Origin: an uncultured Prevotellaceae bacterium
GTDB lineage: Bacteria > Bacteroidota > Bacteroidia > Bacteroidales > Muribaculaceae
Assembly: GCA_900318645.1 (NCBI GenBank)
Contig: ONLH01000002.1
Location: 62,001-126,000, forward strand
Reading direction: 5' to 3'
DNA length: 64,000 nt
A program made the position numbers and the translations under genes. The notes beneath the pieces were generated by a model, which was not told where the DNA came from, made no database searches, and saw only the letters and a list, made by a program, of their open reading frames with translations. Within the stretch, counting starts at the first letter, position 1, and the number at the start of each line of letters is the position of its first letter. Below, piece by piece: positions 1-64,000 of this stretch.

Positions 1-39
1 AAAAACTAAAGTCTAACGTCTAAAAACTCTAAAGCCTAA

Positions 40-525
40 CTACGCATTATCAATCACTTGCTCATCATCAGCATTCTCGGTAAAATGAGCTCCAATGATA
101 TAGTCCAGCGAAATCTTGCCTGGACCAGCCAGCAACATATAGATGAAAATGCCGATGAACATCAAGGGATAACCTGGCTGAAAGTTGAAAAACTGATTTG
201 TCGCCGTGTCGGGGGATGACATGATGAGATTCTCGGCGAAAAGCATCAGGCACAAGGGGAACAATACGGCAAGACGCGTCAGGAAACCCAACATAATGCA
301 TACGGCACATAGCAGTTCTATCGCCACCAGCAACGTCATCGAGGCTTCGGGTGAGAGGCCAAAGAAACCGTGGAAGGTGGGTACGATAGCTTCAAAGTTC
401 AACATCTGACGAATGCACAGCTGCAGGAACATGATTCCTGTGAACAAGCGCAAGAACAGACGCGACAAGTTGCTGTAGGTGTGACCCACGCTATAGAGAA
501 ATAGGTTCTTGAAAAAACTTGTCAT
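40..525 (-). CDS. DoxX-family membrane protein
   Basis: A 161-residue integral membrane protein of the DoxX type. Four hydrophobic segments are visible at about residues 20-40, 64-84, 87-105 and 118-136, the usual DoxX four-helix plan and length. A polar tail rich in Asp and Glu follows. Family members have been linked to quinone or thiol redox chemistry, but nothing here fixes a substrate. It lies 50 bases after the DUF5106 gene on the same strand and is probably cotranscribed with it. Pairing with a thioredoxin-fold secreted protein fits an envelope redox role, which is inference. The start is an ATG directly before the hydrophobic N-terminal region. Confidence 0.8.
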   Translation of the reverse strand: MTSFFKNLFLYSVGHTYSNLSRLFLRLFTGIMFLQLCIRQMLNFEAIVPTFHGFFGLSPEASMTLLVAIELLCAVCIMLGFLTRLAVLFPLCLMLFAENLIMSSPDTATNQFFNFQPGYPLMFIGIFIYMLLAGPGKISLDYIIGAHFTENADDEQVIDNA

Positions 526-575
526 AACTTTATCACATCTTTTTGTCTATCTATAACTATAGCTTTTTAACTCAA

Positions 576-1466
576 TCAATTAGGATTAACAGCTTGCATC
601 AATCTTTCGACCGACAAGCTCTTATTGACGATGGTTCGCTGTGTGTCAAGGATATAGCAACACGGGAAAACACGCAGGTCAAGGTCACGGGACAAATTTT
701 CACCGCAACCGAAGGTCCAGTTGTCGGCATAGCCAGCAACTGAACTTGCCCAGTCTGCACTGTATTTGTTCATGGATAGGCAAACCAGCTTGGCTTGTCC
801 CTCATTGAGCAGGGCGTTTAAAGCCACATCGGTGCTCAATCGCAAGCGACCGATCATGCTGTCGGTACTATCATCAACAAATAACAGAATAAACGTCTCA
901 GCCTCCAATTCACTCAAGCGATGCTTTAAACCATCAACGCCAAAATACTCAAAATCAAGCACAGAACCAACCTGGACAGCATTGATGCGGGTCAACTGTT
1001 CAGCATAGTGGTCACGCAAGGCACGCGGCAACTTCTTGTTACCGGCAAGGGGCTTGGCAAACGCTGCATACACCTCGTCACTCCAGTACTCTGCCTCGGT
1101 ACCATAGAGAGCCCGCTCGGCAATCTCACCCAACTTCTGCAGGTTGGACGTGTTGGACTGCGCTTTGTTGACAAGGTCACGAACGGCACCAAGAACTACA
1201 TTACGGTGGCCAAAACGGAAGAAGTCCACAAAGTCACGAAAGGTTGTTTCAAACGCCACATCGTCGCTGATGGGCTTGCTGATGTCAAAATTATCCCAAA
1301 AATGGCTGATGATGTAGTTACAACGGCTCTCAAGCGTGGAGCAAGTGTCTGGCGCCAGCGGATAGGCGAACAACGTGCCTGGTTGTTGGTCAGCAAGTTG
1401 TCCCTGAGCGTGACTGGACACACTCATTAGCGCCAATGTGGTGATTAATAATAAAATAGGTCTCAT
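576..1466 (-). CDS. Secreted DUF5106 / thioredoxin-like protein
   Basis: A 296-residue exported protein. The first ATG (1466) begins a signal peptide with a hydrophobic core (LLLITTLALM) and a cut after SHAQ. The N-terminal half resembles the DUF5106 domain that precedes thioredoxin folds in Bacteroidetes. The C-terminal part has thioredoxin-like strands and an FPCCYILD segment where thioredoxins carry the cis-proline loop. The usual CxxC site after the first strand is absent; that place reads FVDDSTDS. A classical disulfide reductase activity is therefore unlikely, and the fold may be used for binding. It is upstream of the DoxX gene in an apparent two-gene operon. Family placement is fairly secure; function is unknown. 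Confidence 0.7.
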   Translation of the reverse strand: MRPILLLITTLALMSVSSHAQGQLADQQPGTLFAYPLAPDTCSTLESRCNYIISHFWDNFDISKPISDDVAFETTFRDFVDFFRFGHRNVVLGAVRDLVNKAQSNTSNLQKLGEIAERALYGTEAEYWSDEVYAAFAKPLAGNKKLPRALRDHYAEQLTRINAVQVGSVLDFEYFGVDGLKHRLSELEAETFILLFVDDSTDSMIGRLRLSTDVALNALLNEGQAKLVCLSMNKYSADWASSVAGYADNWTFGCGENLSRDLDLRVFPCCYILDTQRTIVNKSLSVERLMQAVNPN

Positions 1467-2208
1467 TTTCAAATACCAGTGACCATTTTGGTCATCATTT
1501 AAACTGCTAAATTACTACAAAAGCGTCAAACCAAACAATGCCTCAATGCAAAAAACTATCAACAGCAACATTTTTTCACAATAGCCACACATTTGGTAGC
1601 TGTTCAACAAAATCACCTGACAAAAAACTCACGACTGTCCAGTAAAGCCCTCAGTCAGTCAATGAATATAACACTTGCATATATTAAGAAACAATAAGCC
1701 CACCACGAATAAGATCGCGGCAGGCTGCCTTTGGGATATATTTTTATTTTCATTTTGGAGGTATCGCTTCCAAGTTATCCAGTAATTACTTTCTTGAGGG
1801 TCTAGTCCTTTCAAGACGATGCAAAATTACCGCCAAACCAATCATCAGATTAGGAAAAAAGCCATAATCCGTTAGGACAATTTGTCTTTTTTTGACCTCA
1901 TTTTTTTGTTTTTTTGACTTTTTACAACAATTAATAAACTAAAAATCAATGATTTAAAAAATCCAAATTTGTTGTTTTTTTCTGTGGACATTACAGCAAC
2001 CTCTTGTCCAACGATTTCGCCTTCATCAACCGGCCTTTCTCCACAAATCAGGCAAGTCAGGTAGACAGACGCTTACAACAAAGCACAATACGTTCCTGTA
2101 CAACGTAAAGAGAGCCAGCCCTGATAGAGCTGACTCCCTTTAACGTAATTTGACAAAATATCTTTCAACTCACGTCCAATAAGCCTTCATTCTGGAACAT
2201 TAAGAACG
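1467..2208. other. Intergenic region, 742 bases, AT-rich
   Basis: No convincing gene in either direction. The right end holds the hairpin that follows the glycan locus, listed separately. On the minus strand a TAATTTTG box near 1819-1826 resembles a Bacteroidetes -7 element, but no TTTG lies 19-21 bases upstream of it. I do not call it as the promoter of the DUF5106 gene. The middle (about 1860-1985) is very rich in T and A, with runs of T on the plus strand. Confidence 0.6.
2103..2144 (-). terminator. Hairpin after the surface-glycan operon
   Basis: An inverted repeat with 13-base arms around a 9-base loop. Read as minus-strand RNA, all 13 pairs form if two G-U pairs are allowed. Read as plus-strand RNA the same positions give mismatches, so the structure suits leftward transcripts. 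It lies about 65 bases past the stop codon of the last glycan gene. There is no clean U tract, so it could be a Rho-type or 3'-end stabilising structure. Confidence 0.5.
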
Positions 2209-2967
2209 CTAAAACTTGACAAAGCCGAGTTTCTTTCTCAACTTGAATAAGGCCAAGCCAAAGACCCTGTGTGACATACGCGAGAGCCATAATTTGACGG
2301 GATTCTGCTTTTGCCAAGTCCTCGCATACCAATGTATTGAACGGGTCCTATCGGTAATTTTCAAGCGCCCAGTGATGTCTTCAAATGGATTAAAATAATC
2401 CTCAGGATATATCCAAAGGCCAGCGACATGTTGCAAATCAGGCGATTTCTGCAATCCTGCCTCAACCAGCAGTCGGGTGGTATGAGCCACCACAGTACCA
2501 GGAATAATGCTCCCATCCTCGTTCAGGTAATGGATACCCTCATAGAAATCCAGCAGTTGCTTGTAGAAATCGGTGCCAGCAGGGGTACCGATACCCAAAC
2601 CTGGAGCCACCATCGGATAACCCACGAGATCCTCGGGTATCACCTTACACATCTCCTCAACGCCCATGAAGGCCCCCTTCTCGACGATATCATCGATCGG
2701 CTTGATTACCTCGACATCCGTGTCAAAATAGATGCCGCCATAGTGATACAATACCCAGAACCGCGCATAGTCGCTCACAAACGCATATTTGCCGACACTA
2801 TATGCCTCGGCAGTATATGGAATGATATTGACATCAAAGTTATCCTCGTTCCATTCCTTGATTTCATAGTCAGGCATATACTTGCGCCAGCTCTCTATAC
2901 ACTTCACTGCGCTCTCCGGCAACGGATTTCGCCCAAACCAACAATAATGTACTACTTTAGGTATCAT
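2209..2967 (-). CDS. Glycosyltransferase, GT32-like capsular sugar transferase
   Basis: A 252-residue glycosyltransferase related to the DXD-containing GT32 / Och1-like family. It opens with IPKVVHYCWFG, the first strand of the sugar-nucleotide fold. The metal-binding motif appears as YGGIYFDTDVEV near residues 96-107. Such enzymes move a sugar from a nucleotide donor to a growing glycan on the cytoplasmic side of the membrane. This is the last gene of the glycan operon. Its ATG overlaps the stop of the upstream acyltransferase by four bases, so the two are translationally coupled. Donor and acceptor cannot be read from the sequence. Confidence 0.85.
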   Translation of the reverse strand: MIPKVVHYCWFGRNPLPESAVKCIESWRKYMPDYEIKEWNEDNFDVNIIPYTAEAYSVGKYAFVSDYARFWVLYHYGGIYFDTDVEVIKPIDDIVEKGAFMGVEEMCKVIPEDLVGYPMVAPGLGIGTPAGTDFYKQLLDFYEGIHYLNEDGSIIPGTVVAHTTRLLVEAGLQKSPDLQHVAGLWIYPEDYFNPFEDITGRLKITDRTRSIHWYARTWQKQNPVKLWLSRMSHRVFGLALFKLRKKLGFVKF

Positions 2968-3953
2968 ACGCCAATTATATATTTGCTAAAACGAAAGCGA
3001 GAAATAACCCACGATGTAAATAGCGACAATAAAAATGTAGATAAAACAATTACAGGAATTTGCGCCAACCACGGCAAAGATTGCACAACATCAAGATTCC
3101 ATAAAATCTTTCTCATTATGAATATGTGCACAAAATATATTCCAAATGATAACCGAGAGATTTGACCTGCTATTGCCATCTGTCTATTAGGTAGTTGCAT
3201 GATCAACTCAAAAATAGCGAAAGCCATCATTGCCACGGGTAATGACAAATACCATAGTGCTGAATAAAAGTCAAACTTAATTCCACTCAACAACAAAGTC
3301 AACGGAACAAAAACAGCAACAGTAAGAGCCACTATGATATGCCACAAACGATATTCATAATGAGACTTGAGATAATACCCCAAAACGTAATACCCTACGT
3401 AGCCAGCAAAATAATATAACACACCTGATGCGGAATCATTAATCTGAAGCCACATACTTAGATATGGATAAAGAAGTGTTACACCCCATAGCAAAAGATA
3501 AAACTCAACCTCTCGTTTGGATGCTCTACTTAACCATTGCGACAAGATTGGGGTTAGCAAGTACAATCCAACCAAAACGTACATAAACCACAACACGCCA
3601 TGCCCTTGTACCGAAAAAGGAATGCTTAGCATTGACGTCAAAGCAGCTGTAATTGAAGGTCTTTGGTCAACATATCTCACCAACAAGTAGAACAGCGTCC
3701 AGAAAAGAGTCGGGAATAAGATCTTGGAGAGCCGCCTTTTCAAAAACTCTTTCATTGTCAGTTTATTATCCAATAACAATGTTCCACTTATCATAAAAAA
3801 GAGCACAAGCCCTGGGGCGGTCAAATAGGAAATACTTGCTAACAAAAAACCCGGCGCATCACTATTTGGCATAGGAGAATGCATTAGTACAATCATCAAA
3901 ATTGCAACTATACGCAAAATATCCAACCTACTATCCCGGTTTATGCTTGTCAT
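2964..3953 (-). CDS. Acyltransferase family 3 (OafA/WecH-like) membrane protein
   Basis: A 329-residue multi-pass membrane protein of the Acyl_transf_3 family. The signature LDILRIVAILMIVLMH near the N-terminus carries the conserved His needed for acyl transfer. About ten hydrophobic segments follow, and the length is normal. These enzymes place acetyl or other acyl groups on surface sugars, usually from acyl-CoA. It overlaps its neighbours by four bases at both ends, so it is an integral part of the operon. It is AT-richer than the glycosyltransferase upstream, as seen in several genes of this mosaic locus. The donor acyl group is unknown. Confidence 0.85.
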   Translation of the reverse strand: MTSINRDSRLDILRIVAILMIVLMHSPMPNSDAPGFLLASISYLTAPGLVLFFMISGTLLLDNKLTMKEFLKRRLSKILFPTLFWTLFYLLVRYVDQRPSITAALTSMLSIPFSVQGHGVLWFMYVLVGLYLLTPILSQWLSRASKREVEFYLLLWGVTLLYPYLSMWLQINDSASGVLYYFAGYVGYYVLGYYLKSHYEYRLWHIIVALTVAVFVPLTLLLSGIKFDFYSALWYLSLPVAMMAFAIFELIMQLPNRQMAIAGQISRLSFGIYFVHIFIMRKILWNLDVVQSLPWLAQIPVIVLSTFLLSLFTSWVISRFRFSKYIIGV

Positions 3954-5164
3954 AACAGCCGGTATATTTTCTCCACCTCGCTCTCGTTACCGTAGTCGTG
4001 AGTCGCGAGATAATTAGAGACGGTGTTCTGTAATTCCTTATCCTTAATCACATTAACGATCCCGCTGGCACACGCCTCGTTGTCCATCGGCACAATCACT
4101 CCGTCAATGCCATCACTGATCTGACTCTTCGCCGTCGGATAATCAGTGACAACCACCGGCCTGCACAGGACCTGCGCCTCACGCACCGTTACACTCTTGC
4201 CCTCGTAACGGCTTGGCTGGACGTAAATGTCACAAGCCTTGATATAGGGATAGGGATTCTCTTTCTTGCCTAGCAGAATCACATGATCCTGCATGCCCGC
4301 ATCCGCTATCTTCTGGCGAATCAAGGCCTCGTCACTACCGAAGCCGATGATGTACCAGCGCAAATCTGGACAACCGGCCTCGACGATACGCCTCGCAATA
4401 TCGGGCACATTATCATAATTCTTGGCATGAGTGTACCGTCCCACAGAGAGCAGCCTGATTCCCGTTGAAGGCATTTCATCGGTCACGTCAAGCAAATCGG
4501 CCTGAGTCCTAACGAAATCAGGTGACAATATATTCTCGATTTCGATAATCTTATCCTTGAGGGAAGGGAACGTCTTGAGAAATGAGCGGGTACAGTCCGG
4601 CGAGATCGACATGATATGGTCATAGCCTCCCCATACGGGCAGTTCCTTCTCAACATTCACGTGAATCGTTGAGTAATCGGTATGGATCCAGGCGATTTTC
4701 TTCTTGGCTTTTACCTTATTGAGAACTATATTATGCGGAGTGATGAAACTGATGGCCAGATCATATTCACCCAAGTAATCAAGCGACGGCAGGAACGGTT
4801 GCACCGCATCAGCAACATATTGGAAGCCGCTGCTGTCCATACGTTCCGCATCGCCTGTCAACGACGCGTGATAGCTGGCATGAAGCCTTTTGGCCTTTAA
4901 TCTGCCATAGAGCACGCCCAACTGCCCCTCAAGCAATATCTGCTTCATCGGCCGTTCGATGGCATTATACCCCCGCTTTTCAGGCAACAGATGAATCTTC
5001 TCAGGAATCAGCGGCATGAATTCCCCAGTATGCTGGTTGATGAACAGATCCACCTCCACCCTACTGGTATCCAACGCATTCAGCAGCCCCAGCAGAGCCC
5101 TCTCGGCCCCACCCAGCTCCATATAATGCATATTAACAAACACCCGCCCCTTCTTCATTTTCAC
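3950..5164 (-). CDS. Glycosyltransferase family 4
   Basis: A 404-residue GT-B enzyme. The N-terminal lobe has the acceptor-side GGAERALLGLL motif (residues 18-28). The C-terminal lobe has the GT4 donor-site pattern EGKSVTVREA, with its two glutamates eight positions apart, followed by PVVVTDYPTAK. A retaining cytoplasmic glycosyltransferase that builds the repeat unit is the likely role. The frame opens with GTG at 5164, giving a GTGA overlap with the upstream stop that matches the four-base overlaps of its neighbours. An ATG at 5158 is an equally possible start. Confidence 0.88.
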   Translation of the reverse strand: MKMKKGRVFVNMHYMELGGAERALLGLLNALDTSRVEVDLFINQHTGEFMPLIPEKIHLLPEKRGYNAIERPMKQILLEGQLGVLYGRLKAKRLHASYHASLTGDAERMDSSGFQYVADAVQPFLPSLDYLGEYDLAISFITPHNIVLNKVKAKKKIAWIHTDYSTIHVNVEKELPVWGGYDHIMSISPDCTRSFLKTFPSLKDKIIEIENILSPDFVRTQADLLDVTDEMPSTGIRLLSVGRYTHAKNYDNVPDIARRIVEAGCPDLRWYIIGFGSDEALIRQKIADAGMQDHVILLGKKENPYPYIKACDIYVQPSRYEGKSVTVREAQVLCRPVVVTDYPTAKSQISDGIDGVIVPMDNEACASGIVNVIKDKELQNTVSNYLATHDYGNESEVEKIYRLL

Positions 5165-6417
5165 AAATGAAGCTTTCGTTTCAGTATGGAGAAGAAATTT
5201 TGACGGTAATAGCGCTTAAGGCCTTGTTTTTTGGCTTTATCAAAGTCAAAACTTAGAAACCAATCAACAAATTCCTTGTCCTCTATTCTATCATAATTCT
5301 CAAGCATTTTCTTCTTGATGTGAGGCCAATGGATGAACTTTTCACTCTTAAAACTCATCAAGCCTGCCCTACGGTATAAGACTTGCTCCCAATGCTCCTT
5401 AAGAGAACCTTCAATATTAAAGCCAAAGTCCTTAATGTCCCCACCTTCGGCAACGATACCGAGAATTGTGCGGAAGCATTTTTCACACTCACAGCAGTTA
5501 TGATCGTGAAAAGAGCAAACGCGCATAAAAAACGGTTTACCCGTTGCCTTTTGATGCTTGACAATAACCTCCATTTTACCTTGGCGATTCAATTCAAAGC
5601 CATCGTGAGTCACAAAGCCTTCCTTGGCATATTGGAATGCGCTATCGGTAGTGAGGTTGGATGCACAATAGAAATTAAGGCCTATTGTTAATGAACTTGC
5701 GATCATAATCTCACTAATTCCTGCCTGATATGCTACAGGAATAGCTATCCCGATAAAAGCCATCGAATGTAAAAAGCCATGCCACATTGTGTCACCTATT
5801 GCTTTATGATACTTTTGATCGAACAAGTCGCTAATGACTCTAGCAAAATTTGAACGAACAAAACATGTCGGCACATTGTACTCACGAGCAAAGCTCGATA
5901 TGTCGCGTTTATCTGCGTCAGCTGCTATATCTTTATCTTCTAGCGATTTATACCACCCCTGAATATTGCACAGCATCGGTGACTTTTGAAGATTTCGAAT
6001 AAATGTAGCCTGGCAATCAGCACCTCCACTGAAAAGCAGAAGAGCTCGCGTGGAAGGCAGTTTAGAGGCCGGCATTTCATTTCGTGCCAGAATAGCGGGG
6101 ACGAATCGACCCTTGAGAGGAAAATGGTCATATATCTCGCGATACGCCTCCCGAATATTAGGGACACCGTCATAGAATGTCTTGTCGATTTCGCGCACCC
6201 AAAGATTGCAGTCCAACACCCACGAAATTGCCAAAAGTGAGCTCACAAAAGGTATAGCCAAAATGCTGTCCGGCACATCGGTCACATCACGATCGTACTC
6301 AACAAATAAGGTATCAGTCGTGAAGAACTTTTCTATTTCACGGCTGACGGTAAAATGATAGTTGACAAGATTCCCCTTTCGTTCTATTTCTTTTAGAATA
6401 ATATCAAGATTCTTCAT
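5161..6417 (-). CDS. PP-loop ATP pyrophosphatase-like protein with Cys cluster
   Basis: A 418-residue protein of uncertain function. Residues 130-135 read SGGADC, the PP-loop of enzymes that adenylate a carbonyl or carboxylate (SGGxDS, with Cys in place of the final Ser). A Cys cluster follows at residues 301, 308, 309, 311 and 314, ending CECEKCFRT. It recalls the metal-binding cluster of QueC-like and N-acetyl-sugar amidotransferase-like PP-loop proteins. The context (aldolase and pyruvyl transferase upstream, glycosyltransferases downstream) suggests ATP-dependent amidation or thiolation of a sugar acid, which is inference. It overlaps the aldolase gene by 14 bases. I cannot assign a named family with confidence. 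Confidence 0.55.
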   Translation of the reverse strand: MKNLDIILKEIERKGNLVNYHFTVSREIEKFFTTDTLFVEYDRDVTDVPDSILAIPFVSSLLAISWVLDCNLWVREIDKTFYDGVPNIREAYREIYDHFPLKGRFVPAILARNEMPASKLPSTRALLLFSGGADCQATFIRNLQKSPMLCNIQGWYKSLEDKDIAADADKRDISSFAREYNVPTCFVRSNFARVISDLFDQKYHKAIGDTMWHGFLHSMAFIGIAIPVAYQAGISEIMIASSLTIGLNFYCASNLTTDSAFQYAKEGFVTHDGFELNRQGKMEVIVKHQKATGKPFFMRVCSFHDHNCCECEKCFRTILGIVAEGGDIKDFGFNIEGSLKEHWEQVLYRRAGLMSFKSEKFIHWPHIKKKMLENYDRIEDKEFVDWFLSFDFDKAKKQGLKRYYRQNFFSILKRKLHL

Positions 6418-7417
6418 TATCCTTTAACTCTTTGGCAATTTTGTACAGCAAATCTTCATTCATATAAATACGGTCATGCTTGCAATAATTGACAATCAGT
6501 GTATATGGGCTCAAACCAAATTCTTTGGCAACTTTCCTTATCGAGTTCATGTATCCGCTGTGGAACCCAGCGATGCCGCAATAGGTATCCAACCCGCTGA
6601 CCCCCTTGAATTTGACCATGGGGCGCAGATAGTCCTCACTGAATTGCATCAAATCGGGCAATCTGTAGGTCTTATCGCCATATTTCTTCTGCAAAACTGC
6701 GATTACTTGCTCGGTAGATGCGTTGCCAGCTCCGCGACCTAATGACTGCAGCGAGGTATCAATAAATTCACACCCGATTGTAGCTGCATAGACCGTATTG
6801 TACACAGCATAGCCAAGGTTATCATGCCCATGAAATCCCACTGCGATATCACGAGAGGCTGTATTCTTGATGATATCATAATAGGCTTTGATGTCTTCAG
6901 GGAACATGCAACCGGCTGAATCCACGATTGTCAGCACATCGGCGCCTGCTTTATCAGATATTTTGACACACTCCTCAAAAACACTTGGCTCAGCGCAGTA
7001 GGTTTTCATATAATTGGCGAAGACCATCAGGCCCAGGTCCTTTGCCTTTTCAATAAAGGGAACCGTCGCCCGTTGCGACTTGAGGTCGGCATTGGCGCCC
7101 ACCCTGACAAATGAGCCGCCATGTCGCTTAAGCAAATCCAAGTCTTCCAGCCTTGCAATTCCAGGGATACAGAAAAAGCCATACTTGGAATGGTGCAAAT
7201 GCTCTTCAGCGGCTATAAGATACTGCTCATCAGTACACTTTGCTACGCCATGTTGAGGGGAACTTGCATTCAGACCTTGGCCATGACCTATCTCAATATA
7301 TTCAATTCCAGCACGTTCCAGAGCCTGGCTCACCTCAATCTGGTCCTGCTCTGAAATCTGGAAGTCAAGCTCATAACTCCCGTCACGCAAGGTGACGTCT
7401 AATATTGTTGCATTCAT
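6404..7417 (-). CDS. HMGL-type aldolase (4-hydroxy-2-oxovalerate aldolase-like)
   Basis: A 337-residue TIM-barrel enzyme of the HMG-CoA lyase / DmpG / isopropylmalate synthase superfamily. The metal-site motif TLRDGSY is at residues 9-15, and GFHGHDN (about residue 194 on) supplies the metal-binding His pair. The family makes or breaks C-C bonds next to a keto acid such as pyruvate. In a glycan locus it probably builds an unusual keto-acid-derived branch or precursor. It lies between a pyruvyl transferase and a PP-loop enzyme with four- and 14-base overlaps. There is no acetaldehyde dehydrogenase partner, so a catabolic meta-cleavage role is unlikely. Confidence 0.75.
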   Translation of the reverse strand: MNATILDVTLRDGSYELDFQISEQDQIEVSQALERAGIEYIEIGHGQGLNASSPQHGVAKCTDEQYLIAAEEHLHHSKYGFFCIPGIARLEDLDLLKRHGGSFVRVGANADLKSQRATVPFIEKAKDLGLMVFANYMKTYCAEPSVFEECVKISDKAGADVLTIVDSAGCMFPEDIKAYYDIIKNTASRDIAVGFHGHDNLGYAVYNTVYAATIGCEFIDTSLQSLGRGAGNASTEQVIAVLQKKYGDKTYRLPDLMQFSEDYLRPMVKFKGVSGLDTYCGIAGFHSGYMNSIRKVAKEFGLSPYTLIVNYCKHDRIYMNEDLLYKIAKELKDNEES

Positions 7418-8394
7418 TTGACAAAATTTTCAAATTGCGATTTCCATCGCTTGATGGCCTCAAAATCCATAGTAACGTGTGTTTCAATCTCCGAATTGAT
7501 CATTTCGGGCAATTCATGGATTTGATTGATATCAATACAATTAAGATGATTTGCCTTGTCTATCTCACGGGCCCTCTCATCTATTGCAATGATGATAGCT
7601 CTACGGCCGTGACGCATCGCATAGACACCGCCATGAAGGCGAGTGCCCACATAATCGGTGTCATTATTGGTCAGGTATTCATCATAAGCAGCCTTGCTCG
7701 CCGGCAATATCTTGATATTTTCAATATTGTTAAAGTCGTGAAAATACTCGTAGTCACCCATTCCCTGAGGCCAGAAATACACTTCCTGATAATTCTTCAG
7801 CAATGTATCAATAAGAAACTGGCCATTCTCATTAACAGCCGGCTGTCTTGTTAAAGTGAATACCACCTTATCTGACTTCTGCGCCGGAATTGACTTGCAA
7901 AACTCGGGAGTCAGCATCCACATGGTCACACACCCCGTGTTGATGGCCTTCAGCCCCAAGCTTTCCACATACTGCTTGGTCCGCTCATCCCTCACGCTAT
8001 GAAAGTAGTCATGGCTCAACACGCGCTGATACATCTTACGGGTGTACCAATTAGAGGTTTCTCCTGCTCCAGCCCCGACACCGACGCCAATGCTCCCCAT
8101 CAAAGGCTTGCAATTGAACCAATTGATATTCCATTGAGGATAATGAGTCAATAAATCTTTACAGAGTATATTGGAGCCGCCTATGAATTTCAATTCACAG
8201 TTCGAATAGGATTGTAACCGTGAAGAATTACGCCAAACCTGATACCAATGAAATGGGCTGACGTGAGTCGGTAAGGTATATTCATAATTATCCTTCAGCA
8301 GGAACTGCAATTCCTTACGAACACACTCCATAATAATATCGTCGCCCTTATTGCACGATGCGACTGACGTATCTAACAACAGGATATTCCTCAT
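7414..8394 (-). CDS. Polysaccharide pyruvyl transferase family protein
   Basis: A protein of 326 residues from the ATG at 8394, which starts MRNILLLDTSVASCNKGDD. A longer frame reaches 8433 but would overlap the upstream gene, and the hydrophobic strand at the shorter start fits the fold. The C-terminal half has the family signature DYVGTRLHGGVYAM. These GT-B-fold enzymes add a pyruvate ketal from phosphoenolpyruvate to a sugar; some relatives act otherwise. An aldolase gene directly downstream hints that the transferred group may be modified. The stop overlaps the start of that gene by four bases. Confidence 0.82.
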   Translation of the reverse strand: MRNILLLDTSVASCNKGDDIIMECVRKELQFLLKDNYEYTLPTHVSPFHWYQVWRNSSRLQSYSNCELKFIGGSNILCKDLLTHYPQWNINWFNCKPLMGSIGVGVGAGAGETSNWYTRKMYQRVLSHDYFHSVRDERTKQYVESLGLKAINTGCVTMWMLTPEFCKSIPAQKSDKVVFTLTRQPAVNENGQFLIDTLLKNYQEVYFWPQGMGDYEYFHDFNNIENIKILPASKAAYDEYLTNNDTDYVGTRLHGGVYAMRHGRRAIIIAIDERAREIDKANHLNCIDINQIHELPEMINSEIETHVTMDFEAIKRWKSQFENFVK

Positions 8395-8395
8395 T

Positions 8396-9532
8396 TCATT
8401 TAGCCTGATTAATAAATTTAACAGCTTGACCAAAGTCGTGTACCTGCCCCGATGAATGCCTCCGCTTCAACAGCCGGTAGGCGACCCTGCGGACAGACAG
8501 GTTGACATCGTCAAGGCGCAACTTCCTGTTCATTTTGTCGAACTGGCGATTAACCATATAGCTCAGCAGCCTGTTCTGATTCATCTGCCGGAGCCATCGC
8601 TGGTCCTTTTCCAGATTTTCCTCGTACAGCCTGTAATCAAACAAATCGTCATACAACTTCCGTTGCCGTTTGATAGTCTTCTCGGATGTACCCGATTCCT
8701 GATAAACGCAGCGCAGCAGTTCAAACATGATCAATGTCAGGTGACGGGATATCAGATAAGCTTCGCCGCTCCCCAATGAAAACTGATTGATGACGCCATG
8801 GGCTGCAGCGGTAATCGCACGCTGGCGATAGGCGAGCATCTCGGACGGAACCCGCTTGTGCTTGAGCGATGTCGGCGAGAAACTGCCATACAGGTAGCCC
8901 ACCTGAGACGTCACCGCAATTCCCCTGACGTGAGCCAGATAGGAATACACAAACAGCCTATCCTCCGATATCGACAGATTCACATCAAACTTCAGCCCAT
9001 TGTCCGCAATGATGGAACGACGGTACAGTTTCGCCCACGGGCTGCAGCGGTACAGCAGATTGGTCCGGCTGAGCGCGTCATGCACCTGTTCTTTGCCGAT
9101 ATATGTCCCGCTCTTATAGGTCTTGACACTTGCACTACCCTCAACTATCGCATATCCGCAATAAACCAGGTCAATCCGCTCATCCCTGGAGGCCGCATTC
9201 ATCAGCGACTCCAGGAAGCAGTCCAGCACCATGTCATCGCTGTCCACAAATGTCACCCACTCGCCACAGGCGGCTTCCAGCCCCGCATTGCGTGCGGTGC
9301 TCACGCCGGCATTCTCCTGATGGATAACCTTGACACGTTCATCCTGTGCAGCATACTGGTCACAGATGGCTCCACTGCCGTCCTTGCTCCCGTCATCCAC
9401 CAGTATCAGCTCAAAGTCCTGGAAACTCTGAGCCAATATACTGTCAACGCCGCGCGCCAGATAGCGTTCGGCATTATATACAGGAACGATTACTGAAACA
9501 CCAACCATATTTCCAATCATTGCACTAGGCAT
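8396..9532 (-). CDS. Glycosyltransferase family 2
   Basis: A 378-residue GT-A glycosyltransferase. The N-terminus has VSVIVPVYNAERYL and the nucleotide-binding VDDGSKDGS. The metal motif VDSDDMVLD follows near residue 100. The C-terminal 150 residues are basic and helical, as in capsule GT2 enzymes that contact the membrane. ATG codons at 9532, 9520 and 9508 are all possible starts; the last begins just before the first strand. The stop lies one base before the pyruvyl transferase ATG, so translation is probably coupled. Confidence 0.88.
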   Translation of the reverse strand: MPSAMIGNMVGVSVIVPVYNAERYLARGVDSILAQSFQDFELILVDDGSKDGSGAICDQYAAQDERVKVIHQENAGVSTARNAGLEAACGEWVTFVDSDDMVLDCFLESLMNAASRDERIDLVYCGYAIVEGSASVKTYKSGTYIGKEQVHDALSRTNLLYRCSPWAKLYRRSIIADNGLKFDVNLSISEDRLFVYSYLAHVRGIAVTSQVGYLYGSFSPTSLKHKRVPSEMLAYRQRAITAAAHGVINQFSLGSGEAYLISRHLTLIMFELLRCVYQESGTSEKTIKRQRKLYDDLFDYRLYEENLEKDQRWLRQMNQNRLLSYMVNRQFDKMNRKLRLDDVNLSVRRVAYRLLKRRHSSGQVHDFGQAVKFINQAK

Positions 9533-9573
9533 TTACCTTCAATAGCAAGGAATTCATCGGATTCACATGAAGT

Positions 9574-10536
9574 TTACACACGCCTTATTTTTCTTACTAT
9601 CGAGCTCACAGACATACCGAATAATCGTCCAACGCATTTCATTGCATGTTTGGCTGGTATTTTTGGCAGATAGCTACTGATCGATGATATCGCCTTCTTT
9701 ATCCCGCTTTCCTTCAGGTTCAAAAAGAACACATCAACACATATATCATCAATTTTAGGCAACACACGCTTATCCTTTTCAAGTTGATATAGCCAGCTGT
9801 AATTAGCCAGCTCTTCTTCTTTCCATTTGAGCATGTTCTTGCCAGAAAAGACTCCACCTGAGTGCTTGCGGTAAACGCCCATAACGTCTTCAAACAGTGC
9901 ACATTTCCCCGCTTTCATCATATAGTAGTACAAGATATAGTCATATACAATTCTATATCCATTGAGTCTCCCCGGTTCTACTAATGGTTGTCTACGACTT
10001 ATAATAGTCAATACTCTTGTAAACCAAGGCCCGTTCCAATAGTTATCTAGCGTAGGAGTGCAATACTTACGGCCCTCGAAATCATGCATCGGCAGGCCTT
10101 CAACAAATGGATGTGCTTTAAACTCCTTCTTGTCCTCAAAGTAGAACTTAAAGGCATGGCACGTTAAGAAATAATCAGGATGCGATTCCAGGAAATCAAC
10201 TTGTATCTGTAACTTATGGGGGTCTGTCCAGTAGTCGTCACCTTCACATGTTGCAATATACTTCGATTCAGGGTGCGTAGCTGCAATCATAATTTCCGGT
10301 ACCTTCCCTTTGCTATACTGGTTTTCAGTCTCGTAGATGGGCTTGATGATATCTGGGTATTTCTCGGCGTACTCTCGGATGATATCTGCCGACCCATCGG
10401 TCGAGGCATCGTCATGAACGATGGCCTCAAATGGGAAAGTCGTCTGTTGCATCACGAAACCGTCCAAGCATTGCCTCAAGTAGGGTTCATGATTATAGAC
10501 CGTGCAACGAATCGTCACCAGTGGTGATCCTTTCAT
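9574..10536 (-). CDS. Glycosyltransferase family 2
   Basis: A 320-residue GT-A enzyme with VTIRCTVYNHEPYL, then the donor-site stretch VHDDASTDGSADII, then the metal motif CEGDDYWTDPHK. This EGDDYW subgroup is common in Bacteroidetes capsule and O-antigen loci. It presumably adds one sugar of the repeat unit on the cytoplasmic side of the membrane. It follows the flippase gene after nine bases and precedes the next GT2 gene by about 40. Its AT content is higher than that of the flippase. Donor and linkage are unknown. Confidence 0.88.
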   Translation of the reverse strand: MKGSPLVTIRCTVYNHEPYLRQCLDGFVMQQTTFPFEAIVHDDASTDGSADIIREYAEKYPDIIKPIYETENQYSKGKVPEIMIAATHPESKYIATCEGDDYWTDPHKLQIQVDFLESHPDYFLTCHAFKFYFEDKKEFKAHPFVEGLPMHDFEGRKYCTPTLDNYWNGPWFTRVLTIISRRQPLVEPGRLNGYRIVYDYILYYYMMKAGKCALFEDVMGVYRKHSGGVFSGKNMLKWKEEELANYSWLYQLEKDKRVLPKIDDICVDVFFLNLKESGIKKAISSISSYLPKIPAKHAMKCVGRLFGMSVSSIVRKIRRV

Positions 10537-10545
10537 AGTTCTTGA

Positions 10546-11979
10546 TTATTTGCGACGAATGATGTCTATGGCCTCTTTCAATTCAGGCAGGCGGAACACC
10601 CAAGCGATCAGCAGATAGATGACGATGCCCAAGGGGATGCCTACCGCCAGCTTCAGCAATTCGTTGGTCATCGGTGAAGTCACCAGATAGATGACCGCTC
10701 CCATGGCCAGCGAGTTGAGCAATGTGGGTATCATGTCCATCATCTGTCGGAAGAACCCCACATGGATGAATTTGCCCGTATAATAGGTATTGATGGCCAG
10801 GCTTGCCAGCGATGTGAATATCGCTCCATAACAGATGCCCATGATACCGAAGGGCACACAGATGAAGATGACAACAGTTATTATCGCTTTCTTGATGATT
10901 TCAAGGCGGAGGAACAGGTCACTCCTGCCCTTGACCTTCAACAGGTTCAGGTTGATGGCATGCACGGGATACCACATCGAGGCGAAACAGATCACTTGCA
11001 AGTAAGGCACACACTGTGCCCACTTGTCGGTCACCAGCGATATCACCAGCGGATAGGCCAGCGCTGCCATGCCCACCATGACAGGAAAGACAATAAAGAC
11101 CGAGAAGCGCAACATGCGGCGGTAGCTGTTGCTCAGGCGAGCATCATCTTCCTGAATCTTGCTCAAGACGGGGAAGGTCACCTGCTGCAACACATCAGTC
11201 AACCCATGTGCCGGCAATCCGGCATACCCAGCAGCACGGGTATATTGTCCCAAGTCGGCTGCAGAATAAAACTTACCGATAACAATCGGGTAAATGTTGC
11301 CATAAATCCTATTAAGCAAGCCCGAGGCCAGGATCCTTGACCCGTAGCCCCACAGATACTTCAACGACACCTTATTCCACTTGCCTCGAGGACGCCAGGG
11401 CGAGAAGATCCACATCAATATCAAGCTCGCCGTATTGCCGACATAATGCTGAACCACCAGCGCCCACACACCGAAGCCCTTATAGGCCGCCAGAATGGCC
11501 AAGGCACCAGCCAGGACCTGAGACGAGGCATTGATAATCATTTTGGCTCTGAAATTCAGGGCACGCGTCAATTGGGTATTCTGGACAAGCCCCAGGGCCG
11601 AAATGAGGAGTATCACCGCCTCGGCCCGCACGAGCGAAGTTAATATCGGCTTGTCATAGAAACTGGCAATAAACGGAGCAGCCACCCACAGGATGCCGAT
11701 CATGCCCACCGACACCATAATGTTGAAGAAAAAGGCCGTTGTCATGTCGTCCTCGACGAGATCGGGCTTACGCACCAGCGCGCTCCCGAAGCCGCTGTTG
11801 ACAAAGGCAAAGGCGATGGAATTGAACACAGCGATCATTGCCAGCAGGCCATAGTCGCTAGGGCTGAGCAATCGGGCCAGGATGACACCGATCACAAAGC
11901 CGAAACCCAAGTTCAAGGCCTGGTCCAGAGAGGTCCAGGCAACGCCTTTAACGGTCTTATTCTTCAGTGATTCAGGCAT
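10546..11979 (-). CDS. Wzx-type lipid-linked oligosaccharide flippase
   Basis: A 477-residue membrane protein of the MOP/MATE superfamily, polysaccharide-synthesis branch. It begins KTVKGVAWTSLDQALNLG, the conserved amphipathic entry into helix 1, and shows about fourteen hydrophobic segments. Such proteins flip undecaprenyl-diphosphate-linked repeat units across the inner membrane. It is the only flippase in the locus, and no Wzy polymerase accompanies it. Upstream, a 353-base spacer with a large nested inverted repeat separates it from the ACP gene. It may therefore depend on read-through or its own weak promoter. Confidence 0.9.
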   Translation of the reverse strand: MPESLKNKTVKGVAWTSLDQALNLGFGFVIGVILARLLSPSDYGLLAMIAVFNSIAFAFVNSGFGSALVRKPDLVEDDMTTAFFFNIMVSVGMIGILWVAAPFIASFYDKPILTSLVRAEAVILLISALGLVQNTQLTRALNFRAKMIINASSQVLAGALAILAAYKGFGVWALVVQHYVGNTASLILMWIFSPWRPRGKWNKVSLKYLWGYGSRILASGLLNRIYGNIYPIVIGKFYSAADLGQYTRAAGYAGLPAHGLTDVLQQVTFPVLSKIQEDDARLSNSYRRMLRFSVFIVFPVMVGMAALAYPLVISLVTDKWAQCVPYLQVICFASMWYPVHAINLNLLKVKGRSDLFLRLEIIKKAIITVVIFICVPFGIMGICYGAIFTSLASLAINTYYTGKFIHVGFFRQMMDMIPTLLNSLAMGAVIYLVTSPMTNELLKLAVGIPLGIVIYLLIAWVFRLPELKEAIDIIRRK

Positions 11980-11985
11980 GTTGTT

Positions 11986-12190
11986 TAACGTGAGTTCGAT
12001 GAAAATAAAGTGCTGATATTCAGTTCCCCCTCTTGGTTAAGAGGGGGTGCCCGTCAGGGCGGGGGCGTTCGTGCTACAGCGACTATCAACTGTCATCAGT
12101 AGCATCAACGCCCCCCGCCCCCCTCTAATCTTAGAGGGGGAGTTGCTAACGCATTGATTATCAAAACAAATTTTCATCGAATTCACGTTA
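11986..12190. repeat. Nested inverted-repeat element (MITE-like)
   Basis: Outer arms of 21 bp (11986-12006 and 12170-12190) match with one mismatch. Within them lie inner arms at about 12024-12076 and 12098-12141. Each inner arm is itself a C-run/G-run hairpin (CCCCCTCT paired with AGAGGGGG) joined to a GC-rich stretch. The whole can fold into a cruciform. It contains no open frame and looks like a non-autonomous mobile or REP-type element. It lies between the ACP and flippase genes and could attenuate transcription. Confidence 0.65.
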
Positions 12191-12197
12191 TTTAATT

Positions 12198-12218
12198 CAA
12201 GTTATTGTCAATAACTTG
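12198..12218. repeat. 21-bp palindrome
   Basis: Two perfect 10-base arms (CAAGTTATTG and its complement) around one central T. The size and symmetry suit a dimeric DNA-binding protein better than an RNA terminator, since a one-base loop cannot form a hairpin without opening the top pairs. No regulator gene is nearby. Confidence 0.5.
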
Positions 12219-12283
12219 AAGATTAGAGATTAGGGATTAGTGATTAGAGAACCGATTCATTTTCCATCGGTGCTAGGCACGCA

Positions 12284-12328
12284 GGCCGCTAGGCCGATTG
12301 AAAAACGAAGCTTCAATGATGGCACATG
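12284..12328. repeat. ~45-bp unit, copy 1 (at the 3' end of the ACP gene)
   Basis: It begins with GGCCG-CT-A-GGCCGAT, continues with an A run and ends AATGATGGCACA. A second copy with the same start and end is at 12760-12801. Both copies lie a few bases past the stop codon of a gene of the carrier-protein module (minus-strand sense). Confidence 0.55.
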
Positions 12329-12332
12329 GGGA

Positions 12333-12551
12333 TCAGCCCATGAAGTCGAGGATGTCCTGGACGGTCTCAAATTCCTTGAGCTGCTCACCGGTGAGCTTCT
12401 TGTGGCACTCGTCATCCACCATCACGATGAGTGACAGCTTGGACATTGAGTCATATTCCTCGATATCGGCCAGCACCATTTCGGGAGTCAGCGTGTTCTC
12501 GTCAAGTTCCAATACATCTTCAAGGAGATGCAGCTTTTCTTCGTTAGTCAT
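12333..12551 (-). CDS. Acyl carrier protein, module 2
   Basis: A 72-residue acidic carrier protein. The phosphopantetheine site is the Ser of EYDSMSKLSLI, a variant of the DSL motif. The length and helical pattern match free-standing ACPs of secondary pathways, not the very conserved fatty-acid AcpP. Together with the KAS III and SDR genes upstream it forms the second carrier-protein module of the locus. It would hold the acyl chain as a thioester while it is extended and reduced. Its gene is flanked by repeat-rich spacers on both sides, unlike most genes here. No dedicated phosphopantetheinyl transferase is nearby, so a housekeeping enzyme must load it. Confidence 0.85.
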   Translation of the reverse strand: MTNEEKLHLLEDVLELDENTLTPEMVLADIEEYDSMSKLSLIVMVDDECHKKLTGEQLKEFETVQDILDFMG

Positions 12552-12675
12552 AATTGTTGTTATTGATTATAATGTTAATAAAATAATTACTTGTTTATCA
12601 AATCATTGAATAACCTTTTACCTCCAACGGGGCTGTGCCATAATTTATTCGCTGCAATTTGAATCGCGCTTCGCG

Positions 12676-12760
12676 CGAGAAATTAAACAAAAATTTATAT
12701 AAAAATTAAACAAAGCGTATTTTCATTTAAATTTTATTAATAATTTTGTTTAATTTCTCG
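12676..12760. repeat. AT-rich inverted repeat between ACP and KAS III genes
   Basis: Perfect 17-bp arms (12676-12692 and 12744-12760, starting CGAGAAATTAAAC) flank about 50 bases of very AT-rich DNA. GC-rich mini-palindromes abut both ends (GCGCTTCGCGC on the left, CGGCC-GTTA-GGCCG on the right). No open frame is present. The form is that of a miniature inverted-repeat element. Confidence 0.6.
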
Positions 12761-12801
12761 GCCGTTAGGCCGATCAAAAAACAGAGGCGAATGATGACAC
12801 A
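12760..12801. repeat. ~45-bp unit, copy 2 (at the 3' end of the KAS III gene)
   Basis: Second copy of the unit at 12284-12328. It starts GGCCGTTAGGCCGAT, has the same A run and ends AATGATGACACA, seven bases from the KAS III stop codon. It also forms the right edge of the AT-rich inverted repeat. Confidence 0.55.
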
Positions 12802-12807
12802 CCGCCT

Positions 12808-13845
12808 TCACACGAACAATCCGTCGTCAAAGTATTCGTCGGTCTCGATGATGGGCAGCACATCACGGGCATCGATGGTGATATCACCGGCTGCCCATGA
12901 CAGGCCGACGCCGTAACCGCAGATCAGGGCACGGATGCGCTCACTGCTGTCCTTGCCTCCATACTTCTGGACAAAGCACAGGGGGATGGATGCCGCGCTC
13001 GTGTTGGCATAGCGGTCAATCGACACGAGCATCTTGGCCTTATCGAAGTGGGTGCGACGCACGATCTGCTTCATGATCATCATGTTAGCCTGGTGCAGCG
13101 CCATGCAATCAAAGTCGTCGGGCGTCAGGCCCTTGGCAGCCAGCAGCTCGTTGATGAGTGCCGGGGCCTCGTCGATGGCGAAGTTGAACACGGCGATCTC
13201 GTCAAATACGCCCTCGGTGTCGGGACGCTCGGGGTGCTTGCTGTAACCGTACGGGCGCAGGATGGCCTTGTAGCCCGAGCCGTCGGTGCGCGAGGCGATG
13301 GTGATGGGCGATGCGCCATCCTCCTTGACCAGCAGGGTGGCGGCACTGGCGTCGCCGAACAGGTTGCGCGAGTTGTCGCTGCGCACACCCTTGGACGGAG
13401 TGTCACCCGCCAGCAACAGGCCGTAGCGCACGTTGCTCGACTGCATCAGCGACGAGACCACGTTCAGGCCATAGACATAACCCGAGCAGCCCAGGTTGAT
13501 GTCAAATGCCATACAGTCTCGCGGCAGGCCCATCCTGTCCTGCAGCACACACGCCGTTGAGGGCACGCGGTAGTCGGGGTACTGCGTCGCATAGACCAGC
13601 ACACCCACTTCGCTCTTGTCGATGCCCTGGGCATCCAGGATGCGCAGGGCGGCCACTTGGGCGAGGTCGGCAGCCGTCTGGCGCGGGCCGCACTCATAGT
13701 GACCCAGCACACTTGTCGTCCTCACGAACTTATCGAGAACGGCATCGTTCTCGCCGTTCTTGAGTGACTCAATCGAAATCCAGTTGCTCGATACGGCACA
13801 GGCGATACCCCGTATCGCGATGCCATTAAATTCACTCAGTATCAT
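12808..13845 (-). CDS. 3-oxoacyl-ACP synthase III-like enzyme, module 2
   Basis: A 345-residue thiolase-fold enzyme of the FabH type. The full catalytic triad is present: C120 in INLGCSG, H251 in ALHQAN and N281 in YANTS. FabH joins a primer acyl-CoA to malonyl-ACP; relatives in secondary pathways also transfer acyl groups to other acceptors. The C-terminus has an acidic extension (DVLPIIETDEYFDDG) that is also found, in changed form, in the second KAS III of this locus. The gene is GC-rich (39 of 60 bases at 13201-13260), in contrast to the ATP-grasp genes upstream. It most likely makes a short acyl chain for a sugar substituent, which is inference. Confidence 0.85.
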   Translation of the reverse strand: MILSEFNGIAIRGIACAVSSNWISIESLKNGENDAVLDKFVRTTSVLGHYECGPRQTAADLAQVAALRILDAQGIDKSEVGVLVYATQYPDYRVPSTACVLQDRMGLPRDCMAFDINLGCSGYVYGLNVVSSLMQSSNVRYGLLLAGDTPSKGVRSDNSRNLFGDASAATLLVKEDGASPITIASRTDGSGYKAILRPYGYSKHPERPDTEGVFDEIAVFNFAIDEAPALINELLAAKGLTPDDFDCMALHQANMMIMKQIVRRTHFDKAKMLVSIDRYANTSAASIPLCFVQKYGGKDSSERIRALICGYGVGLSWAAGDITIDARDVLPIIETDEYFDDGLFV

Positions 13846-13850
13846 TGGTT

Positions 13851-13945
13851 TCAGTTTTCAGTTGTCAGTTGTCAGTTTTTAGTTTTTAGTTGCCAGTGGA
13901 TTTGAATGCCAATCTTTAAACCCTAAACTCTAAACTCTAAACCTC
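13851..13945. repeat. Short degenerate tandem repeats
   Basis: Two adjacent blocks in the spacer between the KAS III and SDR genes: TCAGTTGTCAGTT-type units (13851-13896) and CTAAACT-type units (13914-13945). The same two words recur in spacers at 44328-44360, 44596-44740, 49981-50215 and 51397-51478. They carry no open frame. Confidence 0.6.
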
Positions 13946-13969
13946 AAGTTTTGAAATCCAAAACTTGAA

Positions 13970-14734
13970 TCAAGTGGACATTTTGCCGCCGTCCACGGTC
14001 AGGCAGGTACCCGTGATCATGCGAGCCTTGTCACTCAGCAAGAACGCGATGGAGTTGGCGATGTCTTCGGGCTCACACACGCCCAAGTATTGACGTATTT
14101 GATTGATCTTGTAGCTGTCAGTATCCTGGGCATAGCTCTCATATTGCTGTCTCATGCTGGTATTGGTAGCGCCAGGGGCGACGGCATTCACGCGCACGCC
14201 TTTTCCACCCAGTTCCACCGCCATGCACTTGACGGCAGCATTCATCGCCGCCTTAGAGGATGTGTAGGCCACCTTCGTCGGAGCGCCATAGAAGGCACCG
14301 ATTGACGACACGCCAACAATGCTCATTCCAGGGTTGAAAGCCTTGCGCTTGGTCAGGCAACGTACAAGCTCGACAAACGAGAAAAAGTTCACGTTCATCA
14401 CACTGACCATATAGGGATACTTCGACATCTTCAAGGGGCGCACCTCGCCAGTACCGGCACAGTGCACAAAACCATCTACCGGGCCATACTGCTTGATGAC
14501 ATCATCAATAACGGGCTCAATACCCTCAATATTGCCGAAGTCACAAACGCGGTAGCCATGTCCCTCGCCAGGCAGTTGCTGGCACAATTCTACCAGCTTT
14601 TCCTCGTTGAGGTCAAGGGCAATGACCTGTGCCCCACCCTGCGCCAGCATGGCCGACACGGCCTTACCCATGCCACCGCAAGCACCTGCAATAACTATTA
14701 TTTTATTTTGAAAATTTAGAAATTCAGCCTCCAT
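13970..14734 (-). CDS. Short-chain dehydrogenase/reductase, module 2
   Basis: A 254-residue classical SDR, starting at the ATG at 14734 (the frame continues to a TTG six... three bases earlier). The cofactor loop reads AGACGGMGKAV, and the acidic residue at the end of strand 2 (LDLNEEK) would favour NADH. The catalytic Ser is in VSSIGAF and the YxxxK motif is YTSSK. Paired with KAS III and ACP it would reduce a 3-oxoacyl-ACP to a 3-hydroxyacyl-ACP, as FabG does. Reduction of a keto sugar is the alternative. It lies eight bases after the first ATP-grasp gene's stop. A homologous SDR closes module 1 at 25665. Confidence 0.85.
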   Translation of the reverse strand: MEAEFLNFQNKIIVIAGACGGMGKAVSAMLAQGGAQVIALDLNEEKLVELCQQLPGEGHGYRVCDFGNIEGIEPVIDDVIKQYGPVDGFVHCAGTGEVRPLKMSKYPYMVSVMNVNFFSFVELVRCLTKRKAFNPGMSIVGVSSIGAFYGAPTKVAYTSSKAAMNAAVKCMAVELGGKGVRVNAVAPGATNTSMRQQYESYAQDTDSYKINQIRQYLGVCEPEDIANSIAFLLSDKARMITGTCLTVDGGKMST

Positions 14735-14742
14735 CAAACTTT

Positions 14743-15786
14743 TCAGTTTTTGCTAATAATATGATCAAACCAGTGATTTTTACCCACCATATCCCACGTT
14801 TGAATTAATTCATATCCAGCTGGGAAATTGATTTCTATGAATTCCACCCTATCGGGCAGAACAGCAAAGTCTAATCCAGCATAAACGATTTTCTTGTTGT
14901 CGCTGATGATTTCCTTAGCCAATGCACAGATTTCTTTAAACCTCGGGATTTCAAAACCAGGCATTATCTTGTTGGTTCCTGGATGAATAACATATTTCTT
15001 TCCCAAGGCATCCACACCGGGATATGAAATAATGCCTGTGTCTATATCAACAGGATAAGCGACACCACCAGCACACCAATTATCAACGACTGCCCCACCT
15101 CGACCACAGCGCAAAAAGGCACACAATATCTGAACCTCATCCTGAGCATTCACAAGAGTAAACAGGCGCAAAGTATTTAAAGATGTTGAATTGATAGCAT
15201 TCAATTCTTCACAATTCACACACTGTTCTTCCAACAAGAAAGCATTCAGCTGCTTTTTCTCCAACAAGTCAGTAACTGCATCGGCATCATTGGCATGAAG
15301 GGCAAAAATGCCATTGCCCTTATCCGATGACACAGGCTTGACAATAACTATCCCATGCTTGTTTACAAAATCACGAATCTGGGCCTCAGGCGTGTCCGCC
15401 TCGACTAACAACCAATCGCGATGAATATAATTGGAATATATCTCATACATGGACGCCTTGTCTATCAAGCTGAAAAAGGTTTCCTTATCAAAATGCTTTA
15501 TCAGATTGAAATATCGACGAAGCGTGAAGAACTTATTCTTTTCTCGACCGTTTTTCCTAAAAAACTCAAATTCCACATAATCCCGGCAATGCATGGCTCC
15601 GTACCTGAGGTTGCTCAACATCATGTCAACCCAGTAGCCCACCCTGCTGCCTCCATATTTAACAGACAATTCCTCTGACGTTTTCCAAGCATATTTTGAA
15701 AAAGTCCTGATCTGCTTAACACTGTACAACTTATAGTCATACAGCATCTGAGCACGTTTTAAGGAATCGCTGCTGATGGTCCGCAT
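14743..15786 (-). CDS. Sugar-transfer-associated ATP-grasp protein (divergent copy)
   Basis: A 347-residue ATP-grasp enzyme. VKPVSSDKGNGIF is the nucleotide-binding loop and EINFPAGYELIQTW near the C-terminus carries the metal-binding acidic and Asn residues. It is related to the three larger neighbours (shared SLNTLRLFT and VDNWCAGGVAYPVD-like segments) but lacks their N-terminal PYPGE region. ATP-grasp ligases join a carboxylate to an amine or thiol through an acyl phosphate. In glycan loci this subfamily probably amidates sugars or attaches amino acids. It is AT-rich and almost abuts its neighbours, so the four genes read as one block. Confidence 0.75.
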   Translation of the reverse strand: MRTISSDSLKRAQMLYDYKLYSVKQIRTFSKYAWKTSEELSVKYGGSRVGYWVDMMLSNLRYGAMHCRDYVEFEFFRKNGREKNKFFTLRRYFNLIKHFDKETFFSLIDKASMYEIYSNYIHRDWLLVEADTPEAQIRDFVNKHGIVIVKPVSSDKGNGIFALHANDADAVTDLLEKKQLNAFLLEEQCVNCEELNAINSTSLNTLRLFTLVNAQDEVQILCAFLRCGRGGAVVDNWCAGGVAYPVDIDTGIISYPGVDALGKKYVIHPGTNKIMPGFEIPRFKEICALAKEIISDNKKIVYAGLDFAVLPDRVEFIEINFPAGYELIQTWDMVGKNHWFDHIISKN

Positions 15787-15787
15787 T

Positions 15788-16939
15788 TTATTGCATCGAT
15801 TTGAGAATGGCGTTTAACGTGTAAGCATTCTTGAATACCTCATCAAGCACTTCACGAGTCATATCCCTGTAAATCGGTCCGTTGCACAGCTGATGAATGT
15901 CCAAGCCACCAGCAAAGTTCATTTCTATGATCAAGGGATGACCACTCTCGTCAATAGCCAAATCCCAAGAAACCAATCTTGACATGATGCTAATACGTTT
16001 AGCAAGGTATTTCACCATCTCGATACACTCATCGAAATTAGGTATCGTCACACTCTCAAATATCGTGCCTGATGGATGCTTGTCATATCTATTGGCCTGA
16101 TAATCATAAGCCTCATTTTTCAGTTGTCCGTTGGGCTTTATGCCGCTCCCGATGCCTCCATTGGTGAAGTTATCGACTTTAGAGCCTGCAATTCCCATTC
16201 TGATACAACTTGACAAGACATGCACCTTGCCATGAAGCATCATTGTCATGATGCGGATGGTATTCAGGCTAGAGGCATTGAGTCGACTCAGTTCGGGATG
16301 CTGCTTCACCACTTCCTGGCACACGACATCCCCACTGCTCTGCAGATAATCCTTGAGTTCTTTCTCGTCATTCCTGCCAGAATCCCAAAACAAGAGACCA
16401 CGGCCACTACGTGTGAATCGAGTAGGTTTAACTATTACCTCGCCCTGTTCTCGAGACATGGCGAGCACATCATCAAGCGTAATCTCATCATATTTCTCAT
16501 CAAGTAACAATCCACTCACTTTCCTGAAAATTGTCCTCGGCCTCTTGATGTCATGATAATACAGGTCATAGAGGTTCTTGTCATCGGTGGGAAAAGAATG
16601 CTGAGGATTGCCGAAATACTCATCAATAAATAGGGCATAGAAATCCTCAGGCATATACTCACAAATCTTCTCCCCAGGACGCAGCACCTTTTTATACACG
16701 TCATAGTACCTGTAGTCAATGAACTTGTCACGCTGCTCGGGCGTGAGATAGGGTGCCCAAAAGGCATCGATTTCCTCACGTTCGCTGGCACTGATGGGTG
16801 TGGAATTCTTTAGTTTGTTGTCCAAGCAATCACGGCCATAAGCCAAGCGAGGAGACAACACCCTGTGATAGTAAGCCTTACGTTTATCATACGAAACACT
16901 ACTCTCACCAGGGAACGGCTTCAATTCAAAATCCTTCAT
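15788..16939 (-). CDS. Sugar-transfer-associated ATP-grasp protein, tandem copy 3
   Basis: A 383-residue member of the sugar-transfer-associated ATP-grasp family. The N-terminal 100 residues (PFPGESSVSYDKRKAYY, then FIDYRYYDVYKKV) are shared with the next two genes upstream. The ATP-grasp core follows: VKPTRFTRSGRGLLF for nucleotide binding, QEVVKQHPELSRLN, then EMNFAGGLDIHQLCNGP at the metal site. It probably forms an amide or ester on a glycan precursor. Only one base separates it from the gene downstream and three from the one upstream. The three copies are clearly paralogous, with conserved blocks throughout, so they came from tandem duplication. Confidence 0.75.
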   Translation of the reverse strand: MKDFELKPFPGESSVSYDKRKAYYHRVLSPRLAYGRDCLDNKLKNSTPISASEREEIDAFWAPYLTPEQRDKFIDYRYYDVYKKVLRPGEKICEYMPEDFYALFIDEYFGNPQHSFPTDDKNLYDLYYHDIKRPRTIFRKVSGLLLDEKYDEITLDDVLAMSREQGEVIVKPTRFTRSGRGLLFWDSGRNDEKELKDYLQSSGDVVCQEVVKQHPELSRLNASSLNTIRIMTMMLHGKVHVLSSCIRMGIAGSKVDNFTNGGIGSGIKPNGQLKNEAYDYQANRYDKHPSGTIFESVTIPNFDECIEMVKYLAKRISIMSRLVSWDLAIDESGHPLIIEMNFAGGLDIHQLCNGPIYRDMTREVLDEVFKNAYTLNAILKSMQ

Positions 16940-16942
16940 GAT

Positions 16943-18094
16943 CTATTGTAATGATTTGATGATGGAATTCAGTGTAAAGCTATTGCTGAAAACATCTTTC
17001 AGTACATCTTTGGTCATACTTCCATAAATAGGGCCATTACACAACTGATGAACATCCATTCCACCTCGGGTCAGATTAAACTCAACAATCAGTGGTTGAC
17101 CACTCTCATCTATCGCGAAGTCCCATGAGATTTGTCTTGAAACCGTTGCAAATCTTCTTGCCAATACTTTTACTGTATCAACGCACTGGCTATAGCTGGG
17201 TATTGTCACACTCTCAAAAGCCGTTCCCAGTGGATGCCGTTCATATTTGTTGGCACACACATCATAAGCGACATTTCTCAACTGGCCATTGGGCTTGATG
17301 CCACTAGCGATGCCACCATTGGTGAAGTTATCCACTCTTGCATCGTTCGAGCCCATTCTCAAGACGCTTGACAACAGATGAGCCTCGTCATTAAATACCA
17401 CTGTCATCATCCTGATCGAGTTGACGCTATTTGGGCTCAACCGATTAAGCTCAGGGTGCTGCTTGATGATTTCCTGACAGATGACAAATCTCGTATTCTG
17501 CAGGTATTCAGCTATTTTGTCCGGGCTATCAGTTTCTGCATTCCAGAACAAGATGCCTCTGCCGCCAGCCGAAAACTTTGCAGGCTTCAAAACCACCTCA
17601 CCACAGTCACGGCACTTGTCAACAACCTGTTTTAAAGTCAGTGCCCCATAATTCGCATCCAGCAATAAACCGTCTATTTTTCTAAAAACAGTTACAGGAC
17701 GCTTGAGATCATGAAAATACATGTCATACATGTTCTTATCATCACATGGAGCAGAGTGCTGCGGATTGGTAAAATACTCATCAACAAATGCTTGATAAAA
17801 ACTATCCGGCAAGTATTGATACAGGGGCTCTCCTTCCCGCCTAACGCTATTATATAAATCATAGTAGCGATAGTCAATCAATTTTGACCGTAACTCAGGG
17901 GATAGGTATTGACTCCAGAACTCATCAAGTTCTTCACGCTCTTGAACAGTAATGGGGACAGCATTATGAAGTTTTCTATCTAAATTCAGAGTGCAAAACT
18001 CAAAACGATTCTTTAAAAGCCTGATATAATAGGCCTTTCGTTTTGCAAAGGATTCTTCACTCTCGCCAGGATACGGTTTAATCAAGTCTTCCAT
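16943..18094 (-). CDS. Sugar-transfer-associated ATP-grasp protein, tandem copy 2
   Basis: A 383-residue paralogue of the flanking genes. The N-terminus reads PYPGESEESFAKRKAYY. The nucleotide loop is LKPAKFSAGGRGILF, the middle block QEIIKQHPELNRLSPN, and the metal site EFNLTRGGMDVHQLCNGP. Small changes near the metal site relative to copies 1 and 3 (an inserted Thr-Arg) may mean a different substrate. The start ATG shares one base with the stop of copy 1, so translation is coupled. ATP-dependent ligation on a sugar or sugar-linked acid is the expected chemistry; no substrate can be named. Confidence 0.75.
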   Translation of the reverse strand: MEDLIKPYPGESEESFAKRKAYYIRLLKNRFEFCTLNLDRKLHNAVPITVQEREELDEFWSQYLSPELRSKLIDYRYYDLYNSVRREGEPLYQYLPDSFYQAFVDEYFTNPQHSAPCDDKNMYDMYFHDLKRPVTVFRKIDGLLLDANYGALTLKQVVDKCRDCGEVVLKPAKFSAGGRGILFWNAETDSPDKIAEYLQNTRFVICQEIIKQHPELNRLSPNSVNSIRMMTVVFNDEAHLLSSVLRMGSNDARVDNFTNGGIASGIKPNGQLRNVAYDVCANKYERHPLGTAFESVTIPSYSQCVDTVKVLARRFATVSRQISWDFAIDESGQPLIVEFNLTRGGMDVHQLCNGPIYGSMTKDVLKDVFSNSFTLNSIIKSLQ

Positions 18095-19248
18095 CAGCTC
18101 TTGAATGATTTTATAATTGAATTTAACGTATAACTCTTACTAAACAACTCTTTTAATACGTCCTCGGTTATATCACCAAAAATCGGACCATTGCATAACT
18201 GATGGAAATTACTGCCACCATTTGAAGGACCGAATTCTATTAATACGGGTTCACCTTTCTCGTCAATCGCAATGTCCCATGCCAATAAACGTGACATTGC
18301 CGCAAGTCTTCTGGTTAAATCTGTTGCCAATTCTACACATCTGTCATAATTTGGCACTTTGATTTGATTCAAGCATTTCCCTTGAGGTCTATAGTCAATT
18401 TTGGTTCCATCGATATCACAAGCCTTATCCCTGAGCCGTCCTTCACCATCTATGCCGCATGCAAATCCTCCACTATGAATATTGTCCAATCGGCTTCCTT
18501 TGGCACCAAAACGAATAAAACTTGACAACATGTAAACCTTATTATCAAAGAAAAAGGTCAACATGCGAATCGTATTGATGCTAGTCGGGTTCAGAATGCT
18601 CAACTCAGGATGCTGCTTGATCACCTCTTGACACACGATATGGTTGGAACCATTCAAGAAATCCACCAGCTTATCTTCTCCATCAACAGAGGGATTCCAG
18701 AACATCACCCCATGACCACCACTAGAAAATCTGGCTATCTTCAAAACAACTTCACCAGCATCTCTTGACCTTTTAATGGCATCTTTCAATGAAATCTCTT
18801 TATAATCATCATCCAAGTACATGCCATATAACTTTCTAAAGACAGTCTTGGGTTGTTTTACACCATGAAAGTATAAATCATAGAGATTCTTGTCATCACT
18901 GGGCCTTGAATGCTGAGGATTAGTGAAGTATTCATCAACAAAAGAATTAAAAAAAGAATCAGGAAGGAAATAAGCAAGTCGCTGATCTTCTCTTTTTACT
19001 TTCTTGAAGACATCATAGAAACGATAATCTATAAACAAATCACGCAAATCTGGCGTCATGTATTGACTCCAAAATTCATCTATCTCCTCTTTTTCCTCAG
19101 GAGTGATGGGTATTCCATTGGGCATATACATCTTAATGAGTTTCTCAGCATATTCTAGGCGGCCTTGCAACTCACGCATAAAATAAACCTTCCTTTTCAA
19201 TGTGGAAAACTCATCCTCACCAGGATAGGGTTTGATAAAATCTATCAT
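18094..19248 (-). CDS. Sugar-transfer-associated ATP-grasp protein, tandem copy 1
   Basis: A 384-residue paralogue, first of the tandem block to be transcribed. It has PYPGEDEFSTLKRKVYF at the N-terminus, LKIARFSSGGHGVMF at the nucleotide loop, QEVIKQHPELSILNPT in the middle, and EFGPSNGGSNFHQLCNGP at the metal site. The usual E-x-N pair reads E-F-G here, followed by Asn two residues on, so catalysis could be altered. Base composition is low in GC (23 of 60 at 18541-18600). It follows the CysE-like gene after 26 bases. Confidence 0.75.
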   Translation of the reverse strand: MIDFIKPYPGEDEFSTLKRKVYFMRELQGRLEYAEKLIKMYMPNGIPITPEEKEEIDEFWSQYMTPDLRDLFIDYRFYDVFKKVKREDQRLAYFLPDSFFNSFVDEYFTNPQHSRPSDDKNLYDLYFHGVKQPKTVFRKLYGMYLDDDYKEISLKDAIKRSRDAGEVVLKIARFSSGGHGVMFWNPSVDGEDKLVDFLNGSNHIVCQEVIKQHPELSILNPTSINTIRMLTFFFDNKVYMLSSFIRFGAKGSRLDNIHSGGFACGIDGEGRLRDKACDIDGTKIDYRPQGKCLNQIKVPNYDRCVELATDLTRRLAAMSRLLAWDIAIDEKGEPVLIEFGPSNGGSNFHQLCNGPIFGDITEDVLKELFSKSYTLNSIIKSFKS

Positions 19249-19274
19249 GACTGTTCTAAATAATTATAACTCCA

Positions 19275-19850
19275 TTATAGTTTCTCTGGAGCTGAAACAA
19301 ACGTATTGTCCAGCACCTCTTCTTTTTGAATGATTTCCAGCCCACGGTTCACACACACGCAATTATCAGGAACATCCTTGGTGACAATGCAATTGGCACC
19401 GATTCGGCAGTTGTTACCTATCTTGCAATTCCCGATAATTTTGGCCCCAGCACCAATATAAACATTGTCACCAATTGTCGGAGAGCCCTGGTTTTTGCTA
19501 CCGACAGTCGTGTTAGAGCCAATAGTCACCTGCTGAAAAATCACAACATTCTTGCCTATATGGGCGTTTGTACTGATGAAAACACCATAGAATGAATGTG
19601 GGAACATTGGAATTTCATCAAATTTTGCACCTAATCCTATATAAGCGCCATATAAGCGCAGGAAAGAAAAATAAAGTAATTTTCTCCTAGGAGTAGGTTT
19701 TCTAATGCAGGACTCCCTAAAATTCCAAAAATTGCGATTATAGAACAATTGCAGGAGAAAAAACGGGTGTTCCCTGATGAAAATATCAATAAACGGAAAA
19801 TGTATAATATTATACAATAATGTTTTTACTCTTGATAAAAAAACGAGCAT
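19275..19850 (-). CDS. CysE-like hexapeptide acetyltransferase
   Basis: A 191-residue left-handed beta-helix acyltransferase of the serine O-acetyltransferase (CysE/WcaF-like) type. Hexapeptide repeats run from about residue 95 to 165 (IGKNVVIFQQVTIGSNT, then IGDNVYIGAGAKIIG and IGNNCRIGANCIV). The N-terminal 75 residues are basic and hydrophobic and replace the helical domain of true CysE. In glycan loci these enzymes O-acetylate a sugar or amino-acid substituent from acetyl-CoA. A housekeeping cysteine role is unlikely given the context between ATP-grasp genes and a CapA-SGNH fusion. The gene is AT-rich like the ATP-grasp block. Confidence 0.8.
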   Translation of the reverse strand: MLVFLSRVKTLLYNIIHFPFIDIFIREHPFFLLQLFYNRNFWNFRESCIRKPTPRRKLLYFSFLRLYGAYIGLGAKFDEIPMFPHSFYGVFISTNAHIGKNVVIFQQVTIGSNTTVGSKNQGSPTIGDNVYIGAGAKIIGNCKIGNNCRIGANCIVTKDVPDNCVCVNRGLEIIQKEEVLDNTFVSAPEKL

Positions 19851-19883
19851 ATCTAATTGGTATAAAGCTCTTAGTTCTACTTT

Positions 19884-21764
19884 TCAATGCATGGAAGCCA
19901 CTACACAGGCCCTGCTGAACAACTGGATACCCTGATCGGCATTGGGATGGATATGGTCTCTGAGGTATTTGGCTCGATACATGTGGTCATCATGTATCGC
20001 CTGATGAATGTAAGGATTGGGATTGATATATAGGTGCTCTCCCTCGATACAATATTGCTCAAGGGTGGCAGCATATTCCTCGTAGAGCCTAAGCTTCTCG
20101 GCCACGGTCGTGTGACAGAAGCGGTCCGGTTCAAAACTGAGCCAAGGGCTAATCATAACGATGCGGATGCCTGGAGTTGCTTGGCGAAGCGCCTGGACGA
20201 GCAGGTCAATGTTGTCAATAAACTGCTTGGCGTCCATAGCACATACCGAACTGTCGCGGTAACGGATGTCATTGCAGCCGATGCCTAGGACATAGAGATC
20301 GGCATTCTCCTGGGCAATCTGCTTGCGGTTCTCGGCCAAATAGGTCGATGTTATGCCGCCCGAGGCCCATCGCGATACGTTCTTCACGCCCAGCATGGCC
20401 ACGAGGGGCTCATACCAGCCATAACCGCGGTTTCTAGTCCCCTCGGTGATAGAGTCGCCCACAAAACAGGTTTTATGTGCAGCCTGCAAGAGTTGCACCA
20501 GCCTGCTATCGGCATACTCTTGCTTCCACGGCATCGCGGGGGCCGGATTCCTCACATAGCCACCATCGGCAAAGGTGAAATAGTGATGCTGTAACTGGTC
20601 TATGGACAAAACTACGCCCAGGGCGGTTTGCGTAATAAGCTTGTGAATGGCACTTATCCGTTTGTAATCGGCAGTACTCAAGCGGCTATAAAGCGAGTCA
20701 TCTTTGATGGCTTTAATCAGGGGCAGCGCCTGGTATCTGCCATATTTTTGCTGGCAATAGGAATAGAGCGGCACGCATGAGGCGGCAAAAGGCTCTCCCG
20801 TGGCGGGATTCAGATAGGCCTCAACAATCATCGAGGCATCTCCGTCATACGAGATGTAGGAATTGACGAAATTACCGGGACAGTGGGCTATCAGCACATT
20901 TTTCCCGCTCTTGTTCTTGCGCCACTCGATGGGCTGCACCGCATGGCAATGGTCCGAGAAAATGATGTCGGCGCCCTGCTCTACAAACAGTTCACACCAG
21001 GCCAGCTGGTCTTCATCGGGAGCATGCATGAACTGCTTTCCCATGTGGGGCAAGACAACGATGATGTCGGGATGCTGCGACTTCAGTCGCTTGAAATCCT
21101 CTTTTACCAGTTCCTGGCAAGCAGTGAAATATTTGCTTTTCTTGGGCACCACGCAACTGGTAATATGCCCGTTCTCCGGCTCGAAGAAGAAATCCTCATT
21201 AATGTAATTGTTTCCATAGGTATAGGTCAGCACACCTATCTTCAGCCCCTTCACTTGCAGTACCTTGGGCTCGTCATGCTCGGCACGATTGCGGTAAGAG
21301 CCAGAGTGATCGAGACCGATAGCGTCCAGCACGTCGAGCGTACGCAAGTAGCCGTCAATGCCCTGGTCGAGCAAGTGGTTGTTGGCCGTCGTCACGAAGT
21401 CGATACCTGCACGCTTGACAGCAGCAGCAAAACTGTCAGGGAAATTAAGGTAAAGCGGGAGGCCATCATCTCCACATGACGTGGTGTAGCCATTGTCGGG
21501 GCCAGCCATCGGCCCCTCAAAAACGCCAATAGACAGATCATCCTCGGCCCAATACTCCTTGACATGCTCAAACATCTCATCAAAGTCATAGGTACCCTCC
21601 TCCAGATTGTAGGCCCGCTCAATCATGTCGCGCAGCAAGATAAGGTCGCCAGTGAAGCTGATTTTGACAGCTCCCTCGACAGCCTTTTGCTGCTCAGCCG
21701 TGATGACGGGGTAGATGGGATCCTGAATGACTGCAGGAGACGATCCGATGACGTCTTTACTCAT
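19884..21764 (-). CDS. CapA-domain / SGNH-hydrolase fusion protein
   Basis: A 626-residue two-domain protein. Residues about 33-345 form a CapA (PGA_cap) domain with the phosphatase-like motifs ISFTGDLILL, GVFEGPMAG and TTANNHLLDQGIDG. Residues 433-626 form an SGNH esterase: VGDSITEG with Ser438, a block-III segment LGIGCND, and DHIHP with Asp603 and His606. CapA is known from poly-gamma-glutamate capsule systems; SGNH enzymes remove or transfer O-acyl groups. The fusion suggests one protein that handles an amide-linked and an ester-linked surface modification. No signal peptide is visible, so it may act in the cytoplasm, unlike membrane-anchored CapA. It follows an ACP gene by nine bases. 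Confidence 0.8.
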   Translation of the reverse strand: MSKDVIGSSPAVIQDPIYPVITAEQQKAVEGAVKISFTGDLILLRDMIERAYNLEEGTYDFDEMFEHVKEYWAEDDLSIGVFEGPMAGPDNGYTTSCGDDGLPLYLNFPDSFAAAVKRAGIDFVTTANNHLLDQGIDGYLRTLDVLDAIGLDHSGSYRNRAEHDEPKVLQVKGLKIGVLTYTYGNNYINEDFFFEPENGHITSCVVPKKSKYFTACQELVKEDFKRLKSQHPDIIVVLPHMGKQFMHAPDEDQLAWCELFVEQGADIIFSDHCHAVQPIEWRKNKSGKNVLIAHCPGNFVNSYISYDGDASMIVEAYLNPATGEPFAASCVPLYSYCQQKYGRYQALPLIKAIKDDSLYSRLSTADYKRISAIHKLITQTALGVVLSIDQLQHHYFTFADGGYVRNPAPAMPWKQEYADSRLVQLLQAAHKTCFVGDSITEGTRNRGYGWYEPLVAMLGVKNVSRWASGGITSTYLAENRKQIAQENADLYVLGIGCNDIRYRDSSVCAMDAKQFIDNIDLLVQALRQATPGIRIVMISPWLSFEPDRFCHTTVAEKLRLYEEYAATLEQYCIEGEHLYINPNPYIHQAIHDDHMYRAKYLRDHIHPNADQGIQLFSRACVVASMH

Positions 21765-21773
21765 AATAGCTGT

Positions 21774-21995
21774 TTATTTCAGTTTCTCGATAAGGGCCCA
21801 GATGGCTTCGGCGGAGTTGAAGTTCTCGGGGTCGAGTTCGTTGATGCGGATCTGTACGCCGAAGGCGTCGTCGATCTCGCTGATGATGGAAACGACGTCA
21901 AAGGAGTCGAGGATGCCGTCGTCAATGAGTTCGGTCTCGTTCTCGAAATCCACGTCCGGTCGGATTCCCTTTAATATTTCTAACAGTTTGTCCAT
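21774..21995 (-). CDS. Acyl/peptidyl carrier protein, module 1
   Basis: A 73-residue acidic carrier protein from the ATG at 21995 (MDKLLEILKG). A longer frame to 22022 adds nine residues that do not fit the first helix. The phosphopantetheine Ser lies in DDGILDSFDVVSII, close to the DltC / peptidyl-carrier form. It sits in one run with an amino-acid-type adenylation enzyme and a GNAT acyltransferase. This resembles a Dlt-like route: the adenylation enzyme loads this carrier and a transferase moves the group onward. The downstream CapA-SGNH gene begins nine bases later. Confidence 0.85.
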   Translation of the reverse strand: MDKLLEILKGIRPDVDFENETELIDDGILDSFDVVSIISEIDDAFGVQIRINELDPENFNSAEAIWALIEKLK

Positions 21996-22080
21996 ATTAT
22001 AAAAAGAAAACAATAAGTGCAATAATTACTATAGCTATCCAACACGAAGCGATTTTAAAGACAACTTAAACAACTTCTTG

Positions 22081-22890
22081 TCAGGGTTGCTTGATGAGGG
22101 AGAGAGTGGACTTGTTGAGGTAGCGGAAGCCTTTCTTCCGGTACATGGCCACGGCAGCGGCATTCTGCTGCTGCACCCAGAGCATGTAGCGGCTCTTGTC
22201 GCTCGTGTGGTTGCGCTCGACAAAGGCGTCCACCAGTGCCTGCCCCACGTGTCTGCCGCGCGCGGCGGGCACCACTGCGACATGGGAAATCCACGCCACG
22301 TTGCGTTCCACCGTCTGGTGCAGCGCCCCTAACGGGTCGCCTGCCCCATCGACAGCCATCAGCACCTGGTTGGCCTGCAACAAGGTCGGCAGCTCGCTCT
22401 CATCGATATAGTCCCCGCTAAAGGGATCAAAGGCGTCGTTGAACATCTTGACAGCCCATGCCACCTCGTCAACGCTGATGGCCGGACGCACCTCGACCTC
22501 GCCATGAGCCGAAGCGGGCGCCAAATCCTGATAGACTGCCGCATACTGGTCGCGCACCAGGTTCTCCTCAAAGCCCATTGCCACCAAATAATCCCGCTCG
22601 GCCTGAGGAAACGGGCCATTGCCGCGATACAGGATCTCGAGCATGATGACCGGGTCGGGGGCAGTGAGGACATCGGGCGACGTGATGTCGTTGAGGTAGT
22701 AGTACATGCGGCAACAGTTGGCCTTGCGCTCCAGCAGATAGGCATTGCTGTAGTGGCAGTCGGCATAGAGCAGGCCGCGAGCGATGAGGTCACCGACACG
22801 CGTCTGCAAGTAATCATTGCTGCGGCAGCCCTCGCGGCGATAGCGCTCCACGATGCCGTTATACTGCTGGATGTCGGTCAACTGTTCCAT
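22081..22890 (-). CDS. GNAT-family acyltransferase
   Basis: A 269-residue protein with a C-terminal GNAT domain (about residues 130-265). Its acyl-CoA loop reads VAVVPAARGRHVGQAL, followed by the helix that ends the fold and the YRKKGF strand seen in many N-acetyltransferases. The N-terminal 125 residues are less typical and may be a second, degenerate GNAT fold or a partner-binding region. Lying between an adenylation enzyme and its carrier protein, it could transfer the carrier-bound group, or acetyl-CoA, to an amine. GNAT enzymes that accept ACP thioesters are known. The gene is GC-rich like its module partners. Confidence 0.75.
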   Translation of the reverse strand: MEQLTDIQQYNGIVERYRREGCRSNDYLQTRVGDLIARGLLYADCHYSNAYLLERKANCCRMYYYLNDITSPDVLTAPDPVIMLEILYRGNGPFPQAERDYLVAMGFEENLVRDQYAAVYQDLAPASAHGEVEVRPAISVDEVAWAVKMFNDAFDPFSGDYIDESELPTLLQANQVLMAVDGAGDPLGALHQTVERNVAWISHVAVVPAARGRHVGQALVDAFVERNHTSDKSRYMLWVQQQNAAAVAMYRKKGFRYLNKSTLSLIKQP

Positions 22891-22926
22891 CTTCTACTCC
22901 CCGAAAAGAAATCGTATTCTTTGTAT

Positions 22927-24459
22927 TTATTGTTGTTTTAACTGTTGATATCGTTGTTTGAGGGCGATACGGTCAATCTTGCCGTTCATGTTGTGCGGCA
23001 TCTGGTCAAGGTGCAGCGACACATTGGGGAACATATACTTGGGCAGACGGTCCTTCACCAGGTTGATGATGTCCAGCTCGTTGCCGCTGGCAGTGGTGTA
23101 ATAGAGGACAATCTTGTCCTGCTCGCTGTCAAAGATGCAGGCAGCGCCCGTCACGTCCTCGAGGGCATTGACGGCCACCTCGATCTCGCCCAACTCAATG
23201 CGGTTGCCGTTGTGCTTGATCTGGAAGTCCTTGCGGGAGACGAACTCCAGTTCGCCCCGGCTGTTATACTTGACAATGTCGCCCGTGCGGTAGATCTTGT
23301 CGTCGTAGAGGTCGTGCAGCGGATTTTGCACAAAGGCCTCGCGGGTCTTCTCCTTGTTATTGTAGTAGCCCAGGGCAACGCCCGTGCCGCGCACGCACAA
23401 CTCGCCCGGCTCATCCACGCCCACCAGCTTGTCCTCGTCGTTAAAGACAAGCACCTGCATGTTCTCGCAGGGTTGGCCGATAGGGATATACTCATCGTCG
23501 GCAAAGTCGCGGTCCACGACATAATAGGTGCAATCGACGGTAATCTCGGTGGGGCCGTACAGGTTGATGAACTGTGTCGAGGGCAACTTGTCACGCCACA
23601 CATTCAACTGCTTGGCAGGCATCGCCTCGCCAGCAAAGAAGACGCGCCTGAGCCCACTGGGCACATTGTCGTCAAGAATGTGGCTGTTGCCCACCAGCAC
23701 GATGGCCGATGTCGCCCACAGGATGGTGGTGATGCCACGCTCGTTGAGCAACTGGATGAGCAGTTTGGGGAACGTGAAGTATTTCTTGCCGATGACGTGG
23801 AGTGTGGCACCCGTCTTCAGGCAGATGTAGATGTCCTTGACCGAGCCGTCGAAGTAGAACGGCGTCTGATTGCCCAGCGCGTCGGTATCGTCAAAGCCGA
23901 AGCGGCCCACAAGCCATTCGGCCAGGTCTATCACGCCACGATGGCTGACGACAACCCCCTTGGGAACGCCCGTCGAGCCGCTGGTGAAGATGGCATAGAG
24001 CGGGTCGGTATCAATGATCCGCGAACGAATGCCGTCAAGCAACGCCTGGTCGCTCTCGTGAGCAACAGCTTCCTGATAATCAATCACTGCGCCGCCAAAG
24101 CCGATGGTCTGCAGCGCCTGGGCATCGCGTGCCGTCACTGTGATGGCGGCAATGGGGTTGAGCACTTCGGCAATGAGGCGGATGCGGGCCTCGGGCATCT
24201 TGTTATCGATGGGCACATAGAAGTTGCCGCTCTCGACCACGCCCATAAAGCCGACCAGACACTCTATCTTGCGGTCCACAAACACCAGCACGGGCCGCCG
24301 CATAGCACCCGAGGTGAGACGTGCAATGAGGGTGCCTATGCCCTGCGCCATCGATTGCCACTGGGCAAAGGTAACAGCACTCTTGTCATCGGCCAGCGCC
24401 ACCTTGTCAGGGAATCGGCGTGCAGAATCGTCAAGATAGGAAAGAACGTTGTAAATCAC
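22927..24459 (-). CDS. Stand-alone amino-acid adenylation enzyme (DltA/NRPS A-domain type)
   Basis: A 510-residue member of the adenylate-forming superfamily with a GTG start. Core motifs are in order: A3 IFTSGSTGVPKG (157-168), A5 NLYGPTEIT (299-307), A7 YRTGD (390-394) and A10 NGKIDR with the catalytic Lys494. Motif A4 reads FYFDGS. Its Asp204 matches the residue that binds the alpha-amino group in amino-acid-activating domains, so an amino acid is a more likely substrate than a fatty acid. It should form an aminoacyl-AMP and load the carrier protein encoded two genes downstream. DltB and DltD partners are absent, which argues against teichoic-acid-like D-alanylation. Confidence 0.85.
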   Translation of the reverse strand: MIYNVLSYLDDSARRFPDKVALADDKSAVTFAQWQSMAQGIGTLIARLTSGAMRRPVLVFVDRKIECLVGFMGVVESGNFYVPIDNKMPEARIRLIAEVLNPIAAITVTARDAQALQTIGFGGAVIDYQEAVAHESDQALLDGIRSRIIDTDPLYAIFTSGSTGVPKGVVVSHRGVIDLAEWLVGRFGFDDTDALGNQTPFYFDGSVKDIYICLKTGATLHVIGKKYFTFPKLLIQLLNERGITTILWATSAIVLVGNSHILDDNVPSGLRRVFFAGEAMPAKQLNVWRDKLPSTQFINLYGPTEITVDCTYYVVDRDFADDEYIPIGQPCENMQVLVFNDEDKLVGVDEPGELCVRGTGVALGYYNNKEKTREAFVQNPLHDLYDDKIYRTGDIVKYNSRGELEFVSRKDFQIKHNGNRIELGEIEVAVNALEDVTGAACIFDSEQDKIVLYYTTASGNELDIINLVKDRLPKYMFPNVSLHLDQMPHNMNGKIDRIALKQRYQQLKQQ

Positions 24460-24538
24460 TATTGTATTGGCACTAGGCCTTAAGTGTCAGATCTTTAATT
24501 AAAACGCCAAGTTCTGAAATTCACTGAACTTGAATATC

Positions 24539-25651
24539 TCACTTTTTCTCGTAGAGTTGGTTGGGATAGGTGATCAGGCCCTCGGTAAAGATCTCGTCAT
24601 CCTCCATGATGGGCAGGATGTCGGCCGTGTTGATTTCAAACGAGGTCGCACCCAACGAGATGCCGATGCCGAAGCCGCACGCCATCACCTTAATGACCTT
24701 GTCCTCGGCATTGCTGCCATAGACGTCGCACAGCGACACGATAGCCGATGCGCCCGACGTGTTGCCGTAGCGGTCGAGCGTAATGGGCATCTTGTCAAAA
24801 GGAATTTTGGCCTTTTTGGCGATTTGCTTCAGGATATACAGATTCGCCTGATGGAAGGCATAACAGTCGTAGTCCTGGGGGACCGTGCCTGTCTTCGCCC
24901 AGAAATCCTTGACGAGGCGAGGCACGTCAAAGATGGTGAACGTGAATACCGAGGTGCCCTGGATAAACGAGTTCATCAACGAACGCTCATTGCCATCGGC
25001 ACACATCTGGGGCTCCTCGCTGGCATGCAGGTTGCGGTAACCGCCACCAGGAATGATCATGTACTTGAAGCCCGTACCATCACTGCGGATGAGCGCCTTG
25101 ACTTGGTCAGCAGGGTCATCGGTCTTCTCCAACAGCATCACCGCACCAGCCTCGCCGAAGAGCATGGCCGAACTGCGGTCATTGCCGTTCACCGACTTGC
25201 CCGCCGTGTCGCCCACGAACAGCAAGCCATACTTCATGTCACTGGTATTGAGGATGGACGCCATCGTCTGCATGCCCACGACCAACGACGAGCAGCCCAA
25301 GCTGATGTCATAGCAGACAGCCTCCTCGGGGATGCCCAAGCGGTACTGAAGGACAAACGCCGTCGAGGGCCGACGATAATCGGGGCTGTGAGAGGAAAAG
25401 ATCAATACGCCGATTTCCTCAGGCTTGATGCCCTTGTGGGCCAGCAGTTCCTTAGCGGCACGATAGCCCAAGTCTGAACACGTCTGATGCTCTTGAGTGC
25501 GACGTGAAGCCCTCACTCCCGTCATCGCCATGAACTTGTCCACCTCTTCGTCACCGAAGACCGGTTTGTAGGACTCGGATTTCACCTCATTGCGAGGCAC
25601 AGCGCAGGCCACACCTGCCACCTTGATATTTTTATACTCAAAAAATGCCAT
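24539..25651 (-). CDS. 3-oxoacyl-ACP synthase III-like enzyme, module 1
   Basis: A 370-residue FabH-type enzyme with the triad C120 (ISLGCSS), H267 (AFHQAN) and N297 (YGNTS). It is homologous to the KAS III at 12808 and shares its acidic C-terminal tail (DILPIMEDDEIFTEG), here 15 residues longer. It would extend or transfer a carrier-bound acyl group. Two complete KAS III copies within 13 kb of one glycan locus are unusual and suggest two different products or two rounds of extension. It lies 13 bases after the SDR gene and 79 bases before the adenylation gene. Confidence 0.85.
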   Translation of the reverse strand: MAFFEYKNIKVAGVACAVPRNEVKSESYKPVFGDEEVDKFMAMTGVRASRRTQEHQTCSDLGYRAAKELLAHKGIKPEEIGVLIFSSHSPDYRRPSTAFVLQYRLGIPEEAVCYDISLGCSSLVVGMQTMASILNTSDMKYGLLFVGDTAGKSVNGNDRSSAMLFGEAGAVMLLEKTDDPADQVKALIRSDGTGFKYMIIPGGGYRNLHASEEPQMCADGNERSLMNSFIQGTSVFTFTIFDVPRLVKDFWAKTGTVPQDYDCYAFHQANLYILKQIAKKAKIPFDKMPITLDRYGNTSGASAIVSLCDVYGSNAEDKVIKVMACGFGIGISLGATSFEINTADILPIMEDDEIFTEGLITYPNQLYEKK

Positions 25652-25664
25652 TTCTTAGCAAAAC

Positions 25665-26411
25665 TTATAACGTGTATCCTCCATCGATGACCAACGAGTG
25701 CCCAGTCACCCATGAGGAAGCATTCGACAACAGGTAGATGATGCCGTTGGCAACATCCTCGGGCTCGCCATATCTTTTCAACGGATACTTCTGCATATCA
25801 GCCTGATGCTGTTCCTCACTGACTGCACCGCCCTTAATCAGTTTAGTATTCACCATTCCCGGGCAAACGCTGTTGACGCGGATTTTTTTAGGAGCCAATT
25901 CCAGTGCACAGAAGCGCATGGCAGAGTTCAGTGCAGCCTTGGAAGCACCATAGATGCTGTTACCGATGGTAATGGAATCCACACCACCGATCGAAGAGAC
26001 AAATACAACCGATGCGCCATTAGCCAGTTTCTTCTTTTTCAACAGCTGACGCAACAACTCGACCGGAGCAAAATAATTGATCTCAAAAATCGGGTTCTGC
26101 TTCTTGCGGTCGGCCATCTTAAACGGAACGACAGTTCCCTGGCCAGCACACAAGACGACGCCGTCAACCACGGGCAACTGTTCAAGAAGGCCTTGGAGCT
26201 GCTCCTCTTGCGTCAAGTCGGCGATGACGGCCTGATGACCTTCGCCCTCCAGTTCGCTGAACACTTCATCAAGACGCGTCTGGTCACGACCGGTAATAAT
26301 GACATTCGCCCCCATCTGGGAACATTCGATAGCCGTTGTGCGACCGATTCCCGACGACGCTCCAGTCACGAGGACTGTCCGCCCCTCCAGCGAAAAAGGA
26401 TTAACAAGCAT
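25665..26411 (-). CDS. Short-chain dehydrogenase/reductase, module 1
   Basis: A 248-residue classical SDR close to FabG in length and plan. The cofactor loop is TGASSGIG, strand 2 ends ITGRDQTR (an Arg that favours NADPH), and the catalytic residues lie in VSSIGG and YGASK. With the neighbouring KAS III and carrier protein it would reduce a 3-oxo to a 3-hydroxy acyl thioester. Conversion of a keto sugar is the other option. Its start is two bases from the stop of the NeuD-like gene, so it belongs to the same operon. Homology to the module 2 SDR supports duplication of a whole SDR-KAS III-ACP unit. Confidence 0.85.
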   Translation of the reverse strand: MLVNPFSLEGRTVLVTGASSGIGRTTAIECSQMGANVIITGRDQTRLDEVFSELEGEGHQAVIADLTQEEQLQGLLEQLPVVDGVVLCAGQGTVVPFKMADRKKQNPIFEINYFAPVELLRQLLKKKKLANGASVVFVSSIGGVDSITIGNSIYGASKAALNSAMRFCALELAPKKIRVNSVCPGMVNTKLIKGGAVSEEQHQADMQKYPLKRYGEPEDVANGIIYLLSNASSWVTGHSLVIDGGYTL

Positions 26412-26413
26412 TA

Positions 26414-27043
26414 TTACAGGTCAAATCTTTTAGCCGGGTTACCAAAAACCTTGATGCCAGGCTTAACATTATTAAAAACGATACTACCGGCACAAATGTA
26501 GGCATCGTCGCCAATCTTACGCTTGTTCAAAATCACAGCATGGCTACCGACAAAGACTCTCTTTCCCAAATGAGCATTAGTGATGTTAGCATAACCCGTA
26601 ACAGTGGAGTAATCACCAATGACTGCATCTTCTCCTACCATTGAACCAGCCAAATGCACGAAATCACCAAGTACAGTACACGTTCCTATCGATGAACGTC
26701 CAGCGATAACACAGCCTTCGCCGATTTCCACATTCTCACTGATCAAAGCGTAGGGATGAATCAAGGTCTCAAATACTGCGCCCTTAGGTTTGAGGACATT
26801 TGCCACTTTCTCCTTGCCGGCTGGTGAAGAGATCCCCATCACAAAAACTTCGTTTTCAGATGGTTGCCAATCCACAATCGTACCGATGATACTATGGCTG
26901 CATTTGATTCCGTCCAAGGTATCGGGAATGTCACTTAGAAAACCCTTGATATTCCATCTGGGTTCAATACTATTTAATGTCTTTGCCAAAGTTAAGGCTT
27001 CACGACCGAAACCTCCTGCTCCTACGATAATCAAATCTTTCAT
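26414..27043 (-). CDS. NeuD/PglD-family sugar O- or N-acyltransferase
   Basis: A 209-residue two-part enzyme. Residues 1-85 form a Rossmann-like sugar-nucleotide-binding part starting IVGAGGFGREA. Residues 95-205 form a left-handed beta-helix (GEGCVIAGRSSIG, then GSHAVILNKRKIGDDAY), ending in the family's GNPAKR. PglD-type enzymes N-acylate a 4-amino sugar made by a DegT aminotransferase. Both are present here, with two aminotransferase-fold genes upstream, which makes a 4-acylamido sugar plausible. The acyl donor may be acetyl-CoA or a product of the carrier-protein modules. The start overlaps the previous gene by four bases. Confidence 0.85.
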   Translation of the reverse strand: MKDLIIVGAGGFGREALTLAKTLNSIEPRWNIKGFLSDIPDTLDGIKCSHSIIGTIVDWQPSENEVFVMGISSPAGKEKVANVLKPKGAVFETLIHPYALISENVEIGEGCVIAGRSSIGTCTVLGDFVHLAGSMVGEDAVIGDYSTVTGYANITNAHLGKRVFVGSHAVILNKRKIGDDAYICAGSIVFNNVKPGIKVFGNPAKRFDL

Positions 27044-27993
27044 ATCAATGCCAGGATACTTGACATATCCTCCTCGTCATAACGTTGATCAACAGGTAGA
27101 GGAAGAAGATTCTTTGTCAGTTGGTAATCATCATAATCCTCACTGCTCCATTCCAGCACATTCGGCCAGTATTGTGCCACATAGATTCTGTGGTCGATTA
27201 AGCGTTGTCTCAAGCCAGCATCAGTGGTCAAAAAGGGATAGACCATAGGAACGGCATCATCAGCCAATGGCAAGAAGATGCCATTTTTATCCCTTAACGC
27301 CTTGTCCAGTATGTTGTAATTCTCCTGACGACGAGAAGCTACTTGTTGGTAATCAATGGATTCCATCATGCGATGGGTCAAAGGCGACATCATCATAATA
27401 GGATTACCCTTCAATTGCTCCTCATGTTCACAGAAATCGACGTATGCCGCCTCAGTAGAAACATCAATCCGTTTTAGCAGATGAGTCATTCTATCCCATG
27501 AGTGATCTTGCTCTAATTCCATGTCCAGCCTCTTGTCACAATAGACATAAGCACCATCGGCTACACCGAAGAACTTGCGGCAGCTGTAAAATGTATCAAT
27601 GCCCGACAAGGGCAAAGCATAGAAAGCTTGAGTGTTGTCCACTATCAGCCTTTCACCACATTTCTCAGCTAAGGATACGACGTAGTCCTGCTTGAGGCCA
27701 AAGTAGTTGATATAGAGGAGTGCTTCACCATCAGACAGAGCGATTGGATCATCTAACTCAAGATTCTTGTTGATGTGGTAAAAATGGTATTCTATATCTA
27801 GTTTGTTAAATGGCTCAAGAAGCACATCACAACCGTAATAGGGAAGATAAACGCGATGATAGTGTCGAGCAAGTAAGATGTACTCCAGGCAATTGCGGCC
27901 TGTGTTCAAAGCAAGAGCTGCGGAGTGATAACTGCCGCGATGCGACATCTCTAGCTCAAAGTATCCGCCGATGGCTTCTTGTCTGGTAATCAT
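27040..27993 (-). CDS. DegT/AHBA-fold PLP-dependent protein (divergent)
   Basis: A 317-residue protein with the fold of sugar aminotransferases but little overall similarity to the DegT enzyme three genes upstream in transcription order. Key PLP residues are visible: Asp119 in VDNTQAF and a candidate Schiff-base Lys140 in YSCRKFFGVADG. It is about 50 residues shorter than a typical DegT member, mainly at the N-terminus. It could be an aminotransferase for a second amino sugar or amino acid, or a binding partner of the first. It overlaps the ATP-grasp gene upstream and the NeuD-like gene downstream by four bases each. Confidence 0.65.
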   Translation of the reverse strand: MITRQEAIGGYFELEMSHRGSYHSAALALNTGRNCLEYILLARHYHRVYLPYYGCDVLLEPFNKLDIEYHFYHINKNLELDDPIALSDGEALLYINYFGLKQDYVVSLAEKCGERLIVDNTQAFYALPLSGIDTFYSCRKFFGVADGAYVYCDKRLDMELEQDHSWDRMTHLLKRIDVSTEAAYVDFCEHEEQLKGNPIMMMSPLTHRMMESIDYQQVASRRQENYNILDKALRDKNGIFLPLADDAVPMVYPFLTTDAGLRQRLIDHRIYVAQYWPNVLEWSSEDYDDYQLTKNLLPLPVDQRYDEEDMSSILALI

Positions 27994-29207
27994 GAGACGA
28001 CAACTTTGACGCCTTTTTTTGCCAAGTTGAGAACACGTGATACATCTTGTGGGTCAGCCTTCAAGGCTAGTGTGCCGATTGCCATATTTGCACCAGTGAA
28101 GGTTTCTACCTTCGTGCCTGGCTTAATCCATAAGTCCTCCTCGACAACAATCTTTCTTAGTTCTTCTGAAATATTAAGTTGTGAGAATATTCCAGATTCA
28201 TTGGCATGGAGGATAATCTCTACGATGCATTGTTTGCCGCGGTCAATACCAGAGGGTATGGGTTTAAACGACTCACCAACGGCAGCCAGCGTAGCTCTTT
28301 CAACAATATCCTCACCAGTAACATACTTCAACATCTCAATAAGGCGGTTTCCACCAGCACGGGGCGAAACTTCCATTATGTAGGCTTTGCCATTGGTGCA
28401 GAGGCGTGTTTCGATGTTGTAAAGCCCCGTTCTCATATTCAACAGAGACATCAATCGCTGTAATTCAGAACGCAACTCACCCTGAACTTGCTGTGGCATT
28501 GATGATGGCCAGCTATAAGCTGCAGGAGTGTATTCATTCTCTGCATCTTCATCAAAATATTGATTGTTGAAGGTGCAGAAGACCAAATCTCCATCAACTG
28601 AAAAGCTATCTGTATCAGATGAGGGACCGACCTTCTCCAGGAAGTCCTCGATGATGAAGTGGCGGGAGGGGGAGCAGTCGAGGGCGTGGGCGATGGCGGC
28701 GGGCAGGTTGGCGGGGTCATCAACGCGGGTGACGCCCTTGCTGCCGGCACTGTCAACGGGTTTGACGATGACGGGCCAGTTGAAGTAGTCAACGTCGTTG
28801 AGGGCATCGTCACCCTCGCTGTAGCCGCGTGCATTGGGCACGTTGAAACCGTTGTCGGCAAGGAATTTGCGGAAACGGGATTTATCCTGCAGGATGCAGG
28901 CAGCCTCATAGCTGCACTGGAACGGGAGGCCCATCTTCTCGGCAGTATAGGCGGCAGCCACCACACCTGGATCCACGGCAAATGACATGATGCCGTCAAT
29001 CTGCAGTTCCTGCGCCAACTTGAGCACCGCCTCCTTGTCGATGATGCTCACGTTGTGGTACTCGTCGCTGTACTTGTGCGCGATGTTGCTGGGCAAGTAG
29101 TCCACCGTGATGACATGGATGCCATGTCGATGAGCCGCCTCAATGACGGGCAACAGGTAGCGCAAGCCGCCCAGGAGCATCAGTTTCTTCTTTGATCCTT
29201 CAGCCAT
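27990..29207 (-). CDS. ATP-grasp ligase (carbamoyl-phosphate-synthase/PurK-like)
   Basis: A 405-residue ATP-grasp enzyme unlike the tandem block at 14743-19248. An N-terminal pre-ATP-grasp domain (LLGGLRYLLPVIEAA) is followed by VKPVDSAGSKGV in the nucleotide loop, and EVSPRAGGNRLIEML at the metal site. Such ligases join amino acids or other carboxylates to amines. Between two PLP-fold genes it could couple an amino acid to an amino sugar, which is inference. Base composition changes inside the gene: 44 of 60 bases are G or C at 28681-28740 but 24 of 60 at 28501-28560, so it looks like a recombination joint. Its start is six bases after the aminotransferase stop. Confidence 0.8.
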   Translation of the reverse strand: MAEGSKKKLMLLGGLRYLLPVIEAAHRHGIHVITVDYLPSNIAHKYSDEYHNVSIIDKEAVLKLAQELQIDGIMSFAVDPGVVAAAYTAEKMGLPFQCSYEAACILQDKSRFRKFLADNGFNVPNARGYSEGDDALNDVDYFNWPVIVKPVDSAGSKGVTRVDDPANLPAAIAHALDCSPSRHFIIEDFLEKVGPSSDTDSFSVDGDLVFCTFNNQYFDEDAENEYTPAAYSWPSSMPQQVQGELRSELQRLMSLLNMRTGLYNIETRLCTNGKAYIMEVSPRAGGNRLIEMLKYVTGEDIVERATLAAVGESFKPIPSGIDRGKQCIVEIILHANESGIFSQLNISEELRKIVVEEDLWIKPGTKVETFTGANMAIGTLALKADPQDVSRVLNLAKKGVKVVVS

Positions 29208-29213
29208 AGGGGA

Positions 29214-30329
29214 TTATCTTTTTTTCATGACCACGTCGAGGACGCGTTGTTGGTCGGTGGGGGTGAGTTCGTGATGGATGGGGAGGCAGATGACGGTGTC
29301 GGCCATGCGGGTGGCGTTGGGCAGGTTCTCGCGGGTGGCGCTGGGCAGGCCGCGATAGGTGGAGAAGTCGCTGATGAGCGGATAGAAATAACGGCGGGCA
29401 AGGATGCCGTGCTCACGCAGCTTGAAGTAGAGCTCGTCGCGCGTCATGCCATATTTCCCGGCATCGACGAAGATGGGGAAGTAGCCGTAGTTGTGGCGCA
29501 CACCGGGCATGTCGTCCCAGAAGTCGATGCCCTCGATGGGGCGCAGGGCTTCACGGTAACGGATGGCGACCTGGTGGCGCGCCTCGATTGCGGCATCCAC
29601 CTGCTGCAGGTTGAGCAGGCCGAAGGCGGCGCGCATCTCGTCCATCTTGCCGTTGATGCCCGGGGCAACGACCTCGGTCTCGCCGGCAAAGCCGAAGTTC
29701 TTGAGATAGTCGATGCGTTTCTTGGTCTTCTCGTCTTGCACGACAAGGGCACCGCCCTCGGTAGTGCCGAAGACCTTGGTGCCATGGAAACTCAGCGTGG
29801 ACATGTCGCCCTCGGTGAGGATGCTCTTGCCGTCCACCTCAATGCCAAAGGCATGGGCGGCATCATAGATGACGCGCAGGCCATATTTGTCGGCAATCTC
29901 TTGGATTTCCCGGGTGCGGCAAGGCTTGCCATACACATGGACGGGCATGATGGCTGTGGTGCGCGGCGTGATGGCCGACTCGATTCTGTCGGGATCAATA
30001 CCGCCCGTCGCCGGGTCAATATCAACAAACACGGGCTTGATGCCGTTCCACCACAGCGAGTGAGTCGTTGCCACGAAGCTATAGGGCGTGGTGATGACCT
30101 CGCCGCTGATGTTCAGCGCCTGCAGGGCGGTAATCAGCGGCAGAGTGCCGTTAGTAAACACGCTGATGTAGGGCACCTTGAGGTACTCACACAGGGCGGC
30201 TTCAAACCTTTTGTGGAAATCGCCGTTGTTGGTCACCCACTTGCGGTCCCAGATCTCGCGCAGCATCTCGTGGAACTCGTCGAGGTCGGGCAGCAGCGGT
30301 GATGTCACTGTAATAAAGTTCTTGTCCAT
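29214..30329 (-). CDS. DegT/DnrJ/EryC1/StrS sugar aminotransferase
   Basis: A 371-residue PLP-dependent aminotransferase of usual length. Asp156 (YDAAHAFG) pairs with the pyridine nitrogen and Lys185 (SFHGTKVFG) is the Schiff-base residue, followed by the EGGAL turn of the family. It would turn a nucleotide-linked 3- or 4-keto sugar into an amino sugar. No dehydratase that supplies the keto sugar is seen in the window, so the substrate must be made elsewhere. It is the first gene of the locus after a ~220-base leader. GC content is high, like the first third of the ATP-grasp gene that follows. Confidence 0.9.
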   Translation of the reverse strand: MDKNFITVTSPLLPDLDEFHEMLREIWDRKWVTNNGDFHKRFEAALCEYLKVPYISVFTNGTLPLITALQALNISGEVITTPYSFVATTHSLWWNGIKPVFVDIDPATGGIDPDRIESAITPRTTAIMPVHVYGKPCRTREIQEIADKYGLRVIYDAAHAFGIEVDGKSILTEGDMSTLSFHGTKVFGTTEGGALVVQDEKTKKRIDYLKNFGFAGETEVVAPGINGKMDEMRAAFGLLNLQQVDAAIEARHQVAIRYREALRPIEGIDFWDDMPGVRHNYGYFPIFVDAGKYGMTRDELYFKLREHGILARRYFYPLISDFSTYRGLPSATRENLPNATRMADTVICLPIHHELTPTDQQRVLDVVMKKR

Positions 30330-30640
30330 TTTTTCATAAGACTGTTAGATGTCGCAAGCGCTCAAGCGCCGCAACAGTTTAAAGACAATAACGAGGGTCA
30401 CCGTATTCCCAGGGTGGGATGCAGTGAACGAATGGAGAGCGGGCAATGCTGGCGACACTATCACAGTAGTCATTATCAGCGATTTACCTGTAGTATGTAA
30501 TCAACGGGCGTCTCTGCCATGAGTCTACCCAAAGCGGAGTTGAAGCCCATATTAAATGGCAAAATTAGTTTTTTTTAATGACATGTGCAATTTTTACTTC
30601 GTAAAATGATTGAAAAGCTGATTTTGCAGCCTCACCATCA
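30330..30640. other. Leader and promoter region of the glycan operon
   Basis: No gene. If transcription starts a few bases past the -7 box at 30560-30567, the untranslated leader is about 220 bases. It contains an imperfect hairpin around 30350-30376 with AGCGCT cores. I see no NusG-like (UpxY) gene, no recombinase-type inverted repeats around the promoter and no known riboswitch. Confidence 0.5.
30560..30591 (-). promoter_or_regulatory. Promoter of the glycan operon
   Basis: On the minus strand a -7 box TAATTTTG (30560-30567) lies 20 bases after ATTG (30588-30591). This fits the Bacteroidetes form TTTG-N19-21-TAnnTTTG with one mismatch in the -33 box. It points at the aminotransferase gene at the head of the locus. 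Confidence 0.55.
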
Positions 30641-30646
30641 TAAGTA

Positions 30647-30690
30647 CAAAAAACCTGTAGCAATACCTTCTATCGGGTATTGCAACAGGT
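30647..30690 (-). terminator. Intrinsic terminator of the peptidoglycan salvage operon
   Basis: Stem arms 30653-30667 and 30676-30690 are 15 bases long with one mismatch, around an 8-base loop. On the minus strand the stem is followed by a run of six T. It lies about 20 bases past the SGNH hydrolase stop codon and separates this operon from the glycan operon promoter. Confidence 0.88.
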
Positions 30691-30708
30691 AAACTTATGG
30701 AGAAGAAC

Positions 30709-31362
30709 CTACTTGATATAGGGGCGGATGGCGTCGCGCCAGATGAGGTAGCCAGCGCCCATCAGATGGAGGCCGTCGTTGGTCAACTCGGCACGCAGGT
30801 GACCCTTCTCGTCGGCGAACAGCGGGTACAGGTTGATCCATGTCACTCCCTGGCGACGAGCGACTTGCTCGAGCAGCGCATTGGCCTCGACGACAACGTG
30901 GTCACGGCCCTTGAGCAGTTTCCACTCGCGCACGTCGTTGTTGAATGGCAGCAGGCCCTGCAGGTAAATCTTGGTCCTGGGGGAGCCTTGCTTGACCATG
31001 ACGATAAGCTTCTCGGTCGCACGGGCGATGCTGTCGGCACTCACGTCATGAGAGATGTCATTGACGCCGCACATGATGAACAATTTCTTAGGTTGTCCCT
31101 TGATGATGGGGCCGATGCGGTCGATCATACCTTGCACGATGTCACCCACGATGCCGCGGTTCTTGATGTGCCGGTTGCCCAACAGCTCGTTGAACTCGCA
31201 GCCGTCGGTCAGGCTGTTGCCCAGCATGACGATGTCCTTCTTGCCGATGGGCAACTCGTCAAAGAGCGTTGCCCGCCGGGCATAATACGGATCCTGATTG
31301 GCCTGAGCCACGGCCGTGAGGCACATGAGTGCCACCACGGCCATTAATGCTATTCTTTTCAT
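30709..31362 (-). CDS. Secreted SGNH/GDSL hydrolase
   Basis: A 217-residue exported esterase, starting at the ATG at 31362 that opens a signal peptide (MKRIALMAVVALM, cut after AQA). The catalytic Ser is in MLGNSLTDG, a GDS variant with Asn for Asp. Block III reads CGVNDISHD and the Asp-His pair is in NDGLHLMGAGY. Similar enzymes remove acetyl groups from amino sugars such as sialic acid or MurNAc. As the last gene of a MurNAc salvage operon it may remove the 6-O-acetyl of MurNAc so that the sugar can be used, which is inference. A terminator follows directly. Confidence 0.82.
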   Translation of the reverse strand: MKRIALMAVVALMCLTAVAQANQDPYYARRATLFDELPIGKKDIVMLGNSLTDGCEFNELLGNRHIKNRGIVGDIVQGMIDRIGPIIKGQPKKLFIMCGVNDISHDVSADSIARATEKLIVMVKQGSPRTKIYLQGLLPFNNDVREWKLLKGRDHVVVEANALLEQVARRQGVTWINLYPLFADEKGHLRAELTNDGLHLMGAGYLIWRDAIRPYIK

Positions 31363-31409
31363 TATTCCTGAGTTACTGTGGTGCGATGGCATCGCACCAT
31401 TCTTGACAT

Positions 31410-32225
31410 TTACGCGTTGCGGTAGGCGTCAATGGCCTTTTTTACCGAGCCGTGGAGCAGGAGCAGGCGCTTAGCGTCATCATAGGGGAGCTTGAGCTCC
31501 TCGACAAGCCAACGTGTGCCGCGGTCCACGAGTTTCTGGTTGGTGAGTTGCATGTTCACCATCTTGTTGCCCTTGACGCGACCCATCTGTATCATCACAC
31601 TGGTCGAGATCATGTTGCAGATGAGCTTCTGACCCGTGCCGCTCTTCAAGCGCGAGCTGCCCGTGACAAACTCGGGGCCGACAATCATCTCGATGGCAAT
31701 CTCGGCAGCCTCGCTCACGGGAGCATCGGGATTGCTAGTGATGGCGGCGGTCAGACACCCGTAGGCTCGCGCATCGCGCAGGGCACCGATGACATAGGGC
31801 GTCGTGCCGCTCGCTGCGATGCCGATGACCGTGTCAAGCGGCGTCACCTTGTACTCCAGCAGGTCTTTCCATCCCTGGGCGGTATCGTCCTCGGCATTCT
31901 CTACGGCATTGCGCAGGGCGGTGTCACCACCAGCGATGATACCGATAATCCATCCTGGCGACATGCCGAAAGTGGGCGGAATCTCGCTGGCGTCCAGCAC
32001 ACCCAGGCGCCCGCTGGTGCCCGCACCCATATAGAAGATGCGACCACCCTTCTTCATGCGTTCAACAATACCAATGACAAGGCGCTCGATTTGAGGTATC
32101 GCCAGTTGCACCGCATCGGCTACCTTATGGTCCTCCTGGTTCATATCGGTCAGCAGTTCATGCACCGACTTCTTTTCCAGGTCATTATATAGCGACTCTT
32201 GTTCGCTGATTTTCACAAAAGCCAT
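31410..32225 (-). CDS. murQ: N-acetylmuramic acid 6-phosphate etherase
   Basis: A 271-residue SIS-domain enzyme from the ATG at 32225 (MAFVKISEQES). A longer frame to 32252 adds residues outside the family's usual start. The signature GAGTSGRLGVLDASEIPPTF is complete, including the catalytic Glu, and a second block SGTGQKLICNMIST is typical of MurQ. It cleaves the lactyl ether of MurNAc 6-phosphate to give GlcNAc 6-phosphate and D-lactate in the cytoplasm. It follows the kinase gene that would supply its substrate. It is slightly shorter than E. coli MurQ (298 residues). Confidence 0.93.
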   Translation of the reverse strand: MAFVKISEQESLYNDLEKKSVHELLTDMNQEDHKVADAVQLAIPQIERLVIGIVERMKKGGRIFYMGAGTSGRLGVLDASEIPPTFGMSPGWIIGIIAGGDTALRNAVENAEDDTAQGWKDLLEYKVTPLDTVIGIAASGTTPYVIGALRDARAYGCLTAAITSNPDAPVSEAAEIAIEMIVGPEFVTGSSRLKSGTGQKLICNMISTSVMIQMGRVKGNKMVNMQLTNQKLVDRGTRWLVEELKLPYDDAKRLLLLHGSVKKAIDAYRNA

Positions 32226-32283
32226 AATCGTATCAAACTTTATATTCAACAACAGTCATGCCCATCGGCATAACACTTTATTA

Positions 32284-32309
32284 CGGCCACGCCAAGGCGA
32301 GGCCCTACA
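32284..32309 (+). repeat. 26-bp palindromic repeat, copy A
   Basis: A REP-like unit with nested GGCC and GCC/GGC pairs about a central AA. It lies between the murQ and kinase genes, ending seven bases past the kinase stop codon. Identical copies are at 44523-44548 (reverse orientation) and 50059-50084. Confidence 0.7.
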
Positions 32310-32315
32310 CCCCTA

Positions 32316-33167
32316 TCAGGCCTCAGCCGAGTGGTACTTCACCAGGCCCTCCATCGGGTCCTTGATGATCGTACCGATGGTGATGCCCAGCGCCTCGGCA
32401 GCCTCCTGCAGGACAGCCCGCTCACAGTAGGCAATAGAACCCACGAAGTTGCAAGGCAGTTTCTTGTAGTCAGGATAGCTGGCGACATTGCGCTTGAAGA
32501 AGTCGGTAAACGAACGCAGCACGATGTCATGGATAGCCGGTTCCTCGATGTTGTGCTCCAGGAAGGGGGCGAACTGCGCCAGGAAGCGGTTGGCGGCAGG
32601 CTTGCGATAGACCGACGTGATGATGGTCGTGTAGTCCAGGTTATACTCTTTCATGAATTTGTCACACAGGTGTTCCGGCAACTGCTTTTTCAGCACATCG
32701 CCCACGAGCAGTTTGCCCAGCACAGCACCACTGCCCTCATCACCCAGGATATAGCCCAGCGGCGACACATTCATCACCACTTTCTCGCCATCATAGTAGC
32801 ACGAGTTGCTGCCCGTGCCCAAGATGCAGGCGATACCGGGTTCACGGCCACACACTGCACGTGCAGCGGCAAGCAGGTCACTAGCTACCTCCACCCTACC
32901 CGCACTGGGCAGGTTGGCACGCAGGGCATTGACCACCTGCTGCTTGATTTCGTCCGAGATGATGCCAGCACCATAGTAGTGGATCTCGTCAACCTTGTAG
33001 TTGGTGAGGTGCGGCATCAGCTCACGCTTGATCTGTTCCTTCATTTCCTCCTCAGTGAGCAGGAGGGCATTCATGCCGGTAGTGAAAATCTGAGCTACCT
33101 TTTCTTTTCCGTTCAGCAGTGTCCAGTTAATCTTGGTGGACCCGCAATCAGCAATCAGAATCATCAT
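32316..33167 (-). CDS. murK: BadF/BadG-family amino-sugar kinase, MurK-type
   Basis: A 283-residue ASKHA-fold kinase. The phosphate-1 loop reads IADCGSTKINWTL, the phosphate-2 loop ILGTGSNSCYYDG, and GYILGDEGSGAVLG is the family's sugar-site segment. The family phosphorylates GlcNAc or MurNAc at O6. MurK of Tannerella forsythia, which lacks a MurNAc phosphotransferase system, is the closest precedent for a Bacteroidales genome with murQ next door. I infer MurNAc kinase activity because the product would be the MurQ substrate. GlcNAc kinase remains possible. The stop is about 90 bases from the murQ start. Confidence 0.78.
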   Translation of the reverse strand: MMILIADCGSTKINWTLLNGKEKVAQIFTTGMNALLLTEEEMKEQIKRELMPHLTNYKVDEIHYYGAGIISDEIKQQVVNALRANLPSAGRVEVASDLLAAARAVCGREPGIACILGTGSNSCYYDGEKVVMNVSPLGYILGDEGSGAVLGKLLVGDVLKKQLPEHLCDKFMKEYNLDYTTIITSVYRKPAANRFLAQFAPFLEHNIEEPAIHDIVLRSFTDFFKRNVASYPDYKKLPCNFVGSIAYCERAVLQEAAEALGITIGTIIKDPMEGLVKYHSAEA

Positions 33168-33200
33168 AATATATTGGTTTTTAAGTTATTAATCATCCAA

Positions 33201-33236
33201 TCTATAGTATCTATAGCCTCTATAGTTTCTATATCT
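33201..33236. repeat. CTATAG-type short repeats
   Basis: Four near-copies of TCTATAG(T/C) in 36 bases, in the spacer between the kinase gene and the NagX-like gene. No open frame or convincing hairpin with a loop. Confidence 0.5.
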
Positions 33237-34389
33237 TGATAAATATTTTCTTCTTGTACAGCACGTGGCCCACCACCCAGTTGAGCAGTACGAAGCAGAT
33301 GGCATACAATGCCGATGCCGTGTACTCGTTGCAGAAGGTCGTGAAGAAGTTATATACCGCGCTGTGAATCGTGATGTTGCCGCCCTCGGCATCGTGGCCA
33401 ACGGGAATGGCTCCAAACAGAATGGCGAGGATGGTGCCCAACAGATAGAGTGCCAGCGGATTAACGCCGAAGGACTCAAAGAAACGCGTCCAGCCGCCCT
33501 TCTTGCCCTTGATGTCCACAAAGTGGATGAGCATCGCCTGGATGCACATCGCCATGCCGCAGGTGATCATCACAAACGTCGAGGACCACATCTTCTTGCC
33601 GCAGGGGATGCCATATTGCAAGAGCCAGCCTGACAGTACCAGCACCGTGCCCCACAACAGCATGGTGGTGACACGCTCGGTATTGTTGTGGACACTGAGG
33701 ATCATGCGGCCCACCAGATAGCCGATGAGCACATGGGCTATACACGGCAGAGTGCTCAGGACGCCCTCAGGGTCAAATGAGATCTGCTCGCCGTAGGCCC
33801 ACTCGTGATACATGTGATCGGTGCCAAGTACGCTGTTGTCAATGCGTGCAATGATATTGTCAAGCGAGAAGTCATAACCGTTGCCCAAGCCCAAAATCAA
33901 AGCATACAGTACCAGAATAATGCCTATGAGCCACGGGATGAACTTGCGCTTAAACAGCACCACACACAGCGACCCGAAGAAATAGGTCAGCGCCAGTCGC
34001 TGGAATACACCCAGGTAACGCAGTGTGGCCAAGTTGTTGACTGCCTCACTGAAAGGGTCACCCTTGCACAAGCCGCGCACCAAGTGTCCGAACCACTGTA
34101 CCAGCCAGCCAATCAGGAAGAGGACCACAGCGCGGCGCACGATCTTCCACATCAGCGGGCCCGACATCTTGTAATTGAACTTCTTCAGTGAGAAGGCCAT
34201 CGACACGCCCATGCAGAAAACAAAGAACGGGAACACCAGGTCCGTCGGCGATAAGCCGATCCAGTCGGCGTGCTCCAGCGGCTTATAAATGTAGCTCCAC
34301 GTACCGGGATTATTCACCAGCAACATGCCAGCAATGGTGATACCACGCAGGATGTCGAGTGAGAGCAATCGTTTATTCTCTTTGCTCAT
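33229..34389 (-). CDS. NagX-like (DUF5009/HGSNAT) membrane acetyltransferase
   Basis: A 386-residue multi-pass membrane protein with about ten helices. It opens RLLSLDILRGITIAGMLLVN and has LSPTDLVFPFFVFCMGVSM, both marks of the heparan-alpha-glucosaminide N-acetyltransferase / DUF1624-DUF5009 family. Relatives move an acetyl group across the membrane from cytoplasmic acetyl-CoA to the amino group of glucosamine. In this operon it may N-acetylate glucosamine residues of wall fragments so that N-acetyl-specific enzymes can use them. Its gene follows namZ after six bases. Function beyond family is inferred. Confidence 0.82.
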   Translation of the reverse strand: MSKENKRLLSLDILRGITIAGMLLVNNPGTWSYIYKPLEHADWIGLSPTDLVFPFFVFCMGVSMAFSLKKFNYKMSGPLMWKIVRRAVVLFLIGWLVQWFGHLVRGLCKGDPFSEAVNNLATLRYLGVFQRLALTYFFGSLCVVLFKRKFIPWLIGIILVLYALILGLGNGYDFSLDNIIARIDNSVLGTDHMYHEWAYGEQISFDPEGVLSTLPCIAHVLIGYLVGRMILSVHNNTERVTTMLLWGTVLVLSGWLLQYGIPCGKKMWSSTFVMITCGMAMCIQAMLIHFVDIKGKKGGWTRFFESFGVNPLALYLLGTILAILFGAIPVGHDAEGGNITIHSAVYNFFTTFCNEYTASALYAICFVLLNWVVGHVLYKKKIFIKI

Positions 34390-34395
34390 ATCGGA

Positions 34396-35715
34396 TTAGT
34401 CTTTTTTGGGTTTCTGTTGTTTAAACTTATCCATTCCCATCCTGTGGTTAGGATAGAGGTAATACTGCTTGCAGCGCTCGCGGAATGCCTCGGCGTCCTT
34501 GTTCCAATAATCGGCGATATCCTCGACACGGTAACGCTTGATAAATCGCTCGCGTATCTCCTTGCTGCCGCACACTTTGTCGAACATGGCATAACGCTTG
34601 GGATTCTGCTCGAACAGTTCCACCTGGGGATACATCTCGTGAATGACTTGCAGGAAGTAGAACTGCGTCAGGCACAGGTTGGCAGCATCAGGGTCAGTAA
34701 TATAAGTCTGTACGCCATGCACCTCCTGCAGTGACTTGTCCACCGCTACACTCAAGGCGAAGAACGGCTTGTAGTTGATGGGCCTGAAATGCATACCAGG
34801 CAAGTTCAGCTCGTTCATCTTCATGGCCAGGGAGTCGGCGTTGATCCATGAGGCAGCAAAGGTCTGGAACGGCAGTGTATAGCCAATACCGGTGTTGAAG
34901 ATGTACAATTCGCCCAGAATGCCCGACACGGGATAGAAAAAGGCACTCTCGGGCGTGGGAATCTGCGGTGAAGGCAGCACCCAAGGCATGCCTGTGTCAC
35001 GGAACTTCATCCTGCGCGTCCAGCCCTCCATCGGGATGACGGTGAGTTTACACCCATGACCCGTCTTGGAACGCTCTGCGATGATGCCCTCCTCGTTGAG
35101 GAATGTGGCCAGTTCGCCAGGAGTCAGACCATAGATGTAGGGGATGGGATACTTGCTCACGAATGAGTAATAGCCGTCCTCGACAAGGTTGCCTTCGACC
35201 TTGTTGCCTCCCAGCGGATTAGGACGGTCAAGCACCATGAACTCGGTGCCATGCTTGGCGCAGGCTTCCATGCACACGCCCATTGTGGCATAGAAGGTGT
35301 AACTGCGGCAACCCACGTCCTGGATGTCATAGACCAGCACGTCGATGTCCTTGAGCATCTCGGCGGTCGGCTCATGGGTCTTACCGAAGAGCGAGTACAT
35401 CTTGATGCCCGTCAGCGGATCCACAGCGTCGCCAACGGCATCGCCCGCATGGGCATTGCCACGCACGCCGTGCTCGGGACCAAACAGTGCCACAAGCTGT
35501 ACGCCAGGTGCCTCGTTGAGGATATCAACGGTACTCTTCAGGTTGTTATCAATGCCACTGGGATTGGTCACCAGACCCACACGCTTGCCCTGCAACTGGG
35601 CAAAGCCACCGTCACGCAGCACCTCGATACCCGGCTTGACAACCCTGCGACCAACCGCACCTGCCGTCATCACCACCATCACACACGCTATCAAAATCAA
35701 TATCTTCTTCATCAT
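34396..35715 (-). CDS. namZ: Exo-beta-N-acetylmuramidase NamZ (DUF1343)
   Basis: A 439-residue exported enzyme with a signal peptide (KKILILIACVMVVM). The DUF1343 signature is complete: GLVTNPSGID, FGPEHGVRG with the conserved Glu-His, YDIQDVGCRSYTF and DRPNPLGG. NamZ enzymes remove MurNAc from the non-reducing end of peptide-free glycan strands. That activity would release the MurNAc that the AmpG-like transporter, kinase and MurQ then process. The gene is 88 bases downstream of the transporter gene, with an inverted repeat in the gap. The length is near that of characterised family members. Confidence 0.9.
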   Translation of the reverse strand: MMKKILILIACVMVVMTAGAVGRRVVKPGIEVLRDGGFAQLQGKRVGLVTNPSGIDNNLKSTVDILNEAPGVQLVALFGPEHGVRGNAHAGDAVGDAVDPLTGIKMYSLFGKTHEPTAEMLKDIDVLVYDIQDVGCRSYTFYATMGVCMEACAKHGTEFMVLDRPNPLGGNKVEGNLVEDGYYSFVSKYPIPYIYGLTPGELATFLNEEGIIAERSKTGHGCKLTVIPMEGWTRRMKFRDTGMPWVLPSPQIPTPESAFFYPVSGILGELYIFNTGIGYTLPFQTFAASWINADSLAMKMNELNLPGMHFRPINYKPFFALSVAVDKSLQEVHGVQTYITDPDAANLCLTQFYFLQVIHEMYPQVELFEQNPKRYAMFDKVCGSKEIRERFIKRYRVEDIADYWNKDAEAFRERCKQYYLYPNHRMGMDKFKQQKPKKD

Positions 35716-35746
35716 TCTTTCTTTTAATGCGAATCTCGCGAATTAA

Positions 35747-35795
35747 GCGAATTACACGAATTGTGCTAATTAATTATGAAATTCGTGAAATTCGC
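35747..35795. repeat. Inverted repeat between transporter and namZ genes
   Basis: Arms 35747-35762 and 35780-35795 match in 15 of 16 positions around a 17-base loop. The arms are built from repeated GCGAATT / ACGAATT words that also extend leftwards. The structure could attenuate read-through or mark a processing site between the two genes. Confidence 0.5.
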
Positions 35796-35803
35796 GTTTA
35801 AAA

Positions 35804-37153
35804 TCAATTCTCGGTATCGTTTTTCTTGCCGTAGTTGGGGTCGACGCGACGATCGACAAGGTACGTAACGACCAGCGTGGCGATACAGCACACCATGACC
35901 ATCCAGAAGAAGTTGGCATAGCCGATAGCCTCCTGGATATAGCCTGCAAACATGCCCGGAATCATCATACTCAAGGCCATGAAAGCAGTGCAGATGGCAT
36001 AGTGAGACGTCTTGAATTCGCCCTCGCTGAAGTACATCATGTACAACATGTAGGCTGTGAAACCGAAGCCGTAGCCGAATTGCTCAATGGCAATGGCGGT
36101 GGAAATAGCCACCAGATTAGTCGGCTGACCGACAGCCAGATAGACAAAGGTTGCACAGGGCAGAGTCATGCAAGCTGCCATCCACCACAATGATTTCTTC
36201 AAGCCCACCTTGGCAGCAAACAGTCCGCCCAAGATACCGCCGATGGTCAACGCCAGCACACCGATTGTGCCATAGACAATGCCCACCTCGGCTGTCGAGA
36301 GGCCCAAACCGCCAACGTCCTTGCTGGCAACCAGGAAGGGGGTACACATCTTGATGAGGAAAGCCTCGGGCAAGCGGTACAACAGCATGAAGACAATGGC
36401 CAACCACACGTAAGGCTTGGTAAAGTAGGTCACAAATGTGCGACCGAACTCATTAAAGATGGCACCAACGGTGGGTTTCTCGTCCTTCAGAGTCGAGGCA
36501 TCGCTCTTCACCCTAGGAATAGCAAAGGTGTGGTACAGCGTGACGACGCTGAACAGCACCGCGGCGACTGCCATTGTAATCATCCACGACATGGGGATAT
36601 TACCATTCTTCAACTCAATGGCACCGGCGATGGCCACCAGCACACCCTGGCCGAAGATAGACGACAAGCGATAGAACGTGCTACGGATGCCCACAAAGGC
36701 GGCTTGTTCGTTCTGACGCAGCGCCAGCATGTAGAAGCCATCGGCAGCAATGTCATGCGTCGCCGAGGCAAAGGCGGTGATTACAAACAGAATCAGCGTA
36801 ATGGTGAACATGCTGATAGGGGTCTGACCCGACGCAATCGTGGCAGCATCAGGACGAGGCATCGTCAGCGTGAGCAGGATAAATGCGATACTCATGAGCA
36901 CCTGCATCGAGATGGTCCACCACCGCTTGGTGCGGATAATGTCCACAAACGGGCTCCAGAAGGGCTTGATCGTCCACGGCAGATACAACAAGCTGGTGAA
37001 CAGTGCCATCTGTCCGTTAGGTACACCCATCTTGGCCAGCATCAGCACCGAGATGTTGTTCACGACAAAGTAAGGGATACCCTCGGCAAAATAGAGCGTC
37101 GGAATCCACAACCATGGCGTCCTCCTTTTGGATTCAATCTGAACTTCTTTCAT
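35804..37153 (-). CDS. AmpG-like major facilitator transporter
   Basis: A 449-residue transporter with about twelve membrane helices. The first helix region reads YFAEGIPYFVVN, and helix 4 carries ASATHDIAADGFYMLAL, both close to AmpG muropeptide permeases. It would import MurNAc, anhydro-muropeptides or disaccharides through the inner membrane. Its position between SpoIID and NamZ genes and ahead of murK and murQ supports a wall-sugar substrate. A role for plain MurNAc, as proposed for MurT of Tannerella, is an alternative. Confidence 0.83.
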   Translation of the reverse strand: MKEVQIESKRRTPWLWIPTLYFAEGIPYFVVNNISVLMLAKMGVPNGQMALFTSLLYLPWTIKPFWSPFVDIIRTKRWWTISMQVLMSIAFILLTLTMPRPDAATIASGQTPISMFTITLILFVITAFASATHDIAADGFYMLALRQNEQAAFVGIRSTFYRLSSIFGQGVLVAIAGAIELKNGNIPMSWMITMAVAAVLFSVVTLYHTFAIPRVKSDASTLKDEKPTVGAIFNEFGRTFVTYFTKPYVWLAIVFMLLYRLPEAFLIKMCTPFLVASKDVGGLGLSTAEVGIVYGTIGVLALTIGGILGGLFAAKVGLKKSLWWMAACMTLPCATFVYLAVGQPTNLVAISTAIAIEQFGYGFGFTAYMLYMMYFSEGEFKTSHYAICTAFMALSMMIPGMFAGYIQEAIGYANFFWMVMVCCIATLVVTYLVDRRVDPNYGKKNDTEN

Positions 37154-37220
37154 TTCTATATTTAGTTTTTAAAGTTTAAATCTTATGGTGTCGTTAAGGA
37201 CCTTAGGGACTTTAAGGTCG

Positions 37221-38555
37221 TTAATATCTCTTCTCGATTGAAGCTCCAACGAAGTAGTGCAGCAATATCTGCTTGTAGTCATAGCCCTTAGCACCCATCA
37301 CGGCAGCACCGATCTGGCACAGGCCGACGCCGTGGCCCCACCCTGCTCCACGCAGGACAAACTTGGCGGGATAGCCATCCTCTCCGATGTCGTGTTTCTC
37401 GACGACGAAGGCCGAGCTATACAGGCATGAGGGCGACAGGGCATAGCGGATCGTCAATTCCTTGCCGATGATGCGCTCGCATTTCTCGCCCACAATGCGC
37501 AGGCGGTATAACCTACCGCTGGTGCCACGCGCCACGGGTTGCAAGTCGCGAATGCGGCCATAGTCAATGCCCGTTCGCTCATGAATCAGCTTGGCAAGTT
37601 CGTCTTGGGCATATTCCACCTTCCAGCGATAGAAGTCCTTGGTCTCCTGGTCATAGTCATTGAGGACCTGGGAGAGAATCTCGGGGTCGGTGGTGTTGCA
37701 GAAGGCGCTGGGACTTGACAAGATCCACTCGGCAGCGTTATCCTCGCGGGTCAAGTCGGGGAAGTCCTCCTCATTCTTGCCGTCACGTCGTGCCTCCAGG
37801 TAGTCGTGGTGATGTGGTTCCCAACAGTTTTCAAACTCCTCCATCACGCCACCACAGGACTTACTGAAGCGCGCGTCACACAGCGCACCTCCGTGCATGA
37901 GCACCTGGCCCCATGTGGCACGGATAGCCTGCTCCACTTTTTCGGTCGTGGCGCGGGTGATGCCCTGGTAGCGCTGGCAGTGGTCGTCGGCACACACGTC
38001 GAAGTTCACGTGGTCGTCGCGGTCCCACCACTTGACGAGTTCCTCGGGGGTATCCATCATCTCACCGGGAGCATCGGGGTTGCGCTCGATGGGCTTGACG
38101 GTCTCCTCGGTATGAATTTGTGCCAACAGCCAGCTACGGGAAATGACCGCATGGGCCTTCAGCAGTTCGAGTGACGCGTCGGCGCTCATCTCACTCGAGA
38201 TGACGCTCAACAGGTAATCCTCAACGCTCAGCACGTTGACGGGCGTGAGTTTGCCATCCTCGACGATGAGGTGCAGCGCGCCCTTAAACGTCTGGTCCTC
38301 CTGTCGTTTCCAGTGGAAACTCACACCGATGGTCACCGCCTTGAGCGTAAAAGAGGCTTTCTCGGCATCAACAGGCTCAAACAGCAGTTCGCCATAACGC
38401 TGGCCACACCACTCTACCTGCCCATCTACACAGCGGGCCACCTGCCCACCGCTACAAGCAGTACCATTCACTCGGTAGTCACCATTGAGCACGAACTCCA
38501 CTTGCGGCTCATTCATGATGCCCACCCTCACTTGCGGTATCTTATTCTCGTCCAT
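37221..38555 (-). CDS. SpoIID/LytB-domain protein without signal peptide
   Basis: A 444-residue protein from the first ATG at 38555 (MDENKIPQVRVGI); a TTG nine codons upstream is less likely. The SpoIID domain is clear from LSVEDYLLSVISSEMSADAS to the C-terminal GHGVGLCQIGAAVMGAKGYDY. SpoIID is a lytic transglycosylase that cuts glycan strands lacking peptides. The catalytic Glu is probably the one in ISSEM. No signal peptide or membrane segment is visible, so it may act in the cytoplasm on imported fragments or leave the cell by an unusual route. It follows the DUF4922 gene. Confidence 0.83.
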   Translation of the reverse strand: MDENKIPQVRVGIMNEPQVEFVLNGDYRVNGTACSGGQVARCVDGQVEWCGQRYGELLFEPVDAEKASFTLKAVTIGVSFHWKRQEDQTFKGALHLIVEDGKLTPVNVLSVEDYLLSVISSEMSADASLELLKAHAVISRSWLLAQIHTEETVKPIERNPDAPGEMMDTPEELVKWWDRDDHVNFDVCADDHCQRYQGITRATTEKVEQAIRATWGQVLMHGGALCDARFSKSCGGVMEEFENCWEPHHHDYLEARRDGKNEEDFPDLTREDNAAEWILSSPSAFCNTTDPEILSQVLNDYDQETKDFYRWKVEYAQDELAKLIHERTGIDYGRIRDLQPVARGTSGRLYRLRIVGEKCERIIGKELTIRYALSPSCLYSSAFVVEKHDIGEDGYPAKFVLRGAGWGHGVGLCQIGAAVMGAKGYDYKQILLHYFVGASIEKRY

Positions 38556-38615
38556 ATCGTTATCGTTTACTATTGAAGTCAAAAATTACATCAAAAGAAC
38601 CGTCCCTTTTTTACG

Positions 38616-39575
38616 TTAAATGGGCTGGATGTCTTCCCAATGCTGGGTGAAACCGTTGATTACGGGTGACAGGTCCTTGCGGGACAGGCACAGTTCATCA
38701 TAGAGGGCCTGGATGGTCTCGGGGGTAAGGGCATCAAAGTCCTTGAACTCGGGAACGGCCCACAAGCCGCCCATATCGACGGCACCGGGGCTGAGCAGTA
38801 ACTGGCCTTCTCTCTCGCCGTAGCAAGCAGGGCGATGCTTGCGGCGAGGGAACACGACCATTCGCCACATGCGATAAGCCGTGCTCCACCAGCACAACAC
38901 ATTGACCATCGGCTCGCCGGCATCCTCAGGGACAGGCAGCAAGTCCAGCAGTCGCAGGGCATAACGCTCAGCGGCACGCTGGGTCGAGGTCTCGATGGTG
39001 AAAAGGCTGCGTCCCAGCATATCGACATAGCCGATAAAGCCCTCGTCACCGTCGGCCAACAAGTGGGTCGTGGCATGAGGCAACTCGTCACACAATGGCA
39101 TCTCGCCCTTAGCTCCTGCCTGGAAATGGGCATGATCGGGAGCCGATGCGCCACACTGTGGCCCGTTGTAGAAAGTCACAAAGTCGGGCAATGCCCTAGC
39201 CAGCAGCAGCATATCCCCCACCCTGCCCGCAATGCGCTGGGGTTCATGGTGCAGGTCGGCTATCGTGAGGTGACGCGAGAAGATGGGATAAGGATTGAGC
39301 TGTATCTTGTAGTGGTCACCCCACAGCACGGTCTTTTGCTTGGTGGGTTGGTGCTCGCGGCACAGGAAGCACTCGCGTTGTGCCAGCGAATTCTTGTCAA
39401 TGGCGGCAGCCGACGAGCGACGCCGCTCGGGATTGAATTGCAGCACAATGGTCGCCTCGCCCACGTGTAACGTGCGTGTAATGGCACTGGCCAGCGACGC
39501 ATAGTTGGCGCCAGCCACATCCCAGTCACGCAGTTGCCGTGCAATGAGTCGATCTATCACTCTGCTATAATCCAT
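38616..39575 (-). CDS. DUF4922 protein, HIT/GalT-like fold
   Basis: A 319-residue protein of the DUF4922 family. Residues 69-72 form a CxxC (ECFLCRE), as in the metal site of GalT. Residues 148-152 read HAHFQ within GASAPDHAHFQ, matching the HxHxQ active site of Ap4A phosphorylases and other HIT-superfamily nucleotidyl transferases. A cytoplasmic enzyme that moves a nucleoside monophosphate to or from a phosphate is therefore plausible. In a MurNAc salvage operon a sugar-1-phosphate is an attractive acceptor, but this is inference. The gene lies about 60 bases upstream of the SpoIID start. Confidence 0.72.
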   Translation of the reverse strand: MDYSRVIDRLIARQLRDWDVAGANYASLASAITRTLHVGEATIVLQFNPERRRSSAAAIDKNSLAQRECFLCREHQPTKQKTVLWGDHYKIQLNPYPIFSRHLTIADLHHEPQRIAGRVGDMLLLARALPDFVTFYNGPQCGASAPDHAHFQAGAKGEMPLCDELPHATTHLLADGDEGFIGYVDMLGRSLFTIETSTQRAAERYALRLLDLLPVPEDAGEPMVNVLCWWSTAYRMWRMVVFPRRKHRPACYGEREGQLLLSPGAVDMGGLWAVPEFKDFDALTPETIQALYDELCLSRKDLSPVINGFTQHWEDIQPI

Positions 39576-39588
39576 GATCTTTATTCGG

Positions 39589-39649
39589 TCTAGAGGCTCT
39601 AGATGATCTAGAGATTCTAGAGATTCTAGATCATCTAGATCATCTAGAA
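39589..39649. repeat. CTAG-rich short repeats
   Basis: Seven CTAG tetramers in 61 bases, built from TCTAGA and ATCTAGAT words, in the spacer between the GT2 and DUF4922 genes. A smaller block of the same words is at about 41200-41222. CTAG is rare in most bacterial genomes, which makes the cluster stand out. Confidence 0.6.
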
Positions 39650-39651
39650 AA

Positions 39652-41142
39652 CTATTGATTCTTCTTGTTAAGGGCGATGCGGGCCTGGAGTTCCCAGGTG
39701 CGGATGCGGTCCTTGTACAAATTGTTGCGGTTCACCTTCTCCACGTCGAGCGACGCGTCGCTGTTGTCGTCCCAACGGCGGCACAGATAGACGGGATCAT
39801 ACACACGACCGATCTGGTAATAGCGCGAGATGTTCAAGCCCAGGGCATAGTCCTCACCATAGCTGGTGTTGGGCAGTTTTACTTCACGCAGCACGGGGGT
39901 ATAGAAGGCGCGCGGAGCTCCAAGACCGTTGATGCGCAGGGCATTGTTGCGGCCGTTGCTGGGCGTCCACTCCCTGTGGTGGATGATGCCGGGAGGAATG
40001 GGATTGAGATGGATATCGGTCATCTGATAGGTACCAACAACCATGGCCACATTCTGCTCGTAGAAGGCGTCCACCATCGTCTGCAGCGTGTGCTCATCCT
40101 TGTACATGTCGTCGCTGTCGAGCTGCACGATGAACTTGCCGACGTTCTGGCGATGGGCGGCCAGGTTCCAGTAACCGCCGATGCCCATGTCATAGAAGTC
40201 GGCGATGATGTGGATCAGGCGCGGGTCGTTGTACTCGGCAATCGCCTCGCGGGTGCCATCGGTAGAGAAGTTGTCTACCACCATCAGGTTGAACTTGAAG
40301 TTACACTCCTGCTTGAGTACCGAGTCGATGGCGTCGCGGATGGTGCGGATGCGGTTGCGCACGGGAATCATCACCGTTGCCTCGACCTCAAAGTCGCCTT
40401 GGTCAAACTCGATGTGGCGGAAGTTGGGCACTTGCTCGCCATTCTCCTCGCGTGTGGGTGACAGATAGCCGCCGATTTCCTTGAGGTGTTCGGTGCAGGC
40501 TTTTTCCATCTCGATCTGGCGGCCGCGGTTGCGCGGGTCAACGTAGTCAAAGTTCTTCTCGCCGCTCTTGCGGGTATCCAGCTCGACGTCGCTATAGAGG
40601 AACTCGTTGATGTGGGTGATAGCGGCAAACTGCGACAACTTGAGGCGCAGGTCATACAGGCCGGCAAATTCATAGTTGGCCTTCATAGCCTCGACGGCCT
40701 TCTTGAAGCACTGGCCACAGAAGAACATCACCGAACCGAAGTCGAAGTCGTCCCTGAGGCTACCCATCTGGTAGTCAATGACGGGAGCCTTATCGGCGCC
40801 CTTCTCGGTCACGTTGTAGTGGTCGGCATAGAGCATACCCGACTGGGTGTCGTCGCCCAACTTGGCAAAGCGCTCCAGCGAGAAGGGACCCACCTTCAAG
40901 GTGTCATACTTGGTATACAGCAGCACATAGTCGGCATCGGCATGCTCGGCGATAGTGCGCATCGTGTCACTCGAGAAGAGCACATTGACGGGCAGCATTT
41001 CGCAGCCCTCAACGGGTTTGGGTTTGTCCACGGTGGCGAGCAGGTAAATCTTGTTCACCAGTTTCTCATTCTTAAGGTGCTCAATGGTTTGCGCCACCTG
41101 ATCGGGGCTCACAAACGGAATAAAGCAATTAATTCTTCCCAT
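39652..41142 (-). CDS. Two-domain GT2-like protein of the salvage operon
   Basis: A 496-residue protein with two GT-A-like halves. The C-terminal half (from about residue 250) is a full GT2 domain: TVMIPVRNRIRTI, VVDNFSTDGT, and the metal motif QLDSDDMYKDEH, followed by GEDYALGL. The N-terminal half has the same strand order (INCFIPFVSPDQV) but reads LLYTKYDTLK where a DxD would be, so it is probably inactive. It sits between a periplasmic amidase gene and a DUF4922 gene. What glycosyl transfer would do in a salvage operon is unclear. No membrane helix or signal peptide is present. Confidence 0.75.
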   Translation of the reverse strand: MGRINCFIPFVSPDQVAQTIEHLKNEKLVNKIYLLATVDKPKPVEGCEMLPVNVLFSSDTMRTIAEHADADYVLLYTKYDTLKVGPFSLERFAKLGDDTQSGMLYADHYNVTEKGADKAPVIDYQMGSLRDDFDFGSVMFFCGQCFKKAVEAMKANYEFAGLYDLRLKLSQFAAITHINEFLYSDVELDTRKSGEKNFDYVDPRNRGRQIEMEKACTEHLKEIGGYLSPTREENGEQVPNFRHIEFDQGDFEVEATVMIPVRNRIRTIRDAIDSVLKQECNFKFNLMVVDNFSTDGTREAIAEYNDPRLIHIIADFYDMGIGGYWNLAAHRQNVGKFIVQLDSDDMYKDEHTLQTMVDAFYEQNVAMVVGTYQMTDIHLNPIPPGIIHHREWTPSNGRNNALRINGLGAPRAFYTPVLREVKLPNTSYGEDYALGLNISRYYQIGRVYDPVYLCRRWDDNSDASLDVEKVNRNNLYKDRIRTWELQARIALNKKNQ

Positions 41143-41240
41143 AAATTATTCTTTTGTTTTATATATTGTTGATAATTATTGACTCTTTCTCTCTAGCCCC
41201 TCTAGATCATCTAGAACATCTAGCCCCTAAAACCTAAAGC

Positions 41241-44200
41241 CTATTTAAGGTACTCCATGATGCGGGTCATCAGGCTGGTGCGTTCCTGAGAGGTGGTAAC
41301 CGTCTCGAGCGGGAAGCCCATCACCACGGTGCGGTAGTTGCCGCGGTCGCTGGCGATGGCGGCGGGCAGGCCGTTCTCACCGTAGCGCAGCCAGGTGAAG
41401 CCACAGTCGTCGCTGGCGCGGATGGCGTCGGGCGACTCTACGGCATAGGTCTTGTCGTTCAACTTATTGGCAAACTGCCAGAATCCGGGCGACGACAAAC
41501 GGGTATCGGGGCTGTCAACGGCGGTGACGGTGCCGTCGAGCGAAGCTCTGCCATGGAGGCCCTCAAAACCGAGGACGTTCTTGACAAACGCCTTGCCTGC
41601 CTCGTCATTATTGCCGGCGGCGTTGTCCCACAGATCACTGCCCACGTAGGAACCCGACACGAACACGCTGCCGCCAGCCTCGGTGAAGCTGTGCAGGGTC
41701 TCCATCAGGCCCGGCGTATAGATTTTGAAGCGCGTGGGCTTGAGGCCGCTGCCTGTCTTAATCTCCTTCTGCTTACCCAGGATGAGGTCCATCAGGCGAT
41801 AGTCATTGGCGTTATAGCTCTCTACCAGTGCCTGCTGGCTGCATGACACGAAGGAGTAGCCGGCATCCATCAGCGCCTGGCCATGCAGGGCGGGATAGTC
41901 AAAGGTGTTGCCTGCCACGTTCATCGTCTCGTGGTCACTGCGGCTGCTGCCGAAGCCCGGTGCATCGTCATCCTTCCACTCGATGGCGCGGCGGAACTCA
42001 TACTGTGAGCCCAGGTAGTTAATCTGCTGGATAAAGGGCACGCCGTGGTCCTTGTTATCGTCAAAGCCGGCACGCTCGGGACCGTCAAACCAGTCGGGAG
42101 CGCTCACGCGGGTAAAGCCGTTGACCACAAGCACATCGCCCTGACTGCCTGCTGCCTCGCCCAGGCTCAATATCTCGCTGGGGAAACTGCGGCCACCGTC
42201 GTTCATGGCGATGATGCGATAGGAGTGCAGTTTGTTGTCTTTAATCGTCACGCTGTACTGCGGGCCCTTGGTGACGGCGATTTCCTTGAAGGCGCCGTCC
42301 AGGCCCACGCGTTCACACACGATATAGCTCGTGGGATCGGCATTGTCGCTCAAGTCGTCGTGGGTGGGATCCCAGTAGAGCAGGTAACGCCCCTTCTCGC
42401 TCTTGCTGATGGCAAAGTTCTTGACGGGCAGGGGCTGCACGACGTAGGAGCGGTGGTCACGCTGGGCGATGAACTTCAACATGCCTTTATAGATAGCGCG
42501 GCTCACGTCGAAACGGAACATCGGGTCAAGGCCGTATTTCATGTCGGCAAAGTTCTGGTGCGACAGCAACTCCATGAGCACGGCGGGCACCTCGGGCACT
42601 CGCGCCTCATAGTAGCTCCTGTCCCACATGCCACGGCGTGTCCAGTTGGGTTCCCACTTGGCGCGGATGTCCTTGACAATCTCGCTCGAGAGCAGGTTGC
42701 AGTACTTGCGTGACAGTTCGCGAGGGGTGCCGTTGGCATACTTGCCGAACTTCTTGCCGCCGCTATTGGTGCAGTAGATCAACAGGGTGCCCACAATCTC
42801 GTCGTCGGGCGTGCTGCCAGCATCGGTGTGCAGGCAGAAGGAGATATCCACCGGCACCTTCAGGCCGCCGCGCTGGGGCAGCACGTCGCTGCCTCCGGCC
42901 AGGTAGTTCACCCACTCGCCGCGGCTGCGGTAGTCGTCGGTATAGTCGTTGATGCCGTGAGAGGTGGAATAGACGCTGTCGGGGAAGCCAGCCCACTGCA
43001 GGTAGTAGCGCGAGCCCAGGTGGAACCAGGGATGATTGCCGCTGCCGATGTAGCTGTAGTCCACGCCTTCCTTGCCCAGGAATTTCTCATTTTCCTGTTC
43101 GGCGGCGAGGCGGCGGTTCTCCTCGGTGGGCAGTGCCACGCGGCGCACGATGTTGCCCTTGCCGCCGCCCACCTTGATGGCGTCGGCGGTGATGACGGCA
43201 TCCTTGTCGTCGCTCAGGTTAGACACCTCGACGACGGCCTTGTTCATGCCCTTGGCCAGCGGGAAAGTGCCCAGATAGACCCACACACCGCCAGCCATCG
43301 TCTGATCGACACGGAACTGGCGCGTTCCGCTCTGGCTGTTGACGGTATAGGTCACGTCGCGGGCACTGTTGGGCAGCGATTTATAGGAAATATAGAGGGC
43401 AAACTCGCCAGCCTCGGGCATATCGACGTCCCACGAGGCGGTCGAGAGTTTCTTCTTGTCTTTTTCGGCAGATACCATGCGGTAAGAGCCCTCGGTAAAG
43501 GGATTCTCAAAGTCCTTGTAAGTCGGGCGCAGGAAGGCGAAACCACCGTCGGTGCCAGTCTGCCACTTCTGCTTGCCGTTGCGCTCGCTGTAGCCCTGCT
43601 GCGCCTCACCGCCGTCGTTATCAACCACGACGCCGAAGTTGTGCGTGTCGCGTTCGCGGGCGTTCCACACATAGGCTCCCGCATTCTCCAGCATCGGGAT
43701 GAGGAAAGGCAGCACATAGCTGTGGGTGTACATGTCCTCCACCGTCTGCATCAGGCGGGCACGTTGCCATTCCCAACGGTTGAGCTTGGGCTCGAAGTAC
43801 CAGCCGTGGCTAGGCCACATCGCCACGATGTTGCCGTCCAGGCCATGCTTGTAGTGGCGGTTAGCGTCTTGTTCGCTGATGAAGGGGGCATGCTTGCGCT
43901 TGTAGGCGGGCTCATAGTCGGCAAAGTACTGATTGATGTCGTTGCCCATAATGGTGATGAGCACAGGGCTATGACCATAGTCGCCGCCCAGCGCCTCACG
44001 GATCTCTCCACGCATCTGCTCGATGCCCTCCTGGGTGAACGGCACATCGCCAAAGTTCTCACTCACGTCAACCTTAACGGTGTCGTTCTCAATGGTGACC
44101 GAACGCACCTTCAGGTCACCCACGCCCATCAGCTCGGGCAGCTTGCTGGCAACGATGCGCTGCACGGCATCCTGCTGCTCCTGGGTGAACGGCTGTTCCT

Positions 44201-44270
44201 GGGCCTGCAACGGCAATACCGCAGCCGCACATGCGACCACACTCAACAATACTTTACAAGTCTTTTTCAT
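41241..44270 (-). CDS. Secreted Amidase_3 protein with inserted golvesin-like domain
   Basis: A 1009-residue exported protein with a signal peptide (residues 1-23, ending LQAQ). The N-acetylmuramoyl-L-alanine amidase fold seems to be split. H155 (SHGWYF) and E167 come early; H481 (CLHTDAG) and E567 (LMELLSHQN) come after a beta-rich golvesin/xanthan-lyase-like insert (about 250-370) and a linker. An FN3-like domain (about 615-710) and a C-terminal GATase-like region follow. It would strip stem peptides from glycan strands, producing the bare strands that NamZ and SpoIID need. It is the first gene of the operon, 100 bases after a consensus promoter. Database entries for such proteins are often called xanthan lyase, which I think is misleading. 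Confidence 0.78.
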   Translation of the reverse strand: MKKTCKVLLSVVACAAAVLPLQAQEQPFTQEQQDAVQRIVASKLPELMGVGDLKVRSVTIENDTVKVDVSENFGDVPFTQEGIEQMRGEIREALGGDYGHSPVLITIMGNDINQYFADYEPAYKRKHAPFISEQDANRHYKHGLDGNIVAMWPSHGWYFEPKLNRWEWQRARLMQTVEDMYTHSYVLPFLIPMLENAGAYVWNARERDTHNFGVVVDNDGGEAQQGYSERNGKQKWQTGTDGGFAFLRPTYKDFENPFTEGSYRMVSAEKDKKKLSTASWDVDMPEAGEFALYISYKSLPNSARDVTYTVNSQSGTRQFRVDQTMAGGVWVYLGTFPLAKGMNKAVVEVSNLSDDKDAVITADAIKVGGGKGNIVRRVALPTEENRRLAAEQENEKFLGKEGVDYSYIGSGNHPWFHLGSRYYLQWAGFPDSVYSTSHGINDYTDDYRSRGEWVNYLAGGSDVLPQRGGLKVPVDISFCLHTDAGSTPDDEIVGTLLIYCTNSGGKKFGKYANGTPRELSRKYCNLLSSEIVKDIRAKWEPNWTRRGMWDRSYYEARVPEVPAVLMELLSHQNFADMKYGLDPMFRFDVSRAIYKGMLKFIAQRDHRSYVVQPLPVKNFAISKSEKGRYLLYWDPTHDDLSDNADPTSYIVCERVGLDGAFKEIAVTKGPQYSVTIKDNKLHSYRIIAMNDGGRSFPSEILSLGEAAGSQGDVLVVNGFTRVSAPDWFDGPERAGFDDNKDHGVPFIQQINYLGSQYEFRRAIEWKDDDAPGFGSSRSDHETMNVAGNTFDYPALHGQALMDAGYSFVSCSQQALVESYNANDYRLMDLILGKQKEIKTGSGLKPTRFKIYTPGLMETLHSFTEAGGSVFVSGSYVGSDLWDNAAGNNDEAGKAFVKNVLGFEGLHGRASLDGTVTAVDSPDTRLSSPGFWQFANKLNDKTYAVESPDAIRASDDCGFTWLRYGENGLPAAIASDRGNYRTVVMGFPLETVTTSQERTSLMTRIMEYLK

Positions 44271-44371
44271 AATCTTTACTTCATGTTGTCATTTTCAGTT
44301 TCCAATTTTCAATCCAATGCAGATGCTACTGACAACTGAAAACTGACAACTGAAAACTATATGTTATGCAA

Positions 44372-44402
44372 CAAAGGTAGCACTAAACTACGAAAAACCA
44401 AA
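44372..44402 (-). promoter_or_regulatory. Promoter of the peptidoglycan salvage operon
   Basis: On the minus strand TTTG (44399-44402), 19 bases, then TACCTTTG (44372-44379). Both boxes match the Bacteroidetes consensus exactly. The predicted start lies about 95 bases upstream of the amidase ATG. Confidence 0.78.
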
Positions 44403-44522
44403 ACAAAACACCCCAAACACCCCGTTTTACAACATTTTTTATAAATTAACTACATTTTTTAAGGAGAAGATTAGATTTTAGATATTAGATTCTAGATATT
44501 AGATTTTAGATGGCGGCCGTGC

Positions 44523-44548
44523 TGTAGGGCCTCGCCTTGGCGTGGCCG
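44523..44548 (-). repeat. 26-bp palindromic repeat, copy B
   Basis: Exact reverse complement of the copies at 32284-32309 and 50059-50084. It forms the outer end of the left flank of the BspA gene. Confidence 0.75.
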
Positions 44549-44615
44549 CCCCTCCCGCGACCTAAACCTCACGCTAAGCCGCGTTGATGCTCGCGTTGCT
44601 CGCAGTTTAGAGTTT
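44523..44615. repeat. Left inverted flank of the BspA gene
   Basis: About 93 bases that match the reverse complement of 49990-50084. The first 30 bases are identical. A variable middle follows, then AAGCCGC-TTGATGCTCGCG and GCTCGCAGTTTAGAG are shared apart from single changes. The two flanks enclose the whole BspA-type gene, 5.4 kb apart. Confidence 0.7.
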
Positions 44616-44747
44616 AGAGTTTAAAGTTTAGAGGGGCTACCGCGCTGTAGGGGCACACGCTAAGTCGCTAAGTTGATTGCTCGCAAGAGGCTCGCAAAAA
44701 GCTCGCTGCGCTCGCAGTTTAAAGTTTAATGTTTAGAGTTTAATGAA

Positions 44748-44784
44748 GCATCCGCGCTCCTACCAAACGAGTGAGCGCGGATGC
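44748..44784 (-). terminator. Hairpin after the BspA-type gene
   Basis: Perfect 12-bp arms (GCATCCGCGCTC and its complement) around a 13-base loop, about 50 bases past the stop codon. A further copy of the right arm is at 44814-44826. There is no U tract, so termination is only possible; it may be another extragenic palindrome. Confidence 0.4.
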
Positions 44785-44836
44785 CGAGTTGTTTAAGTTG
44801 TCGCTAATCTCAAGAGCGCGGATGCCAACTCCTAAC

Positions 44837-47800
44837 TTACCAAGTGCCCGAGAGCAGGTAGCTGATCAGGGCAGTCACGTCGGCGATGGTGACCTTGCCG
44901 TCAAGGTTCACGTCAGCCCGGTCAGCACTTGTTTTACTGTCGATTAGCAATTTGTTAATCAGGGCAGATACATCGATGATCTTCACCTCGCCGTCACCGT
45001 CCACGTCGCCACGAATGAACATGAAGGATTCCCCATCGGTAAAGTAGCCCGGGTTGCTCGTGCCTCCGTCGATGTGGGCGTAGGCAACATCCACATGGCT
45101 ACTACTGTAGGTCGTGCCCATGCCGCCAACCAGCTTAGTGCAGCTATAGAACATATTGGAGGAACTTGTCACGGCATCTGTGCTCCACTCGCTACTAGCA
45201 TAGATAGTGGTCAGATTGGTGCAGTTACTGAACATACTGTTCATAAGTTGAACCTTTGACGTGTTGAAACTGCTCAAGTCAAGGCTTGTCAACTGACGAC
45301 AGTTAGAGAACATACCGCCCATGGATATCACCTTCGACGTGTTGAAATGACTCACATCAAGGCTTGTCAGCTGACGACAGTTAGAGAACATGTTGCCCAT
45401 GGTTGTCACCTCTGAGGTGTTCAGGTATTCCATTCCTGAGATGGCCGTGAGGTTTTGCATATTATAAAACCATCTGTAGCATGATGTGGGACGGGCGTCG
45501 GCAAATGACGGGTCAAACACTACCTGAGTGACATTACTAGCTGTGCTTGCTGTCCAGCCAGGATCGTTAGTGCTCATATTCAGGAGGTATTTTGTTCCTG
45601 GACGCGAATTGCGCTGGCCATCGTAGTAGAACGTCAGCGTCCTATTAGCCGAAGTATACACTGCGTAAGCCTCGAGGATCATCTCGGTGAAGTAGCCGGG
45701 GTTGCTCGTGCCGCCATCGATATGGGCGTAGGTAGCATCCACATGGCTGGCGTTGTAAGTCGTTCCCATGCCGCCCACCAGACTGGTACAGCCAGTAAAC
45801 ATATTTGTTGATGTTGTAACGGCTGCCGTACTCCAACTATTATCGACATACACAGTGGTCAACGCACTGCAGCCATTGAACATGGAACTCATATTTGTCA
45901 CTTTCGACGTACTAAAACTCCTCAGGTCAAGGGTGGTCAACTTGTTGCAACCTGAGAACATGGAAGCCATGTATGTCACTTTCGACGTGTTGAAATTCCT
46001 CTGGTCAAGGGCGGTCAATTTGTTGCAGCCAGTGAACATGTCACCCATGTTTGTCACATTTGCCGTATTGAAATTGTTCAGATCAAGTCTTGTCAAACCA
46101 CTGCAGCCATAGAACATACCTCTCATAGTTGTCACCTTGGCCGTATTGAAGTTGCTCACGTTCAGGCTCGACAAACCAGAGCAACCATAGAACATGCCAT
46201 ACATATTTGTCACATTCGTCGTCTTAAAGCCGCTCACGTCCAGGCTCGTTAAACCAGAGCAGCCATAGAACATGTGGCCCATGGTTGTCACACTATCGGT
46301 CTTGAGATAAGAGATACCCGTGATGGACGTGAGGTTTGACATCTCACGGAACCAATAGTAGGTCGTCGTAGGACGGGCATTGGCAAATGACGGGGCGAAC
46401 GTTACACCCGTGATAGAACTACGAACTGAATACCACCCGGGCTGGGTAGTGCCCGTGTTCAGCAAGTAGGACGTGCCCGTGCGCGTGCTGCGCAGGTTGT
46501 CGTAGTAGAACGTCAGCGTCGTGTTCGACGGCGTGAAGCAGGCGTAGGCCTCGGTGATAGCAACTGTCAGTTTCACGTTGTCAACGGCGAAGTAGTCGCC
46601 TATCTTGTTCATGCTGCCGTCCTTGATGTAGGTCCACGTCAGCGTGTGGTCACCAGGGGTGAGAGCAACGCTATAGTTCTCCCAGTCGTTTTGGCGTGCG
46701 CCATAGGTGAACTGTGCCGTGCCGTCAACCGAAAAGACGCACTTGTCGTAAAAAGTGGTTCCAGTGCCTTCACCCCACGCCTTGAAGTCAAACGACAGGG
46801 TAGCGCTATCGGCATTTGACGGAACATTGACAATAGCAGTCATATTCGAGGTTGTGGAGTGATAGCCGTTGTTGCCCGAGCGGACATAGGTGCGGTCTCC
46901 AACGTGCTCTGCCCTCCACGGATAATCGCCATCCGAGGCAAAGCTGATGCTAGTGCCCGAATAATTAGCTGCGCTGGTCAGGGCCGTGTTGATGGTCTCG
47001 ACATTAGTGAAGTTCTTCCAGTAGGTAGCAGCCTTATAAGTGTTCAGCTTGTCATTGGGCACAACCAGCTTGGCAGTACTATATAGATTGCTGAAGGTCG
47101 TGTTCTCGACCGTGGGCGGTGTGACGGCATAGCTGAACACATACTCCAGGGCGGTGCAATCCTCAAAGGCGTTTTCGCCGATGCTGGTCACGCCACTGGG
47201 AAGGACGATGTAGGTCAGACCCTCGCAGTAGTAGAAGGCACGATTGCCGATAGAAGTAATCGAGGTGGGCATCGTCACACTCGTTATATCGGTGGTTCCA
47301 CCAGAACGCAACTTGTTGTCAGGATTAGACGAATTGAAAGCGTTTTCACCGATAGCCGTCACATTATACGTCGTGCCGTTATAGGTCACCGTGGCGGGGA
47401 TGGTGATGTCACCGGTAATGGAGTGAGAAACGACACTCACCGTGTTCTCGCTGGTGATGGCATAGTAGAGGCCATCAGAAATGAAGTCGTAGGACTGCCG
47501 ACTCTGGTAATTGGTGAATCTCTTCCAGACATCAGCCGCCTTATAGGTCAAAATCGATGCAGGAGTGGGTACAATAACTTTAGCGGTATAGTACACGAAT
47601 GTTGAGCTTTGACACGTTGGTGGTGTGGCCAGAGACGAGCAGTCAATAGTTGTCAATGGACAACTATAGAATGCGTAAGAGCCGATATTGGTCACATTTT
47701 CGCCCAAGTAAATAGAACTCAATTGGGTACAATAGTTATAAGCGTCGTTAGGTATTGAAGCCATATTGATGTTGGCCGATACGATTTCGCTATAGGCAAA

Positions 47801-49546
47801 TGCCTCCTCTCCTAGATAAGTGAGATCAGGTCGATGGTCAACAATCGGAGTTTTACAATGGTAGAAAGCGCGCGCACCGATAGAGGTTACTGAATTGGGC
47901 AGAAAGATACCGCCACCTACCGTACTGTTGCAGAACGCATTATCCCTAACGCCAGTCACATTATAGGTGACACCATTACAAGTCACCGTCGGGGGCACTT
48001 CGATATAATCATCAGAACCTGAACGCTGATAGCTTCCGTAATTGGTGGTGGAATAGCTCACCTCAACAGTGTTGGTACTTGTCTTGTGGTAGTATATGCC
48101 GTTCACACAAAAATCAAAGACATCAGCAGTCGTTGGAATGATAGCATAGAAGTTCTTCCAGTAGTTTGCAATGGAATACGAATTTGCGACATCCGTCGAG
48201 GGCACCCATAGCGGCACATTATAGTCAGGGAATGTTTCGCTATTAATTATCGGTGGTGTAGTGGCATTGCTGGTAATCATGATCAGTGATGAAGATCCCC
48301 AAAAAGCATTTTGTCCGATGCTGGTCACTCCACTGCCCAATGTTAGGGTTTTCATACTTGAACATCCACCAAATGCAGCATCACCAATCGTACCATTTGG
48401 TATATCCACACTTTTCACATTATCACATGCTCCGTACGCATTTCGATCGACTCTAGTAATGTAAGATGGGATGCTAACGTAAGTCAACCCTGAGCATTGT
48501 GCAAATGCATAGCTCCCAATGTAAGTCAAATTCATTTTACCCGAACTTTCACTCCAGCCTGGTATCCAGCCCTGCGATTTCAGGAATGTGCATTTATAGA
48601 ACGCATAATCACCGATGCCGATAATGTTATAATAAACATTATTATCACCATATATCATAACTCGATCCCTAATATATGGCTCGCTGTAATATGAGTTGTA
48701 CTCTGGTGTTGCATAAGTCACCTCAACTGTATGGTCACTGGAGTTTATAATTTTGAAGAAAGCGCCATCAGTAGTATCCCACCAGTCAGCGTGATCGCTG
48801 ATCAATACATTACCTTTAACTGGGTTACCATTATAAGAATAAACCAATGAATTATTTATCATTGAAACATTGACACGATTCTTAATCGTCTCAGCGCCGT
48901 ACAATTCTATCGTTGAATTGGATATCACGGAGCCTGGACTATTATTTGGCGTGTTATATAACATTGTTATAGTTCCCGTATCAAAATGGAAAGTTCCATT
49001 TTTGATAGAAGCACCTTGATATGAACATACGTAGCTTTTGGCATTGTTTTGGAAATAGACGTTACTCGTCGAAGAATTACCGCTAGTTATTGCATCAGCA
49101 TCTTCCGACGTTATTTTGAAATAGCCAGGACCTTTTAAATAAAGGTTAATGTTGTTTTCCATATAGATGCCTTCGCCATTGCTAGTCAGACCTGTAAGGT
49201 TGACCGTGCTGCCGCTGTTAGCTTCTAATGTAGTGTTTGCTGTTAACTTAATTGCGGGAGCATTGGTGCCTTTTAAGCTACACGTGCCCTTAAAAACCAC
49301 TGTCAAGCCAGAGCAACTCTCGTTGTAGATACCATAACCCGCGCGGGTAATGGTGACATTTTCCAAAAACAAGTACTTGGTTGTCGGATTGTAAAATACC
49401 GTTCCGCTGATATCACTACCCGTCACATTGGTGTAATTGTCACTTGTAACGCTGACGCCACCAACGCTGAAGCCATAACTGGTGGCTGCTTGCAGATGCA
49501 TTCCGGCCAAGAAGACCGCCATCAAGAAAAAGAGTAATTTTTTCAT
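44837..49546 (-). CDS. BspA-type leucine-rich-repeat / DUF285 surface protein with dockerin
   Basis: A 1569-residue secreted protein. The ATG at 49546 opens a clear signal peptide (KKLLFFLMAVFLAGM, cut near LQA); the frame upstream has no export signal. Residues about 50-250 form a beta-helix-like region. BspA-type LRRs fill roughly 300-880 (IGSYAFAQCSGLTYVSIP units). A beta-sandwich region follows (about 885-1000). Then come two DUF285 blocks, 1000-1292 and 1293-1510, built of ~23-residue units such as NVTNMYGMFYGCSGL. Each block ends with the same SHVDxxYAHIDGGTSNPGYF segment. Residues 1511-1569 are a dockerin with two calcium loops (DVDGDGEVKIID, DVNLDGKVTIAD). It probably binds host or diet-derived ligands at the cell surface. 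Confidence 0.85.
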   Translation of the reverse strand: MKKLLFFLMAVFLAGMHLQAATSYGFSVGGVSVTSDNYTNVTGSDISGTVFYNPTTKYLFLENVTITRAGYGIYNESCSGLTVVFKGTCSLKGTNAPAIKLTANTTLEANSGSTVNLTGLTSNGEGIYMENNINLYLKGPGYFKITSEDADAITSGNSSTSNVYFQNNAKSYVCSYQGASIKNGTFHFDTGTITMLYNTPNNSPGSVISNSTIELYGAETIKNRVNVSMINNSLVYSYNGNPVKGNVLISDHADWWDTTDGAFFKIINSSDHTVEVTYATPEYNSYYSEPYIRDRVMIYGDNNVYYNIIGIGDYAFYKCTFLKSQGWIPGWSESSGKMNLTYIGSYAFAQCSGLTYVSIPSYITRVDRNAYGACDNVKSVDIPNGTIGDAAFGGCSSMKTLTLGSGVTSIGQNAFWGSSSLIMITSNATTPPIINSETFPDYNVPLWVPSTDVANSYSIANYWKNFYAIIPTTADVFDFCVNGIYYHKTSTNTVEVSYSTTNYGSYQRSGSDDYIEVPPTVTCNGVTYNVTGVRDNAFCNSTVGGGIFLPNSVTSIGARAFYHCKTPIVDHRPDLTYLGEEAFAYSEIVSANINMASIPNDAYNYCTQLSSIYLGENVTNIGSYAFYSCPLTTIDCSSLATPPTCQSSTFVYYTAKVIVPTPASILTYKAADVWKRFTNYQSRQSYDFISDGLYYAITSENTVSVVSHSITGDITIPATVTYNGTTYNVTAIGENAFNSSNPDNKLRSGGTTDITSVTMPTSITSIGNRAFYYCEGLTYIVLPSGVTSIGENAFEDCTALEYVFSYAVTPPTVENTTFSNLYSTAKLVVPNDKLNTYKAATYWKNFTNVETINTALTSAANYSGTSISFASDGDYPWRAEHVGDRTYVRSGNNGYHSTTSNMTAIVNVPSNADSATLSFDFKAWGEGTGTTFYDKCVFSVDGTAQFTYGARQNDWENYSVALTPGDHTLTWTYIKDGSMNKIGDYFAVDNVKLTVAITEAYACFTPSNTTLTFYYDNLRSTRTGTSYLLNTGTTQPGWYSVRSSITGVTFAPSFANARPTTTYYWFREMSNLTSITGISYLKTDSVTTMGHMFYGCSGLTSLDVSGFKTTNVTNMYGMFYGCSGLSSLNVSNFNTAKVTTMRGMFYGCSGLTRLDLNNFNTANVTNMGDMFTGCNKLTALDQRNFNTSKVTYMASMFSGCNKLTTLDLRSFSTSKVTNMSSMFNGCSALTTVYVDNSWSTAAVTTSTNMFTGCTSLVGGMGTTYNASHVDATYAHIDGGTSNPGYFTEMILEAYAVYTSANRTLTFYYDGQRNSRPGTKYLLNMSTNDPGWTASTASNVTQVVFDPSFADARPTSCYRWFYNMQNLTAISGMEYLNTSEVTTMGNMFSNCRQLTSLDVSHFNTSKVISMGGMFSNCRQLTSLDLSSFNTSKVQLMNSMFSNCTNLTTIYASSEWSTDAVTSSSNMFYSCTKLVGGMGTTYSSSHVDVAYAHIDGGTSNPGYFTDGESFMFIRGDVDGDGEVKIIDVSALINKLLIDSKTSADRADVNLDGKVTIADVTALISYLLSGTW

Positions 49547-49780
49547 AATAATAACTGGTGCCTCCTGTGTCCCCCGAATTAGGCTTTTATAAGGTTGGGT
49601 AAATGAAAAGCGCAGGGACTTTGTTTGTCTGCTCACCCCTACTGAGGCATCGCCAAACGCCCTTGCACAGTGAACAGTCATCCCCCACGCTTGGCCTTAT
49701 GGTCAAGCCCTCTCCCTTGGTCGGGGGATGGCAAACCAATCAACCAGCAACGGAGCGTTATCAACTGTCTTTGACCAGTG

Positions 49781-49814
49781 CAAATTTTTGGCGAAATTTC
49801 AGTAGGAGGTCAAA
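49781..49814 (-). promoter_or_regulatory. Weak promoter candidate for the BspA-type gene
   Basis: On the minus strand TTTG (49811-49814), 22 bases, then AAAATTTG (49781-49788). The spacing is one base longer than usual and the -7 box has one mismatch. It would give a leader of about 230 bases. Confidence 0.3.
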
Positions 49815-49989
49815 AACAAAACGCTTTCGTCTTGTTAATAGTATGTCTTGCTCAGCAATGGAACATGTCCACCACTTTACGCTCGCAAATTTAGCATATT
49901 TTCCCGAAAAGACAAAATATTATCAACAAAAATAGGAAAAAAAACGATAGGCGTTAGATGGCATCCGCACTGTAGGGCCTCTCTAAACA

Positions 49990-50084
49990 CTAACTCTAAA
50001 CTGCGAGCAAACGCGAGCATCAATGCGGCTTTACGTTAGCTTTTTGTCTGATGCGGGGCGGCCACGCCAAGGCGAGGCCCTACA
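49990..50084. repeat. Right inverted flank of the BspA gene
   Basis: Reverse-complement partner of 44523-44615, with the 26-bp palindromic unit at its outer end and the CTGCGAGC unit at its inner end. See the left flank for the match. Confidence 0.7.
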
Positions 50085-50230
50085 ACGCGGAAGCTTCACT
50101 AATCACTAATCACTAATCTGCGAGCAACGCGAGCATTACCGCGGATGCTTCTCTAAACTTTAAACTGCGAGCAACGCGAGCATATCTAAACTCTAAACTT
50201 TAAACTCTAAACTGCGAGCAACGCGAGCAT
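50001..50230. repeat. Four interspersed copies of a 19-bp CTGCGAGC unit
   Basis: Copies at 50001-50020 (one extra A), 50118-50136, 50165-50183 and 50212-50230, each CTGCGAGCAACGCGAGCAT or nearly so. CTAAACT- or ACTAATC-type tracts separate them. A fifth copy, reversed, is at 44587-44605. Spacers differ in length (97, 28 and 28 bases). Confidence 0.7.
50059..50084 (+). repeat. 26-bp palindromic repeat, copy C
   Basis: Third exact copy of the unit at 32284-32309, at the outer end of the right flank of the BspA gene. Confidence 0.75.
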
Positions 50231-50256
50231 ATAGTTTTCAAAAAACTTGGCTGAAG

Positions 50257-50288
50257 GTTGGCGGTTTAATTAATATTTCGTACATTTG
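50257..50288 (+). promoter_or_regulatory. Promoter of the nuo/atp operon
   Basis: GTTG (50257-50260), 20 bases, then TACATTTG (50281-50288), followed by CACC. This fits the Bacteroidetes consensus with one mismatch in the -33 box. The predicted leader before nuoA is about 130 bases. Confidence 0.75.
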
Positions 50289-50422
50289 CACCGATTTTCG
50301 GGGCTTTACTGCAATAATGGTGTACGCGCGTGTGCGTAAACTGTTGTGCAGTAGGGGCTTTGAAGCGTTTACATGGATTAACCTGCCAAAAATTAAAACA
50401 AACAATAATAAAGCTTCGTTTT

Positions 50423-50797
50423 ATGGATTTATCAATTTTCGGAGTACAGAGCACGACGATGGCGATTACAGCGGCCTTGACCGGTGTGTTGCTGGTAGTC
50501 GGCGCCCTGGTTATCGCGTGGCTGATCGGCCCGCGCAGCTACACCAAGAAGAAGGGTGAGCCCTTCGAGTGCGGTATCCCCACACGCGGCGATTCGATGG
50601 CCCAGTTCCATGTGGGCTATTACCTGTTCGCCATCCTGTTCCTGATGTTTGACGTCGAGACGGTCTTCCTGTTCCCGTGGGCAACCATCTGCAAGAACAT
50701 CGGTGGCCAGGCACTCTATGCCGTGGGTACCTTCCTTGTTATTCTCGTTTTAGGTCTGGCTTATGCCTGGAAGAAAGGAGCGTTGAGATGGAAGTGA
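50423..50797 (+). CDS. nuoA: NADH-quinone oxidoreductase subunit A
   Basis: A 124-residue membrane subunit of Complex I from the ATG at 50423 (MDLSIFGVQSTTM). The frame extends upstream to 50330, but those residues are Cys- and Lys-rich and unlike NuoA. Three membrane helices are visible. The loop EPFECGIPTRGDSMAQFHVGYY and FDVETVFLFPWA are hallmarks of the family, including the conserved Cys of the first loop. NuoA helps join the peripheral and membrane arms near the quinone site. It is the first gene after a good promoter, and nuoB begins inside its last ten bases. Confidence 0.95.
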   Translation: MDLSIFGVQSTTMAITAALTGVLLVVGALVIAWLIGPRSYTKKKGEPFECGIPTRGDSMAQFHVGYYLFAILFLMFDVETVFLFPWATICKNIGGQALYAVGTFLVILVLGLAYAWKKGALRWK

Positions 50798-51384
50798 AAA
50801 TCAAATCGATGAAGCATGAGGACTTCAAGGACAACGAGTATATCGACAACCTGGTAGAGCAACTGCGCGCCGGCGGCACCAACATCATTGTGGGCAAGCT
50901 GGACCAGTTGATGAACTGGGGTGTGAGCAACTCATTGTGGCCGTTGTGCTTCGGCACCAGCTGCTGTGCCATCGAGTTCATGTGTCTGGGCGCTGCCCGC
51001 TACGACATGGCGCGCTACGGCTTTGAGGTGGCACGCAACAGCCCCCGCCAGGCCGACTACATCATGTGCCAGGGCACCATCAACTATCGCATGGCTCCGG
51101 CGCTGAAGCGTCTCTATGAGCAGATGGCCGAGCCCAAGTATGTCATCGCCTGCGGTTCGTGCACCGTGAGCGGCGGTCCTTTCAAGAACAGCTACTGTGT
51201 CGTCAAGGGTGTTGACGAGATCATCCCCGTTGACGTCTATCTGCCCGGTTGCCCGCCGCGTCCCGAGGCATTCTTCTATGCCCTGATGCAGCTGCAGCGC
51301 AAGATCAAGGTGCAGAAGTACTTTGGCGGCGTGAACCGCAAGGAGAAACTCGAGGGCCTGCAGTACACACCCGAGGAGAAATAA
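50788..51384 (+). CDS. nuoB: NADH-quinone oxidoreductase subunit B
   Basis: A 198-residue subunit that carries iron-sulfur cluster N2. The ligands are C59 and C60 (GTSCCAIEF), C125 (CGSCTVSGG) and C155 (PGCPPRPEAF). N2 is the last cluster in the chain and passes electrons to quinone. I chose the ATG at 50788 because GGAG lies a few bases upstream and the gene then overlaps nuoA by ten bases; MKHEDF at 50809 is an alternative. The C-terminal tail past the last motif is about 40 residues and charged. Confidence 0.95.
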   Translation: MEVKIKSMKHEDFKDNEYIDNLVEQLRAGGTNIIVGKLDQLMNWGVSNSLWPLCFGTSCCAIEFMCLGAARYDMARYGFEVARNSPRQADYIMCQGTINYRMAPALKRLYEQMAEPKYVIACGSCTVSGGPFKNSYCVVKGVDEIIPVDVYLPGCPPRPEAFFYALMQLQRKIKVQKYFGGVNRKEKLEGLQYTPEEK

Positions 51385-51396
51385 ATAGATTTTTAT

Positions 51397-51478
51397 AGTT
51401 GTCAGTCATCAGTTGCCAGTTGCCAGCGGCATCCGCCCTCAACCGAAAACTGAAAACTGAAAACTGAAAACCGAAAAA
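51397..51478. repeat. Short repeats inside the nuo operon
   Basis: GTTGCCAGTT-type units and four CTGAAAA units in the 109-base gap between nuoB and nuoCD. The same words occur at 13851-13896 and 44328-44360. They interrupt an otherwise tightly packed operon but contain no terminator. Confidence 0.55.
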
Positions 51479-51493
51479 TTGAAATATTACAAT

Positions 51494-53128
51494 ATGGCAG
51501 AGATACAAGACAAAATCACCAAGTTGTGTCCCCAGGCTCAAGTCGATACTACCGGCGAATTCCCGCTGGTGACCGTGCCCGACGCACAATGGCATGACCT
51601 GGCCCGCGCTCTCAAGAACGAGTTGAACTATCGCGTGCTCAACGCCGTTGTGGGCATGGAATGGCCCGACGCCCGTGGCTGCGTTTACTACCTGACCAAC
51701 ATCACCACCCACGAGCTGCTGCACGTCAAGGTCACCGCCCCCGACCGCGAGAACCCCATGCTGCACAGCGTTGTGGACCTGTGGCCCGTGGCCAACTTCC
51801 AGGAGCGCGAGGTGTATGACTTCTATGGCATCATCTTCATCGGTCACCCCGACATGCGCCGCATGTTCCTGCGCAACGACTGGGTGGGTTACCCCCTGCG
51901 CAAGGACTACGACCCCGCCAGCAACCCCCTGCGTCTCGAGGACGAGACCAACGAGGACTACACCTGCCGTTGGGTCGAGGACGAGAACGGCAAGGTCAAG
52001 AAGGTGGAGGGCAAGGTCTTTGAGGACGACGAGTATGTTGTCAACGTCGGCCCGCAGCACCCGTCCACCCACGGTGTGATGCGCTACCGTGCCAGCCTCG
52101 ACGGCGAGACGGTGAAGAAGATCGACGTCGTCAGCGGATACATCCACCGCGGCATCGAGAAGATGTGTGAGAGCCTGACCTATCCCCAGATGCTCCTCTA
52201 CACCGAGCGCATGGACTACATGGCCGCCCACATCAACCGTCACTGCATGTGCATGTGCGTCGAGAAGGCCCTCGGCATCGAGGTGCCCCGCCGCGCCGAG
52301 CTCATCCGCCTGATGATGGACGAGCTGATGCGTCTGTCGTCCCACTTGCTGAGCTACGGCTGCTTAACGATGGACCAGGGTGCCACGACCGCCTTCTTCT
52401 ACGGTTTCCGTGAGAGGGAATTGATCTACGATATCTTTGACCGCACCTGCGGCGCCCGCATGTCGATGAGCTACAGCACCATCGGCGGCGTGGTGGCCGA
52501 CGTGCATGAGGACTTCGTCAAGGACGTGCGCCACGCGTGCGACGTCATCGAGAAGGCCCTCAAGGAATACCACAAGCTCTTCACCGGCAACGTCATCGCT
52601 GTGAACCGCATGACGGGCGTGGGCATCCTGAGCAAAGAGGACGCCATCGCCTATGATATCACCGGTCCCTCGGGCCGCGCCAGTGGATGGCACTGCGACG
52701 TGCGCAAGACCAACCCCTACTCGCTGTACAAAGAGTTCGACTTCGACGAGGTCGTTTACAAGAACGGCGACTCGATGGACCGCTACATGGTCCGCATGAA
52801 GGAGATGGAAGAGTGCATCAAGATCCTGCGCCAGGCCTGTGACAAGCTCGAGGCCGAGGGGCTCCAGGGCGAGTACTGCGCTCCCAAGGTGCCCAAGGTG
52901 ATGAAGTTGCCCGTCGGCCACTGGTACCAGCAGGTCGAGGCCAGCCGTGGCGCCTTCGGCGTATATATCGAGAGCGACGGCAACACCAAGCCCGTGCGCG
53001 TCCACTTCCAGTCGCCGTGCTTCAACCTCATCGGCGTGGTGGACCTGACGTGCCGCGACAACCTGATTGCCGACCTGATCACCATCACGGCATCGCTCGA
53101 CTTCGTCATCCCCGACATCGACCGCTGA
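51494..53128 (+). CDS. nuoCD: NADH-quinone oxidoreductase subunit C/D fusion
   Basis: A 544-residue fused subunit from the ATG at 51494 (MAEIQDKI); an ATG five codons upstream is less likely. Residues 1-155 are NuoC, ending with HPDMRRMFLRNDW and GYPLRKDY. The NuoD part starts near residue 180 with VNVGPQHPSTHGVMRY and continues through SGYIHRGIEKM and TERMDYM. These segments line the quinone cavity next to cluster N2. A C-D fusion is also found in E. coli and is usual in Bacteroidetes. The gene is followed after 52 bases by nuoH. Confidence 0.95.
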   Translation: MAEIQDKITKLCPQAQVDTTGEFPLVTVPDAQWHDLARALKNELNYRVLNAVVGMEWPDARGCVYYLTNITTHELLHVKVTAPDRENPMLHSVVDLWPVANFQEREVYDFYGIIFIGHPDMRRMFLRNDWVGYPLRKDYDPASNPLRLEDETNEDYTCRWVEDENGKVKKVEGKVFEDDEYVVNVGPQHPSTHGVMRYRASLDGETVKKIDVVSGYIHRGIEKMCESLTYPQMLLYTERMDYMAAHINRHCMCMCVEKALGIEVPRRAELIRLMMDELMRLSSHLLSYGCLTMDQGATTAFFYGFRERELIYDIFDRTCGARMSMSYSTIGGVVADVHEDFVKDVRHACDVIEKALKEYHKLFTGNVIAVNRMTGVGILSKEDAIAYDITGPSGRASGWHCDVRKTNPYSLYKEFDFDEVVYKNGDSMDRYMVRMKEMEECIKILRQACDKLEAEGLQGEYCAPKVPKVMKLPVGHWYQQVEASRGAFGVYIESDGNTKPVRVHFQSPCFNLIGVVDLTCRDNLIADLITITASLDFVIPDIDR

Positions 53129-53180
53129 TGTCAACGAGTTAATAAAGACAGAACAAAACCACTAAAACAAGATAAGAATT

Positions 53181-54263
53181 ATGTTTGACTTCGGTATAGT
53201 CACGAGATGGTTAGATGAGTTCCTCAACACCTACATGCCGTCATGGCTCACCACGACAATCGAGTGTGTGCTGGTGGCCGTGGGACTGCTGGTCGCTTAT
53301 TCGCTCATCGCCATGTTCTACATCTTCTACGAGCGCAAGGTCTGCGGTTGGATCCAGTGCCGCCTGGGCCCGATGCGTGTGGGTAAATGGGGTTTGCTCC
53401 AGGTGTTTGCCGACGTGATCAAGATCCTGCAGAAGGAGCTGATCACCCTGTGGAACACCGACAAGTTCCTCTTCAAGCTCGCGCCCTACCTGGTGTTGAT
53501 CGCCTCGATGCTGACCTTCGCCTGCCTGCCTTGGGGCAAGGGCCTGCAGGTCATCGACATGAACATCGGCGTGTTCTTTATCGTCGCCGTGTCGTCGATC
53601 GGCGTGCTGGGTATCCTGCTGGCCGGCTGGTCCAGTAACAGCAAGTACACCCTTATCGGCGCTATGCGTAGTGGTGCCCAGATGGTCAGCTACGAGCTGT
53701 CCTGTGGCATCTCTATCCTGACGATCGTCTGCCTGGCCGGCACCATGTCGGTTACGGGCATCGTCGAGGCTCAGCAGGACGGTTGGTTCATCTTCAAGGG
53801 CCACCTGCCCGCCATCCTCGCGTTCATTATTTATATGATCGCCGCCAACGCCGAGAACAACCGCGGCCCGTTTGACCTCCCCGAGGCTGAGCACGAGTTG
53901 ACCGCCGGTTACCACACCGAGTACTCAGGTATCCACTTCGGCTTCTTCTACCTGGCCGAGTACCTGAACCTGTTCATCGTCTCGGGTATCGCCACGCTGC
54001 TCTTCCTGGGCGGCTGGATGCCCCTGCACATCCCCGGCTGGGAAGGCTTCAACACCATCATGGATTACATCCCCAGCGTGGTATGGTTCCTGGGTAAGGC
54101 CTTCTTCATCACCTTCATCTTCTTCTGGATCCGCTGGTCCTTCCCCCGCGTGCGCATCGACCAGATGCTCGCTCTGGAGTGGCGCTACCTGATGCCCATC
54201 GGCCTGGTCAACCTGGTTATCATGGCCATCATCGTTACCAAGGGATGGTACTTCGGTGCATGA
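53181..54263 (+). CDS. nuoH: NADH-quinone oxidoreductase subunit H
   Basis: A 360-residue membrane subunit with about eight helices. Family motifs are clear: [20 protein letters not shown] in the first loop, [20 protein letters not shown] with its essential acidic residues, and [15 protein letters not shown] near the end. NuoH forms most of the quinone chamber and links it to the proton channels. In most bacteria nuoI comes next. Here the next gene, after 50 bases, is atpD, and nuoI is found 6.8 kb downstream. Confidence 0.96.
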
Positions 54264-54295
54264 TTTAGCTAATAACATCAATAACACAATAATAA

Positions 54296-55813
<1,518 letters not shown>

Positions 55814-55841
55814 AAAAATACATTATATTTATATATTTAAC

Positions 55842-56075
55842 ATGACACTCAAAATCATATCGGCTGAACAAATCGAGTTTGAAGGCACCGTCGATGCCGT
55901 GACCCTTCCTGGCGTCATGGGTATGTTCCAGGTGCTCAAGAACCACGCCGCTCTCATCGCCGCACTCAAGGCGGGCACGATGAGCTATGTGGCCGATGGC
56001 AGCACCGTGGAGCGTGAGATTCACGGCGGTGTAGCCGATGTCAAGGATAATGTGGTGTCGGTGTGCTTATATTGA
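55842..56075 (+). CDS. atpC: ATP synthase F1 subunit epsilon (short form)
   Basis: A 77-residue protein from the ATG at 55842 (MTLKIISAEQ). It covers only the N-terminal beta-sandwich (FEGTVDAVTLPGVMG, then GGVADVKDNVVSV) that docks epsilon on gamma and the c-ring. The C-terminal helical hairpin of the ~135-residue E. coli protein, which inhibits ATP hydrolysis, is missing. The stop is genuine, since atpB starts ten bases later. Short epsilon subunits are known in other bacteria. Its place straight after atpD, ahead of the other atp genes, is typical of Bacteroidetes. Confidence 0.9.
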   Translation: MTLKIISAEQIEFEGTVDAVTLPGVMGMFQVLKNHAALIAALKAGTMSYVADGSTVEREIHGGVADVKDNVVSVCLY

Positions 56076-56085
56076 CGCAGAGACT

Positions 56086-57159
56086 ATGAAGAAAGCAATC
56101 ACAGCAATCATAGCGGTAGCCATCATCGCCCTCATGGCACTGGGATATGCCGACGCGGCAGCCCATCGTGCCCACAGTGGCGGCGGGGAAACCGAGGTGG
56201 ACCCCCAGGAGATCATCTTTGACCACCTGGGCGATGCCTACGGCTGGGAGGTGCCGTTCAACCATAGCCAGCGCATCCCGTTACCCGTCATCGTGCGAGC
56301 CCAGGACGGCTCATGGCATGCCTTCATGTCCAACCGCTTGGAGGATGGTGCCCAGTATGACGGTTTCCAGATTGCCAAGGGCGGGGACTACAACAACAAG
56401 GTGGTTCAAATCCTGCCCGACGGCTCCCAGTACCGCCCCATCGACCTCTCTATCACCAAGAACGTGGCCGGCATCTTTATTGCCGCCCTGCTGGTGATGC
56501 TGATGGTCTTTAAGGTACGCAACTGGTACAAGAAAAACGGGTTGAAGGCACCGCGCCGCTTTACCGCCGCACTGGAGCTGGTGGTGGACTTCGTCTATAC
56601 CGACACCATCCGCCCCATCATGGGCAAGGAGGCACCCAAGTATGCCCCCTACCTGCTCACGGCGTTCTTCTTTATCCTGACGATGAACCTGCTGGGCCTG
56701 ATCGTCATCTTCCCCGGTGGTGCCAACCTGACGGGCAACCTGGCCGTGACAGCGGTCCTCGCCCTGCTCACCTTCCTGGTGACCAATCTGACGGGTACCA
56801 AGCACTACTGGAAAGAAATCTTCTGGCCCGAGGTGCCCACGGCCCTCAAGCTTCCCGTGCCGTTGATGCAGATTATCGAGCTGTTCGGTATCTTCACCAA
56901 GCCCATCGCCCTGATGATTCGTCTTTTTGCGAACATGATGGGTGGTCACATGGTAGTGATTGTGTTCATGCTGTTGATCTTCATCTTCGGCAGCATGTTC
57001 GGCACAGCTATCGGTGGCGTGATGACGCCGTTGTCAGTGGCCCTGTCACTGTTCATGCTCCTGCTCGACGTGCTGGTGAGCTTCATTCAGGCCTATGTTT
57101 TCACCATCCTGTCGACGATGTTTATCTCGATGGCTCATGTGCACGAGCATGCCGAGTAA
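56086..57159 (+). CDS. atpB: ATP synthase Fo subunit a
   Basis: A 357-residue membrane subunit from the ATG at 56086. It starts with a signal-like segment (KKAITAIIAVAIIALMALGY) and a ~90-residue periplasmic stretch rich in charged residues, an extension common in Bacteroidetes. The core Fo part follows from about residue 130, with five or six helices. MIRLFANMMGGHMV contains the essential Arg that faces the c-ring Glu. It forms the two proton half-channels. It begins ten bases after atpC and is followed by an 89-base, G-poor gap before atpE. Confidence 0.94.
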   Translation: MKKAITAIIAVAIIALMALGYADAAAHRAHSGGGETEVDPQEIIFDHLGDAYGWEVPFNHSQRIPLPVIVRAQDGSWHAFMSNRLEDGAQYDGFQIAKGGDYNNKVVQILPDGSQYRPIDLSITKNVAGIFIAALLVMLMVFKVRNWYKKNGLKAPRRFTAALELVVDFVYTDTIRPIMGKEAPKYAPYLLTAFFFILTMNLLGLIVIFPGGANLTGNLAVTAVLALLTFLVTNLTGTKHYWKEIFWPEVPTALKLPVPLMQIIELFGIFTKPIALMIRLFANMMGGHMVVIVFMLLIFIFGSMFGTAIGGVMTPLSVALSLFMLLLDVLVSFIQAYVFTILSTMFISMAHVHEHAE

Positions 57160-57248
57160 ACTTGGGCAAGGAAACACAACAAACTGATTTTCAATCACAA
57201 GAACATAAAAAACATTAACAACAATAACAAACTAAAAACTTTACGACT
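57160..57248 (+). promoter_or_regulatory. G-poor A-rich leader of atpE
   Basis: The 73 bases before the atpE ATG contain only three G and are mostly A and C (AACAACAATAACAAAC-type words). Such unstructured tracts can raise translation. The c subunit is needed in about ten times the amount of most others, so an enhancer at this place is plausible. No promoter boxes are present. Confidence 0.4.
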
Positions 57249-57491
57249 ATGTTAGGAATGATTTTATTAGAAGCTATGGCCAACCTTGGCGCAGCAATTG
57301 GAGCAGGTATCGCAGCTATCGCAGCAGGTATCGGTATTGGTAGAATCGGCGGCAGCGCCATGGAGGCTATTGCACGTCAGCCCGAGTCGACCGGTGACAT
57401 CCGCAGTAACATGATTGTTATCGCCGCGCTGATCGAGGGTGTTGCTTTCTTCGCACTCATCGTCTGCATCCTTGCCATCTTCATCAAGTAA
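57249..57491 (+). CDS. atpE: ATP synthase Fo subunit c
   Basis: An 80-residue hairpin of two membrane helices. The ion-binding Glu63 lies in ALIEGVAFFAL of helix 2, and the polar loop reads ARQPES. The Gln of helix 1 and the Ser/Thr after the Glu that mark sodium-binding rings are replaced (Arg32 and Gly64), so proton coupling is predicted. Rings of this protein turn as protons pass subunit a. Length and loop are normal. No atpI-like gene precedes it. Confidence 0.95.
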   Translation: MLGMILLEAMANLGAAIGAGIAAIAAGIGIGRIGGSAMEAIARQPESTGDIRSNMIVIAALIEGVAFFALIVCILAIFIK

Positions 57492-57514
57492 TCAACCCTT
57501 AACCGGTTTACCAG

Positions 57515-58012
57515 ATGGAACTTTTCAAGCCTGAATTTGGTCTGGCGTTCTGGATGTTCATCGCATTCCTCTGCCTGTTCGGCATCCTTGCCAAGTGGGC
57601 ATGGCCCTTCATCATCAAGAGTATGGAGGAACGTGCCGACCTGATTGACAAGGGCGTTGCCTATGCACAGGAAGCGAAGTCCCACCTGGACAATGCCAAG
57701 GCCGAGGCGGACAAGTTGATCGCTGAAGCCCACGACAAGCAGAACGAGATGCTGCGAGAGGCCGAGAAGATGCGCAACCAGCTCATCGAGAACGCCCGTG
57801 GCGAGGCTGCTGTCGAGGCTAAGAAAGTGACCGATGCCGCTCAAGTCTCCCTTGAGCAGGCACGCAAGGAGGCCGAGAAGCAACTGCGTACCGAGGTCGG
57901 TGACCTGGCCTTGCAGATTGCCGAGAAGGTGATCCGCAAGAACATTGCCAGCGATGACGCCCAGCGTGCGCTTGTTGACCAATATCTGAGTGAGGTTGAG
58001 ACTAAAAACTAA
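57515..58012 (+). CDS. atpF: ATP synthase Fo subunit b
   Basis: A 165-residue stator subunit. One N-terminal membrane helix (FGLAFWMFIAFLCLFGILA) is followed by a long Ala-, Glu- and Lys-rich coiled coil. Two copies would form the peripheral stalk that holds F1 still against rotation. The length is normal for the family (about 155-175). It starts 23 bases after atpE and ends six bases before atpH. Only one b-type gene is present, so a homodimer is expected. Confidence 0.94.
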   Translation: MELFKPEFGLAFWMFIAFLCLFGILAKWAWPFIIKSMEERADLIDKGVAYAQEAKSHLDNAKAEADKLIAEAHDKQNEMLREAEKMRNQLIENARGEAAVEAKKVTDAAQVSLEQARKEAEKQLRTEVGDLALQIAEKVIRKNIASDDAQRALVDQYLSEVETKN

Positions 58013-58018
58013 CGCGAT

Positions 58019-58561
58019 ATGAGTGACGGACTAATTCCACGCCGATACGCCAAAGCGCTGTACAAGTACGCCGTCGAGAACGGTGACGCACAGGAAATCT
58101 ATGAGCTGCTCAAGAAGCTCAGTTTCCGTTACGCCGCTATTGACGAGCTCAAGCGCGCCGTGCTCAACCCCGAAATCTCTGACGAGGAAAAGGGTGCCTA
58201 TATGCTGAAACTCGTGGGCGGCAAGCCCGGCAGCTCGCTGGACAAGTTCCTGCTGCTGTGTGTGCGCAACAACCGCGCCGAGTATCTGCAGAAGATTTCC
58301 CTCGCCTATGTCGATCTCTACCGTGAGGCGCATGAGATTGCCCATGTGGTCATCACCACAGCAGTCCCGATGCCTGAGGCCGAGATCAATGCCATTATCG
58401 ACATTGTGAAAAAGCGTCTCGGTGCCATGACACTGGAAATTGAGCAAAAGATCAACCCCGAGTTGATTGGTGGCTTTACAGTGGCAATCAACGGGCTCGT
58501 ACTCGACGCGTCGGTAAAAAGAGAATTGAACGAATTGCAATTACAACTGCAGAAGAAATAA
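58019..58561 (+). CDS. atpH: ATP synthase F1 subunit delta
   Basis: A 180-residue subunit that ties the peripheral stalk to the top of the F1 head. The N-terminal helical domain starts LIPRRYAKALYKYAVENG, and the C-terminal part ends with NPELIGGFTVAINGLVLD, both typical of AtpH/OSCP. Sequence conservation is low in this family, but length, motifs and position between atpF and atpA are decisive. The spacing to atpF (six bases) and atpA (ten bases) suggests coupled translation. Confidence 0.94.
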   Translation: MSDGLIPRRYAKALYKYAVENGDAQEIYELLKKLSFRYAAIDELKRAVLNPEISDEEKGAYMLKLVGGKPGSSLDKFLLLCVRNNRAEYLQKISLAYVDLYREAHEIAHVVITTAVPMPEAEINAIIDIVKKRLGAMTLEIEQKINPELIGGFTVAINGLVLDASVKRELNELQLQLQKK

Positions 58562-58571
58562 TTTCAACACG

Positions 58572-60167
58572 ATGATTAATCCCAGTGAAATATCTGATAT
58601 ATTGAAGCAACAGCTCGTCGAAGAAATCACCAAGCGGCAGGCCGTCTTTGAAGAAGAAGGCACTGTACTCGAGGTGGGTGACGGCGTGGCTCATGCCTAC
58701 GGTCTGCACAATGTGGAGGCCAACGAGCTCGTGCAGTTCGAGAACGGCGTGACCGGTGTCGCCATGAACCTGGAGGAGAGCGATGTGGGTATCATCCTGC
58801 TCGACGAGGTGGATACCGTCACCGAGAACATGAAGGTGCGCCGTACCGGCGAGATCGCCTCCATCGAGGTCGGTGAGGGACTCCTCGGCCGCGTGATCAA
58901 CGTGCTGGCTAAGCCCATGGACGGCAATGGTCCCATCGAGGGCAAGAAGATACGTCTGCCGCTGGAGCGCAAGGCTCCCGGCGTCATCTTCCGCCAGCCT
59001 GTGAACCAGCCGTTGCAGACGGGTCTCAAGGCCATCGACTCGATGATCCCCATCGGCCGTGGCCAGCGTGAGCTCATCATCGGTGACCGCCAGATCGGCA
59101 AAACTGCCATTGCGGTGGACACCATCATCAACCAGCGTGCAGGCTATGAGGCCGGCAAGCCGGTATATTGCATCTATGTCGCCATCGGCCAGAAGGCTTC
59201 GACCGTGGCAGCCCTGGTGAACAAACTCAAGGAGTCGGGTGCTATGCCCTACACCATCGTGGTAGCCGCCAATGCCGCCGACTCGGCTTCGATGCGCTAC
59301 TATGCACCCTTTGCCGGTGCCGCCATCGGTGAGTACTTCCGTGACACCGGTCGTGACGCCCTGGTAATCTATGACGACCTGTCCAAGCACGCTGTCGCCT
59401 ATCGTGAGATCTCGCTGATCCTCAAGCGCCCCTCGGGCCGTGAGGCTTATCCCGGCGATATCTTCTACCTGCACAGCCGCCTGCTGGAACGTGCCGCCAA
59501 GATCAACGAGAACCAGGACGTGGCCAGCGTGATGAACGACCTGCCCGCACCGCTCAAGCCCATTGTCAAGGGTGGCGGCTCGTTGACGGCATTGCCCATC
59601 ATCGAGACCCAGGCAGGCGACGTGAGCGCCTATATCCCCACCAACGTCATCTCGATCACCGACGGTCAGATCTACCTCGAGTCGGCGCTGTTCAACTCGG
59701 GTATCCGTCCCGCCGTCAACGTGGGTATCTCTGTATCCCGTGTGGGTGGTAACGCCCAGATCAAGTGTATGAAGAAGGTGGCCGGTACCCTCAAGATTGC
59801 CCAGGCACAGTATCGTGAGCTCGAAGCCTTCACCAAGTTCGGTGGAGATATCGACCCCGTTACCGCGCGCACCATCGACACTGGCCGCAAGAACGAGCGT
59901 CTGCTCGTCCAGGCACAGTACACTCCCATGGTCGTCGAGGAGCAGGTAGCCATCATCTATTGCGGTGTGAACGGCCTGCTGCGTGACGTGCCTCTGGAGA
60001 AGGTGGGTGAATTTGAGAAACTGTTCATCAACTACCTGCGTGGCAAGCACCAGGCCGACGTGCTTGACGTGCTGCGCTCAGGCAAGATTGATGACGATGT
60101 CATGGCGAAACTCAAGAACGTAGCCGCCGAGGTCGCTTCTAAATACATCGAGACACCGGCTAGTTAA
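58572..60167 (+). CDS. atpA: ATP synthase F1 subunit alpha
   Basis: A 531-residue non-catalytic nucleotide-binding subunit. The P-loop GDRQIGKT is at residues 171-178. The N-terminal region starts with the usual SEISDILKQQL helix that contacts delta. ISVSRVGG supplies the conserved Arg finger that reaches into the beta-subunit site. Three copies alternate with beta in the F1 head. Length is slightly above the ~505 of E. coli AtpA, as in other Bacteroidetes. A reverse-strand open frame over the gene is a codon-bias artefact. Confidence 0.97.
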   Translation: MINPSEISDILKQQLVEEITKRQAVFEEEGTVLEVGDGVAHAYGLHNVEANELVQFENGVTGVAMNLEESDVGIILLDEVDTVTENMKVRRTGEIASIEVGEGLLGRVINVLAKPMDGNGPIEGKKIRLPLERKAPGVIFRQPVNQPLQTGLKAIDSMIPIGRGQRELIIGDRQIGKTAIAVDTIINQRAGYEAGKPVYCIYVAIGQKASTVAALVNKLKESGAMPYTIVVAANAADSASMRYYAPFAGAAIGEYFRDTGRDALVIYDDLSKHAVAYREISLILKRPSGREAYPGDIFYLHSRLLERAAKINENQDVASVMNDLPAPLKPIVKGGGSLTALPIIETQAGDVSAYIPTNVISITDGQIYLESALFNSGIRPAVNVGISVSRVGGNAQIKCMKKVAGTLKIAQAQYRELEAFTKFGGDIDPVTARTIDTGRKNERLLVQAQYTPMVVEEQVAIIYCGVNGLLRDVPLEKVGEFEKLFINYLRGKHQADVLDVLRSGKIDDDVMAKLKNVAAEVASKYIETPAS

Positions 60168-60190
60168 TCCAGCAATTATTAGTTCGCAAG

Positions 60191-61075
60191 ATGTCAACAT
60201 TAAGAGAACTCAAGACGCGAATAGGTTCGGTCGCCTCAACGCAGAAGACGACGAGCGCCATGAAGATGATCAGCTCGTCCAAGATGCGCAAGGCCACCGG
60301 CCAACTGCAGCGCCTGTCGCCCTACCGCCACATGGTGCAACACGTCATCAGCCACCTGCTGGTGACCGACCAGCACTTTGACTCACCGCTCATCGCCGAA
60401 CGCGACGTGCAGCGTGTAGCACTGGTGGTGTTCGGTAGCGACGACGGCCTGTGCGGCGGCTTCAACGTCAACATCTTCAAGCAGTTGCTCGGCACCATCA
60501 AGGACGTGCACAACGAGTACGGCAGCCAGGTGGGCATCACCATTGTCCCTGTGGGCAAGAAGATGGCCAAGGCGGTCCAGAAGATTACCGGCAAGGACAT
60601 CCAGATGGAGAAGGTGGCCCTCAATACCCGCAGTGGCAACGAGGACCTGTATGCCTTCACCGACCTGATGAAGACCCGTTTCCTGGAACACACCTATGAC
60701 CGTGTGGAGATGCTGTACATGCACTTCATCTCGACCAGCAAACAGGTGTTCACCCGCGAGCAGTTGCTGCCCGTGAGCTACCAGGGTCTGGCCGACAATG
60801 TTGACCCTCGTGCCGCCAACAGCCCCTGCCTGTTCGAGCCCGACGCCAATACCATCTTCAACACCGTGCTGCCTCTGCACATCAAGTCGATGCTCCAGGA
60901 TGTCTTCATCCAGAGTGCCGCCAGTGAGCAAAGCGCACGCGTGATGGCGATGCAGGCCGCCAGCGACAATGCCAAGGAGCTACTCGACGCGTTGCAGCTG
61001 GAGTACAACAAACTGCGTCAACAAGGCATCACCACCGAGCTGCTCGATATCCTGGGCGGACAGGTGGAACGCTAA
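60191..61075 (+). CDS. atpG: ATP synthase F1 subunit gamma
   Basis: A 294-residue central-shaft subunit. The N-terminal helix reads LRELKTRIGSVASTQKTTSA and MKMISSSKMRKA, and the C-terminal helix ends AMQAASDNAKELLDALQLEYNKLRQ. Both form the coiled coil that turns inside F1. The middle domain has the DDGLCGGFN segment of the family. It is the last gene of the ATP synthase block. The next gene, 39 bases on, is nuoI, with no terminator or promoter visible between. Confidence 0.95.
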   Translation: MSTLRELKTRIGSVASTQKTTSAMKMISSSKMRKATGQLQRLSPYRHMVQHVISHLLVTDQHFDSPLIAERDVQRVALVVFGSDDGLCGGFNVNIFKQLLGTIKDVHNEYGSQVGITIVPVGKKMAKAVQKITGKDIQMEKVALNTRSGNEDLYAFTDLMKTRFLEHTYDRVEMLYMHFISTSKQVFTREQLLPVSYQGLADNVDPRAANSPCLFEPDANTIFNTVLPLHIKSMLQDVFIQSAASEQSARVMAMQAASDNAKELLDALQLEYNKLRQQGITTELLDILGGQVER

Positions 61076-61114
61076 CGCCAAATTGTAAAGAAAACAAGAA
61101 AAGACTAAGAGAAT

Positions 61115-61702
61115 ATGAGCATCAAGGAGTATTTCGTCTCAATCTTTAAAGGCTTTTACAGCCTGATCAAGGGCATGGAGGTAACCGGCAAGGAGCTGGT
61201 GACCCCCAAGGTGACCGAGCAATATCCCGAGAACCGCGCCGAGCTCCACATCCCGGAGCGCTTTCGCGCGACGCTGGAGTTCATCTATGATGACAACGGT
61301 TACCACAAGTGCATCGCATGCGGCAGCTGCGAGCGCAATTGTCCCAACCAGACCATCAGCATCACAAAGCGCATGGTGGACCTGCCCGACGGCAAGAAGA
61401 AAATGAAACTGGACAAGTACATGTATGACTTGGGCAGTTGCACCTTCTGCGGACTGTGCGTACAGGTGTGCCCCACCAACGCTATCCGCTTCAGCAACGA
61501 CTTTGAGCAGGCGGTGTTCACGCGTGAGAAACTCAACAAGCAGCTCAATTACCTGCCCGAGAAGGACGACGCTCCCGCTCCCGCACCTGCCGCCAAGCCT
61601 GCGGCACCCGCTGCGCCCAAGCCCGCCGAGCCCAAGCCGGCCCCCGAGGCTCCTGCCGCTGCTGACGAGACTAATCAAAAACCTAAAGAAAACAAGGAAT
61701 AA
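61115..61702 (+). CDS. nuoI: NADH-quinone oxidoreductase subunit I
   Basis: A 195-residue 8Fe ferredoxin subunit. Two 4Fe-4S sites are complete: C66, C69, C72, C76 (CIACGSCERNC) and C109, C112, C115, C119 (CTFCGLCVQVC). They form clusters N6a and N6b, which lead electrons to N2. From residue 151 a tail of about 45 residues consists almost only of Pro, Ala, Lys and Glu (DDAPAPAPAAKPAAPAAPKP), which is not part of the usual subunit. The stop codon shares one base with the nuoJ ATG. Confidence 0.95.
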   Translation: MSIKEYFVSIFKGFYSLIKGMEVTGKELVTPKVTEQYPENRAELHIPERFRATLEFIYDDNGYHKCIACGSCERNCPNQTISITKRMVDLPDGKKKMKLDKYMYDLGSCTFCGLCVQVCPTNAIRFSNDFEQAVFTREKLNKQLNYLPEKDDAPAPAPAAKPAAPAAPKPAEPKPAPEAPAAADETNQKPKENKE

Positions 61703-62220
61703 TGGAATCATTAGGTAACATCATTTTGTATTTTATCGTTGCGATTGCCATCATCGCCTTCTCGGTGCTGACGGTTACCACGCGCAAGATCCTGCGCTCC
61801 GCAACTTATCTGCTGTTTGTGCTTTTTGCTACAGCTATCATCTACTTCCAGATGGACTACCAGTTCCTGGGAGCGGTGCAGATTGCCGTCTATGCCGGCG
61901 GTATTCTGGTGCTGTTTGTCTTTGCCATCATGCTCACGCATAAACCCGGACAGGATGCCGACGTGCTCGCGTCTCATCGTCGCTGGCTGGGACTGTCGGC
62001 GGCATTGGGTGGCGTGGCCCTGTGCGGCTACGGACTGTTCAGCTATGCTGGTTTCATCGGCAAGAGCATTGCAGGCAGCTCAGTGGACATCAATATGGAG
62101 AAGATAGGCCAGTTCCTGTTGAGTACCGACAAGTATGGCTATCTGTTGCCTTTTGAGGCCATCAGTGTGTTGTTATTGGCTTGTATCATCGGAGGTGTGG
62201 TTATTGCCCGTCGCCGCTAA
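61702..62220 (+). CDS. nuoJ: NADH-quinone oxidoreductase subunit J
   Basis: A 172-residue membrane subunit with five helices. The third helix carries YAGGILVLFVFAIML, the most conserved part of the family and the site of the helix bulge that couples quinone chemistry to proton transfer. The C-terminal helix ends with KYGYLLPFEAISVLLLACIIGGVVIARR. It overlaps nuoI by one base and is followed by nuoK after 24 bases. Length is near that of E. coli NuoJ. Confidence 0.95.
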   Translation: MESLGNIILYFIVAIAIIAFSVLTVTTRKILRSATYLLFVLFATAIIYFQMDYQFLGAVQIAVYAGGILVLFVFAIMLTHKPGQDADVLASHRRWLGLSAALGGVALCGYGLFSYAGFIGKSIAGSSVDINMEKIGQFLLSTDKYGYLLPFEAISVLLLACIIGGVVIARRR

Positions 62221-62244
62221 ACACGAGAAAGGAGAGAAAAAGTT

Positions 62245-62556
62245 ATGGATTTGACACTGTATATGTATCTCATTCCCAGCCTGATCATGTTTGGCTGCGG
62301 TGTTTACGGTTTCATCACCCGCAAGAACATGATTGCGATCATGATTTCCATTGAGCTGATGCTCAACTCGGTGGATATCAACTTTGTGTTGTTTAACCGT
62401 TACCTGTTCCCTGGTCAGATGGACGGCATGTTCTTCTCGCTGTTCGCGATTGCCATCGCGGCTGCCGAGACGGCTCTTGCCCTCGCCATCATCATCAATG
62501 TCTTCCGCATTGCCAAGGACGTGGACATCAACAAAATCACTAAACTGAAATTCTAA
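62245..62556 (+). CDS. nuoK: NADH-quinone oxidoreductase subunit K
   Basis: A 103-residue subunit of three membrane helices. The conserved ISIELMLNSVDINFV contains the membrane Glu needed for proton transfer, and a second acidic site is in AAAETALALAI. It lies between NuoJ and the antiporter-like subunits in the membrane arm. A GAGAAAGGAGAG stretch ahead of the ATG is a possible ribosome site. nuoL starts five bases after its stop codon. Confidence 0.96.
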   Translation: MDLTLYMYLIPSLIMFGCGVYGFITRKNMIAIMISIELMLNSVDINFVLFNRYLFPGQMDGMFFSLFAIAIAAAETALALAIIINVFRIAKDVDINKITKLKF

Positions 62557-62561
62557 CGATT

Positions 62562-64000
62562 ATGCCACTAAGTTTAGCAATTATAGTTGTAGTATTGCCT
62601 CTGGTGATGTTCCTCTTCCTGGGACTCGTCGGGGTAAAAATGGGTAGAAAAATCACCGGTGTGATTGGCGTGCTGGCGATGCTCGTCGATACTATCCTCG
62701 CCTATGGCGTGGCGCTGACCTACTTCTTCGGCAGTGGCCAGGGCCAGATCGTGGATGGTGTCCGTCAGGCCGTTGTCGTTGCCAATCCCGCCTGGTTGTC
62801 GTTTACTGACACGCTGGTGGTACGCATGGGTGTCCTCGTGGATCCCATCGCTGCCATGATGCTCGTGGTCATCACCACGGTATCGTTGATGGTGCACCTC
62901 TACAGCCTCGGGTACATGAGTGACCACGACGGTAACGCCGAGAAGGGATTCCAGCGTTACTACGCCTTCCTGGCGCTGTTCACGTTCTCGATGCTGGGTC
63001 TGGTGGTTGCCACCAACATCTTCCAGATTTTCGTATTCTTTGAGATGGTGGGTCTGTCGTCCTACCTGCTCATCGGTTTCTATTACTCGACGCCTGCCGC
63101 CAACCATGCCAACAAGAAGGCCTTTATCGTCACCCGTCTGGCTGACCTGTTCTTCCTGTTGGGTATCATGATTCTGAGCTATTACACCAAGACGTTCGAC
63201 TTCGACCAGTTGGTCTTCGGCCCCACGATGTCGGGTAGCTTGGAGACGGCCCAGAGTGCCATCAGCACTACTGGAGGCGCCACCTTCATGGGTTGCTCGG
63301 TTGTGGCATGGGCGTTGACCTTCATCTTCATCGGCGGTGCCGGTAAGAGTGCGATGTACCCGTTGCACATCTGGCTGCCCGATGCTATGGAGGGTCCCAC
63401 CCCCGTGTCGGCGTTGATCCACGCTGCTACGATGGTTGTCGCCGGTGTGTTCCTGGTAGCAAGGTTGTTCCCGCTCTACGTGCTCGTTCAGGGTGCGATG
63501 AACGTCATCCTGGTGGTCGGAGCCTTCACGGCCTTCTATGCCGCCGCGATTGCCTGCACCCAGAGCGACATCAAGCGCGCACTGGCCTTCTCGACCATTT
63601 CGCAGATTGCCTTCATGATGACCTCGCTGGCAGTGAGCTCCAACAACAACTCGCTCATCGAGATTCACCATGGCCAAGGTCTGGGTTACATGGCGTCGAT
63701 GTTCCACCTGTTCACCCACGCTATGTTCAAGGCGTTGCTCTTCCTGTGCGCCGGTGCCATTATCCACGCTGTCCACAGCAATGAGAACAGCAAGATGCAC
63801 GGCCTGCACAAGTTCATGCCCATCACGAGCATCTGCTTCCTCATCGGCTGTCTGGCAATTGCAGGTATTCCCCCGTTTGCAGGCTTCTTCAGCAAGGACG
63901 AGATTCTCGTCGCTGCTTATCACCGCGGCCTCGGTTGGGGACTGTGGATGTCGATGGTAGCCTGCATGACCGCCTTCTACATGTTCCGCATCTATTACCT
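62562..64000 (+). CDS. nuoL: NADH-quinone oxidoreductase subunit L (3' end outside window)
   Basis: The first 479 residues of a Mrp-antiporter-like proton-pumping subunit, from the ATG at 62562. Key features are the helix-5 Glu in FVFFEMVGLSSYLLIGFYY, the helix-7 Lys in GGAGKSAMYPLHIWLPDAM, and the GPTPVSALIHAATMVVAG block. FTHAMFKALLFL supplies the central Lys of the second half-channel, and GIPPFAGFFSKDEIL follows. The family is about 610-650 residues, so roughly a quarter lies beyond the window. nuoM and nuoN are expected next. Confidence 0.96.
   Translation, partial: MPLSLAIIVVVLPLVMFLFLGLVGVKMGRKITGVIGVLAMLVDTILAYGVALTYFFGSGQGQIVDGVRQAVVVANPAWLSFTDTLVVRMGVLVDPIAAMMLVVITTVSLMVHLYSLGYMSDHDGNAEKGFQRYYAFLALFTFSMLGLVVATNIFQIFVFFEMVGLSSYLLIGFYYSTPAANHANKKAFIVTRLADLFFLLGIMILSYYTKTFDFDQLVFGPTMSGSLETAQSAISTTGGATFMGCSVVAWALTFIFIGGAGKSAMYPLHIWLPDAMEGPTPVSALIHAATMVVAGVFLVARLFPLYVLVQGAMNVILVVGAFTAFYAAAIACTQSDIKRALAFSTISQIAFMMTSLAVSSNNNSLIEIHHGQGLGYMASMFHLFTHAMFKALLFLCAGAIIHAVHSNENSKMHGLHKFMPITSICFLIGCLAIAGIPPFAGFFSKDEILVAAYHRGLGWGLWMSMVACMTAFYMFRIYY

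Follow-up and report, generated by a model that had tools for sequence, protein, structure and literature searches.

Why should a surface-glycan locus of an uncultured Prevotellaceae bacterium encode carrier proteins, condensing enzymes, reductases and an amino-acid adenylation enzyme, and what could these proteins make together? The stretch analysed, here called the window, is 64,000 nucleotides long, and all genes given with coordinates below lie on its minus strand. A Wzx flippase of the glycan locus (10546..11979, PF13440), glycosyltransferases, PglD and DegT surround the genes in question, which supports the earlier proposal of carrier-protein chemistry serving a surface glycan.

In the direction of transcription, the genes of interest include first a DegT sugar aminotransferase (29214..30329, PF01041), the predicted amino-sugar maker, whose top NCBIfam matches are DesI and then PseC, both under the cut-off. 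It is followed by an ATP-grasp carboxylate-amine ligase-like protein (27990..29207, PF13535), by a gene at 27040..27993 that has no Pfam match and is perhaps a distant DegT-like PLP protein (a weak likeness, seen by eye in a forced pairwise alignment), and by a PglD/VioB-like hexapeptide N-acyltransferase (26414..27043, PF17836). Next come SDR1 (25665..26411), a ketoreductase-type SDR with intact motifs, the KAS III enzyme KAS1 (24539..25651), a stand-alone amino-acid adenylation enzyme (the A domain, 22927..24459), a GNAT N-acyltransferase (22081..22890) and ACP1 (21774..22022, PF00550), a DltC-like carrier of 73 aa counted from its ATG, with the motif LDSFDVV and a predicted aminoacyl load. 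A PGA_cap and GDSL/SGNH fusion of 626 aa (19884..21764), a hexapeptide-repeat transferase (19275..19850, PF00132) and four ATP-grasp genes associated with sugar transfer (14743-15786, 15788-16939, 16943-18094 and 18094-19248, PF14397) precede SDR2, a second ketoreductase-type SDR with the Tyr-Lys pair and glycine motif (13970..14737, an open reading frame containing an ATG at 14734), KAS2 (12808..13845) and ACP2 (12333..12551, PF00550), a 72-aa carrier with the motif EYDSM, predicted to hold malonyl or product. A membrane acyltransferase (PF01757) is encoded in the window as well. Every family listed in the sequence-only reading (ACP, KAS III, SDR, GNAT and A domain) was recovered in its place, and the key active-site residues of the A domain, KAS1, KAS2, SDR1, SDR2 and both carriers are present in the sequence.

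That reading had divided the genes into two modules, a division that was not borne out. A relative of the same genus (G180, locus L036) carries a single run of DegT, GT61, ATP-grasp, the homologue of the gene at 27040, PglD, SDR1, KAS1, A, GNAT, ACP1, a further reductase (SDRa), SDR2, KAS2 and ACP2, with no ATP-grasp array at that place, and the two modules are therefore regarded as one cassette rather than as independent units. In a sister species (L133) both are kept, with eight ATP-grasp ligases between them against four in the window. The PGA_cap and GDSL/SGNH fusion has no match in the stretches compared from L036 and L133. SDRa lacks the catalytic Tyr in eight of 16 SDRa loci, these being the eight Bacteroidales, and keeps it in the other eight.

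Conservation was assessed among the best 80 of 366 A-domain relatives examined, which comprise 29 Bacteroidota loci and 51 others. A KAS III accompanies the A domain in 29/29 Bacteroidota loci versus 2/51 others (Fisher p 9e-20, a value that overstates independence because the loci share kinship), and lies immediately upstream of it in 27/29 versus 0/51. The co-location of KAS III and the A domain is not chance. Gaps between KAS1 and A are ≤15 bp in 24 of 27 loci, and those between A and the following GNAT or formyltransferase ≤18 bp in 25 of 27, with many overlaps, when longest-ORF starts are used. Each of the 26 Bacteroidota loci reaching more than 219 bp past A includes an SDR. A search led by KAS1 instead (surveys of 247, 395 and 393) gave three further genomes, two of them the genomes of L040 and L050 and one new, and all three have A, GNAT, two ACPs and at least two SDRs alongside. 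Odoribacter laneus YIT 12061 and Bacteroides stercorirosoris DSM 26884 each encode the series KAS1-A-GNAT-ACP1-SDR-SDR-ACP2. Two cases fit the cassette model less well: the gene set of G060, a divergent genome, is similar but lacks the KAS1 Arg described below, and in L056 the only KAS beside the A domain is not of the KAS1 type and the GNAT match is weak. The gene families are thus kept together across the Bacteroidota as one cassette, and a lack of joint conservation in relatives, which by the earlier reading would have refuted its proposal, is not observed.

The A domain passes the NCBIfam amino-acid adenylation model TIGR01733 (344.3 bits, cut-off 317.4). Its pocket reads DGKLFALVDK, with a Lys at 239 that is also found in most Dlt-like relatives, and it singles out no particular amino acid. 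On the GrsA site map, placed by motif, Asp204 falls at the GrsA-235 place, in agreement with the earlier statement that this residue is kept for the alpha-amino group. Both the model score and Asp204 point to an enzyme of amino-acid type.

The Cys-His-Asn triad and the common acidic C-terminal tail that had been noted in the two KAS III enzymes were confirmed, the tails sharing D-(I/V)-L-P-I-x-E-x-D-E, and none of the 29 KAS1 rows has lost a residue of the triad. KAS1 belongs to the A-linked clade, in which the position of FabH Phe87 is Arg in 28 of 29 rows, including the window, and Lys in one; a basic residue at this place occurs in 0/26 related KAS III of a family survey, and Arg87 is also missing from G060. 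The KAS2 clade (four rows, 100/100; five KAS2 loci in all) is sister to KAS1 (98/94). The FabH CoA residues Trp32 and Arg36 are both changed in KAS1 and KAS2. We considered this loss as proof of a carrier-bound primer and rejected it, since all 26 survey KAS III lack both residues and the change thus gives no specific support. A role solely in general fatty-acid synthesis is made unlikely by scores of 155.0 and 138.1 bits against the FabH model TIGR00747 (cut-off 292.1), which neither enzyme reaches, and by a separate FabH in the genome.

The gene directly after A in the 29 Bacteroidota loci is a GNAT in 23 and a formyltransferase in four, never both, and the remaining two loci end ≤116 bp after A. 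The same unit of A, GNAT or formyltransferase and ACP is found in 20 of the 51 other loci, within Dlt-like operons that all carry an MBOAT gene (20/20) and none of which has a KAS directly upstream of A; this occurrence suggests that N-acylation takes place on aminoacyl-ACP. Arg211 of the GNAT is invariant in 37 sequences and lies at the expected CoA loop; a solved-structure search with the GNAT gave no match. Because a formyltransferase can replace it, the GNAT most likely N-acylates the amino acid loaded on ACP1.

From this gene content we infer the substrates, the order of the steps and the transfer of the product. Our proposal, which we put at a little short of an even chance, is that separate enzymes form a small assembly line, which would furnish an amino sugar in the surface glycan with a single N-linked side chain. 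The A domain would adenylate an amino acid and load it on ACP1, and the GNAT would N-acylate it there, probably to the N-acetyl form, or to the N-formyl form where the formyltransferase stands in. KAS1 would then join the N-acyl-aminoacyl group to malonyl-ACP2, and an SDR would reduce the ketone. KAS2 and the other SDR may perform a second cycle; each of the five KAS2 loci also has an SDR1-type gene, which a second round of condensation and reduction would call for. The predicted product is a 4-acylamino-3-hydroxy or 6-acylamino-3,5-dihydroxy acyl group, which would pass, in the simplest case via the PglD/VioB-like enzyme, to the 4-amino sugar that DegT is predicted to make, and the modified sugar would enter the Wzx and glycosyltransferase pathway. 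We know of no KAS III that primes from a discrete N-acyl-aminoacyl carrier. A wider picture, which is more tentative, is that single-function proteins alone make up a free-standing peptide-polyketide hybrid line. In it, KAS III would receive an aminoacyl group, N-formylated or N-acetylated, from the DltC-like carrier and extend it once or twice to give a statine-like chain on the surface sugar, and the interchangeable ATP-grasp array of variable length would add further amino acids.

Transfer is the weakest step of the model, because the window PglD is without the expected His and six loci are without PglD. The gene content of a viosamine- or Wfp-type pathway (KAS III, reductase, ACP and DegT in a glycan locus) is present, and the best solved relative of the window PglD is VioB (7txp); the aligned VioB His, which we take to be catalytic, is Glu in the window. 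Among cassette PglD rows of normal length and above 90 bits, this residue is His in 14/19 (the homologue of L042 carries it), Gln in L040, L041, L047 and L057, and Glu in the window. PglD is found ≤3.5 kb upstream in 22/29 Bacteroidota loci, and for six of the other seven the available upstream sequence extends to about 10 kb.

Other arrangements of the same enzymes were weighed. The KAS, SDR and ACP2 proteins could make a 3-hydroxyacyl group in parallel, which the GNAT would join to the amino acid on ACP1 before the N-(3-hydroxyacyl)-aminoacyl group passes to the sugar. The swap in four Bacteroidota loci weakens a GNAT that carries the KAS product, for there KAS, SDR and ACP2 remain and their product would have no amine acceptor; Arg211 and the 17 non-Bacteroidota loci that have a GNAT without a KAS directly upstream of A also speak against it. 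We consider this route unlikely, even though its product type exists, as N-[(R)-3-hydroxybutyryl]-L-alanyl on 4-amino-4,6-dideoxyglucose (cited part of PMC3210612), and the KAS III, reductase and ACP of the viosamine island are assigned to a 3-hydroxybutyryl group (cited part of PMC3927599). Two different groups, an N-acyl-aminoacyl one from A, GNAT and ACP1 and a polyketide-type one from KAS, SDR and ACP2, might instead be placed on different amines or hydroxyls. The second hexapeptide transferase and the PF01757 protein would suit this, as would two carriers with distinct motifs (among the first carriers compared, 23 of 26 have LDS(F/M)D; among the second, 20 of 24 have DSM(A/S/T/G)KL); it is nonetheless improbable in view of the KAS1-clade enzyme adjoining this A domain in 27/29 loci, the KAS1 signature seen in none of the 26 survey KAS III, and core cassettes such as L042 with one PglD only.

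Some KAS III, those of the CerJ type, act as acyltransferases, and here they could move the aminoacyl group to the sugar without condensing anything. The doubtful PglD active site and the loci without PglD leave room for such a transferase, but the condensation triad kept throughout KAS1 and the SDR in all 26 sufficiently long loci make it very unlikely. It is harder still to credit a plain aminoacylation system of the Dlt type, or genes of general fatty-acid synthesis that lie in a glycan locus by chance. Dlt, the D-alanylation system, also consists of a stand-alone A domain and a small carrier, the best NCBIfam match of ACP1 is DltC (41.9 vs 68 bits), and the non-Bacteroidota relatives of the cassette A domain sit in operons with MBOAT. 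However, the A domain misses the DltA equivalog cut-off (293.1 bits, cut-off 559.85), no MBOAT was detected in the window with an HMM built from four relatives, nor by Pfam among the genes at 1-44270, and both the separate housekeeping FabH and the KAS found with A in every Bacteroidota locus contradict this explanation.

Among known systems, the Campylobacter jejuni flagellar locus Cj1303-Cj1308 resembles the cassette in gene content, with FabH2, a pair of ACPs and an enzyme that activates an amino acid. The genes wfpC-wfpG of Flavobacterium psychrophilum place two KAS, an ACP, a 3-ketoacyl-ACP reductase and a PglD homologue in a Bacteroidota O-antigen locus, for a 3,5-dihydroxyhexanoyl group on Qui2NAc4N (chain shown by NMR, pathway predicted); the cited part of that source names neither an adenylation enzyme nor a second carrier, nor any N-acyltransferase, and the chain is without an amino acid (PMC6519341). 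The Pseudomonas viosamine island vioA-vioB-vioS-vioR-acp likewise combines an aminotransferase, a hexapeptide-type acyltransferase, a KAS III, a reductase and an ACP for a 4-N-acyl amino sugar, and vioR deletion abolishes modified viosamine, but it has one KAS, no A domain is named in the cited part, and the product is 3-hydroxybutyryl (PMC3927599). N-acyl-aminoacyl groups do occur on the amino sugars of O-antigens (N-acetylglycyl, N-acetyl-L-alanyl and N-(3-hydroxybutyryl)-L-alanyl), in a source whose cited part gives no genes and in which the amino acid is without C2 extension (PMC3210612). Aeromonas flagellar islands with an ACP, a reductase and an AMP-dependent synthetase are a looser parallel (cited part of PMC7874193).

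The claim that no described pathway has the full set thus stands in part: no description of a glycan pathway with A, GNAT, KAS III and two ACPs was found in the literature searched, in which subscription journals are thinly covered, but the KAS/SDR/ACP/PglD portion has precedents. What looks new is confined to the aminoacyl front end, because such sets have been described for 3-hydroxybutyryl or predicted for 3,5-dihydroxyhexanoyl groups. Likewise, the proposal of a custom acyl or aminoacyl group for an amino sugar keeps its carrier chemistry and amino-acid-type A domain and loses its two-module layout.

If the proposal is true, Bacteroidota would vary their coat sugars by the peptide-polyketide logic of antibiotics, split into small separate enzymes, and the aminoacyl-primed KAS III would be a small and testable one. 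The N-acyl groups of glycans would become predictable from gene content, and unusual side chains would be predicted in commensals, Odoribacter, Butyricimonas and Bacteroides among them, where they could influence recognition by phages and by the immune system.

The families predicted for the window by the sequence-only reading were all borne out by Pfam, with all cassette genes on the minus strand: the adenylation enzyme A (22927-24459), a GNAT-type N-acyltransferase (22081-22890), two carriers (ACP1, 21774-22022; ACP2, 12333-12551), two KAS III enzymes (KAS1, 24539-25651; KAS2, 12808-13845) and two ketoreductase-type SDRs (SDR1, 25665-26411; SDR2, 13970-14737). The proposed surface-glycan setting was also confirmed, as Wzx, glycosyltransferases, DegT and the PglD/VioB-like transferase PglD (26414-27043) are present in the locus. 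A scored above the cut-off of the NCBIfam amino-acid adenylation model and did not reach that of the DltA equivalog, and neither window KAS III reached the NCBIfam FabH cut-off. Also in the glycan locus, an HMGL-like aldolase (6404-7417), which matches a DmpG-type domain weakly, adjoins a pyruvyl transferase (7414-8433).

A division into two separate modules, as first proposed, was not borne out. In the same-genus genome G180 (locus L040) both halves form a single run of DegT, GT61, ATP-grasp, a homologue of the 27040-27993 protein, PglD, SDR1, KAS1, A, GNAT, ACP1, SDRa (a further SDR), SDR2, KAS2 and ACP2, and the sister species RUG11775 (L133) and the window keep both halves with other genes between them. 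The order in L133 is PglD, SDR1, KAS1, A, GNAT, ACP1, eight tandem ATP-grasp ligase genes (6281-15422), SDR2, KAS2, ACP2 and Wzx. The window follows L133 but has four ATP-grasp genes (14743-19248), a hexapeptide transferase and, between the cassette halves, a protein in which a PGA_cap (CapA-like) domain is fused to a GDSL hydrolase (19884-21764); the stretches fetched for the two nearest relatives gave no match to it. G180 has no ATP-grasp gene at that place. Three of the four window ATP-grasp proteins are mutually 48-56% identical, the fourth being 23-26% identical to those three, and at least one such gene was found in 8/29 Bacteroidota loci. Such a variable array might attach several amino acids, or might serve to vary an epitope.

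The genome collection was scanned using three A domains as queries, giving 366 relatives, and neighbours were counted for the best 80, which by record title comprise 29 loci from Bacteroidota and 51 from elsewhere, mostly Bacillota. Among these best 80 of 366, KAS III was present anywhere in the locus in 29/29 Bacteroidota versus 2/51 others (L081, L088) and ≤2 kb upstream of A in 27/29 versus 0/51, PglD was ≤3.5 kb upstream in 22/29 versus 0/51, and a metallo-beta-lactamase-fold hydrolase occurred in 18/29 versus 0/51. MBOAT showed the reverse (1/29 versus 46/51), with the contig ending <200 bp from A in two of the five others without it. The hydrolase, possibly an editing thioesterase, usually follows ACP2 (L040, 15576-16163; L042, 14304-14903; L061, 14390-15007; and others) and had no match in the window. 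The usual Bacteroidota plan, PglD-KAS1-A-GNAT/formyltransferase-ACP1-(SDRa-SDRb or ATP-grasp-SDR)-ACP2, recurs with some variation in Odoribacter laneus, Bacteroides stercorirosoris (PglD not directly upstream), Butyricimonas, Chitinophaga, Paludibacter and Saprospiraceae; PglC-like transferases (16/29) and DegT (17/29) were also present in these stretches. The cassette is both uncommon and patchily distributed: matches of the KAS1 type (E <1e-100) were found in 2/247 family, 2/395 phylum and 2/393 order genomes, the window's genome counted in each. Approached from KAS1, all three other genomes with a match have A-GNAT-ACP-SDR neighbours; two are those of L040 and L050, so that this test adds one new genome.

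A-linked KAS1 was compared in 29 rows: one is the window's, and the other 28 cover every one of the 29 Bacteroidota loci except L056, whose KAS is of another type. All fall in one clade (100/99), to which the four KAS2 rows, themselves a clade (100/100), are sister (98/94). The catalytic triad is intact in 29/29, with Lys replacing FabH Trp32 and Met replacing FabH Arg36, and the FabH Phe87 place holds Arg (28/29) or Lys (1/29). At this last place, 26 related KAS III from the family survey have Ile (14), Met (4), Leu (4), Thr (3) or Ser (1). Their genomes had no match to a window-type A at E 1e-80; 21 have a glycan-type neighbour ≤1.5 kb away and three a weak A-like match (36-58 bits). Loss of Trp32/Arg36 was rejected as a KAS1-specific trait because all 26 have lost both. 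KAS2-type genes occur in five loci (window, L040, L041 of RUG11775, L047 and L050 of genome G988), all with an SDR1-type reductase; when the genomes of 22 loci were searched, only L041 and L047 were positive. SDRa lacks the catalytic Tyr in 8/16 loci and the glycine motif in several more, and SDR1 and SDR2 of the window keep both. Judged by these counts and motifs, the core cassette comprises one condensing enzyme with at least one motif-intact reductase, and the extended form, two condensing enzymes and two such reductases.

Seven KAS III matches were found in the window's genome, which is 91% complete: two in the window, one typical FabH, and four lying on another contig within a span of ~15 kb. 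This genome has a second glycan locus (L034, C35:90001-110000), which carries four KAS III and several ACPs, together with a double PglD-hexapeptide protein, an A-like acyl-adenylate enzyme that lacks the amino-acid Asp, a metallo-beta-lactamase-fold protein, DegT and ATP-grasp genes; L039 in G180 resembles it. A second, divergent lineage holding A, ACP, KAS III and GNAT together was seen in L088 (Lachnospiraceae) and L038 (G060), whose KAS rows join at 100/100. Elsewhere in the window's genome, a 671-aa frame matches PF02719 (PglF-type) and PF01648 (phosphopantetheinyl transferase) has two matches, so the general functions needed by the pathway appear to exist.

The gene directly after A in Bacteroidota is a GNAT in 23/29 loci and a formyltransferase in 4/29 (L047 and L061 by Pfam, L070 and L072 by HMM), never both (0/29), and two loci with neither end ≤116 bp past A. 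Acetyl and formyl transfer thus look like alternatives at one step, which suggests that the GNAT naturally acts on the amino group of the carrier-loaded amino acid and argues against a GNAT that adds the KAS product. In non-Bacteroidota the slot is occupied by a GNAT in 17/51 loci and by a formyltransferase in 3/51; these 20 loci all have a carrier and MBOAT, and none has a KAS directly upstream of A (L081 has a FabH-like KAS ~7 kb away). Such operons of Dlt-like type, ordered A-GNAT(or formyltransferase)-ACP-MBOAT and often including an SGNH-like protein (L059, L065, L086, L089 and others), apparently transfer N-acylated aminoacyl groups to the envelope.

Among solved structures, VioB is the closest relative of the window PglD. 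In 19 cassette PglDs (rows <90 bits dropped), the place of the VioB His, usually catalytic in this family, is His in 14, Glu in the window and Gln in L040, L041, L047 and L057; four of these five Glu/Gln proteins belong to KAS2-bearing loci. PglD is absent ≤3.5 kb upstream in L043, L048, L049, L051, L052 and L055 despite ~10 kb of upstream sequence, some having a match farther off. On both grounds, sugar transfer may not depend on that His, or may fall to a different enzyme.

In published accounts, the viosamine island of Pseudomonas syringae has VioA, VioB, VioS (KAS III), VioR (reductase) and an ACP for N-(3-hydroxybutyryl)-viosamine (PMC3927599), and a PglD homologue, two KAS, one ACP and one reductase are the proteins assigned to 3,5-dihydroxyhexanoyl on Qui2NAc4N of Flavobacterium psychrophilum (PMC6519341). 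Both sets share KAS, reductase, ACP and a VioB or PglD homologue with the cassette. Known amino-sugar amides include N-acetylglycyl, N-acetyl-alanyl and N-(3-hydroxybutyryl)-alanyl (PMC3210612). No description of a pathway joining an A/GNAT/ACP1 front end to a KAS/SDR/ACP2 chain builder was found in the portions of the literature searched. This coupling looks to be the new part of the cassette, which as a whole would build an amino-acid-primed acyl side chain for an amino sugar of the surface glycan.
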